From a virus: 44,383 bases of DNA. The notes below the pieces were generated by a model. It had not been told where the DNA came from, ran no database searches, and saw nothing but the letters and a program-made list of their open reading frames with translations. This document shows, piece after piece, positions 1 to 44,383 of the stretch. The stretch is from the IMG/VR virus record IMGVR_UViG_3300009408_000010, positions 1 through 44,383 of that record; one strand, given 5' to 3'. How positions within the stretch are numbered: position 1 is the first letter of the stretch; every line of letters begins with the position of its first letter. The translations under genes and the position numbers were made by a program.

Positions 1-140
1 CCACGTCACCACGTCACCACGTCACCACGTCACCACGTCACCACGTCACCACGTCACCACGTCACCACGTCACCACGTCACCACGTCACCACGTCACCAC
101 GTCACCACGTCACCACGTCACCACGTCACCACGTCACCAC
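1..140. repeat. Left terminal tandem array, 8-bp unit CCACGTCA
   Basis: Seventeen perfect head-to-tail copies of CCACGTCA plus a final CCAC, running from the first base of the window. The right end (44271-44383) carries the same unit in the same orientation, and both arrays are bordered by CCACGCGGCGGC. Direct rather than inverted orientation fits a circle or terminally redundant molecule opened within the array. The true copy number cannot be known from a contig that ends inside the repeat. Confidence 0.95.
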
Positions 141-167
141 GCGGCGGCTTCATGACGTGGTGACGTG
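130..167. repeat. 12-bp inverted repeat capping the left array
   Basis: Bases 130-141 (CACGTCACCACG) are perfectly complemented by 156-167 (CGTGGTGACGTG), with a 14-nt GC-rich loop. The right arm is therefore about one and a half array units in inverted orientation just outside the array. It could form a cruciform, or bind the same protein as the array from the other side. Function unknown. Confidence 0.8.
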
Positions 168-186
168 TAAGTTATTGATTTTTAAC
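167..186 (-). repeat. Dispersed repeat, left-end copy (inverted)
   Basis: Read on the minus strand this matches the family centred on AAATCAATGACTTACAG found five more times between 39553 and 40481, with one change in the core (AATAAC for AATGAC). It starts at the last base of the array cap. If the genome is circular, copies of this element flank the early region on both sides. Confidence 0.75.
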
Positions 187-245
187 GACTAAGTGATATG
201 AATTAAAATACTTGCGACTTAAATTCGTCGGGAACCTAACGATTG

Positions 246-330
246 TGCGTAAAATTTCGACAAAAACCTTGGCCATACATGGTTTTAGACTAACCCAAGA
301 ATGCCGTCTGGCACTTCATACAGCGTTTCA
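246..330. pseudogene. Decayed duplicate of the endolysin 3' end / traR 3' end junction
   Basis: About 85 bp here align with about 1255-1340. The shared stretch runs from the last codons of the muramidase (TTTTAGACTA including its stop) into the convergent last codons of the TraR-like gene. On the minus strand the fragment still reads MKRCMKCQTAFLG then stop, matching MKRCVECQTVFSG at the end of the TraR-like protein. Similarity ends abruptly on both sides, so neither gene is intact here. It is either the scar of an earlier second lysis/traR cassette or a recombination product. Confidence 0.75.
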
Positions 331-483
331 TTTACCCTGTTCAGTGTGGTAGCAAGCTCATGTTAACAAGGCGTGGAGGAGGGCGTGTACCACGAAGCGC
401 GGTACCGTTGACTTGCACACCATTATTGCCTTCTAAGTCAGTAATGGTGGAGGAGGGCGTGTAAAGCAGAAAATAAGATATTC
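331..483. other. Intergenic segment with 17-bp direct repeat and two hairpins
   Basis: No credible gene. GTGGAGGAGGGCGTGTA occurs at 373-389 and again at 447-463. Two inverted repeats lie between them: GTACC/GGTAC (387-391, 401-405) and CCATTATTG/CAGTAATGG (420-428, 439-447, one mismatch). A minus-strand reading frame crosses the segment but lacks a normal start codon. A structured leader or protein-binding region is possible; nothing identifies which. Confidence 0.5.
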
Positions 484-645
484 TTAGCCTTTAGTCATAG
501 CATTATGTGCGCCAACCAAAGCAACGAACACACTGTAATAAGCCATTAACTCCGCTGGACTGACCACAATACCAACAGCCGTTCCGATCAAAGCCAAACC
601 ACGCCAAGTGGAGAACTCACTCAACCGATCAACCAAATATTGCAT
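484..645 (-). CDS. Holin-like small membrane protein (53 aa)
   Basis: A 53-residue protein starting MQYLVDRLSEFSTWRG and ending NAMTKG. An ATG at 645 is preceded by GGAG nine bases upstream, a good ribosome binding site. Residues about 16-30 and 34-48 are hydrophobic (ALIGTAVGIVV, YYSVFVALVGA) and separated by SPAEL, suggesting two short membrane segments with a short charged N-terminus and a basic tail. It lies back to back with the muramidase gene and points away from it. Small two-segment membrane proteins beside a muramidase are usually holins, which permeabilise the inner membrane to release the endolysin. The family is not recognised by sequence, so the role rests on topology and position. 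Confidence 0.65.
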   Translation of the reverse strand: MQYLVDRLSEFSTWRGLALIGTAVGIVVSPAELMAYYSVFVALVGAHNAMTKG

Positions 646-745
646 AACATATATCTCCAATAATTAAAATCAAATAACAGTCTATCAAGCGTATGCACTT
701 TAACATACTATGACAGAGCAGTTAATCAAAGTAGGGGAAAAACGA

Positions 746-1300
746 ATGAAAAACAATTTCAAAGAAGCACTAAAACACGTTTTGGTTCATGAAGGCGGTT
801 GGGCGGATCACCCCAAAGATCCCGGTGGTGCCACCATGAAGGGGGTGACACTAATCACCTTTCGGCGGCATTTTGGACAGAATCAAAGCAAAAATGATCT
901 GCGTAACATCAGCGATACACAGCTAGAACAGATCTACCGTGAGGGCTACTGGGACAAGTGCCACTGCGATGAACTGCCAGCAGGGGTGGATTATGTGGTC
1001 TTTGATGGCGCAGTAAACTCGGGGTCATGTCGCAGTGCCAAATGGTTACAGGACGCAGTGGGTGCCAAACGTGACGGCATCATTGGTGCAAAAACATTAG
1101 CCAGAGTGTCGGCAGCGGAATCGGCGCAGGTGTGTGATTCGATCTGTGATAAACGCTTGGCTTTTTTGCATCGTCTGCGTACTTGGAGTACGTTCGGTAG
1201 AGGGTGGGGACGACGTGTTGAAGAGGTGCGTAAGGTGGCGTTGGGTTACGCACCCGTAAAAATTCGACAGAAACCATGTGCGGCCAAGGTTTTAGACTAG
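746..1300 (+). CDS. Endolysin, GH108-type N-acetylmuramidase
   Basis: A 184-residue peptidoglycan muramidase. The N-terminal catalytic part holds the GH108 signature HEGGWADHPKDPGG (about residues 15-28), whose Glu is the catalytic acid. The C-terminal half (about 80-150) contains LPAGVDYVVFDGAVNSG and DGIIGAKTL, typical of the GH108 C-terminal peptidoglycan-binding domain. A longer frame opens at 710, but the ATG at 746 has AGGGGA seven bases upstream while the ATG at 710 has none, so 746 is preferred. No signal peptide is seen, so export would need a holin, and a holin-like gene is adjacent. The gene converges with the TraR-like gene, overlapping by 4 bp. A degenerate relative lies at 38858-39220. 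Confidence 0.93.
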   Translation: MKNNFKEALKHVLVHEGGWADHPKDPGGATMKGVTLITFRRHFGQNQSKNDLRNISDTQLEQIYREGYWDKCHCDELPAGVDYVVFDGAVNSGSCRSAKWLQDAVGAKRDGIIGAKTLARVSAAESAQVCDSICDKRLAFLHRLRTWSTFGRGWGRRVEEVRKVALGYAPVKIRQKPCAAKVLD

Positions 1301-1503
1301 CCCGAGAATACCGTCTGGCACTCCACGCAGCGTTTCATGCCGCCGATTGCGCGACGTGCTTCAGGTATTTCAAGATCGCAATCGAGACAATGTGTTAAGG
1401 ACTCGCCGCGAGGTATGGCGGCACGAATTCGTTCCACTTCACTGTTTTTCTGTGCCTCCAGAACAGCCAACACGCTGTCTGTTTGATCCGCTATGTCAGT
1501 CAT
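1297..1503 (-). CDS. DksA/TraR-family zinc-finger protein
   Basis: A 68-residue protein with an N-terminal helical region (ADQTDSVLAVLEAQKNSEV) and a C-terminal four-cysteine zinc finger, CLDC ... CVEC (about residues 39-60), with PEARRA between the pairs. This is the compact TraR layout: members bind in the RNA polymerase secondary channel and alter promoter output without ppGpp. Here it could shift host polymerase towards phage promoters (inference). It is the last gene of the leftward metabolism operon, after NrdB and a tiny frame. A fragment of a second copy lies at 246-330. Confidence 0.85.
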   Translation of the reverse strand: MTDIADQTDSVLAVLEAQKNSEVERIRAAIPRGESLTHCLDCDLEIPEARRAIGGMKRCVECQTVFSG

Positions 1504-1505
1504 GA

Positions 1506-1613
1506 CTAAAACCCCTCCGGTGATCTGTGTGCAGCACCAGAACCGAAGATCCCCAACTGATCACATTCCTCATCGACAGTCAGGCCGCCGTGTCGCCTCG
1601 CTACTCGTCCCAC
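1506..1613 (-). CDS. Possible tiny gene overlapping the nrdB 3' end (35 codons)
   Basis: A GTG at 1613 is preceded by GGGGG at a seven-base spacing. It opens a 35-codon frame that overlaps the last codons of NrdB in another frame and stops at 1506, 2 bp before the TraR-like ATG. The peptide (MGRVARRHGGLTVDEE, then CDQLGIFGSGAAH) matches no family I know. It fills the whole gap between the two genes and could couple TraR translation to NrdB. Alternatively it is chance and the gap is only a leader. Confidence 0.35.
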   Translation of the reverse strand: MGRVARRHGGLTVDEECDQLGIFGSGAAHRSPEGF

Positions 1614-2584
1614 GATAAACCCCCACCTTGATATTCAGTCACACGATTTTCGAAGAAATTCTTCTCCTTGCGGATGGTCGCCTGTGCATCCAGCCAAGGT
1701 AACACGTTCTTGGCACCAAAGAACGGTTCTGGCACACCCAATTGTCGCGCTCGACGATTGCATAGGAATTCAAATTGCCCCATGTGATCATCGGCAGTAT
1801 ACCCTAAAATCGGTTCGGCCAGAACATGTTCAATATAAATTCGCTCGCACTCCCGCGCTTCCTCAAACATGGCTGAGATTGCGACGAGATCTAAAGTGGT
1901 GTTTTCTTCCTTAAGGATTTCACGAATGACTCTGATCCCGAAACCACAGTGCATAGTCTCGTCGCGCATGATGTACTGGAGTTGTTCACCAGTCCCCTTC
2001 ATTAGACCACGGCGCTGCATGGAGAAGATCGGAGAGAACCCGTTAAAGAACCAACATCCCTCAAAAATCACAGCGAAAAAAACGTAACCCATGATGAACT
2101 TTTGCAGTTCGTGGGGGTCGTTCAAATCCATGTTCGGCACCATCAGTGCGTTCATGTATCGGTTCGCCACCTCAATCTTCTGATTGATCTCTGGGATGCG
2201 GTGGTAACGGTTATAAACGTCGTCCTGATCGAGTCCCAGTGTCTCAATGCAATGTTGGTATGTCCAACTATGGATAGCCTCTTCGTTGATCTGAACGGCT
2301 TGGTACGCCTCGATCTCAGGTGCAGTCATTTTCTCCATAATAGCTAGACCGATATTACGCATGGCTAACACATCAGATGTGGCTAGATACGCCATGACGT
2401 TTGTATAGACGCTGCGTTCATTATCAGTCAACCGGAGTTTGAAGTCGGCTACATCGCCTGCCATGTTCACATCGAGTGGTGACCAATGGTTTTTCTGAGC
2501 GTTAAGGAAGTATTTCCACGCCCACTGGTATTTGAATGGGGCGAGTTGGTTCACGTTACCCACACCATTGATTATTCGTTTCAT
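1601..2584 (-). CDS. nrdB: Ribonucleotide reductase class I, beta subunit
   Basis: A 327-residue radical-generating subunit that partners the NrdA encoded just upstream to reduce ribonucleoside diphosphates. The iron ligands appear in the expected order: an Asp/Glu segment near the N-terminus, then NEEAIHSWTYQHC, where the Tyr of HSWTY matches the radical Tyr122 of E. coli NrdB, and YIMRDETMHCGFG for the second Glu/His set. The C-terminal tail (YQGGGLSWDE) should dock to NrdA. The length is a little short of bacterial NrdB (about 375), as is usual in phages. The ATG has GAGG seven bases upstream. No glutaredoxin or thioredoxin gene is seen, so the reductant must come from the host. Confidence 0.95.
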   Translation of the reverse strand: MKRIINGVGNVNQLAPFKYQWAWKYFLNAQKNHWSPLDVNMAGDVADFKLRLTDNERSVYTNVMAYLATSDVLAMRNIGLAIMEKMTAPEIEAYQAVQINEEAIHSWTYQHCIETLGLDQDDVYNRYHRIPEINQKIEVANRYMNALMVPNMDLNDPHELQKFIMGYVFFAVIFEGCWFFNGFSPIFSMQRRGLMKGTGEQLQYIMRDETMHCGFGIRVIREILKEENTTLDLVAISAMFEEARECERIYIEHVLAEPILGYTADDHMGQFEFLCNRRARQLGVPEPFFGAKNVLPWLDAQATIRKEKNFFENRVTEYQGGGLSWDE

Positions 2585-2636
2585 CTCTCAACCTCTTCCA
2601 TTGAAAACGGGTACCGAATAGTACCCGTTGTTGACG

Positions 2637-4760
2637 CTACTGGCAAGCCTCGCAGTCGGGGTCGTCAATGCGACATTGAGGGATTTCACCTTCGCCGTCA
2701 TCAACTGATGCCTTTTCAACCCCTGTCGCACCGAGTGATCGTAGATAGTAGGTTGTCTTCATGCCCGACTTCCACGCATTCATGTAGAGATCATGGAGTT
2801 TCTGACCGCTGGGTTCGGCCATGTAAAAGTTCACCGATTGAGACTGAGAGATGTCTGGGGTACGTCCAGCAGCGTTATTCACGATTGCGTGTGGGTCGAT
2901 TTCAAACGCGGTTTTGAACACACTTTTCACGTCGTCTGAAATCTCTGGATGCTGTTGTATGGAACCATCGTGGATCTTCAAGTAGTCCAACATTTTACGA
3001 TCCCAGAGACCTAGAGACCTAAGTTTCTCAACGAGGTATTTATTGATCACAGTGAACTCACCTGACAGGTTCGACTTAACGAAAAGGTTGCTGTATGTAG
3101 GTTCAAATGATTGACTCACACCAACGATGTTGGAGATCGTCGCGGTTGGTGCCACAGCAGTAACGTGTGAGTTACGCTGAGGGTGGTCGAAGGTTGAATT
3201 CCCGTGCGATGGAAATGACCCTCGCTCTCTTGCGAGACGTTTTGATGTAAGCACTGCGTGAGTGTTGATCAAACGCATTAGGGTCACGCCGTCTTCTTGC
3301 TCAAACGTCTGCCCACTGGCTTGAGCAAGATCAGACAAACCCATTACACCAAGACCGATAGGGCGATGGCGTTTGTTCGCACGTTCAGCCGCCTCGACTG
3401 GGTAGAAATTATAGTCAATCACGTTGTCCAGCATTCGTATTGCGGTGGAGATTGTTTCCAATTTCTTGCCGTTGGCCACCCATTTAGGTAGGTTAACCGA
3501 ACCGAGATTGCACACAGCGATTTCATCGTCAGACGTGTTGAGGGTGATTTCGGTACATAGATTGCTGCTGCGAATAATCCCCATTGCACTCATAGGACTC
3601 GCACGGTTACATGCGTCCTTGAAGGTGATCCACGGGTGTCCTGTTTCAAACAGCATTCCCAGCATTTTACGCCACAACGACACGGCGCTCATTGTTTTAC
3701 TAACGCCCTTGAACGTGCCGTCAATCACCTGTTTTTCGTAACGTGTGTAATGCTCTACGAATTCGTCACCCCATGTCTCAGTCAGTTCCGGCACTTCATT
3801 AGGTGAGAACATCGTCCATGAGCCATCGGATTCCACACGCTCCATGAACAAATCTGGCACCCAGTTTGCAGTGTTCATGTCATGTGTGCGACGACGTTCA
3901 TCACCTGTGGTTTTACGCAGCTCAAGAAAGTCCTCAATGTCAATGTGCCATGTGTCCAGATACGCCGCGAACGCTCCCTTGCGGCGGCCACCTTGATTAC
4001 AGGCCAGAGCCGTGTCGTTTGAGACCTTCATAAACGGAATCACGCCTTGCGCTTCGCCGCCTGTGCCGTTGATTTTAGCGCCCATGCCACGGACACGCGA
4101 CCATGAATTGCCCAAACCACCTGCCCACTTGGATAGGTTCGCCGTGTCTTTGATTGATGAGAAAATCCCATCCAGATCATCAGGTACAGATGTTAGGTAA
4201 CACGACGACATTTGTGGGTGCATTGTGCATGAATTGAACAGGGTTGGGGTGGACGGCATGTATTCATGGGATGCCATCAGGCGATAGAACTCAATCGCAC
4301 GGTCGGTTCGTTGTTCTGGCACCTCAACGCTTGCGATACCCATTGCCACACGCATGAACATCCACTGTGGCAGCTCGTCAGGGTTCCCCAAAGGGAGGAG
4401 ATACCGATCAACCAAGGTTTTCAGCCCTAGATATTCGAACGGTTCCGATTGCGTTTCCTCAATGACGCTTTCGAGAATATCCAGATCGTAAAGTGACGTG
4501 ATATTTGAATCCAGACTATGGGAATTCATAACGTATTCAGCGAACCCAGAAGCCGTGCTGTTGATTAGTAATTTTTGGTGCAGCAGGTTCGCTGCGACTC
4601 TGGAAAACTCTGGGATGAAGGCGATCCGATCTGTTGCCGCCATGATCGCCATGTCAATTTTGTCGTTGGTCACTTCACCCTCAGATGTCGCGCTCATGTA
4701 TTCGGTAACGTCTTTCACGCTGATTCGATTATCAAGTGTTTTTAGTAGCAGCTCTTTCAT
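2637..4760 (-). CDS. nrdA: Ribonucleotide reductase class I, alpha subunit
   Basis: A 707-residue catalytic subunit. Visible active-site elements are MSSCYLTSVPDDLDGI (first redox Cys), RSSNLCTEITLN (thiyl-radical Cys and catalytic Glu), AVCNLGSVNL (second redox Cys), the KTTYYLRS tyrosine pair for radical transfer, and a C-terminal tail with CEACQ that would re-reduce the site. No clear ATP-cone is visible at the N-terminus, so dATP inhibition may be absent, a plausible advantage during phage replication. I place the start at 4760 (MKELLLK), which overlaps the upstream stop as ATGA and has GGGG six bases before it. An in-frame ATG at 4772 is possible. Confidence 0.95.
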   Translation of the reverse strand: MKELLLKTLDNRISVKDVTEYMSATSEGEVTNDKIDMAIMAATDRIAFIPEFSRVAANLLHQKLLINSTASGFAEYVMNSHSLDSNITSLYDLDILESVIEETQSEPFEYLGLKTLVDRYLLPLGNPDELPQWMFMRVAMGIASVEVPEQRTDRAIEFYRLMASHEYMPSTPTLFNSCTMHPQMSSCYLTSVPDDLDGIFSSIKDTANLSKWAGGLGNSWSRVRGMGAKINGTGGEAQGVIPFMKVSNDTALACNQGGRRKGAFAAYLDTWHIDIEDFLELRKTTGDERRRTHDMNTANWVPDLFMERVESDGSWTMFSPNEVPELTETWGDEFVEHYTRYEKQVIDGTFKGVSKTMSAVSLWRKMLGMLFETGHPWITFKDACNRASPMSAMGIIRSSNLCTEITLNTSDDEIAVCNLGSVNLPKWVANGKKLETISTAIRMLDNVIDYNFYPVEAAERANKRHRPIGLGVMGLSDLAQASGQTFEQEDGVTLMRLINTHAVLTSKRLARERGSFPSHGNSTFDHPQRNSHVTAVAPTATISNIVGVSQSFEPTYSNLFVKSNLSGEFTVINKYLVEKLRSLGLWDRKMLDYLKIHDGSIQQHPEISDDVKSVFKTAFEIDPHAIVNNAAGRTPDISQSQSVNFYMAEPSGQKLHDLYMNAWKSGMKTTYYLRSLGATGVEKASVDDGEGEIPQCRIDDPDCEACQ

Positions 4761-5281
4761 TTCAGACCCCATTTATTGTTCAATGTGTGACATGCGTGGT
4801 CAGTCACAGTTAAAGATTTACCACCCTCATTTGGTAAATATCGACCCGCTTCCGGCCATTTTTTTCTCAACTGTACGTCGGTGGTGAAATTCCGCAACAG
4901 CGCGAAGACTTCTCGCTTCATGTCACGTCTTTCAGTCGCCAGTCGATGACATGCGTCAATTTGACCCACTATTTCGGCATTAAGTTTTTCGTCGTCAACG
5001 ACGATGGCACCCACTCTCATTTTATCTGGGAAAAGCGTCAACTCGCTCAGGTTACATTGCATGAAGACATTACCTACAGTAACCGTAAACGCGGTTCGTT
5101 TGCAGAAGCTACCCGACGGCAATTCCGACATCGCCTTTTGTATTTTTTTCGGAACCGCCACATCGAATATCTTAACGGACAGCCTGTACATGTTTTTTTT
5201 CAACGAATTTTCAACGTCGTCGAACCTCGCCGCACTCATTTCTGAAACCACATGGTTACGCATTACATTTGTTAATCTCAT
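4757..5281 (-). CDS. Nmad5-like phage protein (possible nucleotide-modification associated)
   Basis: A 174-residue protein beginning MRLTNVMRNHVVSEM. It has a charged helical N-terminus, a central beta-rich part (VTVGNVFMQCNLSEL) and a C-terminal helix pair with TDVQLRKKWPEAGRYLP. The MRLT opening and the motif of a hydrophobic residue, KKWPEA and LP near the end resemble phage proteins annotated as nucleotide modification associated domain 5; I recognise this by eye only. Position between the RNR genes and small zinc and membrane proteins fits nucleotide metabolism. A longer frame starts at 5314, but the ATG at 5281 has GGGGAG six bases upstream and overlaps the preceding stop. Biochemical role unknown. 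Confidence 0.5.
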   Translation of the reverse strand: MRLTNVMRNHVVSEMSAARFDDVENSLKKNMYRLSVKIFDVAVPKKIQKAMSELPSGSFCKRTAFTVTVGNVFMQCNLSELTLFPDKMRVGAIVVDDEKLNAEIVGQIDACHRLATERRDMKREVFALLRNFTTDVQLRKKWPEAGRYLPNEGGKSLTVTDHACHTLNNKWGLK

Positions 5282-5514
5282 TTCAAGCTCCCCTGATTTC
5301 CATCTAATTCCCAAGGCATATCACTCCCACAACGAACACATGTCTTGCGAAAAAGTGTCCGCAAGAGAATGAGTTTGTCGTAACCGCAATGCCAGCATGT
5401 TTTCGTTGATTCTTTCCACATGAGTGGGATCTTTACGATCTCACCATCACGTGTTTTTCGGTATTCGTGAGTCTCAGATTTACTCACGAACTCAGACGTG
5501 TCGCGCAGATTCAT
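5278..5514 (-). CDS. Small zinc-ribbon protein
   Basis: A 78-residue protein with a charged N-terminal half and a C-terminal zinc ribbon CWHCGYDK ... CVRCGSDMPW (about residues 39-65), two CxxC pairs about 16 residues apart. Such ribbons bind zinc and often mediate contact with nucleic acid or with polymerase subunits. The start overlaps the upstream stop (ATG at 5514, stop ending 5511) and the end overlaps the next gene, so it is a coupled member of the operon. No family is recognised and the substrate is unknown. Confidence 0.75.
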   Translation of the reverse strand: MNLRDTSEFVSKSETHEYRKTRDGEIVKIPLMWKESTKTCWHCGYDKLILLRTLFRKTCVRCGSDMPWELDGNQGSLK

Positions 5515-5828
5515 GGCTGCACCCCGATAATAGCGGTCGCCGCCATAACCCCGATGACAGTGGTCGCCACCGCCGCCAGAACCCCGATTAGAGTTGCGGC
5601 AACCAATGCAGTGAAATACATACTTGGAGTTAAACGTGCGTTTAACTCCAAGTTCTCCACTGTGTGTCTTAATTCTGCAAGCGTCATGGTTGCCGCAACC
5701 TTGCTGACGTGCATTGTGATTAGTGCTTCGTATTGAGATCGAATATACTCATCCTCACCACTAATCTGCGACATTTGTTCACCCACTACAAGTTTTGTGT
5801 ATTTTTCTCGAACCGTCTCTTCTTTCAT
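5511..5828 (-). CDS. Small membrane-anchored protein
   Basis: A 105-residue protein. Residues 1-68 are hydrophilic and helical (MKEETVREKYTKLVVGEQ, then a possible coiled coil with AELRHTVENLELNAR). Residues about 71-100 form a strongly hydrophobic segment rich in Ala, Val, Thr and Ile (FTALVAATLIGVLAAV) that could be one long or two short membrane passes at the C-terminus. The start is set at 5828 because the primase gene stops at 5830-5832, one base earlier. A longer frame to 5939 lies inside the primase gene. C-terminal anchoring would place the helical part in the cytoplasm. Function not recognised. Confidence 0.65.
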   Translation of the reverse strand: MKEETVREKYTKLVVGEQMSQISGEDEYIRSQYEALITMHVSKVAATMTLAELRHTVENLELNARLTPSMYFTALVAATLIGVLAAVATTVIGVMAATAIIGVQP

Positions 5829-5829
5829 A

Positions 5830-8256
5830 CTAGTCACTTCGTTCGTTGTCTGAGCCGCTATGGTATTCGCTATTGCCTGTGCCGTCAACACCAAAGTTAC
5901 TATACCCTTGAGCCGCTTCGTACATTCGCACAACCTCACGTTGTTTCAAACCCGACGGCATTTCAGATCCGGTTCGTATGAACAGTTTCGGACACGCTCC
6001 TTCGGAAGTCACGGTGCGTGGTGATCGACCTAGCGGCAGATCAGGATGCCATTCGTAACCGAGTTTTTCCAACATCGCCTTCCGCTTATTCAACGGCATT
6101 AAACCCTCAATGCGTTTTTCCGCCATAAGCCTGTTGACCGCCACGCTGCTAACCCAATCACCACGAAAACCCTGGCGACCTTCCTCAATCGCTTCGATTA
6201 TTTCCTGCTCCACGGAACCTAAACTGACCGTGAGTGATTCACTGGTGCTACTCGTTTTCGGTGCGTTCATTCCGGTCGCTGGATCGAACTCCTCCTCAAT
6301 CTTGAGCGTCCGCAACCAGTTATTGCAAATCTCATAGCCTCCAGTGTTCAACCACGTATATAAATCTTTAAAGTACCGGTCGGTCATTCCGTCACGCACA
6401 CGATCCGCTACTGACTGTTGAGGCGTGTAAAAAATCGAATAACGTCTGCCCGATTCCTCGTTCATCAACGCATCCTTGTAGTTGCTGAACATCATCCAGT
6501 TTGCCCAGTTGTCGTCTGTCACCTGATCAGCACCTTTACCTTGAATCTCGATCCGGTCGTTGGTGATCAACGGTTTCAGTGCCTCAATCATTGAGCGTTT
6601 GCTGCTGAAATAAACCTCTTCTAAGGCAATGAATAAACGATTTCGAACCCATGAGTTGAAGTTCGATGAACTTGCTCCAAACCCCTGCGGGTTAGGCGTG
6701 TGCGTGTACCGTTTGCCGACACAGTGGGTGATCACCTTCGCTAATGTCGTCTTGCCGTTACCCTCCACACCCTGAATCAAGGGAGCGTATTGGAATTTCA
6801 CGCCAGGGTTTTGCACCAGAGATGCCATGTAGTTAATGATGATTTTACGGTCTCTGTTGTCTGGGAACAGTTTCTCTATATGGTTCAGAAACGGTGTGGG
6901 ATCTCCTTCGATACTCACCGTTTCGATGTCCTTGTAGATGTTGATCATCTCCAAGCACTCTTCTCGCACTATGCAATGCTCAGGAAGCGCAGGACGAAAA
7001 CATGTGGAGTCTACTTTCGGGAAAACGATGGCTTGACTTTCAGTAAAAATCTCCCAAGCGTTTTTACTCGTCTTATCATTCTGGGAGTCCAACGAAAACA
7101 CCCATCCTCCATACGTTGCGCGAAACTGACTGCTGTCCAGCAGACCGAACTCTGGTGAGTAAATTTTGTTCTGATCTCGAATGTAAACACACCCTCTGAA
7201 GTGTTCGATCTGCTGGGTACCCATCATATAACGAACACCTTCCACAACTCTCGGCTCAAGCGTTGCAGGCAGCGTGTCACCGACGATGATCTCTACCGAT
7301 GTCTTCCCTTGACCAGACCCGTAAACATCGTTACAGCCGTTCACAGCGCCGGTAATTGTAAACTCTCTGAGATACGTCGGGTGAGTAAGCCATTTGTCAC
7401 GTTTGAGAGCCGATTTCCACATCAGCGCCTCGATTCGCGTGTGGTTTTTACCTGTCCAGAACGCCAGATGCGAGGCCAGCGCAGCGTCCGCCTCCGACGC
7501 ACCGAACACGTCGTCGTCGTTGTTGGTTGGGTAAGCCAACGAAAGCACCGCTTCATTTTTCTCCCATAGGTCACGGAACGTCGCACCGTTGCCGAAAACT
7601 GATTTCATGCCTGCTGATTGACACGCACGTTCAATCAGAATCCCATCGTCTACGGCACCGCTCCATTCTGGTACAGGTTCTTCACGCCACGCTTCGATGC
7701 TCACCAGACTTCGGTCTCTAGGGCGAAAACCCTCATGGTTCTGCACGGTTGCAGCGAACGCAACGTCGTGGTTCGTAGATGCGTCACCGACCGTATTCAG
7801 GCCGGTTAATGCACAGAACCGCTTCGTCGTGTAAAGCTCCAAGCCCTGAGACTGATCTCGCGTTCGATGTTCCGGCAGCGACGACAGTGTTCCGATGATG
7901 TGGAGACCGTTTTTACTGCCTGAGACCTCAACCGCCGCACCGGCGAAGTCGTTCATTAAACCTGTTGCGGTTGATGACCACGCCCCGTCAACGAGACAGT
8001 TGTCGATGTCTAGGAAAAAGAACGGGTCGTCCTGAGTGAAGGCGAACCCCACATGGTAATGTTCTCCAGCGCAGCGCACAGCTTCATCAAAACTTAAATG
8101 GATTGATGAATCGTGGGCATCGTGGTTTAGACCCGTTCGCGGATCAACGGTTATTTTATCTGTCTTACCTTTGCGGGTGAGTGACGGACGGACATGATAG
8201 AGAACAAACTGTCGGTGATTTTCCAGTGCTTTAAGTGCTGGCGGTAATGTTTGCAC
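5830..8256 (-). CDS. Primase-helicase (archaeo-eukaryotic-type primase plus SF3/D5-like helicase)
   Basis: An 808-residue replication protein. The N-terminal third resembles the primase-polymerase fold: FFFLDIDNC (about residues 75-83) supplies the acidic metal pair and SGSKNGLHI the following His motif. The middle and C-terminal parts look like a D5/VapE-type SF3 helicase, with a Walker A GVEGNGKTTL near residue 497 and LFIALEEVYF as the Walker B region, then MMFSNYKDALM and SGRRYSIFY for later sensor and arginine motifs. It would unwind the phage origin and prime synthesis for the polymerase encoded on the plus strand. The downstream gene begins 1 bp after its stop. Confidence 0.85.
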   Translation of the reverse strand: MQTLPPALKALENHRQFVLYHVRPSLTRKGKTDKITVDPRTGLNHDAHDSSIHLSFDEAVRCAGEHYHVGFAFTQDDPFFFLDIDNCLVDGAWSSTATGLMNDFAGAAVEVSGSKNGLHIIGTLSSLPEHRTRDQSQGLELYTTKRFCALTGLNTVGDASTNHDVAFAATVQNHEGFRPRDRSLVSIEAWREEPVPEWSGAVDDGILIERACQSAGMKSVFGNGATFRDLWEKNEAVLSLAYPTNNDDDVFGASEADAALASHLAFWTGKNHTRIEALMWKSALKRDKWLTHPTYLREFTITGAVNGCNDVYGSGQGKTSVEIIVGDTLPATLEPRVVEGVRYMMGTQQIEHFRGCVYIRDQNKIYSPEFGLLDSSQFRATYGGWVFSLDSQNDKTSKNAWEIFTESQAIVFPKVDSTCFRPALPEHCIVREECLEMINIYKDIETVSIEGDPTPFLNHIEKLFPDNRDRKIIINYMASLVQNPGVKFQYAPLIQGVEGNGKTTLAKVITHCVGKRYTHTPNPQGFGASSSNFNSWVRNRLFIALEEVYFSSKRSMIEALKPLITNDRIEIQGKGADQVTDDNWANWMMFSNYKDALMNEESGRRYSIFYTPQQSVADRVRDGMTDRYFKDLYTWLNTGGYEICNNWLRTLKIEEEFDPATGMNAPKTSSTSESLTVSLGSVEQEIIEAIEEGRQGFRGDWVSSVAVNRLMAEKRIEGLMPLNKRKAMLEKLGYEWHPDLPLGRSPRTVTSEGACPKLFIRTGSEMPSGLKQREVVRMYEAAQGYSNFGVDGTGNSEYHSGSDNERSD

Positions 8257-8257
8257 A

Positions 8258-8560
8258 TCATCTCCCTATTTTAGCTGAGCATTTATCACGCAGCTCAGCG
8301 TTCGATTCCATGGCCTGAGTGTCGTGCAGCGCGAGACCTAACGATACAATATTTACAATACCGTCTCGCACTGCACGACGCATGACGGCCTTGCGTAGCT
8401 GGTTCATCGTACCGTAGTAGCGGTTAATCGTACCCTCAGCACATTCAGCCATTTCCGACACCTGTAGTCGGGTCATTTGAGTGTACGGTGTATTTTTTGC
8501 AACCTTTATTGCTGCGTTCAGAACTTCCTCTTTGCGAACCTTTGGATCTTTGCGAATCAT
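8258..8560 (-). CDS. TetR-like helix-turn-helix protein
   Basis: A 100-residue protein. Residues about 8-60 read as a TetR N-terminal DNA-binding domain: EEVLNAAIKVAKNTPY, then the recognition region MTRLQVSEMAECAEGTINRYY. The remaining 40 residues are too short for a TetR ligand-binding domain, so this is a minimal DNA-binding version, as found near replication genes of several podophages. The start at 8560 has GGAG nine bases upstream; the longer frame to 8653 overlaps the nuclease gene. It lies immediately before the primase-helicase and could regulate it or act at the origin (inference). Confidence 0.75.
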   Translation of the reverse strand: MIRKDPKVRKEEVLNAAIKVAKNTPYTQMTRLQVSEMAECAEGTINRYYGTMNQLRKAVMRRAVRDGIVNIVSLGLALHDTQAMESNAELRDKCSAKIGR

Positions 8561-8612
8561 TTCTATTGCTCCATGTGAAGGACGGCAGTATCTCGCAATA
8601 CTGCCGTGAATG

Positions 8613-9101
8613 TCAACTACCCGTGCTAAATTTCCCGTCACCACCCATTGCAACCACCAGTTTCAGGTAACGTTCTTGCGCTTTCTCCCGCGCTGTTCCT
8701 GTGAATCTCCAATTGGGTTTTTTCATTTCCCGTGCCGTAAACTGACCGATGACAGACCCTACATGTTTAGATGTAATACGAACCTGTGTAATCCCGATCA
8801 GATCGGATGACTTAATGTGCTGGTTTAAGCGTTTGCTGTCATTGCACAAACCGAATCGGATAAACTGACCGGCATAAGAAACGGGATCGACCTGTCCCAC
8901 GTTGTTACGCCAAAGGATATGCTCGTTCTTGGCGTAAGCGAGACGCAGCATGTTACTCGCACCGGATTCAGTGAGAATTTCAGACCCTTTGTGTCCAGGA
9001 TTTTCAGGAACATTGCCGTCGGATCTCAGCAATGTTCGAAAATCCTCCAACGCTTCTGCTGGTATCCCCCATTTATGACCCCACTCATATAGAACGGTCA
9101 T
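8613..9101 (-). CDS. VRR-NUC-like PD-(D/E)XK endonuclease
   Basis: A 162-residue protein. The family pattern is clear: [16 protein letters not shown], then SSDLIGI with Asp100, followed by [10 protein letters not shown] with Glu125 and Lys127 forming the D...ExK metal site. The closing [10 protein letters not shown] and AMGGDGKF are also typical. Such proteins are thought to be structure-specific or recombination nucleases, often beside phage replication genes, and may resolve branched intermediates. Its ATG overlaps the thyA stop by ATGA, so translation is coupled. Confidence 0.8.
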
Positions 9102-9874
9102 ACAGAGACCTTTCCACGAATCGCGTCATGCGGTCTGTAATTGTAGAGTTTCGTCTCGATCTGAAACGTGTCAAGGCATTCATCGGTGATAGTCACGCCA
9201 ACGTCAGGTGTTAACAACACTTCGCGTGTCAACTGTAGATTACATTGTGCAATGTGGTTGTCATAAACATGAACGTCTCCACCGCACCAGATGAATTCAC
9301 CGACTCTGAGATCACACAAGTCTGCGACAATATGGGTTAGCAGTGCATAAGACGCGATGTTGAACGGCACACCAAGGAATACGTCCGCACTGCGCTGATA
9401 TAGCTGACACGATAGGCTGCCGTTTTCAACAAAAAACTGGTAGCTCATGTGACACGGTGGTAACGCCATGTCGTCAAGCTCACCTACGTTCCATGAGTTA
9501 ACGATCAAGCGGCGTGAGGTTGGGTTCCGTTTGATCTGTTCAATCACGTCACCCAACTGGTCGATACCGTCCCAGTTTCGCCACTGTTTGCCATAAATCG
9601 AACCGAGTTCCCCGTCAACTCCAGCCCACTCATCCCAGATTCGCACACCGTTGTCGCGCAAGTATTTCACATTCGTATCGCCGTGGATAAACCACAGCAG
9701 TTCATGGACGATGGAATCCCAGTGCATTTTCTTCGTGGTCAGTAGCGGAAAACCATCGGCCAGATTAAAACGCATTTGACGACCGAACACACGTTTCGTA
9801 CCTGTGCCAGTGCGATCAAGGGATTGCTTGCCGTTTTTCAGCACATCGCGCATCAAATCTAAATACTGTTTCAT
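9098..9874 (-). CDS. thyA: Thymidylate synthase
   Basis: A 258-residue ThyA that converts dUMP to dTMP using methylenetetrahydrofolate. Recognisable parts are [12 protein letters not shown] with the phosphate-binding Arg21, [14 protein letters not shown], the catalytic cysteine in [10 protein letters not shown] (Cys141), [19 protein letters not shown], and [12 protein letters not shown]. The length is near that of E. coli ThyA (264), with all landmark residues present. It acts downstream of the dUTPase encoded two genes earlier, and together with NrdAB would feed dTTP synthesis. The start overlaps the previous stop (ATGA). Confidence 0.97.
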
Positions 9875-10134
9875 TTTCTTATACCTCCCGCGAAACCAAT
9901 AAATTCCTTACGCTTCTGGTACTTCCCTGTTCTTTCGCTGAACTTTGATGCGATTATTTTCACGTCAACCACGAAGCATTGTTTCAATTGACGAATTACC
10001 CATCTCTCTTCACCCACTTTCAATTCATCCCCGACCGCCAGACCAACGCGGTCAATCACCGCTTGAGTCTTCAAGCGTTTCAAGCGTTTCAGTTCATGCT
10101 CCGTATTGAAAATCGCAGCGTCTAATTCTTTCAT
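9871..10134 (-). CDS. Small conserved-looking phage protein, unknown
   Basis: An 87-residue protein: an N-terminal helix ([22 protein letters not shown]) followed by a beta-rich segment, [21 protein letters not shown] and [10 protein letters not shown], like a small SH3-type barrel. The ATG has AAGGAG upstream, an excellent ribosome binding site, and the stop overlaps the thyA start. I do not recognise the family. Placement between dUTPase and ThyA suggests a nucleotide or replication accessory, but nothing in the sequence proves it. Confidence 0.7.
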
Positions 10135-10211
10135 TGGTCAATCTCCTTACAAACTTCAGGTGTGAGTTATACCGTTCTCGAACGTGACGTGACGGCATAT
10201 CGTGTTTTCTT

Positions 10212-10817
10212 TCAGTTCCATTTTGCATACTCTCTCTCAAGTCGCTCGGTAAGCTCTTCGATACCGTGAGTCTCAAAGATTCCGGTTGCAACTACGTTGT
10301 CTTCGAGCGACCCCCACATTTTCTTGTACCCCCCTGTTTTATACCCGTGACTCTGACGGAACTCGTTGAGTTTATTTTTCACCACATACAGATCGAACAT
10401 CTCTGTCATTGACATTCCGATTTCTTCCGACTCCATGAGTGACGTGAACTCACGGAGAACCAAACCGACGCATGGGGGCGTTGGTGAAGAGCAAACGCTA
10501 ACCACGTTCTTCACACGTTGTCCAACACTCATTTCTCCACCGTGTACAATAGCTTGGATACAACCCTCCACCTCATCAAAACTCATCCCTTCCTGTAACG
10601 CCATCGACAGGATGAAATGCCAGATGTCCACCACCTCCATTCGAGCCTGTGCGATGTCAGGCTCTTGGTGTTTCCACCACTTCCATCCCAAGTGATCCTG
10701 TAACTCAGCACATTCCATCCAGATAGCGCGATGCCACGGGTGCCGCGCTTCACGCCATTCTGGATCAATTTTACAATTGATTTCTTCCTGCATTTTCATC
10801 ATCTTCTCAATCATCAT
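10212..10817 (-). CDS. All-alpha dUTPase (dUTPase_2 family)
   Basis: A 201-residue enzyme that would hydrolyse dUTP to dUMP and pyrophosphate, lowering uracil incorporation and providing substrate for ThyA. Signature helices carry the metal-binding acids: HRAIWMECAELQDHLGWKWW and ARMEVVDIWHFILSMAL, the ExxE and ExxD pattern of the MazG-like superfamily. The rest is helical. The frame opens at a GTG (10823), but the ATG at 10817 sits in an ATGA overlap with the upstream gene and has AGGG about five bases before it, so it is chosen. A 77-bp gap follows before the next gene. Confidence 0.85.
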   Translation of the reverse strand: MMIEKMMKMQEEINCKIDPEWREARHPWHRAIWMECAELQDHLGWKWWKHQEPDIAQARMEVVDIWHFILSMALQEGMSFDEVEGCIQAIVHGGEMSVGQRVKNVVSVCSSPTPPCVGLVLREFTSLMESEEIGMSMTEMFDLYVVKNKLNEFRQSHGYKTGGYKKMWGSLEDNVVATGIFETHGIEELTERLEREYAKWN

Positions 10818-11077
10818 TCGCACCCTTCGTTGTCCTCTTTTAACATCTCAAGGCCGCGTTTTGCTGCGGAAATAATTTCCTTGAGTACCTGCACCTCACT
10901 ATGGCCTTTATCAGTCCAACGTAACGCTTTTTTCATAATCTGTTCACGCGCCCCGCCTTTCATGTCGTAAATCTTAGCGATTCTGTACGGGTCGAGTTTC
11001 AGAGTTTTGCCGCCTATCGTCACGGTTGTTCTATAGTGGGCTACACCATTTTTAGACGATATATTGTCGAGTTTCAT
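10814..11077 (-). CDS. Small hypothetical protein upstream of dUTPase
   Basis: An 87-residue basic protein with a beta-rich start (AHYRTTVTIGGKTLKLD), a linker (PYRIAKIYDMKGG) and a helical C-terminal half (AREQIMKKALRW, then EVQVLKEIISAAKRGLEML). The ATG has AGGAGA five bases upstream, a strong site, and the stop is fused to the dUTPase start by ATGA. No family recognised. The basic character allows nucleic-acid contact, but that is speculative. Confidence 0.7.
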   Translation of the reverse strand: MKLDNISSKNGVAHYRTTVTIGGKTLKLDPYRIAKIYDMKGGAREQIMKKALRWTDKGHSEVQVLKEIISAAKRGLEMLKEDNEGCE

Positions 11078-11104
11078 TTCAGTCTCCTATTTCGGGGTGC
11101 AATA

Positions 11105-12745
11105 TTAACGACTGTTGCCGATTATGTCAATATTCATTTTTTCGGCCATTTCAAGTGACTCACGACCTGTCAACATTTGAGCCGTGAGTATGTCTGTGCC
11201 GAACCTAAACCAAAAGCGTTTCATCACAACACTCTGATCCTTCTCTCCTATGGATTTAATCCATTCTGCCATTGTCGATTTCATAACCTCACGGGAGTCT
11301 AGCTTTCGTCTAATGTTCTTACCAGCAGACATCACGGCGACCTGCGGCGCACCTGCGTATTTCATCCGCGACATCACCGCCTCTGGTTTCTCTTGATCGT
11401 CTTCCACACGTTTTCTCAGCTCATCTAACGCCTCTTTCGACATCTCAGCGAGATCACCATCTACGAATTCAGGCGAAGAACGCTGCGCCGGTGCAGGTTT
11501 GTGGCCACACCAAGGGCAAGACGTGTTAACCCGTTCATACGGTTGAGTGCATTCGGGACATGCCGTGATTGGTATTTCATCCTTCGCTTTACTGTTAGCC
11601 CCACGGCTGTCACGCTTGTCGAGAGACCATTCACGTTCAGCGTCTGGCGCTCTGTGACGTATCACATTTCCCACATGGTCGATGATGAGAGCAACGGACT
11701 TGCCCTCAAGTATTCGCAACGCTCTCCCAAACTGCTGTGCGTACAGTGAGTACGACTGAGTGGGTCTGGCAAACGACACGACTGATATTGCTGGGAGATC
11801 AAAACCTTCTCCGAACAAGTCCACGTTTACAAGCTGTAGTATTTCCCCGCGCCCGAAGCGAGCGAGTATTTCCCCGCGAATTTCGATCTTGGTTTTCGCG
11901 CTGACAACCTCTGCCGGAATTCCCGATGCGTTAAACTTCGCTGAGATCTCAGTAGCCGTTTCAACGTCTGTGGCGAACGTCACACCTCTCAACCCTTTGG
12001 CGAACTTAAGATACTGTTCAACCACGTCACCGACGATATGACTGCCACGGCTGGCCTTCTTCAAGCCGTCACGATTGTAGTCCCCGTTTTTGCCGATCTT
12101 GACTTGCGACACATCCATGTCAGATAACGGGCAGAATATTCTGTACTCCGTCAAAAACCCTCGGTCGATCAACCAACGCATTCCGACACCTACAACCATG
12201 TCGTCGAAAATGCCGTCTGCGTGCGAACCAAGACCTTGGCCATCGGCACGAATTGGAGTGGCCGTCACGCCCAAACCTTTAGCGTTTGGAAATATCTCAG
12301 CGACTTTTCCCCACTTATTTCCCCTGAGACAGTGGTGCGCTTCGTCGATCACCCACAGAGTCACTTGTTGCATCCAGTCACGCAACTCAACCGTCTTTCT
12401 TACCAGTGTGTCTACAGATGCCACAGCGCATTGGGCGTTTGCGTTGACAAATGACACGCCCAGCTCTGCACGTTGTTCTCGGTCGATACGTCGCGTGATC
12501 TGTCGGTTGCCGATGATGCGATGCTGCACCCCAAATCGTGCCAGTGACATTGCGACCTGCGCGACCAGTTCGGCACGGTGTGCGACAACACATGACGCGC
12601 CGACGTGTTGCTTTATTCGATGCCCTACGTTTACCGTCTTACCCCCGCCGGTTGGCAGGACGGCGAGTACGTTCCGGTTCCCCGCAGCCCACGACTCGAC
12701 GATTCGGTTATCTAAAGGTGTTTGGTATTCGTCTCGAAGTTTCAT
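11105..12745 (-). CDS. SF2 DEAD/DEAH-box helicase with C-terminal zinc finger
   Basis: A 546-residue helicase, first gene of the leftward metabolism operon. It shows a Walker A LPTGGGKTV (about residues 30-38), CVVAHRAELVAQ (motif Ia), the DEAH box in LWVIDEAHHCLRG (about 134), GVTATPIRADGQG (motif III), and motifs V-VI as FGEGFDLPAISVV and QQFGRALR. The tail carries a four-cysteine zinc finger, CPECTQPYE ... CPWCGHKP. This UvsW/RAD25-like layout is common in phages and would support replication restart or branch migration. It starts at 12745 behind a divergent promoter region. Confidence 0.9.
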   Translation of the reverse strand: MKLRDEYQTPLDNRIVESWAAGNRNVLAVLPTGGGKTVNVGHRIKQHVGASCVVAHRAELVAQVAMSLARFGVQHRIIGNRQITRRIDREQRAELGVSFVNANAQCAVASVDTLVRKTVELRDWMQQVTLWVIDEAHHCLRGNKWGKVAEIFPNAKGLGVTATPIRADGQGLGSHADGIFDDMVVGVGMRWLIDRGFLTEYRIFCPLSDMDVSQVKIGKNGDYNRDGLKKASRGSHIVGDVVEQYLKFAKGLRGVTFATDVETATEISAKFNASGIPAEVVSAKTKIEIRGEILARFGRGEILQLVNVDLFGEGFDLPAISVVSFARPTQSYSLYAQQFGRALRILEGKSVALIIDHVGNVIRHRAPDAEREWSLDKRDSRGANSKAKDEIPITACPECTQPYERVNTSCPWCGHKPAPAQRSSPEFVDGDLAEMSKEALDELRKRVEDDQEKPEAVMSRMKYAGAPQVAVMSAGKNIRRKLDSREVMKSTMAEWIKSIGEKDQSVVMKRFWFRFGTDILTAQMLTGRESLEMAEKMNIDIIGNSR

Positions 12746-12763
12746 TTTTTCCCAGTGAGTTAG

Positions 12764-12792
12764 TTGACATGCGTGGCAGTATGCTGTTTAAT
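12764..12792 (+). promoter_or_regulatory. Sigma70 promoter for the rightward replication operon
   Basis: TTGACA at 12764-12769 and TTTAAT at 12787-12792 with a 17-bp spacer: a consensus -35 and a five-of-six -10. It points at the ATG at 12822, which has GGAG nine bases upstream. It overlaps the leftward promoter face to face. Confidence 0.7.
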
Positions 12793-12806
12793 CACCACCT
12801 CGTCAA
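12778..12806 (-). promoter_or_regulatory. Candidate sigma70 promoter for the leftward metabolism operon
   Basis: Read on the minus strand, TTGACG (12801-12806) and CATACT (12778-12783) are separated by 17 bp, directing transcription to the helicase start at 12745. The -10 is weak (four of six). The element interdigitates with the rightward promoter, so polymerase binding to one should exclude the other. Confidence 0.55.
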
Positions 12807-12821
12807 CCGGAGAAGATAGAA

Positions 12822-13610
12822 ATGAAGATTGAATTTGATGCAAATGAAAACCCAAACGTGTACCGCGCAATCGCTGCAATGTGCAATGAATTGGGTCGCC
12901 ATGTCGATGACGAAACTCCTGTCGTCATCGAGACACCTGTCGTCACTGAGACTCCCGCACCTGTCGTCACTGAGACACCTGTCGTCACTGAAACACCTGT
13001 CGTCACTGAAACACCTGTCGTCACTGAAACACCTGTCGTCACTGAAACACCTGTCGATTCGGCAGGGTTTAAATGGAACGCGGAAGTTTGCTCCTCAACG
13101 ATGAGCAAAAAGAAAGATGGCACTTGGAAGCGCAAGCAGGGTGTTGAGCCTAGTGAATACCTGCGTATGCTGAAGTCTCAGTTGCCCACGGTCACTGAGA
13201 CTCCCGCACCTGTCGTCACTGAGACTCCCGTCGTCACTGAGACTCCCGTCGTCACTGAGACTCCCTCACCTGTCGTCACTGAGACTCCCTCACCTGTCGT
13301 CACTGAGACTCCCTCACCTGTCGTCACTGAGACTCCCGCACCTGTCGTCACTGAGACTCCCGCACCCGTCGTCACTGAGACTCCCGCACCTGTCGTCACT
13401 GAGACTTCAGCACCTGTCGTCACTGAGACTCCCGTCGCTATGGACTGGCCTTCAATCCTGAAAATCGGTGCAGCCGCACACAAGGCAGGTTACACACGGG
13501 ATCAGATCAATGGATGGTGTAAAGGGTGTAACCCACCCTGTGAATCGTTCAGTCACTTGATCAACCGACAAGACCTGTGGGAATTCTTTAAAGAGGCGTT
13601 CAAGCAATGA
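12822..13610 (+). CDS. Repeat-rich phage replication-operon protein (PVVTET repeats)
   Basis: A 262-residue protein. A short N-terminal region (about 1-28) is followed by Pro-Val-Val-Thr-Glu-Thr repeats. An insert at about 82-120 holds FKWNAEVCSS and KKKDGTWKRKQG; this matches the short motif (W-x-x-x-x-H/C-x-x-S...K-x-DGTW-K-x-K/R-x-G) seen in many phage proteins encoded near DUF2800 genes. A second repeat block follows, then a C-terminal helical domain ending LWEFFKEAFKQ. The repeats are probably flexible acidic linkers joining two small domains; their near-identical DNA suggests copy number changes easily. First gene of the rightward operon. Function of the motif domain unknown. Confidence 0.8.
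   Translation: MKIEFDANENPNVYRAIAAMCNELGRHVDDETPVVIETPVVTETPAPVVTETPVVTETPVVTETPVVTETPVVTETPVDSAGFKWNAEVCSSTMSKKKDGTWKRKQGVEPSEYLRMLKSQLPTVTETPAPVVTETPVVTETPVVTETPSPVVTETPSPVVTETPSPVVTETPAPVVTETPAPVVTETPAPVVTETSAPVVTETPVAMDWPSILKIGAAAHKAGYTRDQINGWCKGCNPPCESFSHLINRQDLWEFFKEAFKQ
12912..13052 (+). repeat. Coding tandem repeat, block 1 (18-bp unit)
   Basis: About seven units, mostly of the 18-bp form ACACCTGTCGTCACTGAA, one of them extended by CCCGCA to 24 bp, encoding PVVTET. Units are multiples of 3 bp, so gain or loss keeps the frame. Confidence 0.9.
13189..13436 (+). repeat. Coding tandem repeat, block 2 (24-bp and 18-bp units)
   Basis: About eleven units, mainly the 24-bp form encoding PAPVVTET or PSPVVTET. 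It is the same repeat family as block 1, separated from it by the non-repeat domain of about 45 residues. Confidence 0.9.
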
Positions 13611-13861
13611 GTGAGTCAGTATTCAGCATAGTCGAGTCGCACCTGAAAGAAGAGTTCTTTGATGGCTTGCAGAATGTGTCAGGGGATTGTTCCTGCGTCT
13701 TGGCAAACCTCGCACCGTGCGGTGGTTTAGAAAGCGATTGCGTTCCAGCGTATCGAGTTCGATCACCTGAGATCACCGTCGCACGGGATGAGGCGTACTC
13801 TGACGGCCAAGAGCCGTATCATTTTATGTCAACAACGAAAGAGGCAAATGAATATGACTGA
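13607..13861 (+). CDS. Small hypothetical protein in the replication operon
   Basis: An 84-residue acidic protein. Its ATG overlaps the upstream stop as ATGA, and its last 8 bp overlap the start of the DUF2800-like gene, so it is translationally coupled on both sides. It contains four cysteines in the middle (GDCSCVLANLAPCGG, then SDC) that might bind a metal. No family recognised. Confidence 0.65.
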   Translation: MSESVFSIVESHLKEEFFDGLQNVSGDCSCVLANLAPCGGLESDCVPAYRVRSPEITVARDEAYSDGQEPYHFMSTTKEANEYD

Positions 13862-14999
13862 ACATGCACCTTTAAAATACCAACCGTCTAGCGCCGCGTT
13901 GACCGTTGCGTGTAACGGCTGGGCTGACATGTCGGAAGACGTGCCAAACGTGGAAACCGCTGCGACCCTTGAGGGGACGGCGGTTCATTGGGTGGGTGAA
14001 CAAATCCTGAAATCGTTCGCAACCCCCGCTGCGCGGCTTACATGTACAAGTGTTGATTGGGTGGGTAAAGTCGCTGAAAACGGGGTTGTGATCACACCTG
14101 ATATGTTTCATTCGGCCAGTCAGTACGCCACGCTGTGTTTGAAACACGCTGGCGGGTATCTTTCCGAACATACGTTTGTTGAGAAACGCATCAAAGGCAC
14201 TCGATTTCACGCCAAGTGTTGGGGTACTCTGGATTTCGCAGTGTGGAAACCGGATCAAAAACTACTGGTGCTGCGCGACCTCAAGAGCGGCCACGTTCGA
14301 GTAGACCCGAAGTGGTGTGTTCAGTTGATCATTTACGCCGTGTCGTTGCTGGATGAAATTACAGATGGTCACGCGCTCGACTTCGATGGTGGCATTGAGA
14401 TTGACATGGGTGTTATATCACCTAACGTGTTCGACGGAAAACCTGTGGAGACAAACTGGGTAGTGGAAGCGGTTGATCTCCGTGGGATGGTCAATATCAT
14501 CAGGGGCGCGTTTGAAAGTGACGGAACTCTGTTCAGATCTGGTCATCACTGCCGTAACTGCCCGTCTCTTTTCAAATGTGACACGGCTGGTGATAACATC
14601 GTATCGCTGGCGGCAGTTGATGCTCGAAGCAATCTTGACCCAATGGCGATGACACGGGAGTATGAATTCCTTAAGCAAACTGTGGCGTTGATGAAAAAAC
14701 GGCTCGACTCAATCACTGACCACATTGTCATGGGTGTTAAAGAAGGCGGCTCGTTTGGGATGTACGGAATGGTTCCCAGCGGTTCTCCTCGCAAGAAATG
14801 GGTTAGCGATCCACGCGAGTTGAGCGGTTTGCTAGGCATTGACTTTGAGAAGAAGCGTGAACCGATCACTGTTTCTCAGGCGATCAATAAAATGAAAGAT
14901 GAAGGTGTTGACGAGAGTGTCATTGAGGGTTACTATACGCTCACCCCAGCAAAAATGACGCTGGAAAAACTAGACCTAGATGGAGTTTTTGGTAAATGA
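13854..14999 (+). CDS. DUF2800-type, Cas4/RecB-like nuclease
   Basis: A 381-residue protein of the DUF2800 kind: opening APLKYQPSSAALTVACNGW and EGTAVHWVGEQIL, then the PD-(D/E)XK core LLVLRDLKSGHVRVDP and VQLIIYAVSLL (motif QxxxYA), and a cysteine set CRNCPSLFKCD that could hold Zn or Fe-S. In many phages this gene is followed by a DUF2815 gene and a DNA polymerase, exactly as here; an exonuclease or recombination partner role is inferred. The start at 13854 has AGAGG nine bases upstream. An in-frame ATG lies at 13848, and the frame opens at 13788. Confidence 0.85.
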   Translation: MTEHAPLKYQPSSAALTVACNGWADMSEDVPNVETAATLEGTAVHWVGEQILKSFATPAARLTCTSVDWVGKVAENGVVITPDMFHSASQYATLCLKHAGGYLSEHTFVEKRIKGTRFHAKCWGTLDFAVWKPDQKLLVLRDLKSGHVRVDPKWCVQLIIYAVSLLDEITDGHALDFDGGIEIDMGVISPNVFDGKPVETNWVVEAVDLRGMVNIIRGAFESDGTLFRSGHHCRNCPSLFKCDTAGDNIVSLAAVDARSNLDPMAMTREYEFLKQTVALMKKRLDSITDHIVMGVKEGGSFGMYGMVPSGSPRKKWVSDPRELSGLLGIDFEKKREPITVSQAINKMKDEGVDESVIEGYYTLTPAKMTLEKLDLDGVFGK

Positions 15000-15106
15000 G
15001 CAGTAATGAAACAACCGTATTTGAGGCGAAACAATCCATCAACAGTATTCACGAACTTTTGGTAGAATTCTTCTGCCATGACATCTACACGGAGCAAAAA
15101 TCATGA
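14996..15106 (+). CDS. 36-aa coupled gene between the DUF2800 and DUF2815 genes
   Basis: A 36-residue frame, MSSNETTVFEAKQS then INSIHELLVEFFCHDIYTE. Its ATG overlaps the upstream stop (ATGA) and its TGA overlaps the next ATG (ATGA), with GGAG ten bases before the start. Precise overlap at both ends argues that it is translated. It looks like a single amphipathic helix. Unknown function; it may simply couple translation of its neighbours. Confidence 0.65.
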   Translation: MSSNETTVFEAKQSINSIHELLVEFFCHDIYTEQKS

Positions 15107-15966
15107 TCGTATTTCCAATGGGTCGCATGGTAGGCGGTGATCTCTATACCCCGAACGATACTAAATATGACAGCGACGAGAAACTTGCTGGAGGTCGCGT
15201 TGAGTACATCTGCGTTTGTGCCATCCCGAAGCAGGGTGAGAAGAACTGGTGGGAGACAGTGTGGGGGGCTGAAATTAACACCATCGCATCCAATTCGTTC
15301 ATCAATGGTGAAACTGCGCGTCTCGATTTCAGTTGGAAAATCGTGGATGGTGATTCCGCGATCCCCAACAAGCGCAATGTCACACCAGCATCAAAAGAAG
15401 GTTTCGCTGGTAACTGGGTGATCACTTTCAAAAGTGGCTTTCCTCCGAAACTGGTAAACGAAAACGGCAGCAAGCTACTTACTGCCGAAGGCGCTATCAA
15501 AAGCGGCTACTTCATTCAAGTCATGGGAGACCCAACACCCAATAATCTGAAAAGCGTCCCACAAACACCTGGTATGTATCAGAACTTTAGCGCCGTGTCG
15601 TTACAGGCTCTTGGTAATCTGATTGTAGGTACCGAGCCTGTCGATACTGCTGGTGCTGGTTTTGGTGGTGCGACTCTACCTGTTGGCGCAACTGCCGTAC
15701 CGGAAGGTTTTGGTGGCGCAACTGCCGCCACAGAAGGTTTTGGTACCGCACCGGCTGTGGCTCCCGCACCGGCTGTGGCTCCCGCACCGGCTGTGGCTCC
15801 CGCACCGGCTGTGGCTCCCGCACCGGCTGTGGCTCCCGCACCGGCTGTGGCTCCCGCACCGGCTGTGGCTCCCGCACCGGCTGTGGCTCCCGCACCGGCT
15901 GTGGCTCCCGCACCGGCTGTGGCTCCCGCACCGGCTGTGTTTGATCCGACAGCAGACGTTCAGTAA
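15103..15966 (+). CDS. DUF2815-like putative ssDNA-binding protein with Ala-Pro-Val repeat tail
   Basis: A 287-residue protein. The first about 160 residues are beta-rich ([40 protein letters not shown]), and with [11 protein letters not shown] resemble phage DUF2815 proteins, thought to be OB-fold ssDNA-binding proteins. A Gly-rich linker (AGFGGATLP) leads into about eleven APAPAV repeats and the acidic end FDPTADVQ. An acidic tip on a flexible tail is typical of SSB proteins that recruit partners. CGGAG lies eight bases before the ATG, which overlaps the 36-aa gene. Confidence 0.8.
15748..15939 (+). repeat. Coding tandem repeat, 18-bp unit
   Basis: Ten identical copies of GCACCGGCTGTGGCTCCC plus a partial eleventh, encoding the AP-rich tail of the DUF2815-like protein. 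Perfect identity, including third codon positions, suggests recent slippage or conversion. Confidence 0.95.
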
Positions 15967-16009
15967 TCTAACCGACCACAAGGATGTGGTCACACGGAGA
16001 GCAAGTAAT

Positions 16010-16048
16010 ATGTATTTTGTAAAAATTAAACGCAAGGATCAGGTGTGA
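16010..16048 (+). CDS. Possible 12-codon leader peptide before the polymerase
   Basis: ATG at 16010 with GGAG upstream (16 nt from CGGAGAGC to the start region) opens MYFVKIKRKDQV. Its stop TGA overlaps the polymerase GTG start as GTGA. The polymerase also has its own AAGGA six bases before the GTG. The peptide may tune polymerase synthesis by coupling, or may be chance. Confidence 0.35.
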   Translation: MYFVKIKRKDQV

Positions 16049-18096
16049 AATATACACTCCTAAAAAACGTCGAGACCGGTGAGTTGGTTTACGATGTCCC
16101 ACCGCTTACAGGCTTATCCCCCGCATTAAACAACGATTACATTTACGACATTGAAACGTATCCGAATATTTTCACCTGTGCGATCACGCGGGTTGCTGAC
16201 GGCGCACGGTTCTTCTTTGAGCGATCACATGAGATCGACACGGTTCAGCCGCTTCTCGAATTTCTTAAACTTCTCAGCAACACCAGCGGTTCCCGCATGG
16301 TCGGGTTTAATAATATAGGGTTCGATTACCCTATCCTGCATTGGCTGAACGACAACCCAAACGCCACCAACCATGCAATCTGCGATAAAGCCACCAGCAT
16401 CATCAAGTGCGAAAACGCCTATGAGAACAGAGTGTGGCCAGACAACCAGATCGTTCCACAACTCGACCTGTTTCTCATCCACCATTTCGACAACCGTGCG
16501 AAAGCAACCTCCCTCAAAATCATTGAGTTCAACTCCAGACTGCATGAAATTGAGGATCTACCGTTCACCCCAAACGTGAACGTCCCGCACGACGGGTTCC
16601 AAAAACTGCGTGACTACAACTGGAAAGATGTGGCCGCAACTTTCGGTTTTTACACCGACTCAAAGCCTGAGATTGAGTTCCGAGAGAAGATCAGCGAGCA
16701 GTACAACACGGACTTCATGAACCATAACGATACTAAAATAGGCAAGGATTTTTTCCAAATGCGACTCAACGCAGCCGGAACCCCGTGCAACAAAAATATC
16801 AAGACGGTACGACCACAGGTGGCGCTTCGGGACTGCGTGTTCGATTATATCCAGTTCCTCCGGCCTGAGTTCAACGCCGTTAAAGAGCAGATTGAAAGCA
16901 AGGTCATACTTCCCGATGAAATGGACGACAACACCCTCAAAACCAAAGGCATTTTCAAGAGCCTTGTGGCTGACATTGACGGGTTCAAGTTCGTTTTCGG
17001 AGTGGGTGGTATCCACGGCAGCGTTGAGTCACAGACAATACTTTCAGACGACGAGTTTGAGATAATCGACGTGGATGTAACGTCATACTACCCTTTTGTT
17101 GGCATTGCCAATAAGCTATTTCCAGCACACTTGAGCGAGATGTTCGCAACGGTTTACGAAGAGCTTTACAACGAACGAAAGAAATACCCGAAGTCCACGC
17201 ACCCTATGGAAAACCTGCTGTTCAAACTTGCTCTGAACGGAACCTACGGTGATACAAACAATCGGTACGGTGCGTTTTATGACCCTCAGTACATGCTCAC
17301 AGTGACGCTGAACGGTCAGTTCATGCTGTGCATGTTGGCTGAACAAATGCTCACCGTGCCAAACCTGACGATCATTCAGGCAAACACCGACGGTATCACC
17401 GTGAAGTTGCCACGAAAACACCACGGACATCTGGAAACCCTGTGTGAGTGGTGGGAGTCCTTCACGGGTTTAATGTTGGAATCCATCGAATACGACAGGA
17501 TGCATATCCGCGACGTGAACAATTACATAGCGATCCCAGCAGACGGTGGAAAACCGAAACTAAAAGGCGCTTATGCCTACGACAGAATGCACTCGCAGAA
17601 CCATTCGCAACTGATCGTGCCGAAAGCGGTTGCGGCGTATTTCGTGAACGGCAAAGACCCAGAGCAATTCATCCGAAACGGTCAGGACATCTTCGACTAC
17701 TGCCGTCGAGTAAAGACACCACGACGGGCAACGCTGCATGACGCTGACGGCACTTGCTTCCAAAACGTCAGTCGGTACTATGCGAGTGTTGAGGGTGTTG
17801 AGTTATTTAAAACCTACCCGCCATCCATGAAGAAGGTGAACGTCTATCACATGATTGATTCGCAGACGGGTGAGTTAGCCGAAGTGCTGGGTGCGCCGAA
17901 CAAGAACCGGTTACTGAAAGAGGGTTGGGTTCTTGACAACGTGACGAAAGAGAGGCGAATGTCCCGTGAGTCCACAACATCGGAACTGAAAGGTCAAACC
18001 GTCACGATCTGTAATAAGATTTCTGATGCAACGGTTCCCGTGGACTACGACTATTACATCAAAGAAGCGCGAAAACTCATTGACCCCCTGATTTAA
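16045..18096 (+). CDS. Family-B-like DNA polymerase with 3'-5' exonuclease
   Basis: A 683-residue replicative polymerase starting at GTG with AAGGA six bases upstream. Exonuclease motifs are YDIETYPN (Asp35, Glu37), GFNNIGFDYPI (Asp94) and YNWKDVAATF (about 193). Polymerase motifs are A DVDVTSYYPF (about 346, DxxSLYP-like), B KLALNGTYGD (about 395, KxxxNSxYG-like) and C QANTDGITV (about 448), where the usual DTD is NTD; the second Asp, the key metal ligand, is kept. The length is close to compact phage polymerases. T7-like phages use family A, so this is a different replication lineage joined to a T7-style virion. It converges with the gene at 18077, overlapping by 20 bp. Confidence 0.85.
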   Translation: MKYTLLKNVETGELVYDVPPLTGLSPALNNDYIYDIETYPNIFTCAITRVADGARFFFERSHEIDTVQPLLEFLKLLSNTSGSRMVGFNNIGFDYPILHWLNDNPNATNHAICDKATSIIKCENAYENRVWPDNQIVPQLDLFLIHHFDNRAKATSLKIIEFNSRLHEIEDLPFTPNVNVPHDGFQKLRDYNWKDVAATFGFYTDSKPEIEFREKISEQYNTDFMNHNDTKIGKDFFQMRLNAAGTPCNKNIKTVRPQVALRDCVFDYIQFLRPEFNAVKEQIESKVILPDEMDDNTLKTKGIFKSLVADIDGFKFVFGVGGIHGSVESQTILSDDEFEIIDVDVTSYYPFVGIANKLFPAHLSEMFATVYEELYNERKKYPKSTHPMENLLFKLALNGTYGDTNNRYGAFYDPQYMLTVTLNGQFMLCMLAEQMLTVPNLTIIQANTDGITVKLPRKHHGHLETLCEWWESFTGLMLESIEYDRMHIRDVNNYIAIPADGGKPKLKGAYAYDRMHSQNHSQLIVPKAVAAYFVNGKDPEQFIRNGQDIFDYCRRVKTPRRATLHDADGTCFQNVSRYYASVEGVELFKTYPPSMKKVNVYHMIDSQTGELAEVLGAPNKNRLLKEGWVLDNVTKERRMSRESTTSELKGQTVTICNKISDATVPVDYDYYIKEARKLIDPLI

Positions 18097-18343
18097 CCCA
18101 CTCTTGGGCTGCGTACCAGAGTATGCTACATGAAACTGCCATCAGTCCAAGAACACCCGTGGAAACAACCTTTTTCCACACCTCCAGTTTAAACTGCCTG
18201 AACTCTTCCTCGTTACGAATCTTTCCGTCCAGATAATCAGAGTATTTATCGTTCTGCTCAACCTGTTCGTGCATTATGTTTTCGAGACGTTCAAGACGCT
18301 CTTCGACTGTCATTTCTGTCTGGTATAGCACAGCCTTACTCAT
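18077..18343 (-). CDS. XhlA-like membrane protein, possible lysis accessory
   Basis: An 88-residue protein. The N-terminal about 55 residues are charged and helical (MTVEERLERLENIMHEQV), a likely coiled coil. One membrane segment follows at about 60-80 (VVSTGVLGLMAVSCSILWYA), then a short polar tail. This is the layout of XhlA-type haemolysin/holin partners. It is the last gene of the structural operon, overlapping the tail-fibre stop by ATGA, which suits a lysis or tail-associated role. Identification rests on topology. Confidence 0.6.
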   Translation of the reverse strand: MSKAVLYQTEMTVEERLERLENIMHEQVEQNDKYSDYLDGKIRNEEEFRQFKLEVWKKVVSTGVLGLMAVSCSILWYAAQEWVKSGGQ

Positions 18344-19152
18344 AACTTGGAGACCTTAAGGTAGTGGTATATTGTGTCGAACTTAAACAGCGCATTGGCA
18401 CCTTGAGATTTCATACCGACACTGTAAACACTGCCAGCGGTAAACACTGCCACCAGTTTCACATTCACCGACTGTATCGCAGTGTTAGGGCGTACCCATG
18501 CGTTATCCACCAGTGGAACACCCCCATCCGTGACAGACGTGATGACGGACGTGATAACGTCTCCTACAGCGCCTCCAGCGTTGAGGTGTGTGAGTAGTTC
18601 AACCTCATAAACCCCAGTGGTCGGTGCGGTGAACTGGCGTGTAGCTGGATCGTATGCACCGACAAGAGATCCAGCTTCGACGTGAACCACATCGCCAGGA
18701 AATGTCCTCAGCGTAGGGTCAAGCATCAGTGTGTTATTGAGAGCAGCCGCCGACACACCAACCACCAGTACATTCAATGGTGCGGCGGTGGCTGGTGTAG
18801 GCCATAGCGCGAAGGTTGGTGTGGTCACATCAACCTGAAACTGGCCATTGAAACTGACCCGCAACGCATCGTTGGTACCCGCGACGATGTTCAGCAACAT
18901 TCCGTTCACCACATCGTCGTTCCCGTTCCAGTCAGTTGCCCGAACCCACGCACCTGTGGTCACAGTGTAGATGCCGTTCTCTGAGGCGTTCGTTTGACCT
19001 GTGACGGCGATGCGATCACCTACCGCCGTCGGAACGCCGTCAACGACGATTGTGCCGACCAGCGGAATGTCAACGTAAGACGCTGCCTTGCAGGGGGCTT
19101 TGATCGACTCTTCGGGAGCCGATCCGAGCCGGTTGACGTAAGATGTACTCAT
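18340..19152 (-). CDS. Tail fibre / receptor-binding protein
   Basis: A 270-residue protein. Residues about 20-85 contain VVDGVPTAVGDRIAVTGQT and ENGIYTVTTGAWVRATDW, the small beta-domain repeat found near the base of many tail fibres. The C-terminal about 140 residues (TFPGDVVHVEAGS, FTAPTTGVYEVELLTHLNAG, KLVAVFTAGSVYSVGMKS) resemble a C1q/TNF-type jelly-roll tip, which trimerises and binds receptors. The short length suggests a compact fibre. AAGGA lies upstream of the start. Placement after the internal virion genes fits T7-like order. Confidence 0.75.
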   Translation of the reverse strand: MSTSYVNRLGSAPEESIKAPCKAASYVDIPLVGTIVVDGVPTAVGDRIAVTGQTNASENGIYTVTTGAWVRATDWNGNDDVVNGMLLNIVAGTNDALRVSFNGQFQVDVTTPTFALWPTPATAAPLNVLVVGVSAAALNNTLMLDPTLRTFPGDVVHVEAGSLVGAYDPATRQFTAPTTGVYEVELLTHLNAGGAVGDVITSVITSVTDGGVPLVDNAWVRPNTAIQSVNVKLVAVFTAGSVYSVGMKSQGANALFKFDTIYHYLKVSKL

Positions 19153-19157
19153 GGTGT

Positions 19158-22100
19158 TTATTCCTTGCCTTTGACTGCGAACTGATAACCGAGTTTAACA
19201 GGAGACCCGCGTTCATTCCCCTCTTCATACGAATTAACACCGGTCATGACGCGAATGATCTGACCTGACCCTGCTACTGGGATGAGATTAGACGCGATTT
19301 TCAGGGTGGTGAGGATCGGAGTGTCCATCTTACTTGGATCACTCAGTGTATTTAACATAGTACCTACCGCTGAACCAATGCTATCAGTACCACGGGTCAT
19401 AGGGGTGGAGCCGTGGAAGTTGTTCAGCGCACCAACCACATCCCGTACCCCCATGAATGAACCAGCCATGAATCCGCCGTAGTTCCGAACAGCCCACGCG
19501 GTGACGGCTTCGGGGTCATCCCAATCAGGAACGTCCATGATGAGAAGAGCCGACATGAGCGCCAGTATCATGGGTCGCATGATAATCTCAGCAGCAGCGT
19601 CGGCGTTGAATTTCTCACCACCTTCCGTTGCGTTATAATAACGGTTGTATTGCATATTAAACCAACCAGCCATGAACGTGAGTGCTTTCGTTGGTTCACC
19701 GTTGGCGGACTGAAAGAGTCCGCCAAGATACGAATCGACCCCTGACCCGACACTTGTAGCCACTGCGTTATCTGCTTCACGCGCTGCGAACTGATCGTTG
19801 CCGCTTGTTGCGAACACCTTTTCGTACTTCGCTATCCACGTTGGGTACGCGAGGCTTGAGTTAACAGTCGAGTCCAGCCAGAAACCGAATTTCGTTATTT
19901 TACGAACCGTTGCATCGACTTTACCTTTCGTGACGATCTGGTTCATGACTTCACGCAGCTCACGGCTATTATTAGAACTGTGATACCCCGTCATAAAACT
20001 CGACCGTGAGTGAACATAGGCGACCATGCCTGCGCGGTCACTCATGAGTTTACCAGCCGAGGCAATCCACGCAGCGCCACCGATGTCCTTCTGGATGTTT
20101 ACCAGACTCGCAATGCCTTGTACTGGAGTCCTGAGAGTGAACATGAGCGATCTGAAAATAGCCACCCTTCTGAAATATCGAGACGTTGAGTTAATCCATT
20201 CCGCTTTCCAACCGCTATCTGAGATGCCCGATGTGACGTGACGCGCAGCGTCAAACAAGGCATTTAGAAATGCCTCACCTTGCGCGTCACGAACCGCATC
20301 CTGAACCTCAGCGTTTCCTAACACACTTTGCATTTCCCGCGCCGTTTCTGCAAACGCTGCGTAGTGAACAGACTCCTCAATGTATGAGTTAATGTTTTCG
20401 ACATTGAGTTCCAGTGCCGTGAGTACCGATTTTGTCCGCCCAACAAATGTACCAAGCGTCTTCGGTGCCAACGATTCGATATTCAGGTTTTCGTTCGTCG
20501 CACCAGATACGTCACTTGGGCGGTCTACATATCGGAGCATCATGTGGCCACCGGACATCTCGACACCGTTGATCGTAAACGGCACTGGGCGTTCTTTTTT
20601 CGGTGCAGATCCACGCAGCGCAACGGACGCTTCGGAGATGTGATACCACAAGTCATCTACAATCGACCACACACCATTTACTGCTTCCAGTTGATCAACC
20701 GTGAGGCGTTCCATTAAACGTGTCATATCACCGTCAGTGAGACCCTGCATGGCGAACGTGTTCTCACGCACCCGTTGCCGCGAACTTTCCTCACCATAGT
20801 AGAGAGTCAACATGAACACAGCTTCGGTGGTGACGTGGATCGTGGAACCATCTTCCTTCACGAACGGTTGTTTGCGACCGCGTGTGATTCCCAGCTCATA
20901 AGGCGATCTGATGACAGCGAACAGTTTGTCTGAAATTTCGCGCTGCAACGTGTCGCGCTTGGCGATTCCTGCATTGATTGCATCGAATATAGTGCGCTCC
21001 CAGAGTTTCGCACCGGCTCCATTCGCTTTGCCTAGACTTCCATCCAGTTTTCGAGCCATGTTCAGCAGGTGTGGCATTTGGCTAAAGTAACTGCCGAAGA
21101 ACTTACTGCGACCATCGCTGTCTTGGGGTTGTTCAGGGGTTTTCCAGTGGCTCTTACGCGAACGGTTTTCCAAAGCGGTTTTAATTAACTGATCGTGTCG
21201 TTCTTTGCCTTCTTTGCTGTTGAGTGCGGCCACTTGTCCACCCAGCGAACGGAGTGTTTTCAAGGTTTGATACACGTCTTCGATCTCAGCAGCCGTCATA
21301 TCCCTCACTGTCTTGATAGCGTAAACAGGATCACGACCGTCCTTGTGCGCGGCCTCACGTTCTTCCAGAGCGTCACGAATCTGCACGTCCTGAAACTCAG
21401 GCTTGATCAGTACACTCTTCTCCGTGAGTTGAGCAGAATGCCACGCAAGCAGTGACTCTATATCCGCGTTCGGTTTGATTAGCGAGTTCGCATAGACTTT
21501 CATGTTTTTAACGTATGTTTTGTCAACCTGACGTGTGTTGTAAACACGCTTAGTCACGGCGGTCACATGCGCGAGTTGTTTGCCAATGGCCGCCTTTACG
21601 CGAATAGATTCCATGAGCAGATAATGATTCGCCAACTGCTCTTCTTTGAATTTCAAAGCGTGTGGAGTGCCGCGCGCACGATCTGCTTTTATCGCAAATT
21701 TGCGCTCTGCCGATTTGTAACGTGCCGGTTTGATCTCACTGTAAGTAAAGCCGCGAATGAATTCAGCGGCACGGCGTTTCATGTCCTCACGGTTGAGGCT
21801 GGTGTTTGTTTTATTGCGGTCGGGTGAGAGTGCTTTGATCTCGCTTCTCAGAATTTCTGCCTGTACCTCACTGCTCATGGCGGCTTCGACTTCTTTGCGA
21901 ACCGCCTCTTCATTGAACGGGTTGCCGTGGATCTCAACCATTCGTTCCTCTGCAACCCGTGTGGTTTCCTGACGGAGTGTGGGCGAGTCATTCAGCTCAA
22001 TGAGCATCGCGTGGACTGTGGGGTACCCGTATTCTTCGGCCACAAGTTCGGGATCGAGAAGACTTTTGCCTTCGTATTGCGCGACACTGGATAGCCCATA

Positions 22101-25100
22101 CTTGAGTTTCGTTTCACCGAGTATTTCTTTTACAAGCGTCGCGTCGAGCCGTTGGCCAGTTTCTTTCAGTGTGGTGCGAATTGAAAACACAGGTTCGCTG
22201 ATGAGTGTTTTCTTGACTTCCAGTTCGATCAGTCGGCGTTCATCGTTCCATTTTTTACGACGCGCCACGGTGAGTTGTTTCGTAAGCTTCTCTTCGGCGG
22301 TAAATGCTGCACGTTCTTTGCGTTTGGCTATCAGTTTCTCATAGCTTTTGAACGTTGTGTCGCTCATTCCAGCGCGATCCCCTGATTTGAAATACTGCGC
22401 GTACTCAGGGTTCGTTTCGACCTCTGCGATCACTGCGTCAACGGCGAGCATTCGGTCAAACACTCCCTTGATCTCAGGTGTAAAATGTGCGCGTGGACGG
22501 CGTGGCATGAACTTCGCCAACCATTTAGCAAACTGGCGAAACATGGACTTGAGCGCGGGACTGGGTGCTTCACCTATTTTTGTATAAACCTCAAATGTCT
22601 CAGCGAATTTTTCGTGGTGTTCGGTTGTGATGTCTTCAAGTTTTCCGCTCTTAATACCCATCCATTTAAGTGTTTTTTTATGATCTTCGGTAACACCAAA
22701 CTCAACGGCTGCTTGGCGTTCAAACTCTAAGAACAGGTGTGCGAATTCATGTATTGACGTGTTTCGCGTTGCTATTCCGTCGATGAACCCAATCGCTCTA
22801 GCATGTTCGCCTGTGCTGTTGTCAGTGCGGAATGCCATGAACCCTTTCAGCGTGGGTGTAAGGGATTCACGCTTTTGCAGCGCCTTCTGGTCGGGGCTGA
22901 GTTTCGCATACTTGATGTCAAGCTGCTTCTGAATTCGATCCTCAATGACTGGATCACCTTTCGGTAAAACCCGAACATTGATGCGCTTGTCCACCTCTTC
23001 TGGTGTAAGGTTCAGCAGTTCACTCTTGGTTTCAACAAACGCTGCATACATTCGTGCCACGTTTGTTGCGACCGTTTTGTTGTACACCTCAGACGACATA
23101 ATCTCGTTCGTGACACGCGCATGGATTTTCTTCAACGAGGCGACGTGGGCTTTCTTTTTGACTACGTTTTCTGCCAACTCTTTCAGATTCGTTTCATCCA
23201 AACGCTGTGTGAGTTCATGTCTGGTAAACCCAGAGTCACGCAGTTTAATGTGATCACGCAGACCGTTTAACACGGGTTCGTTTCCAACCACTTCTTTAAT
23301 AAAAGTTTCAGCGTTGATGGTTGCCCCACCTGACTCACTCAACACCCTGGCGATTGCGTCAGGTATGGTTACACCCAAGTTCTCAAGTTCCTGAATGCCT
23401 TCCTCAGTGATGTAAACCTCTTGTGATAGTGAGTCCGTAAACTGCTTGAATTCCGTAGGCGCTTCATTGTGGATCGTCATGTCAGACGTTGCGTTAATCA
23501 CCGCGTCGATTCGTTGTAGATCGTCTACAGCCCGAAACCGTGACTCAACGGCACGAACCTTGGCGTTATGATACGCCCGTGCCGGAGTGCTGACAGCTGT
23601 CACCGAGCCTGATGTAACTGAGGATGAAACCAGAGTGAACGCCTGACGCTTCGCTTGTATCGCTACAGCTTCTTGAAACGTCTCTGCGTTCGCCAATTCA
23701 ACATCCAGACCGAAACCCAGATCAGAAACCGTGTTCAACGCTGTATCCACCTGCTCACCCAGTGTATCGGTGAGGATGAATTTTTTAACAGCGTTGGTAT
23801 TACCGCTGAGAACGTCATTGAAATATTTCAGCGGTAATACCTCCGTGGCGTAGGATGACAACATTGAGAGTGATGCGCGATTCGCAGACCGTGCTGGCGA
23901 CTCACCAGCCTTTCGTGATTTACCGTATTGATCCAAACCCGCAAGCCCTGTAAGCACAGGGAGCGCACCAAACGGTGCTGAAACGGCGAGATCGGCAGTG
24001 CTGAGAATACCCGCGTTCAATGCTTCACCCAGAAATGTGAGGTCTCTAGGGGTTAGTGATTGAATCTTACGGTCAGATTCGTTGAGCGTTTTTAGAATCT
24101 CTTTGCCGAAAGCATTCTGCGCTGCGACTGACTTCTCTTTCGTCCATGTGGGGTTGCTGGCCATCGCCGCTGCTTTTGAGGACTCAAAATCTAAGAACAA
24201 CGACGGGTCTATATCGGAGTGGGCGGTCGAGTCATTGGCGGCCTGAAACGCTATTTTACCGCGTTTGATCCACGACTCGACCCACCGCTCACTCAGGTTC
24301 TTGAAGTCACGGGTCGGGTCGAGTTCCCACCACGCACGACCATCCGCGCCAACACCTGTAATGTCTTCGCCTAATTTAAAGGCGTTCATGAACGACTCAT
24401 TTACATCTGAGAAAAATTGAGTTGCCTTCGCGCTCCCAGTATCAACGCCACCGGATAACTCAGACACCAGAGAACTCACCCGCGCCGAAACGTCGTCGAG
24501 TGCTTGAGTTGCCTTCGCGCTCCCAGTATCAACGCCACCGGATAACTCAGACACCAATGAACTCACCCGCGCCGAAACGTCATCGAGTGCTTGAGTTGCC
24601 TTCGCGCTCCCAGTATCAACGCTGCCTGATAACTCAGACACCAATGAACTCACCCGCGCCGAAACGTCATCGAGTGCTTGAGTTGCCTTCGCGCTCCCAG
24701 TATCAACGCTGCCTGATAACTCAGACACCAATGAACTCACCCGCGCCGAAACGTCAGGTTTGTTAACCGTAGCAGCACCTGACGTTGAATCAACGCCAGT
24801 AAACGCCTTTTCGATGGATTGCATCTGTACCACATCTGGTGCCACGACAGCGGCCACATGTGGTGATTTAATCATGGCGGCAAGCTTGGGCGTGGATGCG
24901 ACATCTACCTCTTGTGTTTTGGCTTTAGCCTCAAAAGATGCAACGTCTTGTTCGACCAGATCCGTAGGCAGTGAAACGGCCTCGCTCACTCTGGACACCC
25001 TTCGCGCCTTTTCACTGTCACCCTTGAACCCGTCACCGAGCAGCGACTTGGCAATGTAATCACGCCCTTCGTTTGGGTCAATGTTGTCTGAGTCAATCAT

Positions 25101-25217
25101 ATCGAACAACTCTGCTTCCAACGGGTCAACAGCTTCCGGTTGGGCGTTGTTGCCTGAGTCAATCATATCGAACAACTCTGCTTCGACCGCGTGTGGCTTA
25201 ACTGGTAGGCTTGGCAT
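19158..25217 (-). CDS. Giant internal virion protein with HExxH metallopeptidase-like motif
   Basis: A 2019-residue protein in the position of the largest T7 ejection protein (gp16). The N-terminus repeats an ELFDMIDS motif twice (about residues 14-44). Then come four near-identical 29-residue repeats (VSARVSSLVSELSG, about 153-267). Near residue 820 lies SIHEFAHLFLEF, a zinc-metallopeptidase HExxH site. The centre is long, charged and helical; the last about 350 residues hold FRSLMFTLRTPVQGIASL and ALMSALLIMDVPDW, possible membrane-inserting helices. No lysozyme motif is visible. It probably enters the cell with the DNA and may cleave wall or envelope protein (inference). It overlaps the preceding gene by 20 bp. 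Confidence 0.75.
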   Translation of the reverse strand: MPSLPVKPHAVEAELFDMIDSGNNAQPEAVDPLEAELFDMIDSDNIDPNEGRDYIAKSLLGDGFKGDSEKARRVSRVSEAVSLPTDLVEQDVASFEAKAKTQEVDVASTPKLAAMIKSPHVAAVVAPDVVQMQSIEKAFTGVDSTSGAATVNKPDVSARVSSLVSELSGSVDTGSAKATQALDDVSARVSSLVSELSGSVDTGSAKATQALDDVSARVSSLVSELSGGVDTGSAKATQALDDVSARVSSLVSELSGGVDTGSAKATQFFSDVNESFMNAFKLGEDITGVGADGRAWWELDPTRDFKNLSERWVESWIKRGKIAFQAANDSTAHSDIDPSLFLDFESSKAAAMASNPTWTKEKSVAAQNAFGKEILKTLNESDRKIQSLTPRDLTFLGEALNAGILSTADLAVSAPFGALPVLTGLAGLDQYGKSRKAGESPARSANRASLSMLSSYATEVLPLKYFNDVLSGNTNAVKKFILTDTLGEQVDTALNTVSDLGFGLDVELANAETFQEAVAIQAKRQAFTLVSSSVTSGSVTAVSTPARAYHNAKVRAVESRFRAVDDLQRIDAVINATSDMTIHNEAPTEFKQFTDSLSQEVYITEEGIQELENLGVTIPDAIARVLSESGGATINAETFIKEVVGNEPVLNGLRDHIKLRDSGFTRHELTQRLDETNLKELAENVVKKKAHVASLKKIHARVTNEIMSSEVYNKTVATNVARMYAAFVETKSELLNLTPEEVDKRINVRVLPKGDPVIEDRIQKQLDIKYAKLSPDQKALQKRESLTPTLKGFMAFRTDNSTGEHARAIGFIDGIATRNTSIHEFAHLFLEFERQAAVEFGVTEDHKKTLKWMGIKSGKLEDITTEHHEKFAETFEVYTKIGEAPSPALKSMFRQFAKWLAKFMPRRPRAHFTPEIKGVFDRMLAVDAVIAEVETNPEYAQYFKSGDRAGMSDTTFKSYEKLIAKRKERAAFTAEEKLTKQLTVARRKKWNDERRLIELEVKKTLISEPVFSIRTTLKETGQRLDATLVKEILGETKLKYGLSSVAQYEGKSLLDPELVAEEYGYPTVHAMLIELNDSPTLRQETTRVAEERMVEIHGNPFNEEAVRKEVEAAMSSEVQAEILRSEIKALSPDRNKTNTSLNREDMKRRAAEFIRGFTYSEIKPARYKSAERKFAIKADRARGTPHALKFKEEQLANHYLLMESIRVKAAIGKQLAHVTAVTKRVYNTRQVDKTYVKNMKVYANSLIKPNADIESLLAWHSAQLTEKSVLIKPEFQDVQIRDALEEREAAHKDGRDPVYAIKTVRDMTAAEIEDVYQTLKTLRSLGGQVAALNSKEGKERHDQLIKTALENRSRKSHWKTPEQPQDSDGRSKFFGSYFSQMPHLLNMARKLDGSLGKANGAGAKLWERTIFDAINAGIAKRDTLQREISDKLFAVIRSPYELGITRGRKQPFVKEDGSTIHVTTEAVFMLTLYYGEESSRQRVRENTFAMQGLTDGDMTRLMERLTVDQLEAVNGVWSIVDDLWYHISEASVALRGSAPKKERPVPFTINGVEMSGGHMMLRYVDRPSDVSGATNENLNIESLAPKTLGTFVGRTKSVLTALELNVENINSYIEESVHYAAFAETAREMQSVLGNAEVQDAVRDAQGEAFLNALFDAARHVTSGISDSGWKAEWINSTSRYFRRVAIFRSLMFTLRTPVQGIASLVNIQKDIGGAAWIASAGKLMSDRAGMVAYVHSRSSFMTGYHSSNNSRELREVMNQIVTKGKVDATVRKITKFGFWLDSTVNSSLAYPTWIAKYEKVFATSGNDQFAAREADNAVATSVGSGVDSYLGGLFQSANGEPTKALTFMAGWFNMQYNRYYNATEGGEKFNADAAAEIIMRPMILALMSALLIMDVPDWDDPEAVTAWAVRNYGGFMAGSFMGVRDVVGALNNFHGSTPMTRGTDSIGSAVGTMLNTLSDPSKMDTPILTTLKIASNLIPVAGSGQIIRVMTGVNSYEEGNERGSPVKLGYQFAVKGKE
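24420..24760 (-). repeat. Four in-frame 87-bp tandem repeats in the giant virion gene
   Basis: The anchor GTTGCCTTCGCGCTCCCAG recurs at 24421, 24508, 24595 and 24682, an exact 87-bp period. Copies differ at only a few bases, falling into two variants (GGV and GSV in the protein). They encode amphipathic helices resembling coiled-coil segments. Confidence 0.95.
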
Positions 25218-26826
25218 AAATTTTCACCGCTACACGACGTAGCATTGCTTTATAAGTGGTGGGGGATACCGATATGCCCTTCTTCTCTATGGCACCATCG
25301 ACAATGTTTTTAACGGCGAGCATGTCGCCTTCCAGATTCGGGTCATCCCAGTTGATCGTAGCGAACTTCTCGCTTTCCTCAAAAAACATCGCCGTGGGGT
25401 CTGCTTTCAGCTCAACGAATTTCAGCTTAACGAAATCCCGCTTCTCAACCTCAGTCATTTCCTTTCCTGACTGCTGGCGTAATAGTTTTTCCGCGCTCAA
25501 TGCCTGCTGCACCTTCCCGTGTTCCACGGCGTTTATTTTGATGCCACCAAACGCTGCTGCAATATTGGTGATCATATTGCTTTCCGTAACGCCTGTAGAC
25601 AATTCGACGGGTTCGTTTTTAACCATCTTAAGAATGGCGTTATTGTAGTCGAGTTGGTGTTGACCTTTGACGTTGTTTATGAAATCGTTGCGGTTTAGTA
25701 GATCGTTGGCGGCCTTGTAGTTTCCATCCGATATGTGTAACTGGATCTGTTTCTCAAGTGTGAGACCGAAACCTGTTGAACGCTTGAGAATACCATCGCC
25801 TTTCGTCACGCCGCCTGCTTTTTGGAATGCCAGCAGTCTACGGTTGTTTTCATCGCCCATTAAAGTCCACGCATCAGGGTCATTCTCTTGGATTGTGGCC
25901 ACATCTGTCTCGCCGTTTGCAACTGAGTACCCGTACTTCTCGAACGATTCGAGTTCTGACATAGTTTCAACTTTCTGTCGCTGTGCGCTGACGAAATTCC
26001 ATCGAGACTCAGCCGCTTCCCGTAACTTCGTGTTCTTGATTTTACCCAACACGCTCAGTGCAGCGGTCGGGTCGTCGGGCAGCCTGTCTACAATGGCAAA
26101 ACTTTCGGATTTAATTTTTGAGTTTTGCCATTCCTCTTTGAGATCAGCTTGCACGGTCGCTGGGAGTTTTTTCATCCATGTGGAGTTGAGTGCTTGACCT
26201 TTTACATCTTCAGGCATGAGCTTAAATCGACCAGCCGCAACGGACTGTTGCCATTTTTCGATCTGCGTTTGAACCTCCTGTTCACTCATGTATTGGTTGG
26301 CAGCCCCATTGTGTAGATGGTTAACGAATGTTTCAGTCAACGCCTGCACATCTTCGGGGGAATTCGCGGTAATGGCAGCCTCTCTCATGGCCGTGGTTTT
26401 AGTGGCTATATCAGCACGATTTACATCAACCTCACGATTCCACGCAAGGTTTTGAATTTCAGAACGTGACGTATCAATACGTTGGTTCATCCGCTGTGTA
26501 AAATCAGCACTGTTCACAGGGTTTATGAAGCCGCTAGCGAGGTCATTCATTTTACTCTGTAACGCCGTGGTGTAACGCTCATCATAAGTGGTGTAATCGT
26601 CATCGCCTTTTTTGCCGATGTTGCGTTTCATCTCAGACTCAGCAAGAAGAAAGTCGGCCTCAGCCTGAGTCTGCTTGTACTGATCAAAGTTATCGACAGC
26701 GGTGGCAGCCGTGGTGGTTAGAATCTGAGCGAAAGATGCACCGGTGTTGAAGTCCTCAACAACAGGTTTATCTGTAGCAGTCGTGACAGATTGAGCGATT
26801 CGAGAAACGTCAGGTAAACGCGCCAT
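25198..26826 (-). CDS. Internal virion protein (T7 gp15-like position)
   Basis: A 542-residue, mostly helical, charged protein. Segments such as QYKQTQAEADFLLAESEM, DFTQRMNQRIDTSRSEIQ and EQEVQTQIEKWQQSVAAGR are typical of phage ejection proteins that line the conduit used for DNA delivery. The order nozzle, small protein, small internal protein, this gene, giant protein parallels T7 genes 12 to 16. It begins within the stop of the preceding gene (TAATG). No enzymatic motif seen. Confidence 0.7.
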   Translation of the reverse strand: MARLPDVSRIAQSVTTATDKPVVEDFNTGASFAQILTTTAATAVDNFDQYKQTQAEADFLLAESEMKRNIGKKGDDDYTTYDERYTTALQSKMNDLASGFINPVNSADFTQRMNQRIDTSRSEIQNLAWNREVDVNRADIATKTTAMREAAITANSPEDVQALTETFVNHLHNGAANQYMSEQEVQTQIEKWQQSVAAGRFKLMPEDVKGQALNSTWMKKLPATVQADLKEEWQNSKIKSESFAIVDRLPDDPTAALSVLGKIKNTKLREAAESRWNFVSAQRQKVETMSELESFEKYGYSVANGETDVATIQENDPDAWTLMGDENNRRLLAFQKAGGVTKGDGILKRSTGFGLTLEKQIQLHISDGNYKAANDLLNRNDFINNVKGQHQLDYNNAILKMVKNEPVELSTGVTESNMITNIAAAFGGIKINAVEHGKVQQALSAEKLLRQQSGKEMTEVEKRDFVKLKFVELKADPTAMFFEESEKFATINWDDPNLEGDMLAVKNIVDGAIEKKGISVSPTTYKAMLRRVAVKIYAKPTS

Positions 26827-27266
26827 TAGGGTTTAACTCCACCGGTAGCAGCCTTGATACCGAAATCAAGAACCGACGAGAAAATCGCACTATTGGCCTC
26901 ACGACGAGCCGACTTAGATGCGCGGTCGGCTTCACGACGACGACGATCCGCATCTGTGCGTAAATTCCGTGCGTTGGTTGCTGAATCAAACAGAGCGGCC
27001 ATTGCGTTAAATTCAGAGTTTACCTGGAGGTCTGCCAAAACCTGATTACCTGACCCGACTGAACCAGACGCGCCGAGGGCAGCACTGGCATCGCCTACAC
27101 GCATTGAACCCTGTCGTCGAATTTCGTTTGATTTGCGTGTGCCAGACCCGAAAACCTGACCCGACTGATGATCCAGTTGACCCGCTGTTGAGTACGCAGA
27201 CTCACGATTCGCAGAGGCTTTGTCGAGAATGGTTTGAGCTTTTGAAAACCCACCAACTACATCCAT
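26826..27266 (-). CDS. Small internal virion protein (T7 gp14-like position)
   Basis: A 146-residue protein: a Ser/Gly-rich first half (GQVFGSGTRKSNE, ASAALGASGSVGSGNQVL) and a basic helix rich in Arg and Ala (DADRRRREADRASKSARRE), ending in a hydrophobic segment (FSSVLDFGIKAATGG). In T7-like virions the corresponding protein inserts in the outer membrane during ejection. Assigned by position and composition, not by a recognised family. Confidence 0.6.
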   Translation of the reverse strand: MDVVGGFSKAQTILDKASANRESAYSTAGQLDHQSGQVFGSGTRKSNEIRRQGSMRVGDASAALGASGSVGSGNQVLADLQVNSEFNAMAALFDSATNARNLRTDADRRRREADRASKSARREANSAIFSSVLDFGIKAATGGVKP

Positions 27267-27583
27267 TGGAATAATCTCTCAGTTCCATCTACCGGCTTAA
27301 ACCCGACAGACATTAAAAATGTTTCAGAGGTCTCATACTGAGTGTCGGCTATAGCGAACACAGGGGTATCGAATTTTGACAGAAGCTCACGCATTAAACG
27401 GACGAGACGCACAATGTCTTTCGGTGAAACGTCTGACCTTATGACGCGTGAAAATGCCTGTAGAGGCGTTGTTCTGATCACACCTGCAAGCATAACCTCC
27501 TCGATTATGAACCCACTACATGACTCAGAAACAGATCCATAAATCGCCTCAAGGTCGCTTCTTCTTAGTGATCTGATCGAGTT
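27257..27583 (-). CDS. GNAT-like small virion-module protein (T7 gp13-like position)
   Basis: A 108-residue protein beginning MNSIRSLRRSDLEAIY, the usual opening of acetyltransferase-fold proteins. TPVFAIADTQYETSETFLMSVGFKPV near the end resembles the last GNAT strand-helix-strand; quoted in part, the SVGFKPV motif is the clearest. The acetyl-CoA P-loop is not obvious, so catalysis is doubtful. A gene of this kind sits between nozzle and internal virion genes in many podophages and may be an assembly factor. The start at 27583 overlaps the nozzle gene by 35 bp and lacks a clear ribosome binding site; a frame extends to 27655. Confidence 0.6.
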   Translation of the reverse strand, partial: NSIRSLRRSDLEAIYGSVSESCSGFIIEEVMLAGVIRTTPLQAFSRVIRSDVSPKDIVRLVRLMRELLSKFDTPVFAIADTQYETSETFLMSVGFKPVDGTERLFQWM

Positions 27584-30341
27584 CATAAGTAATAGATAGG
27601 ATTGTAGCAGGAAATAGGGTGGTGATTCCAATTTTACTATTGACGCGCAAAGCATCGTTTACAGGCATTGAACCAGTATCGTATTCGTCAACCGTCTGAA
27701 TGTTGGTCGGGTAATCGACAGTAGGCAATGAACCCGCACGAAACTGTCTATCAGCGTTCATGAATCCCACTCGAACGCTTTGTAGAACTGTATTCAACGC
27801 TGAGATTGCAATGTTCTTGACACGTTTTCGTTTCGATAGTGTGATCTCATCATCGAAAGCTTGGAGTTTATTACTTACCCAACGCGCTTCGACTTGGATA
27901 CCAACGGTGACAGCAAACACTGAGTTACTAGGTACCGTAAGCGAACCGCCTGAAACAATCGAGAACCCAAGGTGTTTCGGTTGAATGTCACCAGACTCGA
28001 AACCCCAGCAGGCGAGAGCCACGCCTTCTAGGTGGCTTAAACCTGTGACAGCAGGAAATGACTGAGGTGAACCGTATGTGACATGTTTACTGAAATCCAG
28101 TGCAGTGCGTTGTCGGTAGTTGAAATCACCCAGCTTAACGAGACGTGTAGTGTGCGTGAACGGTGCGGTGCCGATGGCATAGATAGCATCTTCACCGCCC
28201 CCGTTCACGCCGCTGGTAGGTAGTGAGACGAAGTGATCAATGGAACCAAGCAGTGCGATACCGATCTCACTCCATCCTGTGACACCTGTGGTTTTATCGT
28301 CGAGGTAAACATAGCCACGTTCGCCAGTGGCAGCGTAGACCCGTGTCTCAGGGAAACGGGTGACAGCCATCGACGTAACATTCAACGGAATGTAATCAGG
28401 ATTCGTCGCCGTGGTATCCACAGATTCGCCACTGTCTGAAAGGTATGTGTATTCGCTCCGATGTATTGCACGTCCGCCGCGATGAACGAAGAACACACGC
28501 CCGTCGGTTTTCACAGGTGCGACGTGTGAAGATCCTACAGTTGAGATCGGGACGAGGTTGCAATTCATGGGTGTGATTGGAGAACTTAATGAGTCGGAAC
28601 GAATCGCAATTTCAGCAGAGTCGGTTCCGAGAATGAGTTGGCGACCGGATTCCAGCCACAGCGCCTCGCCTGACAAACCAAACGCCACTGTTCTGTCAAC
28701 AGACGCAGAGCCGCCGAGCAGTGAGTCAACGGTGAAGTCCTCATAAACATCGCTGACGGAACCCCACACTCGATCCTTTCGTGCATACCAAAGTCTGTTC
28801 TGATGGAAATCGAGAGCAGTTGGCCACCCTTGATCGTCAGACCACGCACCCCATCGCCAATCGCGGGTTGGCGATGGAATGACGACACCGAAACCCACAT
28901 TCGCCGGATTACTTATGACCTGCACCGGTGCAGCTTTCATTACTTCGATCTGAACCGTTGTAGTGTTCAGGACACCGACGATTTTATAGACAGCTTGAGT
29001 TGACCCGCCTGTTGCGTAAATCGTCAAGAATATCTCACCAACTGTGTAAGACGCGGCTGACACGGAGAGTCTGTAATACAGAACCGTCACGTTTAGTGCA
29101 TCGTTGAATTTTTTTAATGTCGTCGCTGTAGTTTCGGTTGCGACATCAGTCCAACTGACGTTATCGGGACTGACTTGCAGCGTGACCGTTGTGCCAGCCG
29201 CGCCGCCGGAGTACGCAATATCGTAAAAAATATCGCGTTGCGCCAGACTGCCTGAGATTTTAACACTTTCAGTGGTTCCACCGAGAGCGTCGTTGATAGC
29301 TAGAGGCGTGGACTGCTGCCCTTGAAAGTCGAGAAACAGAGTTCGACCAAAGTGTAATGTCTCGAAAATAGGAGCAGATGAAACAGTCGCAGAGAAAGGA
29401 TTGCCGAAATCGTAACGAGGCTCTATTGCGCCTGCACCCGTGTTGATTCCGTTTTTGGGCATGGTTCTCAGGTTCGTGTTGGAGATACCCCATCCACCGT
29501 TGCCGAAACTTGAAATCTTAAACGGTTGACCGCCGTTGTTCGTTGTGAAGTAGATAACATCATTTGATTGTTTCCAACGAAGCGATGTCTGTGACTCAAT
29601 CGGTGTGTGTGACAGCTTGAAATCTGTGGTAGACGGCTGAAACCCAATAAACTCAACATCCGCACCGACACCAGCGTTGACAGCCGTGGCGGTGATCACG
29701 GCGACACCGCCGAAACTGACAGGTAGTGAATACGTTCCACCTGTCAGAGTCACGTCGAGATACGCGCCCGTGCCGACCCCCGTGCCGACCGTAATGCGAA
29801 CCGCAGTGGAATCGGCACGAAGAATCACGGTCAAGTAGTGTTGAGTGCTGGTCACAGGTGCGCTGACCGTCTGGTGGATGTACGCGGGGTCAGACGGGCT
29901 GAACGAGGCCAACGTGACGTATGGCAGTGAAGGGTTCGCCAACACTGTAGATGTTGATGACACGGGTGGTGTAGACCACGCTGCGCTCAAAACGCCTACA
30001 ACTGGGGTTAGATCAGGGTCAATCAACGGCACGAAGTTAGGCACAGTGCGTGATACGCGCTTGTCATTCACCCAGAAATAAACACTGCCGTTGCTGTCAA
30101 ACTCAATCAGCGCCGTGTTGTTTATGTCGGCCACGAACGGCACCAGAGCAACGGTCGAACTGATGGGTGAAGCGTTGGCACCGAGATCTTCGAAACCGCT
30201 GCGAGAAGTCATTGCACCAGCTCTCAAGGGCATGAAGTTATCCATGACAGACGAGGACTCACGCAACTGTTTAACGTCATATCGACCCTGTGAGAGCGGC
30301 GAAAGAACACCGCGATTAAATGTGTTAGTAACCGCGACCAT
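27549..30341 (-). CDS. Tail nozzle protein (T7 gp12 / tail tubular B type)
   Basis: A 930-residue protein. Family features are the start VTNTFNRGVLSPLSQGRYD and MDNFMPLRAGAMTSRSGF, the central WPTALDFHQNRLWYARKDRVWGS region (in part), and GLSGEALWLESGRQLILGT. It forms the hexameric nozzle at the tail tip, through which DNA leaves. The beta-rich middle (about 160-470) is longer than in T7 gp12 (794 aa), so an inserted domain is likely; VTLQVSPDNVSWTDV looks like an Ig-like or carbohydrate-binding fold. It follows and slightly overlaps the adaptor gene. Confidence 0.9.
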   Translation of the reverse strand: MVAVTNTFNRGVLSPLSQGRYDVKQLRESSSVMDNFMPLRAGAMTSRSGFEDLGANASPISSTVALVPFVADINNTALIEFDSNGSVYFWVNDKRVSRTVPNFVPLIDPDLTPVVGVLSAAWSTPPVSSTSTVLANPSLPYVTLASFSPSDPAYIHQTVSAPVTSTQHYLTVILRADSTAVRITVGTGVGTGAYLDVTLTGGTYSLPVSFGGVAVITATAVNAGVGADVEFIGFQPSTTDFKLSHTPIESQTSLRWKQSNDVIYFTTNNGGQPFKISSFGNGGWGISNTNLRTMPKNGINTGAGAIEPRYDFGNPFSATVSSAPIFETLHFGRTLFLDFQGQQSTPLAINDALGGTTESVKISGSLAQRDIFYDIAYSGGAAGTTVTLQVSPDNVSWTDVATETTATTLKKFNDALNVTVLYYRLSVSAASYTVGEIFLTIYATGGSTQAVYKIVGVLNTTTVQIEVMKAAPVQVISNPANVGFGVVIPSPTRDWRWGAWSDDQGWPTALDFHQNRLWYARKDRVWGSVSDVYEDFTVDSLLGGSASVDRTVAFGLSGEALWLESGRQLILGTDSAEIAIRSDSLSSPITPMNCNLVPISTVGSSHVAPVKTDGRVFFVHRGGRAIHRSEYTYLSDSGESVDTTATNPDYIPLNVTSMAVTRFPETRVYAATGERGYVYLDDKTTGVTGWSEIGIALLGSIDHFVSLPTSGVNGGGEDAIYAIGTAPFTHTTRLVKLGDFNYRQRTALDFSKHVTYGSPQSFPAVTGLSHLEGVALACWGFESGDIQPKHLGFSIVSGGSLTVPSNSVFAVTVGIQVEARWVSNKLQAFDDEITLSKRKRVKNIAISALNTVLQSVRVGFMNADRQFRAGSLPTVDYPTNIQTVDEYDTGSMPVNDALRVNSKIGITTLFPATILSITYELDQITKKKRP

Positions 30342-31518
30342 TGCGACCTCTCCCGTTTGTGTTTCTGCGAGCTTGACTCCATGAACCGGCTCTCAGTATT
30401 TGAGGTGGTTGGTTCACAACATCATTGCCGATGGCACCCTTGCGTCGAATTTCATGTTCTCGATCTAGGCGGTTCATGACGTTCCGATCTGTGACCAGAA
30501 TGCCACTGATGTCTTTCGCCAAATAACTGGCCACATATCGTTTAAAGGACGCAGGCCACGAATCAGGCTGACCGAGAGCCGCATCAGAGACATACTCTAG
30601 GTACAGAACTTGCCAATCAGCGTAGAATCGGTTCGACTCTGATTTGTAAACCTGTAACCGGTTCGTCAAAGTCTCGTCAGTGTAAATCCCAACGAGCCGA
30701 CGAAAATCAGCCGGACGTGTGAACACATATTGATGTCCCCACAGTGGCGTGAGTGACGGGTCATAACTGATCTGCGTGGTCTGTCTCGCCCATGCCCACC
30801 CAGTGTCTTCCAGCGCCGCTTCAACCAGAGACGAACCCATCGCCACATCCAGTGCTGCACGTTCACGGGAGTCATCGGTTGGCGTTGCCAACCGTTCGAT
30901 TCCCAGCAGTTGCAACGCATCGTTGTAGAGAGCGTAGTGCGCTGGAGCAAGCGTTGCGTTGGAGGGGTTCGTTCGAGACGATGGTTCGTTCTGGGAGTCG
31001 AGTTTCAGCGCAGCTTTAACGCGTTGATTAAAGGTCGCGTCAATCTCTGCGAGCTTGTCAGAGTCGAACCGTGTAGTGAGTTCTCTGGCGATGTATGCCG
31101 ACACAACCCGTGCGAACGATTGCGTCCATCGAGCGTAAAGCGGTTCGAGCGTGTTTGAAACGTAACGTACCCAGATAGCAGGGTAATTACATGAAATTGT
31201 CTGACCGTCAGTAATGTACTGATTGATCTCTTGTGTGAGTTCAGGATCACCAAACACACGCACCGTGGCGATCCAATCGACAGGTAGCGTAAACACGTTG
31301 TTGAACGATGTGCTGGTTGAGGGTAATGAAACGGTTAAGGGTGCGACAATCGACGCGAAAGACGGCTTAACAACCTCCAAGCAGAACCGAACCGCTCCGA
31401 AATTCCACACTGCATCAGCGCGAAGGCGCGGTTCGTCAGAATCGGTAAGCGCCGTTATAGGGCGTTCACCGAGAAGAAGGAAGGCATCGTTGTAAAGCCC
31501 TAACTGATCAAGTGCCAT
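30325..31518 (-). CDS. Tail adaptor, tandem-duplicated (two gp11-like halves)
   Basis: A 397-residue protein whose halves are paralogous. Residues about 5-50 (LGLYNDAFLLLGERPI, LTDSDEPRLRADAVW) correspond to about 195-245 (YALYNDALQLLGIERL, TPTDDSRERAALDVAM). Later parts also align: LPVDWIATVRVFGDPELT with RPADFRRLVGIYTDETLT, VRYVSNTLEPLYARW with LEYVSDAALGQPDSW, and VSAYIARELT with VASYLAKDIS. T7 gp11 is about 196 aa, so this is a fused dimer of the adaptor that joins portal to nozzle. A 12-subunit ring could then be built from six copies, or one half may sit outside the ring (inference). Confidence 0.85.
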   Translation of the reverse strand: MALDQLGLYNDAFLLLGERPITALTDSDEPRLRADAVWNFGAVRFCLEVVKPSFASIVAPLTVSLPSTSTSFNNVFTLPVDWIATVRVFGDPELTQEINQYITDGQTISCNYPAIWVRYVSNTLEPLYARWTQSFARVVSAYIARELTTRFDSDKLAEIDATFNQRVKAALKLDSQNEPSSRTNPSNATLAPAHYALYNDALQLLGIERLATPTDDSRERAALDVAMGSSLVEAALEDTGWAWARQTTQISYDPSLTPLWGHQYVFTRPADFRRLVGIYTDETLTNRLQVYKSESNRFYADWQVLYLEYVSDAALGQPDSWPASFKRYVASYLAKDISGILVTDRNVMNRLDREHEIRRKGAIGNDVVNQPPQILRAGSWSQARRNTNGRGRNGRGY

Positions 31519-31562
31519 GAGTGTCTAACCTGTGTTCGCGCCGGATCGTATACCGTGCTTGT

Positions 31563-31985
31563 TTATTCTTCCAGTTTCGCAACGTGTTCGGTCAGTGCGT
31601 CAATAGCCTCGTCTTTCGTAGCAATCATGTCTTTAACCACGGTTCCATCGGACTGCTTGATCACGCACCACTTCTTTTTACCACGCATTTTAACTTCGTA
31701 GCCATCAATTTCAACTACCGGCTTGGACTTTTTACACTTTACGAGTTCGGTGAACGATTCCTGAATTACTCGAATATCAGTGCCGTCAACGTGAGTTACG
31801 ATTAAACGCATGACCCATGTGTTGTCTTCAGCAATGACCCGAATCTCAGAACCGGCAGAAAAACTACCGGCATAGATCGTCCAGAACTCAGCCTTGAGAA
31901 TATCGGCGCGGTCAGTGTCTCGATCAACCAGAAGGTTGAAACTCTGATACGCGAAATCCCGTAACTGTAGATCTGAAATTTTCAT
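31563..31985 (-). CDS. Head-associated protein, possible cement protein
   Basis: A 140-residue protein with beta-rich core (EIRVIAEDNTWVMRLIV, TDIRVIQESFTELV) and a C-terminal part (VEIDGYEVKMRGKKKWCVI) ending in an acidic helix. It lies two genes after the capsid protein. In BPP-1-like podophages a cement protein of similar length is encoded next to the capsid gene, so that role is possible, but I see no diagnostic motif. The ribosome site is weak (AGGTTA). Confidence 0.5.
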   Translation of the reverse strand: MKISDLQLRDFAYQSFNLLVDRDTDRADILKAEFWTIYAGSFSAGSEIRVIAEDNTWVMRLIVTHVDGTDIRVIQESFTELVKCKKSKPVVEIDGYEVKMRGKKKWCVIKQSDGTVVKDMIATKDEAIDALTEHVAKLEE

Positions 31986-31989
31986 AGTT

Positions 31990-32295
31990 TTAACCTGAGT
32001 TGAGGGCTGATGTATTTCCAGCGAAATCGGACAAAGTTAATGCGCCTGATGGTAGTAAAATCACCGAAGCCTTCCATATTGCTTTTAACCCAGTGGTGGC
32101 GTTCCAATTGACGTAGAAAGCGTCGCCGCGCTTGCATCCAGCACGTTCAAGACCATCTACACCGAAGTACCCGTCATTAGTCTTGAACAGCATTGCACTA
32201 TCAGCAATCGGCGGGTCGTATTGCCATGTGTTTGAAGCTCCCGAAAATGTCCCCGTTGTTAAATAAATCGGGTTATTAAGTGGATCGTAAGCCAT
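31990..32295 (-). CDS. Hypothetical virion protein downstream of the capsid gene
   Basis: A 101-residue protein rich in Gly, Asn, Thr and aromatic residues (LTTGTFSGASNTWQYDPP, GDAFYVNWNATTGLK), predicted to be beta-rich with no membrane segment. GAGG precedes the ATG. Separated from the capsid stop by a strong hairpin, its expression may be lower than that of the capsid. Decoration or head-completion roles are possible; unrecognised family. Confidence 0.6.
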   Translation of the reverse strand: MAYDPLNNPIYLTTGTFSGASNTWQYDPPIADSAMLFKTNDGYFGVDGLERAGCKRGDAFYVNWNATTGLKAIWKASVILLPSGALTLSDFAGNTSALNSG

Positions 32296-32312
32296 GAGTT
32301 TATCCTCAGCGC

Positions 32313-32333
32313 GAGCCGATCAATGATCGGCTC
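32313..32333. terminator. Perfect 9-bp hairpin after the capsid gene
   Basis: GAGCCGATC and GATCGGCTC flank a 3-nt loop, 8 bp beyond the capsid stop. No T-run follows on either strand, so it is more likely an attenuator, or an RNA 3'-end stabiliser that keeps capsid mRNA abundant relative to downstream genes, than a full terminator. Confidence 0.7.
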
Positions 32334-32340
32334 TGTTGGG

Positions 32341-33183
32341 TTATAGGAGAGCGAGGGAGTCGTCGTGAGGCATTGTTACAACACCTGCCTGCTGCAACAA
32401 TGCAGTACCCATATAGGCAGTTGACATAGCCCATGAGTAGTTCTGTTCGGCCCGATAGTCGGCCTCAACAGTCATGCCGTCAGTGTCGCAAGCGTGACCG
32501 ACGGCGCGTTTGTTGTACATGTAGCATTTAGCCAAAGGCGTGTTAACACCAGGCAGTGCGTCGTTAACAATCCATTTGACACCATACCATTCGAACGAGA
32601 CGTTCATGTCGTCTTCTTCGGATCGTTCGTACTTCTTGCCATCCACCCAGTCAGTGCTAGTGAATTCGCGCAGTTTCATCAGATGGCCGTGGAATGCACT
32701 GGTGATCACGCCGTAAACATCCCCGCCAGAAGCGAAGTTATTGCCTAGGATCGTTTTCGCCTGAGCAATCATACTTAAGTTCGCCGCTACGCCTGCTGAC
32801 GGGGTTAATTGAGTGGACGTACTCAGTGCAGCAATGATGTCTTCATCACGTTTGCGATTCAGGCCAGCACGAACGGTACGCTGCATGATGGCCTGACCAT
32901 CACCCTGAGAAGCCCATAGGTTGTAGCTGGTGCGGATCACTTTGTCATGCCATTCAGTGAGAGGCACGGTGTACTGATTCAAGTTATCGACACCTGCGGG
33001 AATTAAACCGTTCAGGCCGCGAGTGGTTGCGGTTCGACCGCCGGAGTCGGCAACTAAGAACGTGGCGTTACCAGCACGAACATCATATTCAGTGGTGACA
33101 GTTTGAGATAAGAGTGATTTGTTTTTTTCAAAACCGGCAATCGTTTCGTCACGAAACGCGGTTTGTAACGCTGAATTAGGCAT
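32341..33183 (-). CDS. Major capsid protein
   Basis: A 280-residue protein with the best ribosome site in the structural operon (GGAGGG, four bases before ATG). It starts PNSALQTAFRDETIAGFEK, has the extended E-loop-like region VPLTEWHDKVIRTSYNLW, RAGLNRKRDEDIIAAL (long helix), and FEWYGVKWIVNDALPG, then SWAMSTAYMGTALLQ. This agrees with small HK97-fold capsid proteins of BPP-1-like podophages rather than with T7 gp10. Position after portal and scaffold and before the adaptor supports the assignment. Confidence 0.85.
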   Translation of the reverse strand: MPNSALQTAFRDETIAGFEKNKSLLSQTVTTEYDVRAGNATFLVADSGGRTATTRGLNGLIPAGVDNLNQYTVPLTEWHDKVIRTSYNLWASQGDGQAIMQRTVRAGLNRKRDEDIIAALSTSTQLTPSAGVAANLSMIAQAKTILGNNFASGGDVYGVITSAFHGHLMKLREFTSTDWVDGKKYERSEEDDMNVSFEWYGVKWIVNDALPGVNTPLAKCYMYNKRAVGHACDTDGMTVEADYRAEQNYSWAMSTAYMGTALLQQAGVVTMPHDDSLALL

Positions 33184-33318
33184 AATACCCTCCAGAAAAT
33201 ACAGTGCGAGAAAGTGGTTAAACCGTCTGTTTCAAGGTGGCTTCTGGTGGCATATCGTAACGAGTTAGTCCCAAGGTGAGGGAGGTCGCCTGAAACGCCG
33301 TGAAGGGTTGTCGCAGTG
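33184..33318. other. Capsid leader region
   Basis: An intergenic stretch upstream of the capsid gene on the minus strand, one of the few non-coding gaps in the structural operon, so a capsid promoter or leader may lie here. I see no convincing -35/-10 pair. Confidence 0.35.
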
Positions 33319-33391
33319 GTGTCAGTGACACTCTAACATCGACGGCTAACTATGTCCACGATTTAGAGTGTCACTAATCACTTCGTGACAC
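33319..33391. promoter_or_regulatory. Cluster of GTGTCA/TGACAC palindromes before the capsid gene
   Basis: A perfect palindrome GTGTCA-G-TGACAC (33319-33331) is overlapped by a 13-bp inverted repeat, AGTGACACTCTAA (33324-33336) with TTAGAGTGTCACT (33363-33375). The latter can instead pair with GTGACAC at 33385-33391, inside the last codons of the HNH gene. These mutually exclusive pairings could be an RNA switch, a multi-site operator, or recognition sites of the HNH nuclease. Confidence 0.6.
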
Positions 33392-33671
33392 CTTTGAACC
33401 AGTTTGCAAGTTTGATGAATCGCTCATAGTGTTTTCGTGTACATTTCATGCGAAAACTACCCACGACTTTGTTGTGCAATAGTGAGTGACATTTACGACA
33501 AAGAGTAACACCATTAGCGACCACGAACCGTAGATGCGGGTTGTAACTGCCTTGCTCAATATGGTGTGCCTGCCGCTTTTTAATAGTACCACAAGTAACG
33601 CACTTAACGTCACGTCTGATCACGGCGATGCGCCACCGTCGATACGCTGCTGTACTTCGCCAATTACTCAA
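33378..33671 (-). CDS. HNH endonuclease
   Basis: A protein of up to 97 residues with the full HNH/zinc layout: CVTCGTIKKRQAHHIEQG (Cys pair and catalytic HH) and NGVTLCRKCHSLLHNK (Asn, Cys pair, His). HNH proteins nick or cut DNA, some as homing elements and some as packaging partners. Its location between the scaffold module and the capsid gene, not beside TerL, and the palindrome cluster at its 3' end suggest an inserted element. No ATG fits: the frame opens at TTG 33671, overlapping the upstream stop, so the start is uncertain. Confidence 0.85.
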   Translation of the reverse strand: MSNWRSTAAYRRWRIAVIRRDVKCVTCGTIKKRQAHHIEQGSYNPHLRFVVANGVTLCRKCHSLLHNKVVGSFRMKCTRKHYERFIKLANWFKGVTK

Positions 33672-34074
33672 TGGAAAACCTCATGGGTTCCGTGACCAGT
33701 GTGTGGTGAAGGAACATAAAAGAGTTGTAGGTCAAAACAGCATGATATGTGTAATTACCTGAAGGCAGTGTTTGAGGGGTTTTAATCGTGAACGCCCTTG
33801 ATGTGGTACCAACGTCAAAGGATGCGCTGGAGTTACGCAGGTTATACACCAAACCGTCTTCCGACGATTCAATCCATCGCTGTATGTCAACAGTCGCTTT
33901 TGACCGACTGTTGACACTCCGTTCAACCACTAGATATTCACCTGCGTTTAACGGTTGATCGGGTTTGACATCAGTGGTTACAGTCAATGGGTCGGCCATG
34001 TTGAGAGCGGCTATCGTGGCCACTGCCAACCAGACCGTCAGACTGATCACCCCACCAACCGCCCAAGCCTTCAC
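33664..34074 (-). CDS. Membrane-anchored Ig-like-domain protein
   Basis: A 136-residue protein with an N-terminal membrane segment (AVGGVISLTVWLAVATIAAL, about 5-24; signal anchor, no cleavage site evident). A beta-sandwich-like part follows: GEYLVVERSVNSRSKATVD, TSRAFTIKTPQTLPSGNYTY and HTLVTEPMRFSIE. The start is GTG, overlapping the scaffold stop (GTGA). An envelope-facing Ig-like domain could serve superinfection exclusion or host-surface interaction; nothing in the sequence decides. Unusual for a gene between scaffold and capsid. Confidence 0.65.
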   Translation of the reverse strand: MKAWAVGGVISLTVWLAVATIAALNMADPLTVTTDVKPDQPLNAGEYLVVERSVNSRSKATVDIQRWIESSEDGLVYNLRNSSASFDVGTTSRAFTIKTPQTLPSGNYTYHAVLTYNSFMFLHHTLVTEPMRFSIE

Positions 34075-35081
34075 GACTTGAACGCCGACTGCGTTTTGAT
34101 TAACTGGACGTACCGTTTACGGTCTTCGGCGGTGTACGACTTGGTTCCCATCTTATCCTTGATTGATTGAATCTCAGTGGCCATCGCTTGTGCCGGATTG
34201 TTTGAGTTCGGCACCACGGTCGCAGCGGGGTTAATCTTACGACCCATGTCTGCTAACCACACCAGCACTTCTGGTGAGTTTGCCAGCAGACTGCCGTCGG
34301 CCAGAGTAGCTTGGGAAAACCCGTCACGCACCGATTCAGGTAGTTGACTGATCATGTTATTCACGATGTTTACGTTTGTGGCTAACTCCCCTCCCCATGT
34401 TTCCTGCAAAACCTGAGTCGAGTTCTGCATATCAGTTGTGTGACGGGTTGCTTGCACCTGTGCTTGCACCTGACGTTGTGATTCAACCTGACCCAAGATC
34501 GCATCCAGTGCAGGTTTGCTGACGTTATTTTCCAGTGCAGCTTTGCCAACACTGTCGAACAGCGCCTTATCATTATCGCCCACGGCGACATCGGCAAAAT
34601 ACCCGTCAACATTTAATGGAACACTGTTTGCTGTGCGCCACTCTGAGAGCTGTTCGGCACTTGGGTTCTCTGGCAGCCCGTTAGACAGTTCACCGCTGCG
34701 AATCTGACGCTGGCCAGCAATGAACGACTTCACCAACGAACCGATGTCGCCGTGGCGATTCAGCATGTTCAACGCCTTGTCATCACCTGTCAGATTCGCA
34801 GCAGCAATCAACTGATCCCTCCAATCATCCGGCATTGATTTGTAGAACGCTGCTGCTGGTGCCGCTGGTGGCGTTACGTCTGCTGCTGCCGCTGCTGCTG
34901 CTGGTGCCGCTGGTGCCGCTGCTGCTGCTGGTGCCGCTGGTGCCGCTGCTGCCGCTGGTGCTGCTGGTGCTGCTGGTGCCGCTGGTGGCGTTACGTCTGC
35001 TGCTGCCGCTGCTGCTGCTGGTGCCGCTGGTGGCGTTACGTCTGCTGCTGGTGGAACAGTACCGAGGACTGTATTAGACAT
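34071..35081 (-). CDS. Scaffolding protein with Ala/Pro-rich N-terminus
   Basis: A 336-residue protein. Residues 1-80 are low complexity (ADVTPPAAPAAAAAA repeats). A conserved-looking part follows: FYKSMPDDWRDQLIAAANL, LNRHGDIGSLVKSFIAGQ and WRTANSVPLNVDGY, as in podophage scaffold or head-assembly proteins. The C-terminus has SYTAEDRKRYVQLIKTQSA, a basic helical segment suited to capsid binding. Position between portal and capsid matches T7 gene 9. AAAGGA precedes the ATG. The repeats may vary in number without loss of function. Confidence 0.8.
   Translation of the reverse strand: MSNTVLGTVPPAADVTPPAAPAAAAAAADVTPPAAPAAPAAPAAAAAPAAPAAAAAPAAPAAAAAAADVTPPAAPAAAFYKSMPDDWRDQLIAAANLTGDDKALNMLNRHGDIGSLVKSFIAGQRQIRSGELSNGLPENPSAEQLSEWRTANSVPLNVDGYFADVAVGDNDKALFDSVGKAALENNVSKPALDAILGQVESQRQVQAQVQATRHTTDMQNSTQVLQETWGGELATNVNIVNNMISQLPESVRDGFSQATLADGSLLANSPEVLVWLADMGRKINPAATVVPNSNNPAQAMATEIQSIKDKMGTKSYTAEDRKRYVQLIKTQSAFKS
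34848..35050 (-). repeat. Ala/Pro-coding low-complexity repeat in the scaffold gene
   Basis: A mosaic of GCTGCTGCTGGTGCCGCTGGT units interspersed with three copies of GGCGTTACGTCTGCTGCTG. All indel steps are multiples of 3, so the frame is preserved. It encodes a disordered, probably spacer-like N-terminus. Confidence 0.85.
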
Positions 35082-35316
35082 TTTCGTTTCCTTTGCAATA
35101 TCGAATCAGAAGCAGACCAACAAATCTTCGGCCTGCCAGAAAAATACTCCCACGTTCTGAGTCTGGGAGGTAACATGTATCGTTTGTTCGGGTCACTTTA
35201 TCGACCATCACCTTGACGAACAACTGCTGTTGTTCGCTGCTGGCAGAGCCGTTAAACAGCGCCTTGAACGCTGCTGATTCCCGCTTGCTCAATTGCGGCG
35301 TTTCTAGTTCGTGCAT
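35074..35316 (-). CDS. Small portal-adjacent protein
   Basis: An 80-residue protein starting MHELETPQLSKRESAAFK and including SSEQQQLFVKVMVDKV and GRRFVGLLLIRY. A small gene of this type with the LSKRE/QQ/VDKV/GRRFVG pattern occurs next to the portal in related podophages as far as I recall; its role is unknown, possibly in virion assembly. The start at 35316 has AAGGG eight bases upstream and overlaps the portal gene by 65 bp; a longer frame reaches 35388. Confidence 0.65.
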   Translation of the reverse strand: MHELETPQLSKRESAAFKALFNGSASSEQQQLFVKVMVDKVTRTNDTCYLPDSERGSIFLAGRRFVGLLLIRYCKGNENV

Positions 35317-36820
35317 CGCGGTTTCCCTTGACTGTTTCAGGTGAGTGTAACCACCCTTGAGGCGAACCAATGCCCTCAACGGCATCACGGAACGCTGCTT
35401 CCACGTTTACGTTATCTCTCAGTTCAGGTGCCACTTGTGCTGACTCAGCTAACATCCCACCAACCTGTTTGAACATTAAAGCTTTGTTCTCCTCCTCTGC
35501 TGCTGACAGTGGTGAAATGAACTTGAACTTAATATCACGACCTGATAACGAGTCTGGAATGTCGTAAGCCGAACCAAGCAGTCCCGCGTCCATCGCAATC
35601 GTGAACGCCTGCTCACAGAGTTGTCCGTTGTACTCAGCTTCAAGAGGTGCAAACAACGGCAACGCTTCGCGGCGGAACTGTTTCATACGTTCCTGAACTT
35701 CGTAGGCGGTCATATTGCCACCAACGGCAGGTAAATTCAACTTGTCTAGGTAAAACGAACTGGAGATGATACCGATCATGTCGTTATACATCTGCATTCC
35801 GATAGGCCAACCACCCCGATCCTGACCGAGTGTATCAACAGCCTTACCGGTTCGTTGATCATAGTCATCATCAATCCAAGTAACGCCATCGGCCTGCAAG
35901 TCCAAACCGTTACTGACCGCATTCCTTGTGGCCACAATGGGTGGTCGGGCGTATCTCTCACCTGCCTCAAGCAGTGTGTGGGTCATCGCCTGTAGTGCGC
36001 GACTGTCGGGTAAGCCCGTCATCGTTGCTGGACTGTAGGCGTAAGGGCTGCCGGAGATCGTCTGAAACCGTGGAATAATGTAATACTTATGGTTGATACC
36101 GACGGCTTCAATTAAGTGCTTGTGGTCGGCATCAACGAAGACACTGACGTAGGGTTCCTTGATACCACTGTCACCGTACATCTCAGACGACATCACGAAG
36201 TGGCGAATGTCCGCCGTGGCGAAAGGGTCTTTTGCGTGTTTCTTTAACGTGTCTTGATGTAATCGTTCTTGTCCGAAAACAGTCACCAACTGGTGTAATT
36301 CAGGTTTCCATCGGCGTGTAACACCACCGACATCACCGTTCTCGTCGTCGTACCACGCGCAATCGCGTAGGTGCCATGACCGGAATAATAGGCCGTCATG
36401 ACTTTGGTTGACTTCACAGGATATTACACACTGGCCGAATGCTGCGTAATCATGGTCGCCCTCTTTCGTGGCGCGAGTGAAACCGGCATCGCGTCGGTCA
36501 ATCAAACCCCGAAGTTTTCGGGTACCCCACTGTAACCAACCACGACCTGCGCTGTCAGGCTCTTCGTCTGTCACACCCATTTTAAACCATTCGCCGTCAC
36601 GCAACATCGCGTGAAAGGAATTCGCTAAATCTCGTCGTGCTAACACAGGGTATGAGTTCGCCAGATTACCCGCGACTTCAGCACCCACGTTTCGTGTGAT
36701 TGTAAAATCAGCACGTTCAGGGTAAAAGTGATCAGCGATTGTCTGCCATAACGGTAATACCATTCGCTGAGTGTCGAATAACTTATCGCTGCGCTGCACC
36801 ACCATGTCAGGACTCATCAC
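35252..36820 (-). CDS. Portal protein (head-tail connector)
   Basis: A 522-residue protein that should form the dodecameric portal ring through which DNA is packaged and ejected. Typical parts are the start VQRSDKLFDTQRMVLPLWQ and ADHFYPERADFT, then RDLANSFHAMLRDGEWFKM, the stretch SPATMTGLPDSRALQAMT before the long alpha helix, and LNLPAVGGNMTAYEVQERM (crown side). The length fits T7 gp8 (536). It lies between the terminase and scaffold genes; the start overlaps the previous stop (ATGA). Confidence 0.9.
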   Translation of the reverse strand: MMSPDMVVQRSDKLFDTQRMVLPLWQTIADHFYPERADFTITRNVGAEVAGNLANSYPVLARRDLANSFHAMLRDGEWFKMGVTDEEPDSAGRGWLQWGTRKLRGLIDRRDAGFTRATKEGDHDYAAFGQCVISCEVNQSHDGLLFRSWHLRDCAWYDDENGDVGGVTRRWKPELHQLVTVFGQERLHQDTLKKHAKDPFATADIRHFVMSSEMYGDSGIKEPYVSVFVDADHKHLIEAVGINHKYYIIPRFQTISGSPYAYSPATMTGLPDSRALQAMTHTLLEAGERYARPPIVATRNAVSNGLDLQADGVTWIDDDYDQRTGKAVDTLGQDRGGWPIGMQMYNDMIGIISSSFYLDKLNLPAVGGNMTAYEVQERMKQFRREALPLFAPLEAEYNGQLCEQAFTIAMDAGLLGSAYDIPDSLSGRDIKFKFISPLSAAEEENKALMFKQVGGMLAESAQVAPELRDNVNVEAAFRDAVEGIGSPQGWLHSPETVKGNRDARTRNAAIEQAGISSVQGAV

Positions 36821-37053
36821 AACGGCGAGTCCTGACCGTTGAGAACCGTTGATAATCGCCCACCAGCAGAGCGGGATCGCATCCGACGTTCGACTTCGTT
36901 TCGTCGCTTGGTGTTTTCAGGGTCAGGGTTTTCAACGGCATTCATGATCTTTTCCTGTAACGCCTTTAGGGTATTAGCCGCCGTTGCTTCTGGCGCAGCA
37001 CTGGATGCGACGGCTTTCCCTGTGCTGGCGAATGGTACAAATAAATCACTCAT
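36817..37053 (-). CDS. Small protein between terminase and portal genes
   Basis: A 78-residue protein: MSDLFVPFASTGKAVASS, an Ala-rich helix (APEATAANTLKALQEKIM), then a basic segment (NTKRRNEVERRMRSRSAGG). The ATG at 37053 has AGAGGG eight bases upstream; the frame opens at a GTG nine bases earlier. The basic tail could bind DNA or the acidic face of the portal. Family not recognised. Confidence 0.6.
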   Translation of the reverse strand: MSDLFVPFASTGKAVASSAAPEATAANTLKALQEKIMNAVENPDPENTKRRNEVERRMRSRSAGGRLSTVLNGQDSPL

Positions 37054-37081
37054 TGCCAACACCCTCTTATTTCACTGAACA

Positions 37082-38476
37082 TCAGTAATCACCTCTGTCA
37101 AATCGCGTGAGAGACCGCGCCACGCGCTTTACTGCTGGTGGTCTCCATGTGTCGTTCATCATAACTCCGTGTTCACCACCTGTCGAGGGTGCTTCCTTTA
37201 TTATCCGAGGGAACAACTCTGTCAACGCCCAAATCATCGCATCGGCACGATCTGGTGATCGTGTACCCACATACCCGCTTGTTGTCATCCCACATAGCTG
37301 ATCTTCGATCTCTGGGAAATACCCGATGTGGTGGACGTAGCCCTGCTCATACAGTGTGGCAATTGGTTCAGCCCGTACATGTTTACCACGGGTGGCCGTC
37401 ACGGTTTTATACGGCAGTGCGCGATTCTTAGCCTGTAACACGGCGCGAACCATGTCACCACCGTAGTTCGCCTCACCTACGATTATATCGGCTCTGTGGC
37501 GACTGTGGGCAGCGTTCACCACGTCTGCCCACTCTTCGGGTGAGTGGCGACCCGACAAGTCTTCGATTACATACGCCCGACCGTTGGTACCCAGCTTAAC
37601 CACGACAATACCCACCTCATCGCTGCGCGAATCTTCACTGCCCTGACACCCTGACGGGTCAACAGCGATCACCACTCTAACGAATTCAGGTACCGAACCG
37701 GTTTGCCCAAGCACACGCTGCTGCTGTAACAACTCTTCTGACCACAGTTGTCCTTCTGAGTCATCGGCAAACTTGCCAAACAGGAACCGATTCCGATCCC
37801 GCTCCGACATTCCGTTCAGAATATTCAGATACTCAGGTGAAATATTCTCAGTGTTATCAGCAGGGTTAATCAGGTGGAACCCGTAATTGAATTCGTTAAG
37901 AACCGGTGCGCGTGTCACGGGCGACTTCTTATCCAGAAACAGAACATACGTCCAGTGTTTTTTGCTGGGTGGGTTAAAGTCATAATACGCTCTGGGTTTC
38001 AATGGCTTCCCATCACGGCCTGCGACCAATTGTGCGAGACGTGAATGCGCCAATTCAACTGAACGCCACGGTATCTGACTACACTCATTGAAATACAATG
38101 TGACGAACTCCATACCAAGAATTTTCTCAGTGCGGTCTTTGTCGTCGAGGCCAGCAAACCACACCTCAGAACCGTTTGGCAGTGTCATGAACCAATCGGT
38201 GCGATTGAGCATTTCATTAAGTGGAGGGAGTTGAGGGAAACACAGGCTCAACACTTTCGGGAGTGTGTCACCAATAATAGATGCTTTGAGTGCGTTGAAA
38301 CGAAATCTGAACACTACATGCCTAGAACCCGCTGAGGTGATTGCCCGTATTAAAAGCATTCGCACCAGGAAAAACGTCTTCCCTGAACGAGATCCGCCAC
38401 CCAACGCGGTGTGGGTGGCGGAAGATGTCACTAAGTCACGGGCTTTCACCTGCGCTTTAGTGAGTTTGAAGGCCAT
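37082..38476 (-). CDS. Terminase large subunit
   Basis: A 464-residue packaging ATPase and nuclease. The Walker A is GGGSRSGKT (residues about 26-34), the Walker B LYFNECSQ with catalytic Glu (about 129), and the coupling region FNPPSKKHW. The nuclease domain begins with VVIAVDPSGCQGSEDSRSD (first Asp about 265) and later has IVGEANYGGDM and SPDRADAMIWAL (final metal Asp). All landmarks are intact. The small subunit is not adjacent: it lies about 1.3 kb upstream beyond three small genes. Confidence 0.93.
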   Translation of the reverse strand: MAFKLTKAQVKARDLVTSSATHTALGGGSRSGKTFFLVRMLLIRAITSAGSRHVVFRFRFNALKASIIGDTLPKVLSLCFPQLPPLNEMLNRTDWFMTLPNGSEVWFAGLDDKDRTEKILGMEFVTLYFNECSQIPWRSVELAHSRLAQLVAGRDGKPLKPRAYYDFNPPSKKHWTYVLFLDKKSPVTRAPVLNEFNYGFHLINPADNTENISPEYLNILNGMSERDRNRFLFGKFADDSEGQLWSEELLQQQRVLGQTGSVPEFVRVVIAVDPSGCQGSEDSRSDEVGIVVVKLGTNGRAYVIEDLSGRHSPEEWADVVNAAHSRHRADIIVGEANYGGDMVRAVLQAKNRALPYKTVTATRGKHVRAEPIATLYEQGYVHHIGYFPEIEDQLCGMTTSGYVGTRSPDRADAMIWALTELFPRIIKEAPSTGGEHGVMMNDTWRPPAVKRVARSLTRFDRGDY

Positions 38477-38482
38477 TGATTA

Positions 38483-38842
38483 CTATTTACCTTTAACCTT
38501 ACGGAATCGCGCCTGAAACTCTTTGTCGCTGAGTACGAACTGCTTAGAGTCGCTTCGGGTGGACTTCATGACCCAATCGCCATCTTCTAGGTCTTTAATG
38601 CCACCCTCAACTAAGTTGATGTAGACCTTACGATCTTCTGGGTCTTCTTTGTAGTCTGGGTTATCGTCGCCACGATCATTCTTTTTTTCACGCTCATGGC
38701 GATCATGGATAGTGCTGTCATCTCGGTCTTCGTCAAAATCCTTTTCGGCAACACCAGCCAAAAACGCCTTAGTTGCTTTTTTAGTGGTTTTACCTTTTAC
38801 GAACTGTTGAGCTACAAACTGCTCTGGAATTTCTTCAAACAT
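38483..38842 (-). CDS. Highly charged small protein upstream of TerL
   Basis: A 119-residue protein. The N-terminal third is neutral (MFEEIPEQFVAQQFVKGK). The middle is a run of Asp, Glu, Arg and Lys (DEDRDDSTIHDRHEREKKND) that is probably disordered. The end (KDLEDGDWVMKSTRSDSKQ, then FQARFRKVKGK) may fold. The ATG at 38842 has GGAG six bases upstream, preferred over 38854. It lies directly before TerL. Unrecognised; an assembly or packaging cofactor is conceivable. Confidence 0.6.
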   Translation of the reverse strand: MFEEIPEQFVAQQFVKGKTTKKATKAFLAGVAEKDFDEDRDDSTIHDRHEREKKNDRGDDNPDYKEDPEDRKVYINLVEGGIKDLEDGDWVMKSTRSDSKQFVLSDKEFQARFRKVKGK

Positions 38843-38857
38843 TTCAATCTCCAAAAA

Positions 38858-39220
38858 TTACAGGTTTCTAAGCACCCAGTGTAAATGTTCCCGCAAACCG
38901 TAGTCAACAACAGATGCAATCACACATGTGGCATCGCGGATGGTGATTGCATTCAGTGTTTCCGATGTCATTGTCCCTGTCTGCTCAACATCGAGACACT
39001 TCTGGACGTGTTTGAAAACATCAGTCACGCTCATGTGCATGGATAACTCCAGCATGACCACAGCCCAACGCGGCGGTAACTGAGCGCAGTATAGCGGCTG
39101 CCAGTTCAATGCTCTATATAAGGACTCTAATTCCTCTGAGAATACCGGTTTGATTTTTTTTTGGTCGCCCTCCATTTTTTTTGGAGGGTTAATCGCGTTG
39201 AGTGCTTCGATCAGGGTCAT
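38858..39220 (-). CDS. Degenerate GH108-like protein (C-terminal domain only)
   Basis: A 120-residue protein that aligns without gaps over a key stretch with this phage's own muramidase: LYRALNWQPLYCAQLPPRW here against IYREGYWDKCHCDELPAGV there (shared YR, W, C, LP), continuing through VVMLE/VVFDG, VQKCLDV/LQDAVGA and TGTMTSETLNAI/DGIIGAKTLARV. The N-terminal catalytic EGG segment is replaced by an unrelated lead (MTLIEALNAINPPKKMEG), so it should lack muramidase activity. It could bind wall fragments, act as a regulator of lysis, or have been recruited to packaging. Its ATG overlaps the upstream stop of a holin-like gene. Confidence 0.65.
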   Translation of the reverse strand: MTLIEALNAINPPKKMEGDQKKIKPVFSEELESLYRALNWQPLYCAQLPPRWAVVMLELSMHMSVTDVFKHVQKCLDVEQTGTMTSETLNAITIRDATCVIASVVDYGLREHLHWVLRNL

Positions 39221-39414
39221 CGTTTTTCAAACGCTACCATCAGCACTGCACTCAGCGCACTCAGCGCACTCAGCGCAGCAATCAGGTTCGGCACGATTGC
39301 TGATAGGGCGCTCGCCGCTTCGAGGATGTTGAGCTGGTCAGTCTCAGTCAAGGCAATGCTGGACACGCTGGAAGCGATTGAGACGATGAGTGCGATTATG
39401 ATTTTGGTTTTCAT
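39217..39414 (-). CDS. Small two-segment membrane protein, holin-like
   Basis: A 65-residue protein with two hydrophobic segments: about 3-21 (TKIIIALIVSIASSVSSIA) and about 38-61 (AIVPNLIAALSALSALSAVL), joined by a short acidic loop (LTETDQLNILEA) and ending EKR. Size and topology suit a class II holin or antiholin. It is coupled by a 4-bp overlap to the degenerate muramidase, repeating the holin-plus-muramidase theme seen at the left end. The ribosome site is weak. Confidence 0.6.
   Translation of the reverse strand: MKTKIIIALIVSIASSVSSIALTETDQLNILEAASALSAIVPNLIAALSALSALSAVLMVAFEKR
39246..39283 (-). repeat. 9-bp coding repeat (SAL units)
   Basis: GCACTCAGC recurs head to tail about three to four times within the second membrane segment of the holin-like gene. 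Each copy adds SAL, so unit gain or loss would lengthen or shorten the membrane helix in steps of three residues. Confidence 0.8.
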
Positions 39415-39492
39415 GGGTCAGAGTGTATTTGGTTTTGGGTGAGTCGTCAAGGGTGACGCGAAACTTAGCGACATTGTGCGAACGTTTGGCTC

Positions 39493-39528
39493 AGGGGGGG
39501 TGTAAGTGGCCGACCCCCCTCTTTTTTT
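39493..39528 (+). terminator. Intrinsic terminator-like hairpin (plus strand)
   Basis: AGGGGGG (39493-39499) pairs with CCCCCCT (39514-39520), followed at once by CTTTTTTT. In the plus direction this is a classic rho-independent terminator. Every gene around it is on the minus strand, where the hairpin has an A-run before it and no T-run after. Confidence 0.65.
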
Positions 39529-39552
39529 AGGGTGATAGTACTCTAATTCACC

Positions 39553-39574
39553 GTTAAAAATCAATGGCTTACAG
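39553..39574 (+). repeat. Dispersed repeat copy
   Basis: Member of the AAATCAATGACTTACAG family, with GTTAA before the core and one change (GGCTT for GACTT). Located in the TerS/holin-like gap. Confidence 0.8.
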
Positions 39575-39637
39575 GCATACCGCTTATTCAGGGGGTGGGT
39601 TGATTATGAGGTGACGAAAGGTTGAGAACTGAAAACC

Positions 39638-39659
39638 GTTTAAAATCAATGACTTACAG
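39638..39659 (+). repeat. Dispersed repeat copy
   Basis: A 22-bp match to the dispersed family with an exact AAATCAATGACTTACAG core, 85 bp from the previous copy (start to start) and in the same orientation. Confidence 0.85.
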
Positions 39660-39751
39660 TTATTCAATTTTCATGATTATAGGCGTAATCATGAAAACGC
39701 ACCAGCGGATGCGGTGCGTGGTGGTGAGGCGTGGTGGTGAGGCGTGGTGCG

Positions 39752-40135
39752 TTACGCCTCAAGATCCTCAGATTCAATCACAATGGGAATCGCCTTGGTC
39801 TCGATCCGCTGAATATCCTGATAATCGTCGTCTTTTCGACATCTCAGAATGAATTCTGCCCCTTTGCTGCGGTTAATCACGGCCTGCCCTACTAATTGGT
39901 TTTCGATTACTAGGTTAAATTCCGCGCACACAGCCGCAAACGCGGGGCGCTGTGCATACTCCCAAAACGATTTTTTTGCACGGAGACCCAACGCAACGCA
40001 GACCCCCGCCACGGTTGTAACCCGTAACAGCCCGTCACTATTGTCCTGAATGTACTTCCTCACAATTTTGTTAAATCGTTCAACGTCGCTGGGAACGTCA
40101 GGGTTGAATTTCATGTCGCGTCTATGTTTGGCCAT
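39752..40135 (-). CDS. Terminase small subunit
   Basis: A 127-residue protein matching the pattern of small terminase subunits: VTTVAGVCVALGLRAKKSF followed by WEYAQRPAFAAVCAEF, a DNA-binding helix-turn-helix in which the phage skips stretches of its own genome, then NLVIENQLVGQAVINRSK and AEFILRCRKDDDYQD. It should recognise the packaging site and load TerL. The start at 40135 (MAKHRRDMKF) has GAGG ten bases upstream; a longer frame to 40192 lacks one. Separation from TerL by three genes is uncommon. Confidence 0.8.
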   Translation of the reverse strand: MAKHRRDMKFNPDVPSDVERFNKIVRKYIQDNSDGLLRVTTVAGVCVALGLRAKKSFWEYAQRPAFAAVCAEFNLVIENQLVGQAVINRSKGAEFILRCRKDDDYQDIQRIETKAIPIVIESEDLEA

Positions 40136-40212
40136 GTTTTGAATACCTCGGTTAGTGTCCACACAGCATACGCCGCAACCGATGGTGACCACAAGGCCGT
40201 TAAGAAGCGAAT

Positions 40213-40230
40213 GAAATCAATGACTTACGG
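40213..40230 (+). repeat. Dispersed repeat copy
   Basis: GAAATCAATGACTTACGG, the core with one terminal difference, 78 bp upstream of the TerS start. Confidence 0.75.
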
Positions 40231-40266
40231 AGCAGCGGCGAGTTGAGAACTTAGTGCAGAACCCAG

Positions 40267-40286
40267 CTAAGTCATTGATTTGTAAG
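40267..40286 (-). repeat. Dispersed repeat copy (inverted)
   Basis: On the minus strand it reads AAATCAATGACTTAG, facing the copy at 40213 and making an inverted pair about 55 bp apart. Confidence 0.75.
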
Positions 40287-40459
40287 GGTTTAAGGCGTTC
40301 AACTTCTCAACTTCTCAACTTCTCAATGGAGTGAAACCTATATGCATATGTGTACATGTAATACATGTATGCATATGTAATACATGTACATACACTATTT
40401 GTATGGCACAGTTATATATATATATAGTTAAGAAGTTAAGAAGTAAAGAAAAGAAGATT

Positions 40460-40481
40460 GTTAAAAATCAATGACTTACAG
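40460..40481 (+). repeat. Dispersed repeat copy
   Basis: A full 22-bp match to the family with the exact core AAATCAATGACTTACAG, placed just after the AT-rich tract. Confidence 0.85.
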
Positions 40482-40539
40482 CAGGTTCTTAAGAATCTAC
40501 TGTAAAGAAGTGAGTTGAGAAGTTGAGAAGATTTCCGCC

Positions 40540-40657
40540 CCACATACCGAACATGTGGCTACATACCGAACATGTGGTTACATACGAACCGCGCCTACAC
40601 GCGAACCGCGCCTACACATACAGAACATGTGGCTACATACGAACCGCGCCTATCAAC
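40540..40657. repeat. Mosaic repeat with ACATGTGG hairpins
   Basis: CATACCGAACATGTGGCTA (two copies) and CATACGAACCGCGCCTA (about three related copies) are interleaved. CCACAT at 40540-40545 pairs with ATGTGG at 40553-40558, and later copies can form similar stems. It covers the end of the early operon and may serve as a terminator-like or protein-binding block. Confidence 0.6.
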
Positions 40658-40881
40658 AGAACAGCCGCCACGCCCTCGGTGCTAAACGAGGACACGGCGC
40701 GAACCGCGCAGCGATCTGTAACATAGTCAACTTCAGCGGCGGAAAACCACCCACCGCGTGGTAACGTGCGAGTTTTCAACCAATTTTTGACCCGTGCTAA
40801 CACGCGGTGCGCGTATTTTTTGGCTATCAATTTATCTGCTAATAGTTTTCTGATGGTGCGGACGGCGGTATATGCGTTCAT
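40633..40881 (-). CDS. Small basic protein, last gene of the early region
   Basis: An 82-residue protein with a basic helical first half (MNAYTAVRTIRKLLADKLIA, then HRVLARVKNWLKTRTL) and a less polar C-terminus (STEGVAAVLLIGAVRM) that runs into the repeat block. It has its own operator-bearing promoter 33 bp upstream. No clear ribosome site or known family. DNA binding is possible from composition only; the last 8 residues may not be conserved, since they lie in repeat DNA. Confidence 0.5.
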   Translation of the reverse strand: MNAYTAVRTIRKLLADKLIAKKYAHRVLARVKNWLKTRTLPRGGWFSAAEVDYVTDRCAVRAVSSFSTEGVAAVLLIGAVRM

Positions 40882-40913
40882 AATCTAGGCTCTTGGTTAG
40901 TGTGTAGGCCGTT

Positions 40914-40941
40914 ATTATACACCGTAAAAATTACGGCGCAA
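40914..40941 (-). promoter_or_regulatory. Early promoter P1 with spacer palindrome
   Basis: Minus strand: TTGCGC (40936-40941), 16-bp spacer, TATAAT (40914-40919). The perfect palindrome CCGTAA-AAA-TTACGG (40922-40936) fills the spacer. It drives the gene starting at 40881. A protein bound here would block polymerase directly. Confidence 0.8.
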
Positions 40942-40949
40942 GGTATTTT

Positions 40950-41309
40950 TTACGGCAACGATTTTTTAAACGTCTCGGAATCTGACCGCACCAGATCGTC
41001 AAAAACGCCATCCCAATCTATGTAATCATAAATCCACGACGGGGCGGTATCGTAACCCTCAAAAATCCCCGCCAGATCTATATTTTCATAAACCCATGAT
41101 GGCACCTCCTCACCATCCCGCACCTGCTCCCAATCTATGGGGTCATAAATACAGGAGGGGGTGGCATCATCATCAAAAACGCCATCCCAATCTATGTAAT
41201 CATAAATCCACGACGGGGCGTTTTTATAACCGTGATTCTCAATATAGGCGCGAGCGCAAACGGCGGCTGTGCCGACCAGACCCGTTTTCAGGTTTTTAAA
41301 TTTATCCAT
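40950..41309 (-). CDS. Amplified ArdA-motif protein (four tandem copies), candidate DNA mimic
   Basis: A 119-residue acidic protein (about 25 Asp/Glu against 9 Lys/Arg). The N-terminus MDKFKNLKTGLVGTAA is shared with the two ArdA-like proteins nearby. The rest consists of four copies of the ArdA C-terminal motif: PSWIYDYIDWDGVFDD, PSCIYDPIDWEQVRDG, PSWVYENIDLAGIFEG and PSWIYDYIDWDGVFDD again. The first and last copies are identical over 48 bp (40999-41046 and 41173-41220). ArdA proteins imitate B-DNA to inhibit type I restriction enzymes; a repeat of only the terminal domain motif would make a short acidic rod. Second gene of the P2 operon. Function inferred. Confidence 0.7.
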   Translation of the reverse strand: MDKFKNLKTGLVGTAAVCARAYIENHGYKNAPSWIYDYIDWDGVFDDDATPSCIYDPIDWEQVRDGEEVPSWVYENIDLAGIFEGYDTAPSWIYDYIDWDGVFDDLVRSDSETFKKSLP

Positions 41310-41362
41310 TTTATTTACTCTCTCTATTGTTGGTGCCGCATCAACCGACGCGGCTGGGGGTG

Positions 41363-41923
41363 TTACTTTACGTCGTCGATTTTAACCACCACCACGGCGC
41401 GAAAATTACCCTGCGCCGTAATGAGCAAATTACGGCTGCGAATTCGGTAAAATTTCATTTGAGTGACGCGGGGGGTGAGGCCAGCCGCGTGGAGACTGAT
41501 CCCCTGTGCAATCTGCTGCATGTGGTCACAATCAAAACCTACCCCGTCGCTGTCGATCTGTTGCGGCTGGTGGCCAACGGCCGGAAAAAAATCAATGTAG
41601 TCAACGTATTTTCCGCCGACAGGTTTGCACAGAATGTCTGTCGTATTTGCGCCAACCGCCACCACGTCGCCGCTCAGATCAGCGAAAAACTCAGCGCCGC
41701 GCCGCCGTTGTGCCGCTGTTGCTGATTTAATGATTCGCTTGACATCATCGTAACTGAGGATAAACCCCTCTTCGCGGCGTTCTCCCGTCTGGATTGCGTG
41801 GCATCTGTTGCCGTCAGTGCAAACGATGTCCCCGTTCTCAGCAAAAAATACACCGTTTAGCTGGTGGCGTGCGTTATCGCGGGGCATACACAGCGCCACC
41901 GCTCCTAGGTCTCTGATTAGCAT
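41363..41923 (-). CDS. Minimal beta-sliding-clamp-like protein
   Basis: A 186-residue protein. ARHQLNGVFFAENGDIVC and TDGNRCHAIQ match the clamp signature (R-x-x-L-N-G-V-x-x-E ... A-T-D-G-H-R), followed by FILSYDDVKRIIKSA, then YVDYIDFFPAV and VGFDCDHMQQIAQG, which parallel the YPDYxxxxP and F-x-x-x-Y-L-x-D-x-x-K elements of DnaN domains. Bacterial clamps have three such domains in about 366 aa; here only about one and a half fit, so a ring would need more copies. It might tether the phage polymerase or interfere with the host clamp. The start at 41923 is chosen over a long frame to 42091 because the leader matches that of the gene at 42528. Confidence 0.65.
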   Translation of the reverse strand: MLIRDLGAVALCMPRDNARHQLNGVFFAENGDIVCTDGNRCHAIQTGERREEGFILSYDDVKRIIKSATAAQRRRGAEFFADLSGDVVAVGANTTDILCKPVGGKYVDYIDFFPAVGHQPQQIDSDGVGFDCDHMQQIAQGISLHAAGLTPRVTQMKFYRIRSRNLLITAQGNFRAVVVVKIDDVK

Positions 41924-41989
41924 ATTAGTATTACTCTCTGTTGTTGGTGCCGCATCGGTTGATACGGCGGTTAGTGTGTGTAGGCCGCT

Positions 41990-42017
41990 ATTATACACCG
42001 TAATTTTTACGGCGCAA
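41990..42017 (-). promoter_or_regulatory. Early promoter P2 with spacer palindrome
   Basis: Minus strand: TTGCGC (42012-42017), 16-bp spacer, TATAAT (41990-41995), with CCGTAA-AAA-TTACGG on the minus strand (41998-42012). It drives the clamp-like gene and the ArdA-motif gene. Confidence 0.8.
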
Positions 42018-42030
42018 TAGCAAATAAAAA

Positions 42031-42528
42031 TTAGGCATTGTAAAACGCATAGGCGTTGATGATGATCACCCCCGAACCCAGCGCCTCGCACTCGTCCGTT
42101 TTTACCAGATCATCAAAAACGCCCTCCCAGTCTGTGTTATATAACGCCCAGTCGGGTATAGATTCCCCCGAACAATCCTCGATATATGTTTCTGCACATT
42201 CGGCGCGGGTACCCTCAAATATCTCAGCCTCTTGTAGCAGTCTCACCAGTCCGTTACAAGAAGTGCCCTGAAGGTCAACCAGCCACGCAAGCACCTCCAG
42301 TTCTGTATCGCCCAACCCCTCCCAAAGCTCGACCCATAGACGCAGACCCCCAACCGTGGCCACATCCTCACCGCTCCGCTCAATCAGCCGCCACGCCGTC
42401 ACGTCATTTGGTGTGACATCGTCTAGGGTGTGCAGATCAACACAGTCAGAGGCTGATGCTGCTACTGCTGCGAGTAGTTCGGTGGCTGTGCCGACCAGAC
42501 CAGTTTTCAGATTTTTAAATTTAATCAT
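42031..42528 (-). CDS. ArdA-like antirestriction protein, paralogue 1
   Basis: A 165-residue acidic protein. The middle and C-terminal parts follow ArdA: VATVGGLRLWVELWEGLG (as TSIGELNRLWEMVSELP in the Tn916 protein), a helical stretch LEVLAWLVDLQG, then FEGTRAECAETYIEDC and SIPDWALYNTDWEGVFDDL, the counterpart of the A-x-x-Y-x-E-x-x-G...P...Y-x-D-Y-x-A-x-x-R-D-L end. The first ArdA domain (AYNxG) is replaced by MIKFKNLKTGLVGTATELL. ArdA mimics DNA to block type I restriction-modification enzymes. Downstream of the 42839 gene under P3. Close paralogue at 42924-43421. Confidence 0.8.
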   Translation of the reverse strand: MIKFKNLKTGLVGTATELLAAVAASASDCVDLHTLDDVTPNDVTAWRLIERSGEDVATVGGLRLWVELWEGLGDTELEVLAWLVDLQGTSCNGLVRLLQEAEIFEGTRAECAETYIEDCSGESIPDWALYNTDWEGVFDDLVKTDECEALGSGVIIINAYAFYNA

Positions 42529-42581
42529 ATTAGTATTACTCTCTGTTGTTGGTGCCGCATCAGTTGATACGGCGGTTAGTG

Positions 42582-42839
42582 TTACTTACAGGCTACCCAC
42601 GGTAACGATTTTTTCGCCATCCGCACCACGCGGCGGTGTGGATGGCCTGAGTGCACCCACTCTATAACGTCCGCTTGGATCACTGATAGCCCCGTGTGGC
42701 TGTCGAGGACCCGAAACCTAGAGCCGCACCAGATGAGGCTATCGCTGAGACTCAATGCGTGGCAGACCTCCAGCCATGTGCTATATCGGGTGTAATGCGT
42801 GTAGTAATCCCCATCCAGTTTCTCGATTACGTAACTCAT
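42582..42839 (-). CDS. Small hypothetical early protein
   Basis: An 85-residue protein, MSYVIEKLDGDYYTHYTRY at the start, with a hydrophobic middle (WLEVCHALSLSDSLIWCG) and a basic end (HPHRRVVRMAKKSLPW). Its ribosome site is a run of eight G residues (42843-42850 region) that could vary by slippage. It is transcribed from P3 and followed by the ArdA-like paralogue 1. No family recognised. Confidence 0.6.
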   Translation of the reverse strand: MSYVIEKLDGDYYTHYTRYSTWLEVCHALSLSDSLIWCGSRFRVLDSHTGLSVIQADVIEWVHSGHPHRRVVRMAKKSLPWVACK

Positions 42840-42882
42840 GATGTCCCCCCCCTTGCCCGTATGGGCGTGTGTGTAGGCCGCT

Positions 42883-42910
42883 ATTATACACCGTAATTTT
42901 TACGGCGCAA
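42883..42910 (-). promoter_or_regulatory. Early promoter P3 with spacer palindrome
   Basis: Minus strand: TTGCGC (42905-42910), 16-bp spacer, TATAAT (42883-42888), palindrome at 42891-42905. About 75 bp around it are almost identical to the P2 region, including the 3' ends of the flanking ArdA-like genes. Confidence 0.8.
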
Positions 42911-42923
42911 TAGCAAATAAAAA

Positions 42924-43421
42924 TTAGGCATTGTAAAACTCATAGGCGTTGATGATGATCACCCCTGAGTCCAGCACCTCGCACTCGTCCGAGCGGACCA
43001 AATCATCAAAAACGCCCTCCCAATTTATGTTATGCTGGATCCACGCGGGGACATCGTACCCAAGCAGATCGCTATAGTCGGCGGCACATTCGGCGCGGGT
43101 ACCCTCAAATATTCTCACCTCTCCCAGCCGTCTCACCTCTCCCAGCCCGTTACAAGAGCCGCCCTGGAGGTCGGCCAACCACGCCAACGCCTCCAGCCGT
43201 GTATCATCCAACCCCTCCCAAAGCTCGACCCAAAACCTCAGATCCCCGATAGTGGCCATATCCTCACCGTTACGCTCAATCAGCCGCCACGCCGCCGCGT
43301 CGTTTGGTGTGGCATCGTCTAGGGTGTGCAGATCAACACAGTCAGAGGCTGATGCTGCTGCTGCGAGTAGTTCGGCAGCTGTGCCGACCAAGCCAGTTTC
43401 CAGGTTTTTAAATTTAATCAT
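42924..43421 (-). CDS. ArdA-like antirestriction protein, paralogue 2
   Basis: A 165-residue acidic protein, a full-length paralogue of the gene at 42031. Matching ArdA elements are MATIGDLRFWVELWEGLD, LEALAWLADLQGG, IFEGTRAECAADYSD, and VPAWIQHNINWEGVFDDL, with the end GVIIINAYEFYNA. A short internal duplication (GEVRRLGEVRI) distinguishes it from paralogue 1. Two different versions may target different restriction enzymes, or form heterodimers. It is transcribed alone from P4. Confidence 0.82.
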   Translation of the reverse strand: MIKFKNLETGLVGTAAELLAAAASASDCVDLHTLDDATPNDAAAWRLIERNGEDMATIGDLRFWVELWEGLDDTRLEALAWLADLQGGSCNGLGEVRRLGEVRIFEGTRAECAADYSDLLGYDVPAWIQHNINWEGVFDDLVRSDECEVLDSGVIIINAYEFYNA

Positions 43422-43481
43422 TTTATGTAATCCTTACGCCGTAGCGTGTAAAAGTTGCCGCAATGTTGCGGCATGGGGGTT

Positions 43482-43509
43482 AGTATACACCGTAATTTTT
43501 ACGGTGCAA
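43482..43509 (-). promoter_or_regulatory. Early promoter P4 with spacer palindrome
   Basis: Minus strand: TTGCAC (43504-43509), 16-bp spacer, TATACT (43482-43487), palindrome CCGTAA-AAA-TTACGG (minus) at 43490-43504. A slightly different -35 and -10 from P1-P3 may set a different strength. Confidence 0.78.
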
Positions 43510-43517
43510 TGTTTTTT

Positions 43518-43799
43518 TTAACTGGTCGAGACATTCAGAGCCGTACCGTTGACGACGTGGGAGGCCAGAGCGTCAACCACATCATCATTCAACGGGTGTG
43601 CCAACCAATCCTCAGACCCGAATTTAGCATCTACCTCAGACGTGGCCCGGTGGAAACCGTCGTCGTCTGAGTAATCCAGCAGAGACGCAATAGCCTCGTT
43701 TATTTTGTTGTGATTGGTTGCCACCACCTCCTCTCGGCCACCCCATTCGCCAACGAATTCAGCGGTTACAATGTCCATGCTACTGATTTGATACGTCAT
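43518..43799 (-). CDS. Small acidic early protein
   Basis: A 93-residue acidic protein with about 17 Asp/Glu and few basic residues: VTAEFVGEWGGREEVVATN, then LLDYSDDDGFHRATSEVD and SEDWLAHPLNDDVVDAL. It lies directly behind the RHH gene under P5. Early, small, acidic proteins are often inhibitors of host enzymes, including DNA mimics, but no family is recognised and this is only a suggestion. Confidence 0.6.
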   Translation of the reverse strand: MTYQISSMDIVTAEFVGEWGGREEVVATNHNKINEAIASLLDYSDDDGFHRATSEVDAKFGSEDWLAHPLNDDVVDALASHVVNGTALNVSTS

Positions 43800-43801
43800 T
43801 T

Positions 43802-44098
43802 TTATAACTCCGTCGTGTTGTGTGTGTGTGTGTGTGTTGAACTGATCGCGTTAGCGTATTTTTTGATTCGGTCAATATTTTTAGCCTCCACCCAGATACT
43901 GAGCTGCCTGAGACCCAGCGCACTCCGTCGCGCTGCCTGTGATCGCATCCGCGCGGCGGCCTGTAGTGATTGACGGGCTAAACGTGCGCGGTGTGTAGGT
44001 GTTGCGTTTGGGTTTTTGGCAAATACTCTCGCAATTGTTGAGCGCACATGTGACACGTCAAACCCCTCATCAATTAACTGTTTTTCTAAAATGTACAT
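43802..44098 (-). CDS. Ribbon-helix-helix-like DNA-binding protein, candidate early repressor
   Basis: A 98-residue basic protein. The N-terminal half is helical and rich in Arg (THRARLARQSLQAAARMRSQ). Residues about 65-86 (GLRQLSIWVEAKNIDRIKKY) have the form of a ribbon-helix-helix motif: a short strand with alternating polar residues, then a helix. RHH dimers bind palindromic sites. As first gene of the P5 operon with a CCGTAA palindrome in its own promoter, it is the best candidate for the protein that controls all five early promoters. The tail STHTHTHNTTEL is encoded by a GT dinucleotide run. Confidence 0.6.
   Translation of the reverse strand: MYILEKQLIDEGFDVSHVRSTIARVFAKNPNATPTHRARLARQSLQAAARMRSQAARRSALGLRQLSIWVEAKNIDRIKKYANAISSTHTHTHNTTEL
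43820..43837. repeat. GT/AC dinucleotide microsatellite
   Basis: About eight to nine GT units (AC on the coding strand) encode the THTHTH tail of the RHH-like protein. A one-unit change would shift the frame of the last codons and could run into the overlapping start of the next gene. Confidence 0.9.
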
Positions 44099-44136
44099 TT
44101 TGTAGCCTCTCTGTTGTTGTCGTTGGTGTGGCAGCT

Positions 44137-44164
44137 ATTCTACACCGTAACGATTACGGCGCAA
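44137..44164 (-). promoter_or_regulatory. Early promoter P5 with variant spacer palindrome
   Basis: Minus strand: TTGCGC (44159-44164), 16-bp spacer, TAGAAT (44137-44142), palindrome CCGTAA-TCG-TTACGG (minus) at 44145-44159. The three centre bases differ from the other sites while both half-sites are unchanged, which is strong evidence that the half-sites are what matters. Confidence 0.8.
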
Positions 44165-44270
44165 CTACCGTTCATCAGGTTTTTAATACCGTTCAATTCA
44201 CCAGTTCACCACGCGGCTTCGCGCGGCGGCTGCCCTATAAGGAACGCGCGCGAAGCACCACGCGGCGGCA
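44165..44270. other. Junction between early region and right array
   Basis: No gene. GCTTCGCGCG (44216-44225) and CGCGCGAAGC (44247-44256) form an inverted repeat around CCCTATAAGG. CCACGCGGC is repeated at 44209 and 44258, the second as CCACGCGGCGGC directly before the array, mirroring the left border. Confidence 0.55.
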
Positions 44271-44383
44271 CCACGTCACCACGTCACCACGTCACCACGT
44301 CACCACGTCACCACGTCACCACGTCACCACGTCACCACGTCACCACGTCACCACGTCACCACGTCACCACGTCACCACGTCAC
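44271..44383. repeat. Right terminal tandem array, unit CCACGTCA
   Basis: Fourteen perfect CCACGTCA copies and one extra base to the window end, same unit and same strand as 1-140. No variant copies are seen in either array. Confidence 0.95.

Follow-up and report, generated by a model that had tools for sequence, protein, structure and literature searches.

Both ends of this viral record (44,383 bp, the whole of which we call the window) lie in pure arrays of one 8-bp unit. The best explanation, and in our judgment the probable one, is that the record ends mark an assembly break within a single intergenic tandem repeat, grown by slippage, in a circularly mapping and repeat-rich podovirus. We infer the single array, the circular map and the array length from the assembled record alone. 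The same orientation of the two arrays, the border motif that they share, and the gene content suggest that assembly broke here and that the virion does not end here. The features at the two record ends are:

1-141, plus strand: octamer array (CCACGTCA)17.6 at the contig start, 100% matches by TRF.
44269-44383, plus strand: octamer array (CCACGTCA)14.4 at the contig end, oriented as 1-141, 100% matches by TRF.
137-148, plus strand: border and loop motif CCACGCGGCGGC, left copy.
44257-44269, plus strand: border motif ACCACGCGGCGGC, right copy.
153-167, minus strand: inverted cap TGACGTGGTGACGTG, forming a 15-bp stem with array positions 122-136 around a 16-nt loop.
168-187, plus strand: GTAAGTTATTGATTTTTAAC motif, with close variants around the TerS-side arrays (39540-40480).
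44209-44256, plus strand: second CCACGCGGC copy and a 10-nt inverted repeat, GCTTCGCGCG/CGCGCGAAGC.

The original prediction described pure arrays in direct orientation at both window ends, and this holds on the same strand at either end. TRF reports the left array as CCACGTCA x17.6 and the right as CACCACGT x14.4, with zero indels; both are head-to-tail identical 8-bp units, as in an octameric VNTR. Matches to 16-base double units (at most 3 mismatches) numbered 34, against 0.78 expected from shuffles. Outside the end arrays, CCACGTCA occurs once on the plus strand (12022) and its complement twice, at 153 in the cap and at 20831. Three reading frames run open through the array solely because the octamer contains no stop. 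The predicted border also stood, since CCACGCGGCGGC flanks each of the two arrays, and the window has exactly two copies of ACCACGCGGCGGC, at 136 and 44257, one at the inner border of either array.

Arrays in direct orientation would be expected of a circle, of a concatemer or of a direct terminal repeat, but not of telomere-like ends. Repeat tips on a linear genome, which the original prediction had entertained, are therefore close to excluded: pure short repeats do stand at both record ends, but telomere-like tips should be mutually inverted and these are direct, and no telomere protein was found among the annotated genes. The longest overlap of the two ends is 113 bp. Joining 44383 to 1 without overlap leaves the units one base out of phase, and an overlap of 1, 9 and so on up to 113 restores the phase.

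How would a contig come to begin and end in the same repeat? If the assembler's k-mer or the reads were shorter than the array, the contig would start and stop inside it. We modelled a circle in a toy de Bruijn graph; with an array longer than k, it gave one contig with the array at both ends. The toy graph predicts equal array lengths, whereas 141 and 115 bp are observed; we assume trimming or path extension, and the exact lengths are thus uninformative. The earlier argument that a contig breaking inside an array implies a long one is probably right, as the array closes in direct orientation and likely exceeds what the reads could resolve. More generally, viral contigs tipped by arrays in the same orientation can mimic terminal repeats, and the real ends may lie elsewhere.

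The gene content looks like that expected of a whole podovirus of about 44 kb. The window encodes an endolysin, a class I RNR, a primase, an endonuclease, thymidylate synthase and a MazG-like pyrophosphohydrolase; further replication genes (helicase, exonuclease, Gp2.5-like SSB, B-type DNA polymerase); and T7-like virion genes (tail fibre, internal virion proteins, tail tubes, capsid, portal and both terminases). We found no close relative among isolate phages, a search of viral contigs with the capsid protein returned no relatives, and the RNR search returned distant viruses only. The junction is flanked as follows:

484-660, minus strand: 58-aa ORF reading towards the array, holin-like by eye and without a Pfam match.
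710-1300, plus strand: endolysin (Glyco_hydro_108), reading away from the array.
43802-44098, minus strand: first small ORF of a leftward early-like block, reading away from the array.
44123-44164, minus strand: promoter- or operator-like repeat TACACCGTAAnnnTTACGGCGCAA, one of five copies, most of which precede minus-strand small ORFs.

The directions of these ORFs place the array in a gene-free gap separating transcription units. On one side is the end of the lysis region and on the other the promoter region for the small, early-like genes that read leftwards and start behind one of five copies of the TACACCGTAAnnnTTACGG repeat. The five TACACCGTAAnnnTTACGGCGCAA copies (40900-40941, 41976-42017, 42869-42910, 43468-43509 and 44123-44164) look like a shared promoter or operator. 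Within the early-like block, 41974-42140 and 42867-43033, and likewise 42246-42468 and 43142-43364, are 86-92% identical, a recent tandem gene duplication.

The location of the junction counts against an assembly break, in that T7-like phages also have their ends between the end of one transcription unit and the start of the next. In T7 and T3, short repeat arrays adjoin the direct terminal repeats, and the arrays here could accordingly be short repeats beside or inside such terminal repeats, serving in concatemer cutting and packaging. T7-like virion genes, direct orientation, an end overlap of up to 113 bp, and short direct repeats lying between the late end and the early start of a podovirus all agree with this idea, and a unique terminal repeat could hide between two arrays that the assembly failed to cross. 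We nevertheless regard it as unlikely. The terminase is of a different type: TerL is a Terminase_6C/Terminase_3 protein and TerS a weak GP3_package match, below its cut-off, a pair that leans to headful packaging. Moreover, a like element lies beside TerS in a relative (below), and the ends are known here from the assembled record. TerL matched none of the solved structures, and its relatives in CRP-6, Mae-JY09 and Ssp-JY42 are too distant to indicate natural ends.

That relative, L023, is a 4.5-kb viral contig with 99% identity to window positions 36420-39751 and 88% to 39742-40785. Its coverage stops short of the window ends, and the comparison is confined to the TerS side. Directly 3' of the TerS stop codon, L023 carries a related array (CACGCCTCACCAC, CACCGCATCACGCC), preceded by GCGTGATGCGGTGCGT - CATCACGCGGCGGCACCACTTCACC - ACGCACCGCATCACGC, a perfect 16-bp stem with CACGCGGCGGC in the loop. 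The window has a smaller counterpart, so the TerS-side array differs in length between the two phages:

39716-39749, minus strand: short related array of 13-bp units (GCGTGGTGGTGAG) that closely follows the TerS stop; at this site L023 has the larger capped array.

Two close phages thus carry a module of array, CACGCGGCGGC and inverted arm at two different sites, and the stems differ in sequence. The capped array beside TerS in L023 indicates that the element is not tied to genome ends, where a T7-type element should be confined in relatives. The original prediction's proposals of a packaging site, an origin or a recombination site are conceivable but found no positive evidence, and they face this like element at another site.

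Because the lineage carries such arrays at more than one place, the record could also be a fragment running between two different arrays of one repeat family, and not a circle. We consider this distinctly unlikely given that the gene content looks complete and that ACCACGCGGCGGC is common to both borders. Less probable still is an iteron-like replication origin or protein-binding array with TGACGTGG sites. Regular 8-bp direct repeats adjoining an inverted copy would suit such a role, but iterons usually measure 17-22 bp, cumulative GC skew makes no origin-like turn or sign change at the record ends, an initiator gene is absent among the array's neighbours, and the related array in L023 lies elsewhere with a different unit.

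An assembly break would account for the record ends, and the inverted cap is a further feature of the left array. An inverted copy does close that array, as originally predicted, although it is 15 nt long (153-167) and not 12. It is a perfect complement of array positions 122-136, and the stem folded as single-stranded DNA gives z = -4.5. No intrinsic terminator was called at the cap, and no T run directly follows the stem. None of 36 CCACGTCA arrays tested elsewhere (0/36) had an inverted arm clearly longer than the shuffled control, which makes the cap particular to this phage lineage. The 16-mer CACGCGGCGGCACCAC matched 33 viral contigs, with an array alongside only in L023, and none of the matches to GTAAGTCATTGATTTTTAAC was to a relative. 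Only the recurring module of array, CACGCGGCGGC and inverted arm is really unusual, and any function of it is putative.

A cap and a spacer specific to this lineage point to something beyond slippage alone. A lineage-specific module of octamer array, CACGCGGCGGC loop and inverted array arm might arise at, or move to, various intergenic sites, its stem rebuilt from the local unit; we hold this only tentatively and think it fairly unlikely. A stem that persists (15 and 16 bp) despite a changed sequence could be either a functional hairpin or a fold-back footprint. If functional, the hairpin could mark a transcript end or be a replication or packaging signal; otherwise it would be the footprint of the fold-back mechanism that created the array. 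A hairpin-capped array that varies in place and unit between relatives could serve the study of array birth.

The L023 contig opens, at positions 1-38, with a CRISPR repeat resembling type I-E (GTGTTCCCCACGACCGTGGGGATTAACCG), fused to phage sequence. The fusion is perhaps an assembly chimera of spacer and protospacer, and it offers a lead to the host; an exact copy of the repeat was absent from the genome contigs searched. Upstream of TerS in the window, 40260-40644 is dense in the small repeats TCAACTTC, AGTTAAGA and ACATACCGAACATGTGGCT, interleaved with GTAAGTCATTGATTTTTAAC.

Under the assembly-break explanation, the array would have grown as the phage replicated, through slippage or unequal recombination, and the other arrays of this genome probably grew likewise. 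The 15-nt inverted arm may have been left by fold-back, by a template switch or by an older inverted copy, and it could pair with the array edge as the hairpin described above. Its putative function, if it has one, would be that of a hairpin-array serving as a non-coding element that separates transcription units.

The window is rich in tandem repeats. TRF at score 50 finds 14 separate arrays, whereas the rate in 81 other viral loci (1.13 Mb) predicts 1.7 (P ~4e-9). A single control locus (L051) reaches a comparable richness; the array load is thus unusual and not unique. Array periods within genes are 9, 15, 18, 24, 30, 45 and 87, all divisible by 3, and those between genes are 8, 13, 17 and 19, none of which is. 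Such a split is expected from selection against frameshifts when arrays grow anywhere, and together with the 14 arrays it indicates that array growth acts genome-wide. The junction is therefore notable, as the original prediction of a striking genome feature had it, but chiefly it marks where assembly broke within an intergenic repeat that can expand, with other arrays throughout the genome. In-frame tandem repeats occur in four genes (12912-13434, 15684-15939, 24417-24756 and 34851-35050). The SSB is one of the four, with its repeat in the C-terminal part, and the gene preceding the capsid is another; the array at 39248 falls within a 65-aa ORF.

These properties recall known systems. In Borg elements, which carry many arrays, the period is a multiple of three within genes and mostly not in intergenic stretches (PMC9879509). 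The window resembles them in holding many arrays in one extrachromosomal genome with the same split of periods, and differs in being a small podovirus with GC-rich units, without terminal inverted repeats and with an unrelated genome. Membership among the Borgs, which are huge, linear and archaeal with terminal inverted repeats, is ruled out by a 44-kb podovirus with T7-like virion genes; what we describe is Borg-like growth of tandem repeats in a small phage genome. The HOOF-Print loci of Brucella are octameric VNTRs of variable copy number, attributed to slipped-strand mispairing (PMC1183211). The phage element shares their pure 8-bp tandem arrays, but it has another unit, is phage-borne, bears an inverted cap and a CACGCGGCGGC border, and is known here from a single assembled copy.

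The octamer itself is found well beyond this phage. The genome collection contains 34 stretches with three or more CCACGTCA units in tandem. Their sources include Streptomyces, Burkholderia, Alcaligenes (264 bp), a planctomycete (416 bp) and Omnitrophota, and two unrelated viral contigs have such arrays too. The presence of these arrays on bacterial chromosomes shows that such an array requires no phage end. On the other strand CCACGTCA reads GTGACGTG, and it belongs to the GTGACNNN unit family, of which two Omnitrophota genomes hold dozens of arrays with many NNN variants. The phage array shares its unit family with these bacterial arrays and differs from them in that they are chromosomal and have no long inverted arm beside a CCACGTCA array. 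In broader samples, 274 genomes from the class to which the Burkholderia genome belongs yielded 3 with the four-unit pattern (reversed control, 0), and 97 from the phylum of the Omnitrophota genome yielded 5 (reversed control, 1), each count taking in the chosen centre genome.

In the two Omnitrophota genomes, the GTGACNNN arrays (loci L158-L184) are scattered, often in facing pairs. Some look as if they sit in frame within genes, and one locus, L164, looks by eye like dapF with a 24-bp insert. Several octamer arrays with different units (GTGACNNN, GCGCAACC and CCGTTTCA) cluster in the unrelated viral contig L022, at 5443-5707 and 6068-6099.

Follow-up and report, generated by a model that had tools for sequence, protein, structure and literature searches.

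The locus belongs to a 44.4-kb virus record (IMGVR_UViG_3300009408_000010), which was analysed over its full length of 44,383 nucleotides and is called the window here. Beyond the terminase genes lies a block of small minus-strand genes, and one of these, termed rep119, is the subject of this analysis (Table 1). It is a real open reading frame with an ATG start that encodes 119 amino acids, and its product contains 25 acidic residues (D/E) against 9 basic ones (K/R), as the original prediction had counted. The protein begins with M[DI]KFKNL[KE]TGLVGTA, an N-terminus that was correctly described as common to rep119 and two neighbours. These neighbours, A165a and A165b, are 77% identical to each other. 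The gene directly upstream of rep119 encodes a protein with matches to the PHROG families of DNA polymerase processivity factor (E 2e-9) and RusA-like resolvase (E 4e-9). Judged by these matches, its product is possibly a sliding clamp, and the gene is probably co-transcribed with rep119.

Table 1. Coordinates of rep119, its parts and neighbours, candidate regulatory sites and in-frame tandem repeats of the window
Feature	Position	Strand	Remarks
rep119	40950..41309	-	acidic, 119 aa; leader, counterpart of helix 1 of ArdA domain 3, four 16-aa units, short tail
N-terminal leader MDKFKNLKTGLVGTA	41265..41309	-	common to A165a and A165b
Stretch AVCARAYIENHGY	41226..41264	-	counterpart of ArdA domain-3 helix 1 (HMM alignment)
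Repeat copy 1, PSWIYDYIDWDGVFDD	41169..41216	-	
Repeat copy 2, PSCIYDPIDWEQVRDG	41112..41159	-	diverged
Repeat copy 3, PSWVYENIDLAGIFEG	41055..41102	-	diverged
Repeat copy 4, PSWIYDYIDWDGVFDD	40995..41042	-	followed by LVRSDSE (A165b: LVRSDECE)
Gene directly upstream of rep119	41363..41926	-	187-aa product, PHROG matches
A165a	42031..42528	-	165-aa paralogue, ArdA-like C-terminal domain; motif PDWALYNTDWEGVFDD at 42109-42156
A165b	42924..43421	-	165-aa paralogue, ArdA-like C-terminal domain; motif PAWIQHNINWEGVFDD at 43002-43049
Repeated 5' leader segment (family D5)	41307..41363, 41921-41977, 42526-42582	-	upstream of rep119, of gene 41363-41926 and of A165a
Palindrome CCGTAATTTTTACGG, then TATAAT on the minus strand	41998..42012	.	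putative promoter/operator of the rep119-containing unit
Palindrome sites CCGTAAWWWTTACGG	40922-40936, 41998-42012, 42891-42905, 43490-43504, 44145-44159		
In-frame tandem repeat, 18/24 nt	12912-13434		
In-frame tandem repeat, 18 nt	15746-15939		
In-frame tandem repeat, 87 nt	24417-24756		
In-frame tandem repeat, 9/45 nt	34851-35050		
In-frame tandem repeat	5511-5603		

rep119 contains a fourfold tandem repeat. The units start at residues 32, 51, 70, and 90, with spacings of 19, 19, and 20 amino acids (57, 57, and 60 nt), and in the DNA a 63-nt unit recurs at spacings of 60, 57, and 57. Self-comparison of the protein gives 16 identities at lags 19 and 58; other lags give 0–8, except for 38 and 39, which correspond to unit lengths added together. 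The scores with which copies 2, 3, and 4 align to copy 1 are reached in none of 20,000 shuffles of these copies. The motif had been said to occur four times, which holds for the unit but not for the exact motif because copies 2 and 3 have diverged (10/16 and 8/16 residues identical to copy 1, respectively); PSWIYDYIDWDGVFDD is present verbatim only in copies 1 and 4. These two outer copies encode the same protein and differ by a single synonymous change, in codon 15 of the unit, and the 48-nt run of identity that was noticed between them consists of CGCC and the first 44 nt of the unit.

By its sequence, rep119 is a paralogue of A165a and A165b. The leader DNA of rep119 and A165a has 3 mismatches in 44 nt, and the rep119 leader continues directly into ...VCARAYIENHGYKNAPSWIYDYIDWDGVFDD, which aligns with ...ECAETYIEDCSGESIPDWALYNTDWEGVFDD of A165a. 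Copies 1 and 4 resemble the C-terminal motif of A165a/b, including the LVRSD after copy 4, and at the DNA level copy 4 and its flank resemble the A165b motif over 64 nt. An hhalign comparison of rep119 with the A165/Vibrio/Mimi alignment gives a probability of 96.9% (E 1.6e-10). The simplest history would be that an A165-like gene was duplicated and lost its body, that the motif segment was amplified, and that copies 1 and 4 were recently equalised. The 5' leader segment that is repeated before rep119, the next gene, and A165a fits a duplication of cassettes.

Such a history could also have left a mere by-product, a decaying A165 duplicate that arose by internal deletion and the phage's tendency to in-frame repeats and whose product does little or nothing. 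The share of tandem repeats is 3.5% in the window and 0.29% in the other viral loci compared; this ratio of about 12-fold is rough because the comparison loci were not chosen to match the phage, but it makes repeat-proneness a serious rival explanation. At least four other genes of the phage carry in-frame arrays, and since these genes are unrelated, the amplification in rep119 is not in itself a sign that a longer mimic was selected for. Homologues of rep119 were not found in viral contigs or by tblastn of phages and plasmids, which also speaks for a by-product. Decay is harder to reconcile with an intact reading frame that has kept its ATG start and with the pattern of change. Synonymous change exceeds non-synonymous change both among copies 1–3 (pS 0.50 vs pN 0.25, Fisher p 0.03) and in the leader (p about 0.03), each over few sites, and all four copies keep P, S, Y, I, and D while the third codon positions of P and S vary. 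A by-product of this kind is regarded as unlikely, though it is the rival that weighs most. The repeat units in the unrelated genes are PVVTETP, APAVAP, a 29-aa unit, AAPAAPAA, and VIGVxAAT.

The Pfam ArdA family (PF07275) matches no protein of the window even at E 10, rep119, A165a, and A165b included. Absent from these three proteins are also the domain 1 signature of ArdA, [YV]xGTYxKYNxG..G.W, and the FMFQDYEG stretch, which form invariant columns in viral ArdAs. The connection to ArdA runs instead through indirect lines of evidence, which agree with one another. A tblastn search with A165b leads to a protein of Vibrio phage 1.081.O (E 4e-4; 33% over 82 aa), whose own match to Pfam ArdA, with E 2e-4, narrowly misses the cut-off, and a further relative, on contig L058, has a Pfam ArdA match of E 1.9e-5 that is likewise below the cut-off. 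When the A165/Vibrio/Mimi profile (A165a/b with the Vibrio and Arthrobacter phage proteins) is aligned by hhalign with a profile of 13 viral ArdAs, the probability is 93.8% (E 1.8e-7) and the match spans domain 3 and part of domain 2 of ArdA; A165a/b alone reach a probability of only 32%. A viral ArdA HMM, built from about 30 viral ArdAs with none from the window, ranks rep119, A165a, and A165b first to third among the window's 269 ORF segments. With this narrow HMM, all scored shuffles stay below rep119 and A165a; A165b is not above its shuffles, 9 of 2459 scored ones reaching its value.

Structural modelling of A165b, at modest confidence, points the same way. The AlphaFold2 model has a pLDDT of 54 overall and of about 63–84 for residues 100–158, which follow the order strand-helix-helix-helix-strand-strand. 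Its best match in the PDB is ArdA (2W82, E 0.55, probability 0.44) and its best match in BFVD is the ArdA of Vibrio phage phi-pp2 (E 5.7e-3, probability 1.00), after which come several antirestriction proteins. The alignment fed to the model included ArdA sequences and excluded the Vibrio proteins, and because the ArdA rows bias the model, it is supporting rather than independent evidence. Matches to trehalose synthase in the PDB look like chance, as do the weak hits that rep119 and A165 have in PHROG and NCBIfam. The net charge of rep119 is -13.4 per 100 residues, compared with -13 to -16 in three true viral ArdAs. The proposal that the neighbours are ArdA-like is supported by the profiles, the HMM, and the model, at least for the C-terminal domain of A165a/b, and ancestry of rep119 from ArdA domain 3 is well supported.

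The repeated segment can be placed within domain 3. Through the alignment of a viral ArdA with ORF18 of Tn916, the unit corresponds to ORF18 residues 131–146, PASLQNYIDYQAYGRD, in a numbering that agrees with the mutants E122, E123, L127, E129, and L134 (PMC3906837). The 5/16 identities between unit and ORF18 are by themselves not significant, so the likeness rests on the chain through the A165 and Vibrio proteins. Before the repeats, AVCARAYIENHGY has the counterparts ECAETYIEDC in A165a and VARYYIEETG in ORF18. The original prediction had named the unit a terminal motif of ArdA; it was right as to domain 3, but the segment is mid-domain (residues 131–146 of 165 in ORF18) and not the end of the protein. 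By sequence, helix 1 and the P..L...ID[YW] helix pair are present in rep119 and the end strands are absent. The ArdA body is missing, as had been stated, and a piece of the ArdA-like C-terminal domain is multiplied. From the Vibrio proteins, the viral ArdA profile, and the A165b model, rep119 looks like a domain-3 (sArdC-like) derivative in which helix 2–helix 3 was amplified and the end strands were lost. Since it has neither domains 1 and 2 nor the final strands, it may not fold as domain 3. Structure prediction of the monomer, which had been put forward as a check, gives an unreliable AlphaFold model (pLDDT 43.7) that is uninformative on the fold.

The position of the unit bears on what rep119 might do. 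In ORF18 ArdA, Leu134 is at the dimer interface of domain 3; mutants of this domain, to which antimodification is attributed, lose antimodification and mostly keep antirestriction, and the monomeric protein remains active, with antirestriction kept (PMC3906837). One possible role is that of an adaptor, with rep119 binding several A165a/A165b molecules via the domain-3 interface and linking or capping them, without mimicking DNA itself. The mapping of the unit to ORF18 131–146, around the interface residue Leu134 (PMC3906837), speaks for such a role, as does the presence, next to rep119, of genes for two paralogues that carry this segment. Monomeric ArdA, however, keeps its antirestriction activity (PMC3906837), so linking by rep119 may not be needed, and an adaptor is considered decidedly improbable.

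The closest known systems include ArdA and sArdC. ArdA (PF07275; Tn916 ORF18, PDB 2W82) resembles rep119 in its net acidic charge density and its occurrence in mobile elements and phages, and the two have in common the domain-3 segment P-x-x-[LIV]-x-x-x-[IT]-[DN]-[WY] with the interface helix. ArdA has this segment once, whereas rep119 has 4 copies but neither domains 1 and 2 nor the end strands, and no Pfam match. The other is sArdC, a protein of 114 aa with a single C-terminal ArdA domain that shields lambda against restriction by type I systems and reduces modification, as exemplified by ArdA_1576 of Lactococcus cremoris (114 aa) (PMC12548430). Like sArdC, rep119 is short and acidic and goes back to the C-terminal ArdA domain, the rest having been deleted; at 119 aa it is near ArdA_1576 in length, and its C-terminal homology fits sArdC. 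The two differ in that sArdC is a single domain 3 with no ArdA fragments around it, whereas rep119 has a fourfold internal repeat of partial units, has no terminal strands, and adjoins larger paralogues.

By this analogy, the preferred reading, held tentatively and with slightly less than even confidence, is that rep119 may be an sArdC-type inhibitor of type I systems that acts alone or with A165a/b. It would have kept the leader of 15 residues and, from the region resembling ArdA domain 3, the first helix, and would have lost the body and the terminal β-strands, while the helix 2–helix 3 segment, which holds the dimer-interface leucine in ArdA, would have been amplified to four tandem units. 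The product would be made early as a small inhibitor of the ArdA/sArdC type and would occupy the DNA-binding face of the methyltransferase core of a type I restriction-modification enzyme, either by itself or in a pair formed with A165a/A165b at the domain-3 interface. That rep119 folds, mimics DNA, has this target, is expressed early, and contacts its paralogues is inference only. More doubtful than an adaptor is that a functional anti-restriction rep119 would serve as an acidic mimic tunable to DNA length or as a multivalent scaffold for its paralogues, with a copy number changeable by recombination between units.

Alternatively, rep119 may have kept the ancestry of ArdA and not its function, as a flexible acidic-aromatic protein whose four short linear motifs bind another host or phage protein, such as a DNA-binding defence or a replication factor. 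In its favour are the richness of the 19–20-aa units in W, Y, and D, the low predicted order, and the likeness of the neighbouring upstream gene to a polymerase processivity factor. Against it stands the similarity of the conserved hydrophobic positions to the ArdA helix pair, and this reading is the least probable of those considered.

The closest outside sequences to A165a/b are the phrog_15771 proteins of KVP40-like Vibrio phages (1.081.O NVP1081O_148; nt-1 VPFG_00185). They are 28–32% identical to A165a/b and have the C-terminal motif and the preceding helix in common with them, but they are 174–175 aa long with a single motif and a different N-terminal part. The present results are evidence for counting these unannotated proteins in the ArdA-like group. 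Relatives of rep119 with other copy numbers, a search for which had been proposed and which would bear on an extendable mimic, did not emerge as credible matches in viral contigs or, at E 10, by tblastn of phages and plasmids. When two copies of the motif were sought as a DNA pattern, there was one match, antisense to an unrelated ORF, and the match of A165b on contig L008 is antisense to a long ORF resembling the RNA polymerase beta subunit; both were rejected. Among relatives of the phage's DNA polymerase and terminase, most of which are fragments, no ArdA/A165 relative is detectable. The sequence of a near-identical strain, L001, stops near window position 40786 and does not quite reach rep119.

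Acidic DNA mimics are also known in T7 Ocr and the pentapeptide-repeat proteins MfpA/Qnr, the latter being built from repeats of a 5-aa unit that forms a beta-helix. Their folds and sequences are unrelated to rep119. An ArdA-derived protein with a tandemly amplified interface segment was not found in the open-access literature searched. As for the new architecture that had been proposed, both ArdA derivatives of one domain and DNA mimics built from repeats were known before; the existence of the latter and the fact that sArdC, the C-terminal third of ArdA, acts alone (PMC12548430) reduce the novelty of rep119. If functional, rep119 would be an anti-restriction DNA mimic remodelled in nature by deletion of the body and repetition of an interface segment, one step further than in the sArdC proteins of a single domain reported in 2025. 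It would also make it possible to ask, in a simple setting, how small a set of elements suffices for DNA mimicry.

The minus-strand block contains the palindrome CCGTAAWWWTTACGG in four perfect copies and one with 2 mismatches, compared with 0.2 expected for the window. Three perfect copies are inside a repeated segment with TATAAT on the minus strand, and at 40922-40936, 41998-42012, and 42891-42905 the minus strand runs on into GTGTATAATA. The palindrome is possibly a shared promoter/operator. A sigma-70 promoter scan gives none over threshold at these sites, so they are only candidate early promoters.

A perfect octamer array, (CCACGTCA)n, is present in the same orientation at window positions 1–141 and 44269–44383 and makes up a direct terminal repeat of 113 bp. 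A break of the contig within a single octamer array of a circular or permuted genome is the probable cause, the alternative being true terminal repeats. Contig L023, which carries an ArdA and ends in an octamer array, was rejected as kin of this phage since its octamer differs and it has no terminase match. Among isolated phages, the terminase is nearest to those of Synechococcus phages Yong-M4-211 and Ssp-JY42 (50%), which suggests a possible host group.

Two observations concern ArdA-like proteins in other phages. The unannotated phrog_15771 proteins (L003:2261-2788, L004:1297-1821) are encoded directly upstream of a DNA methylase gene. At L058:3869-4288, a 139-aa phage protein keeps mainly the C-terminal ArdA part and is a candidate for a viral sArdC-like protein.
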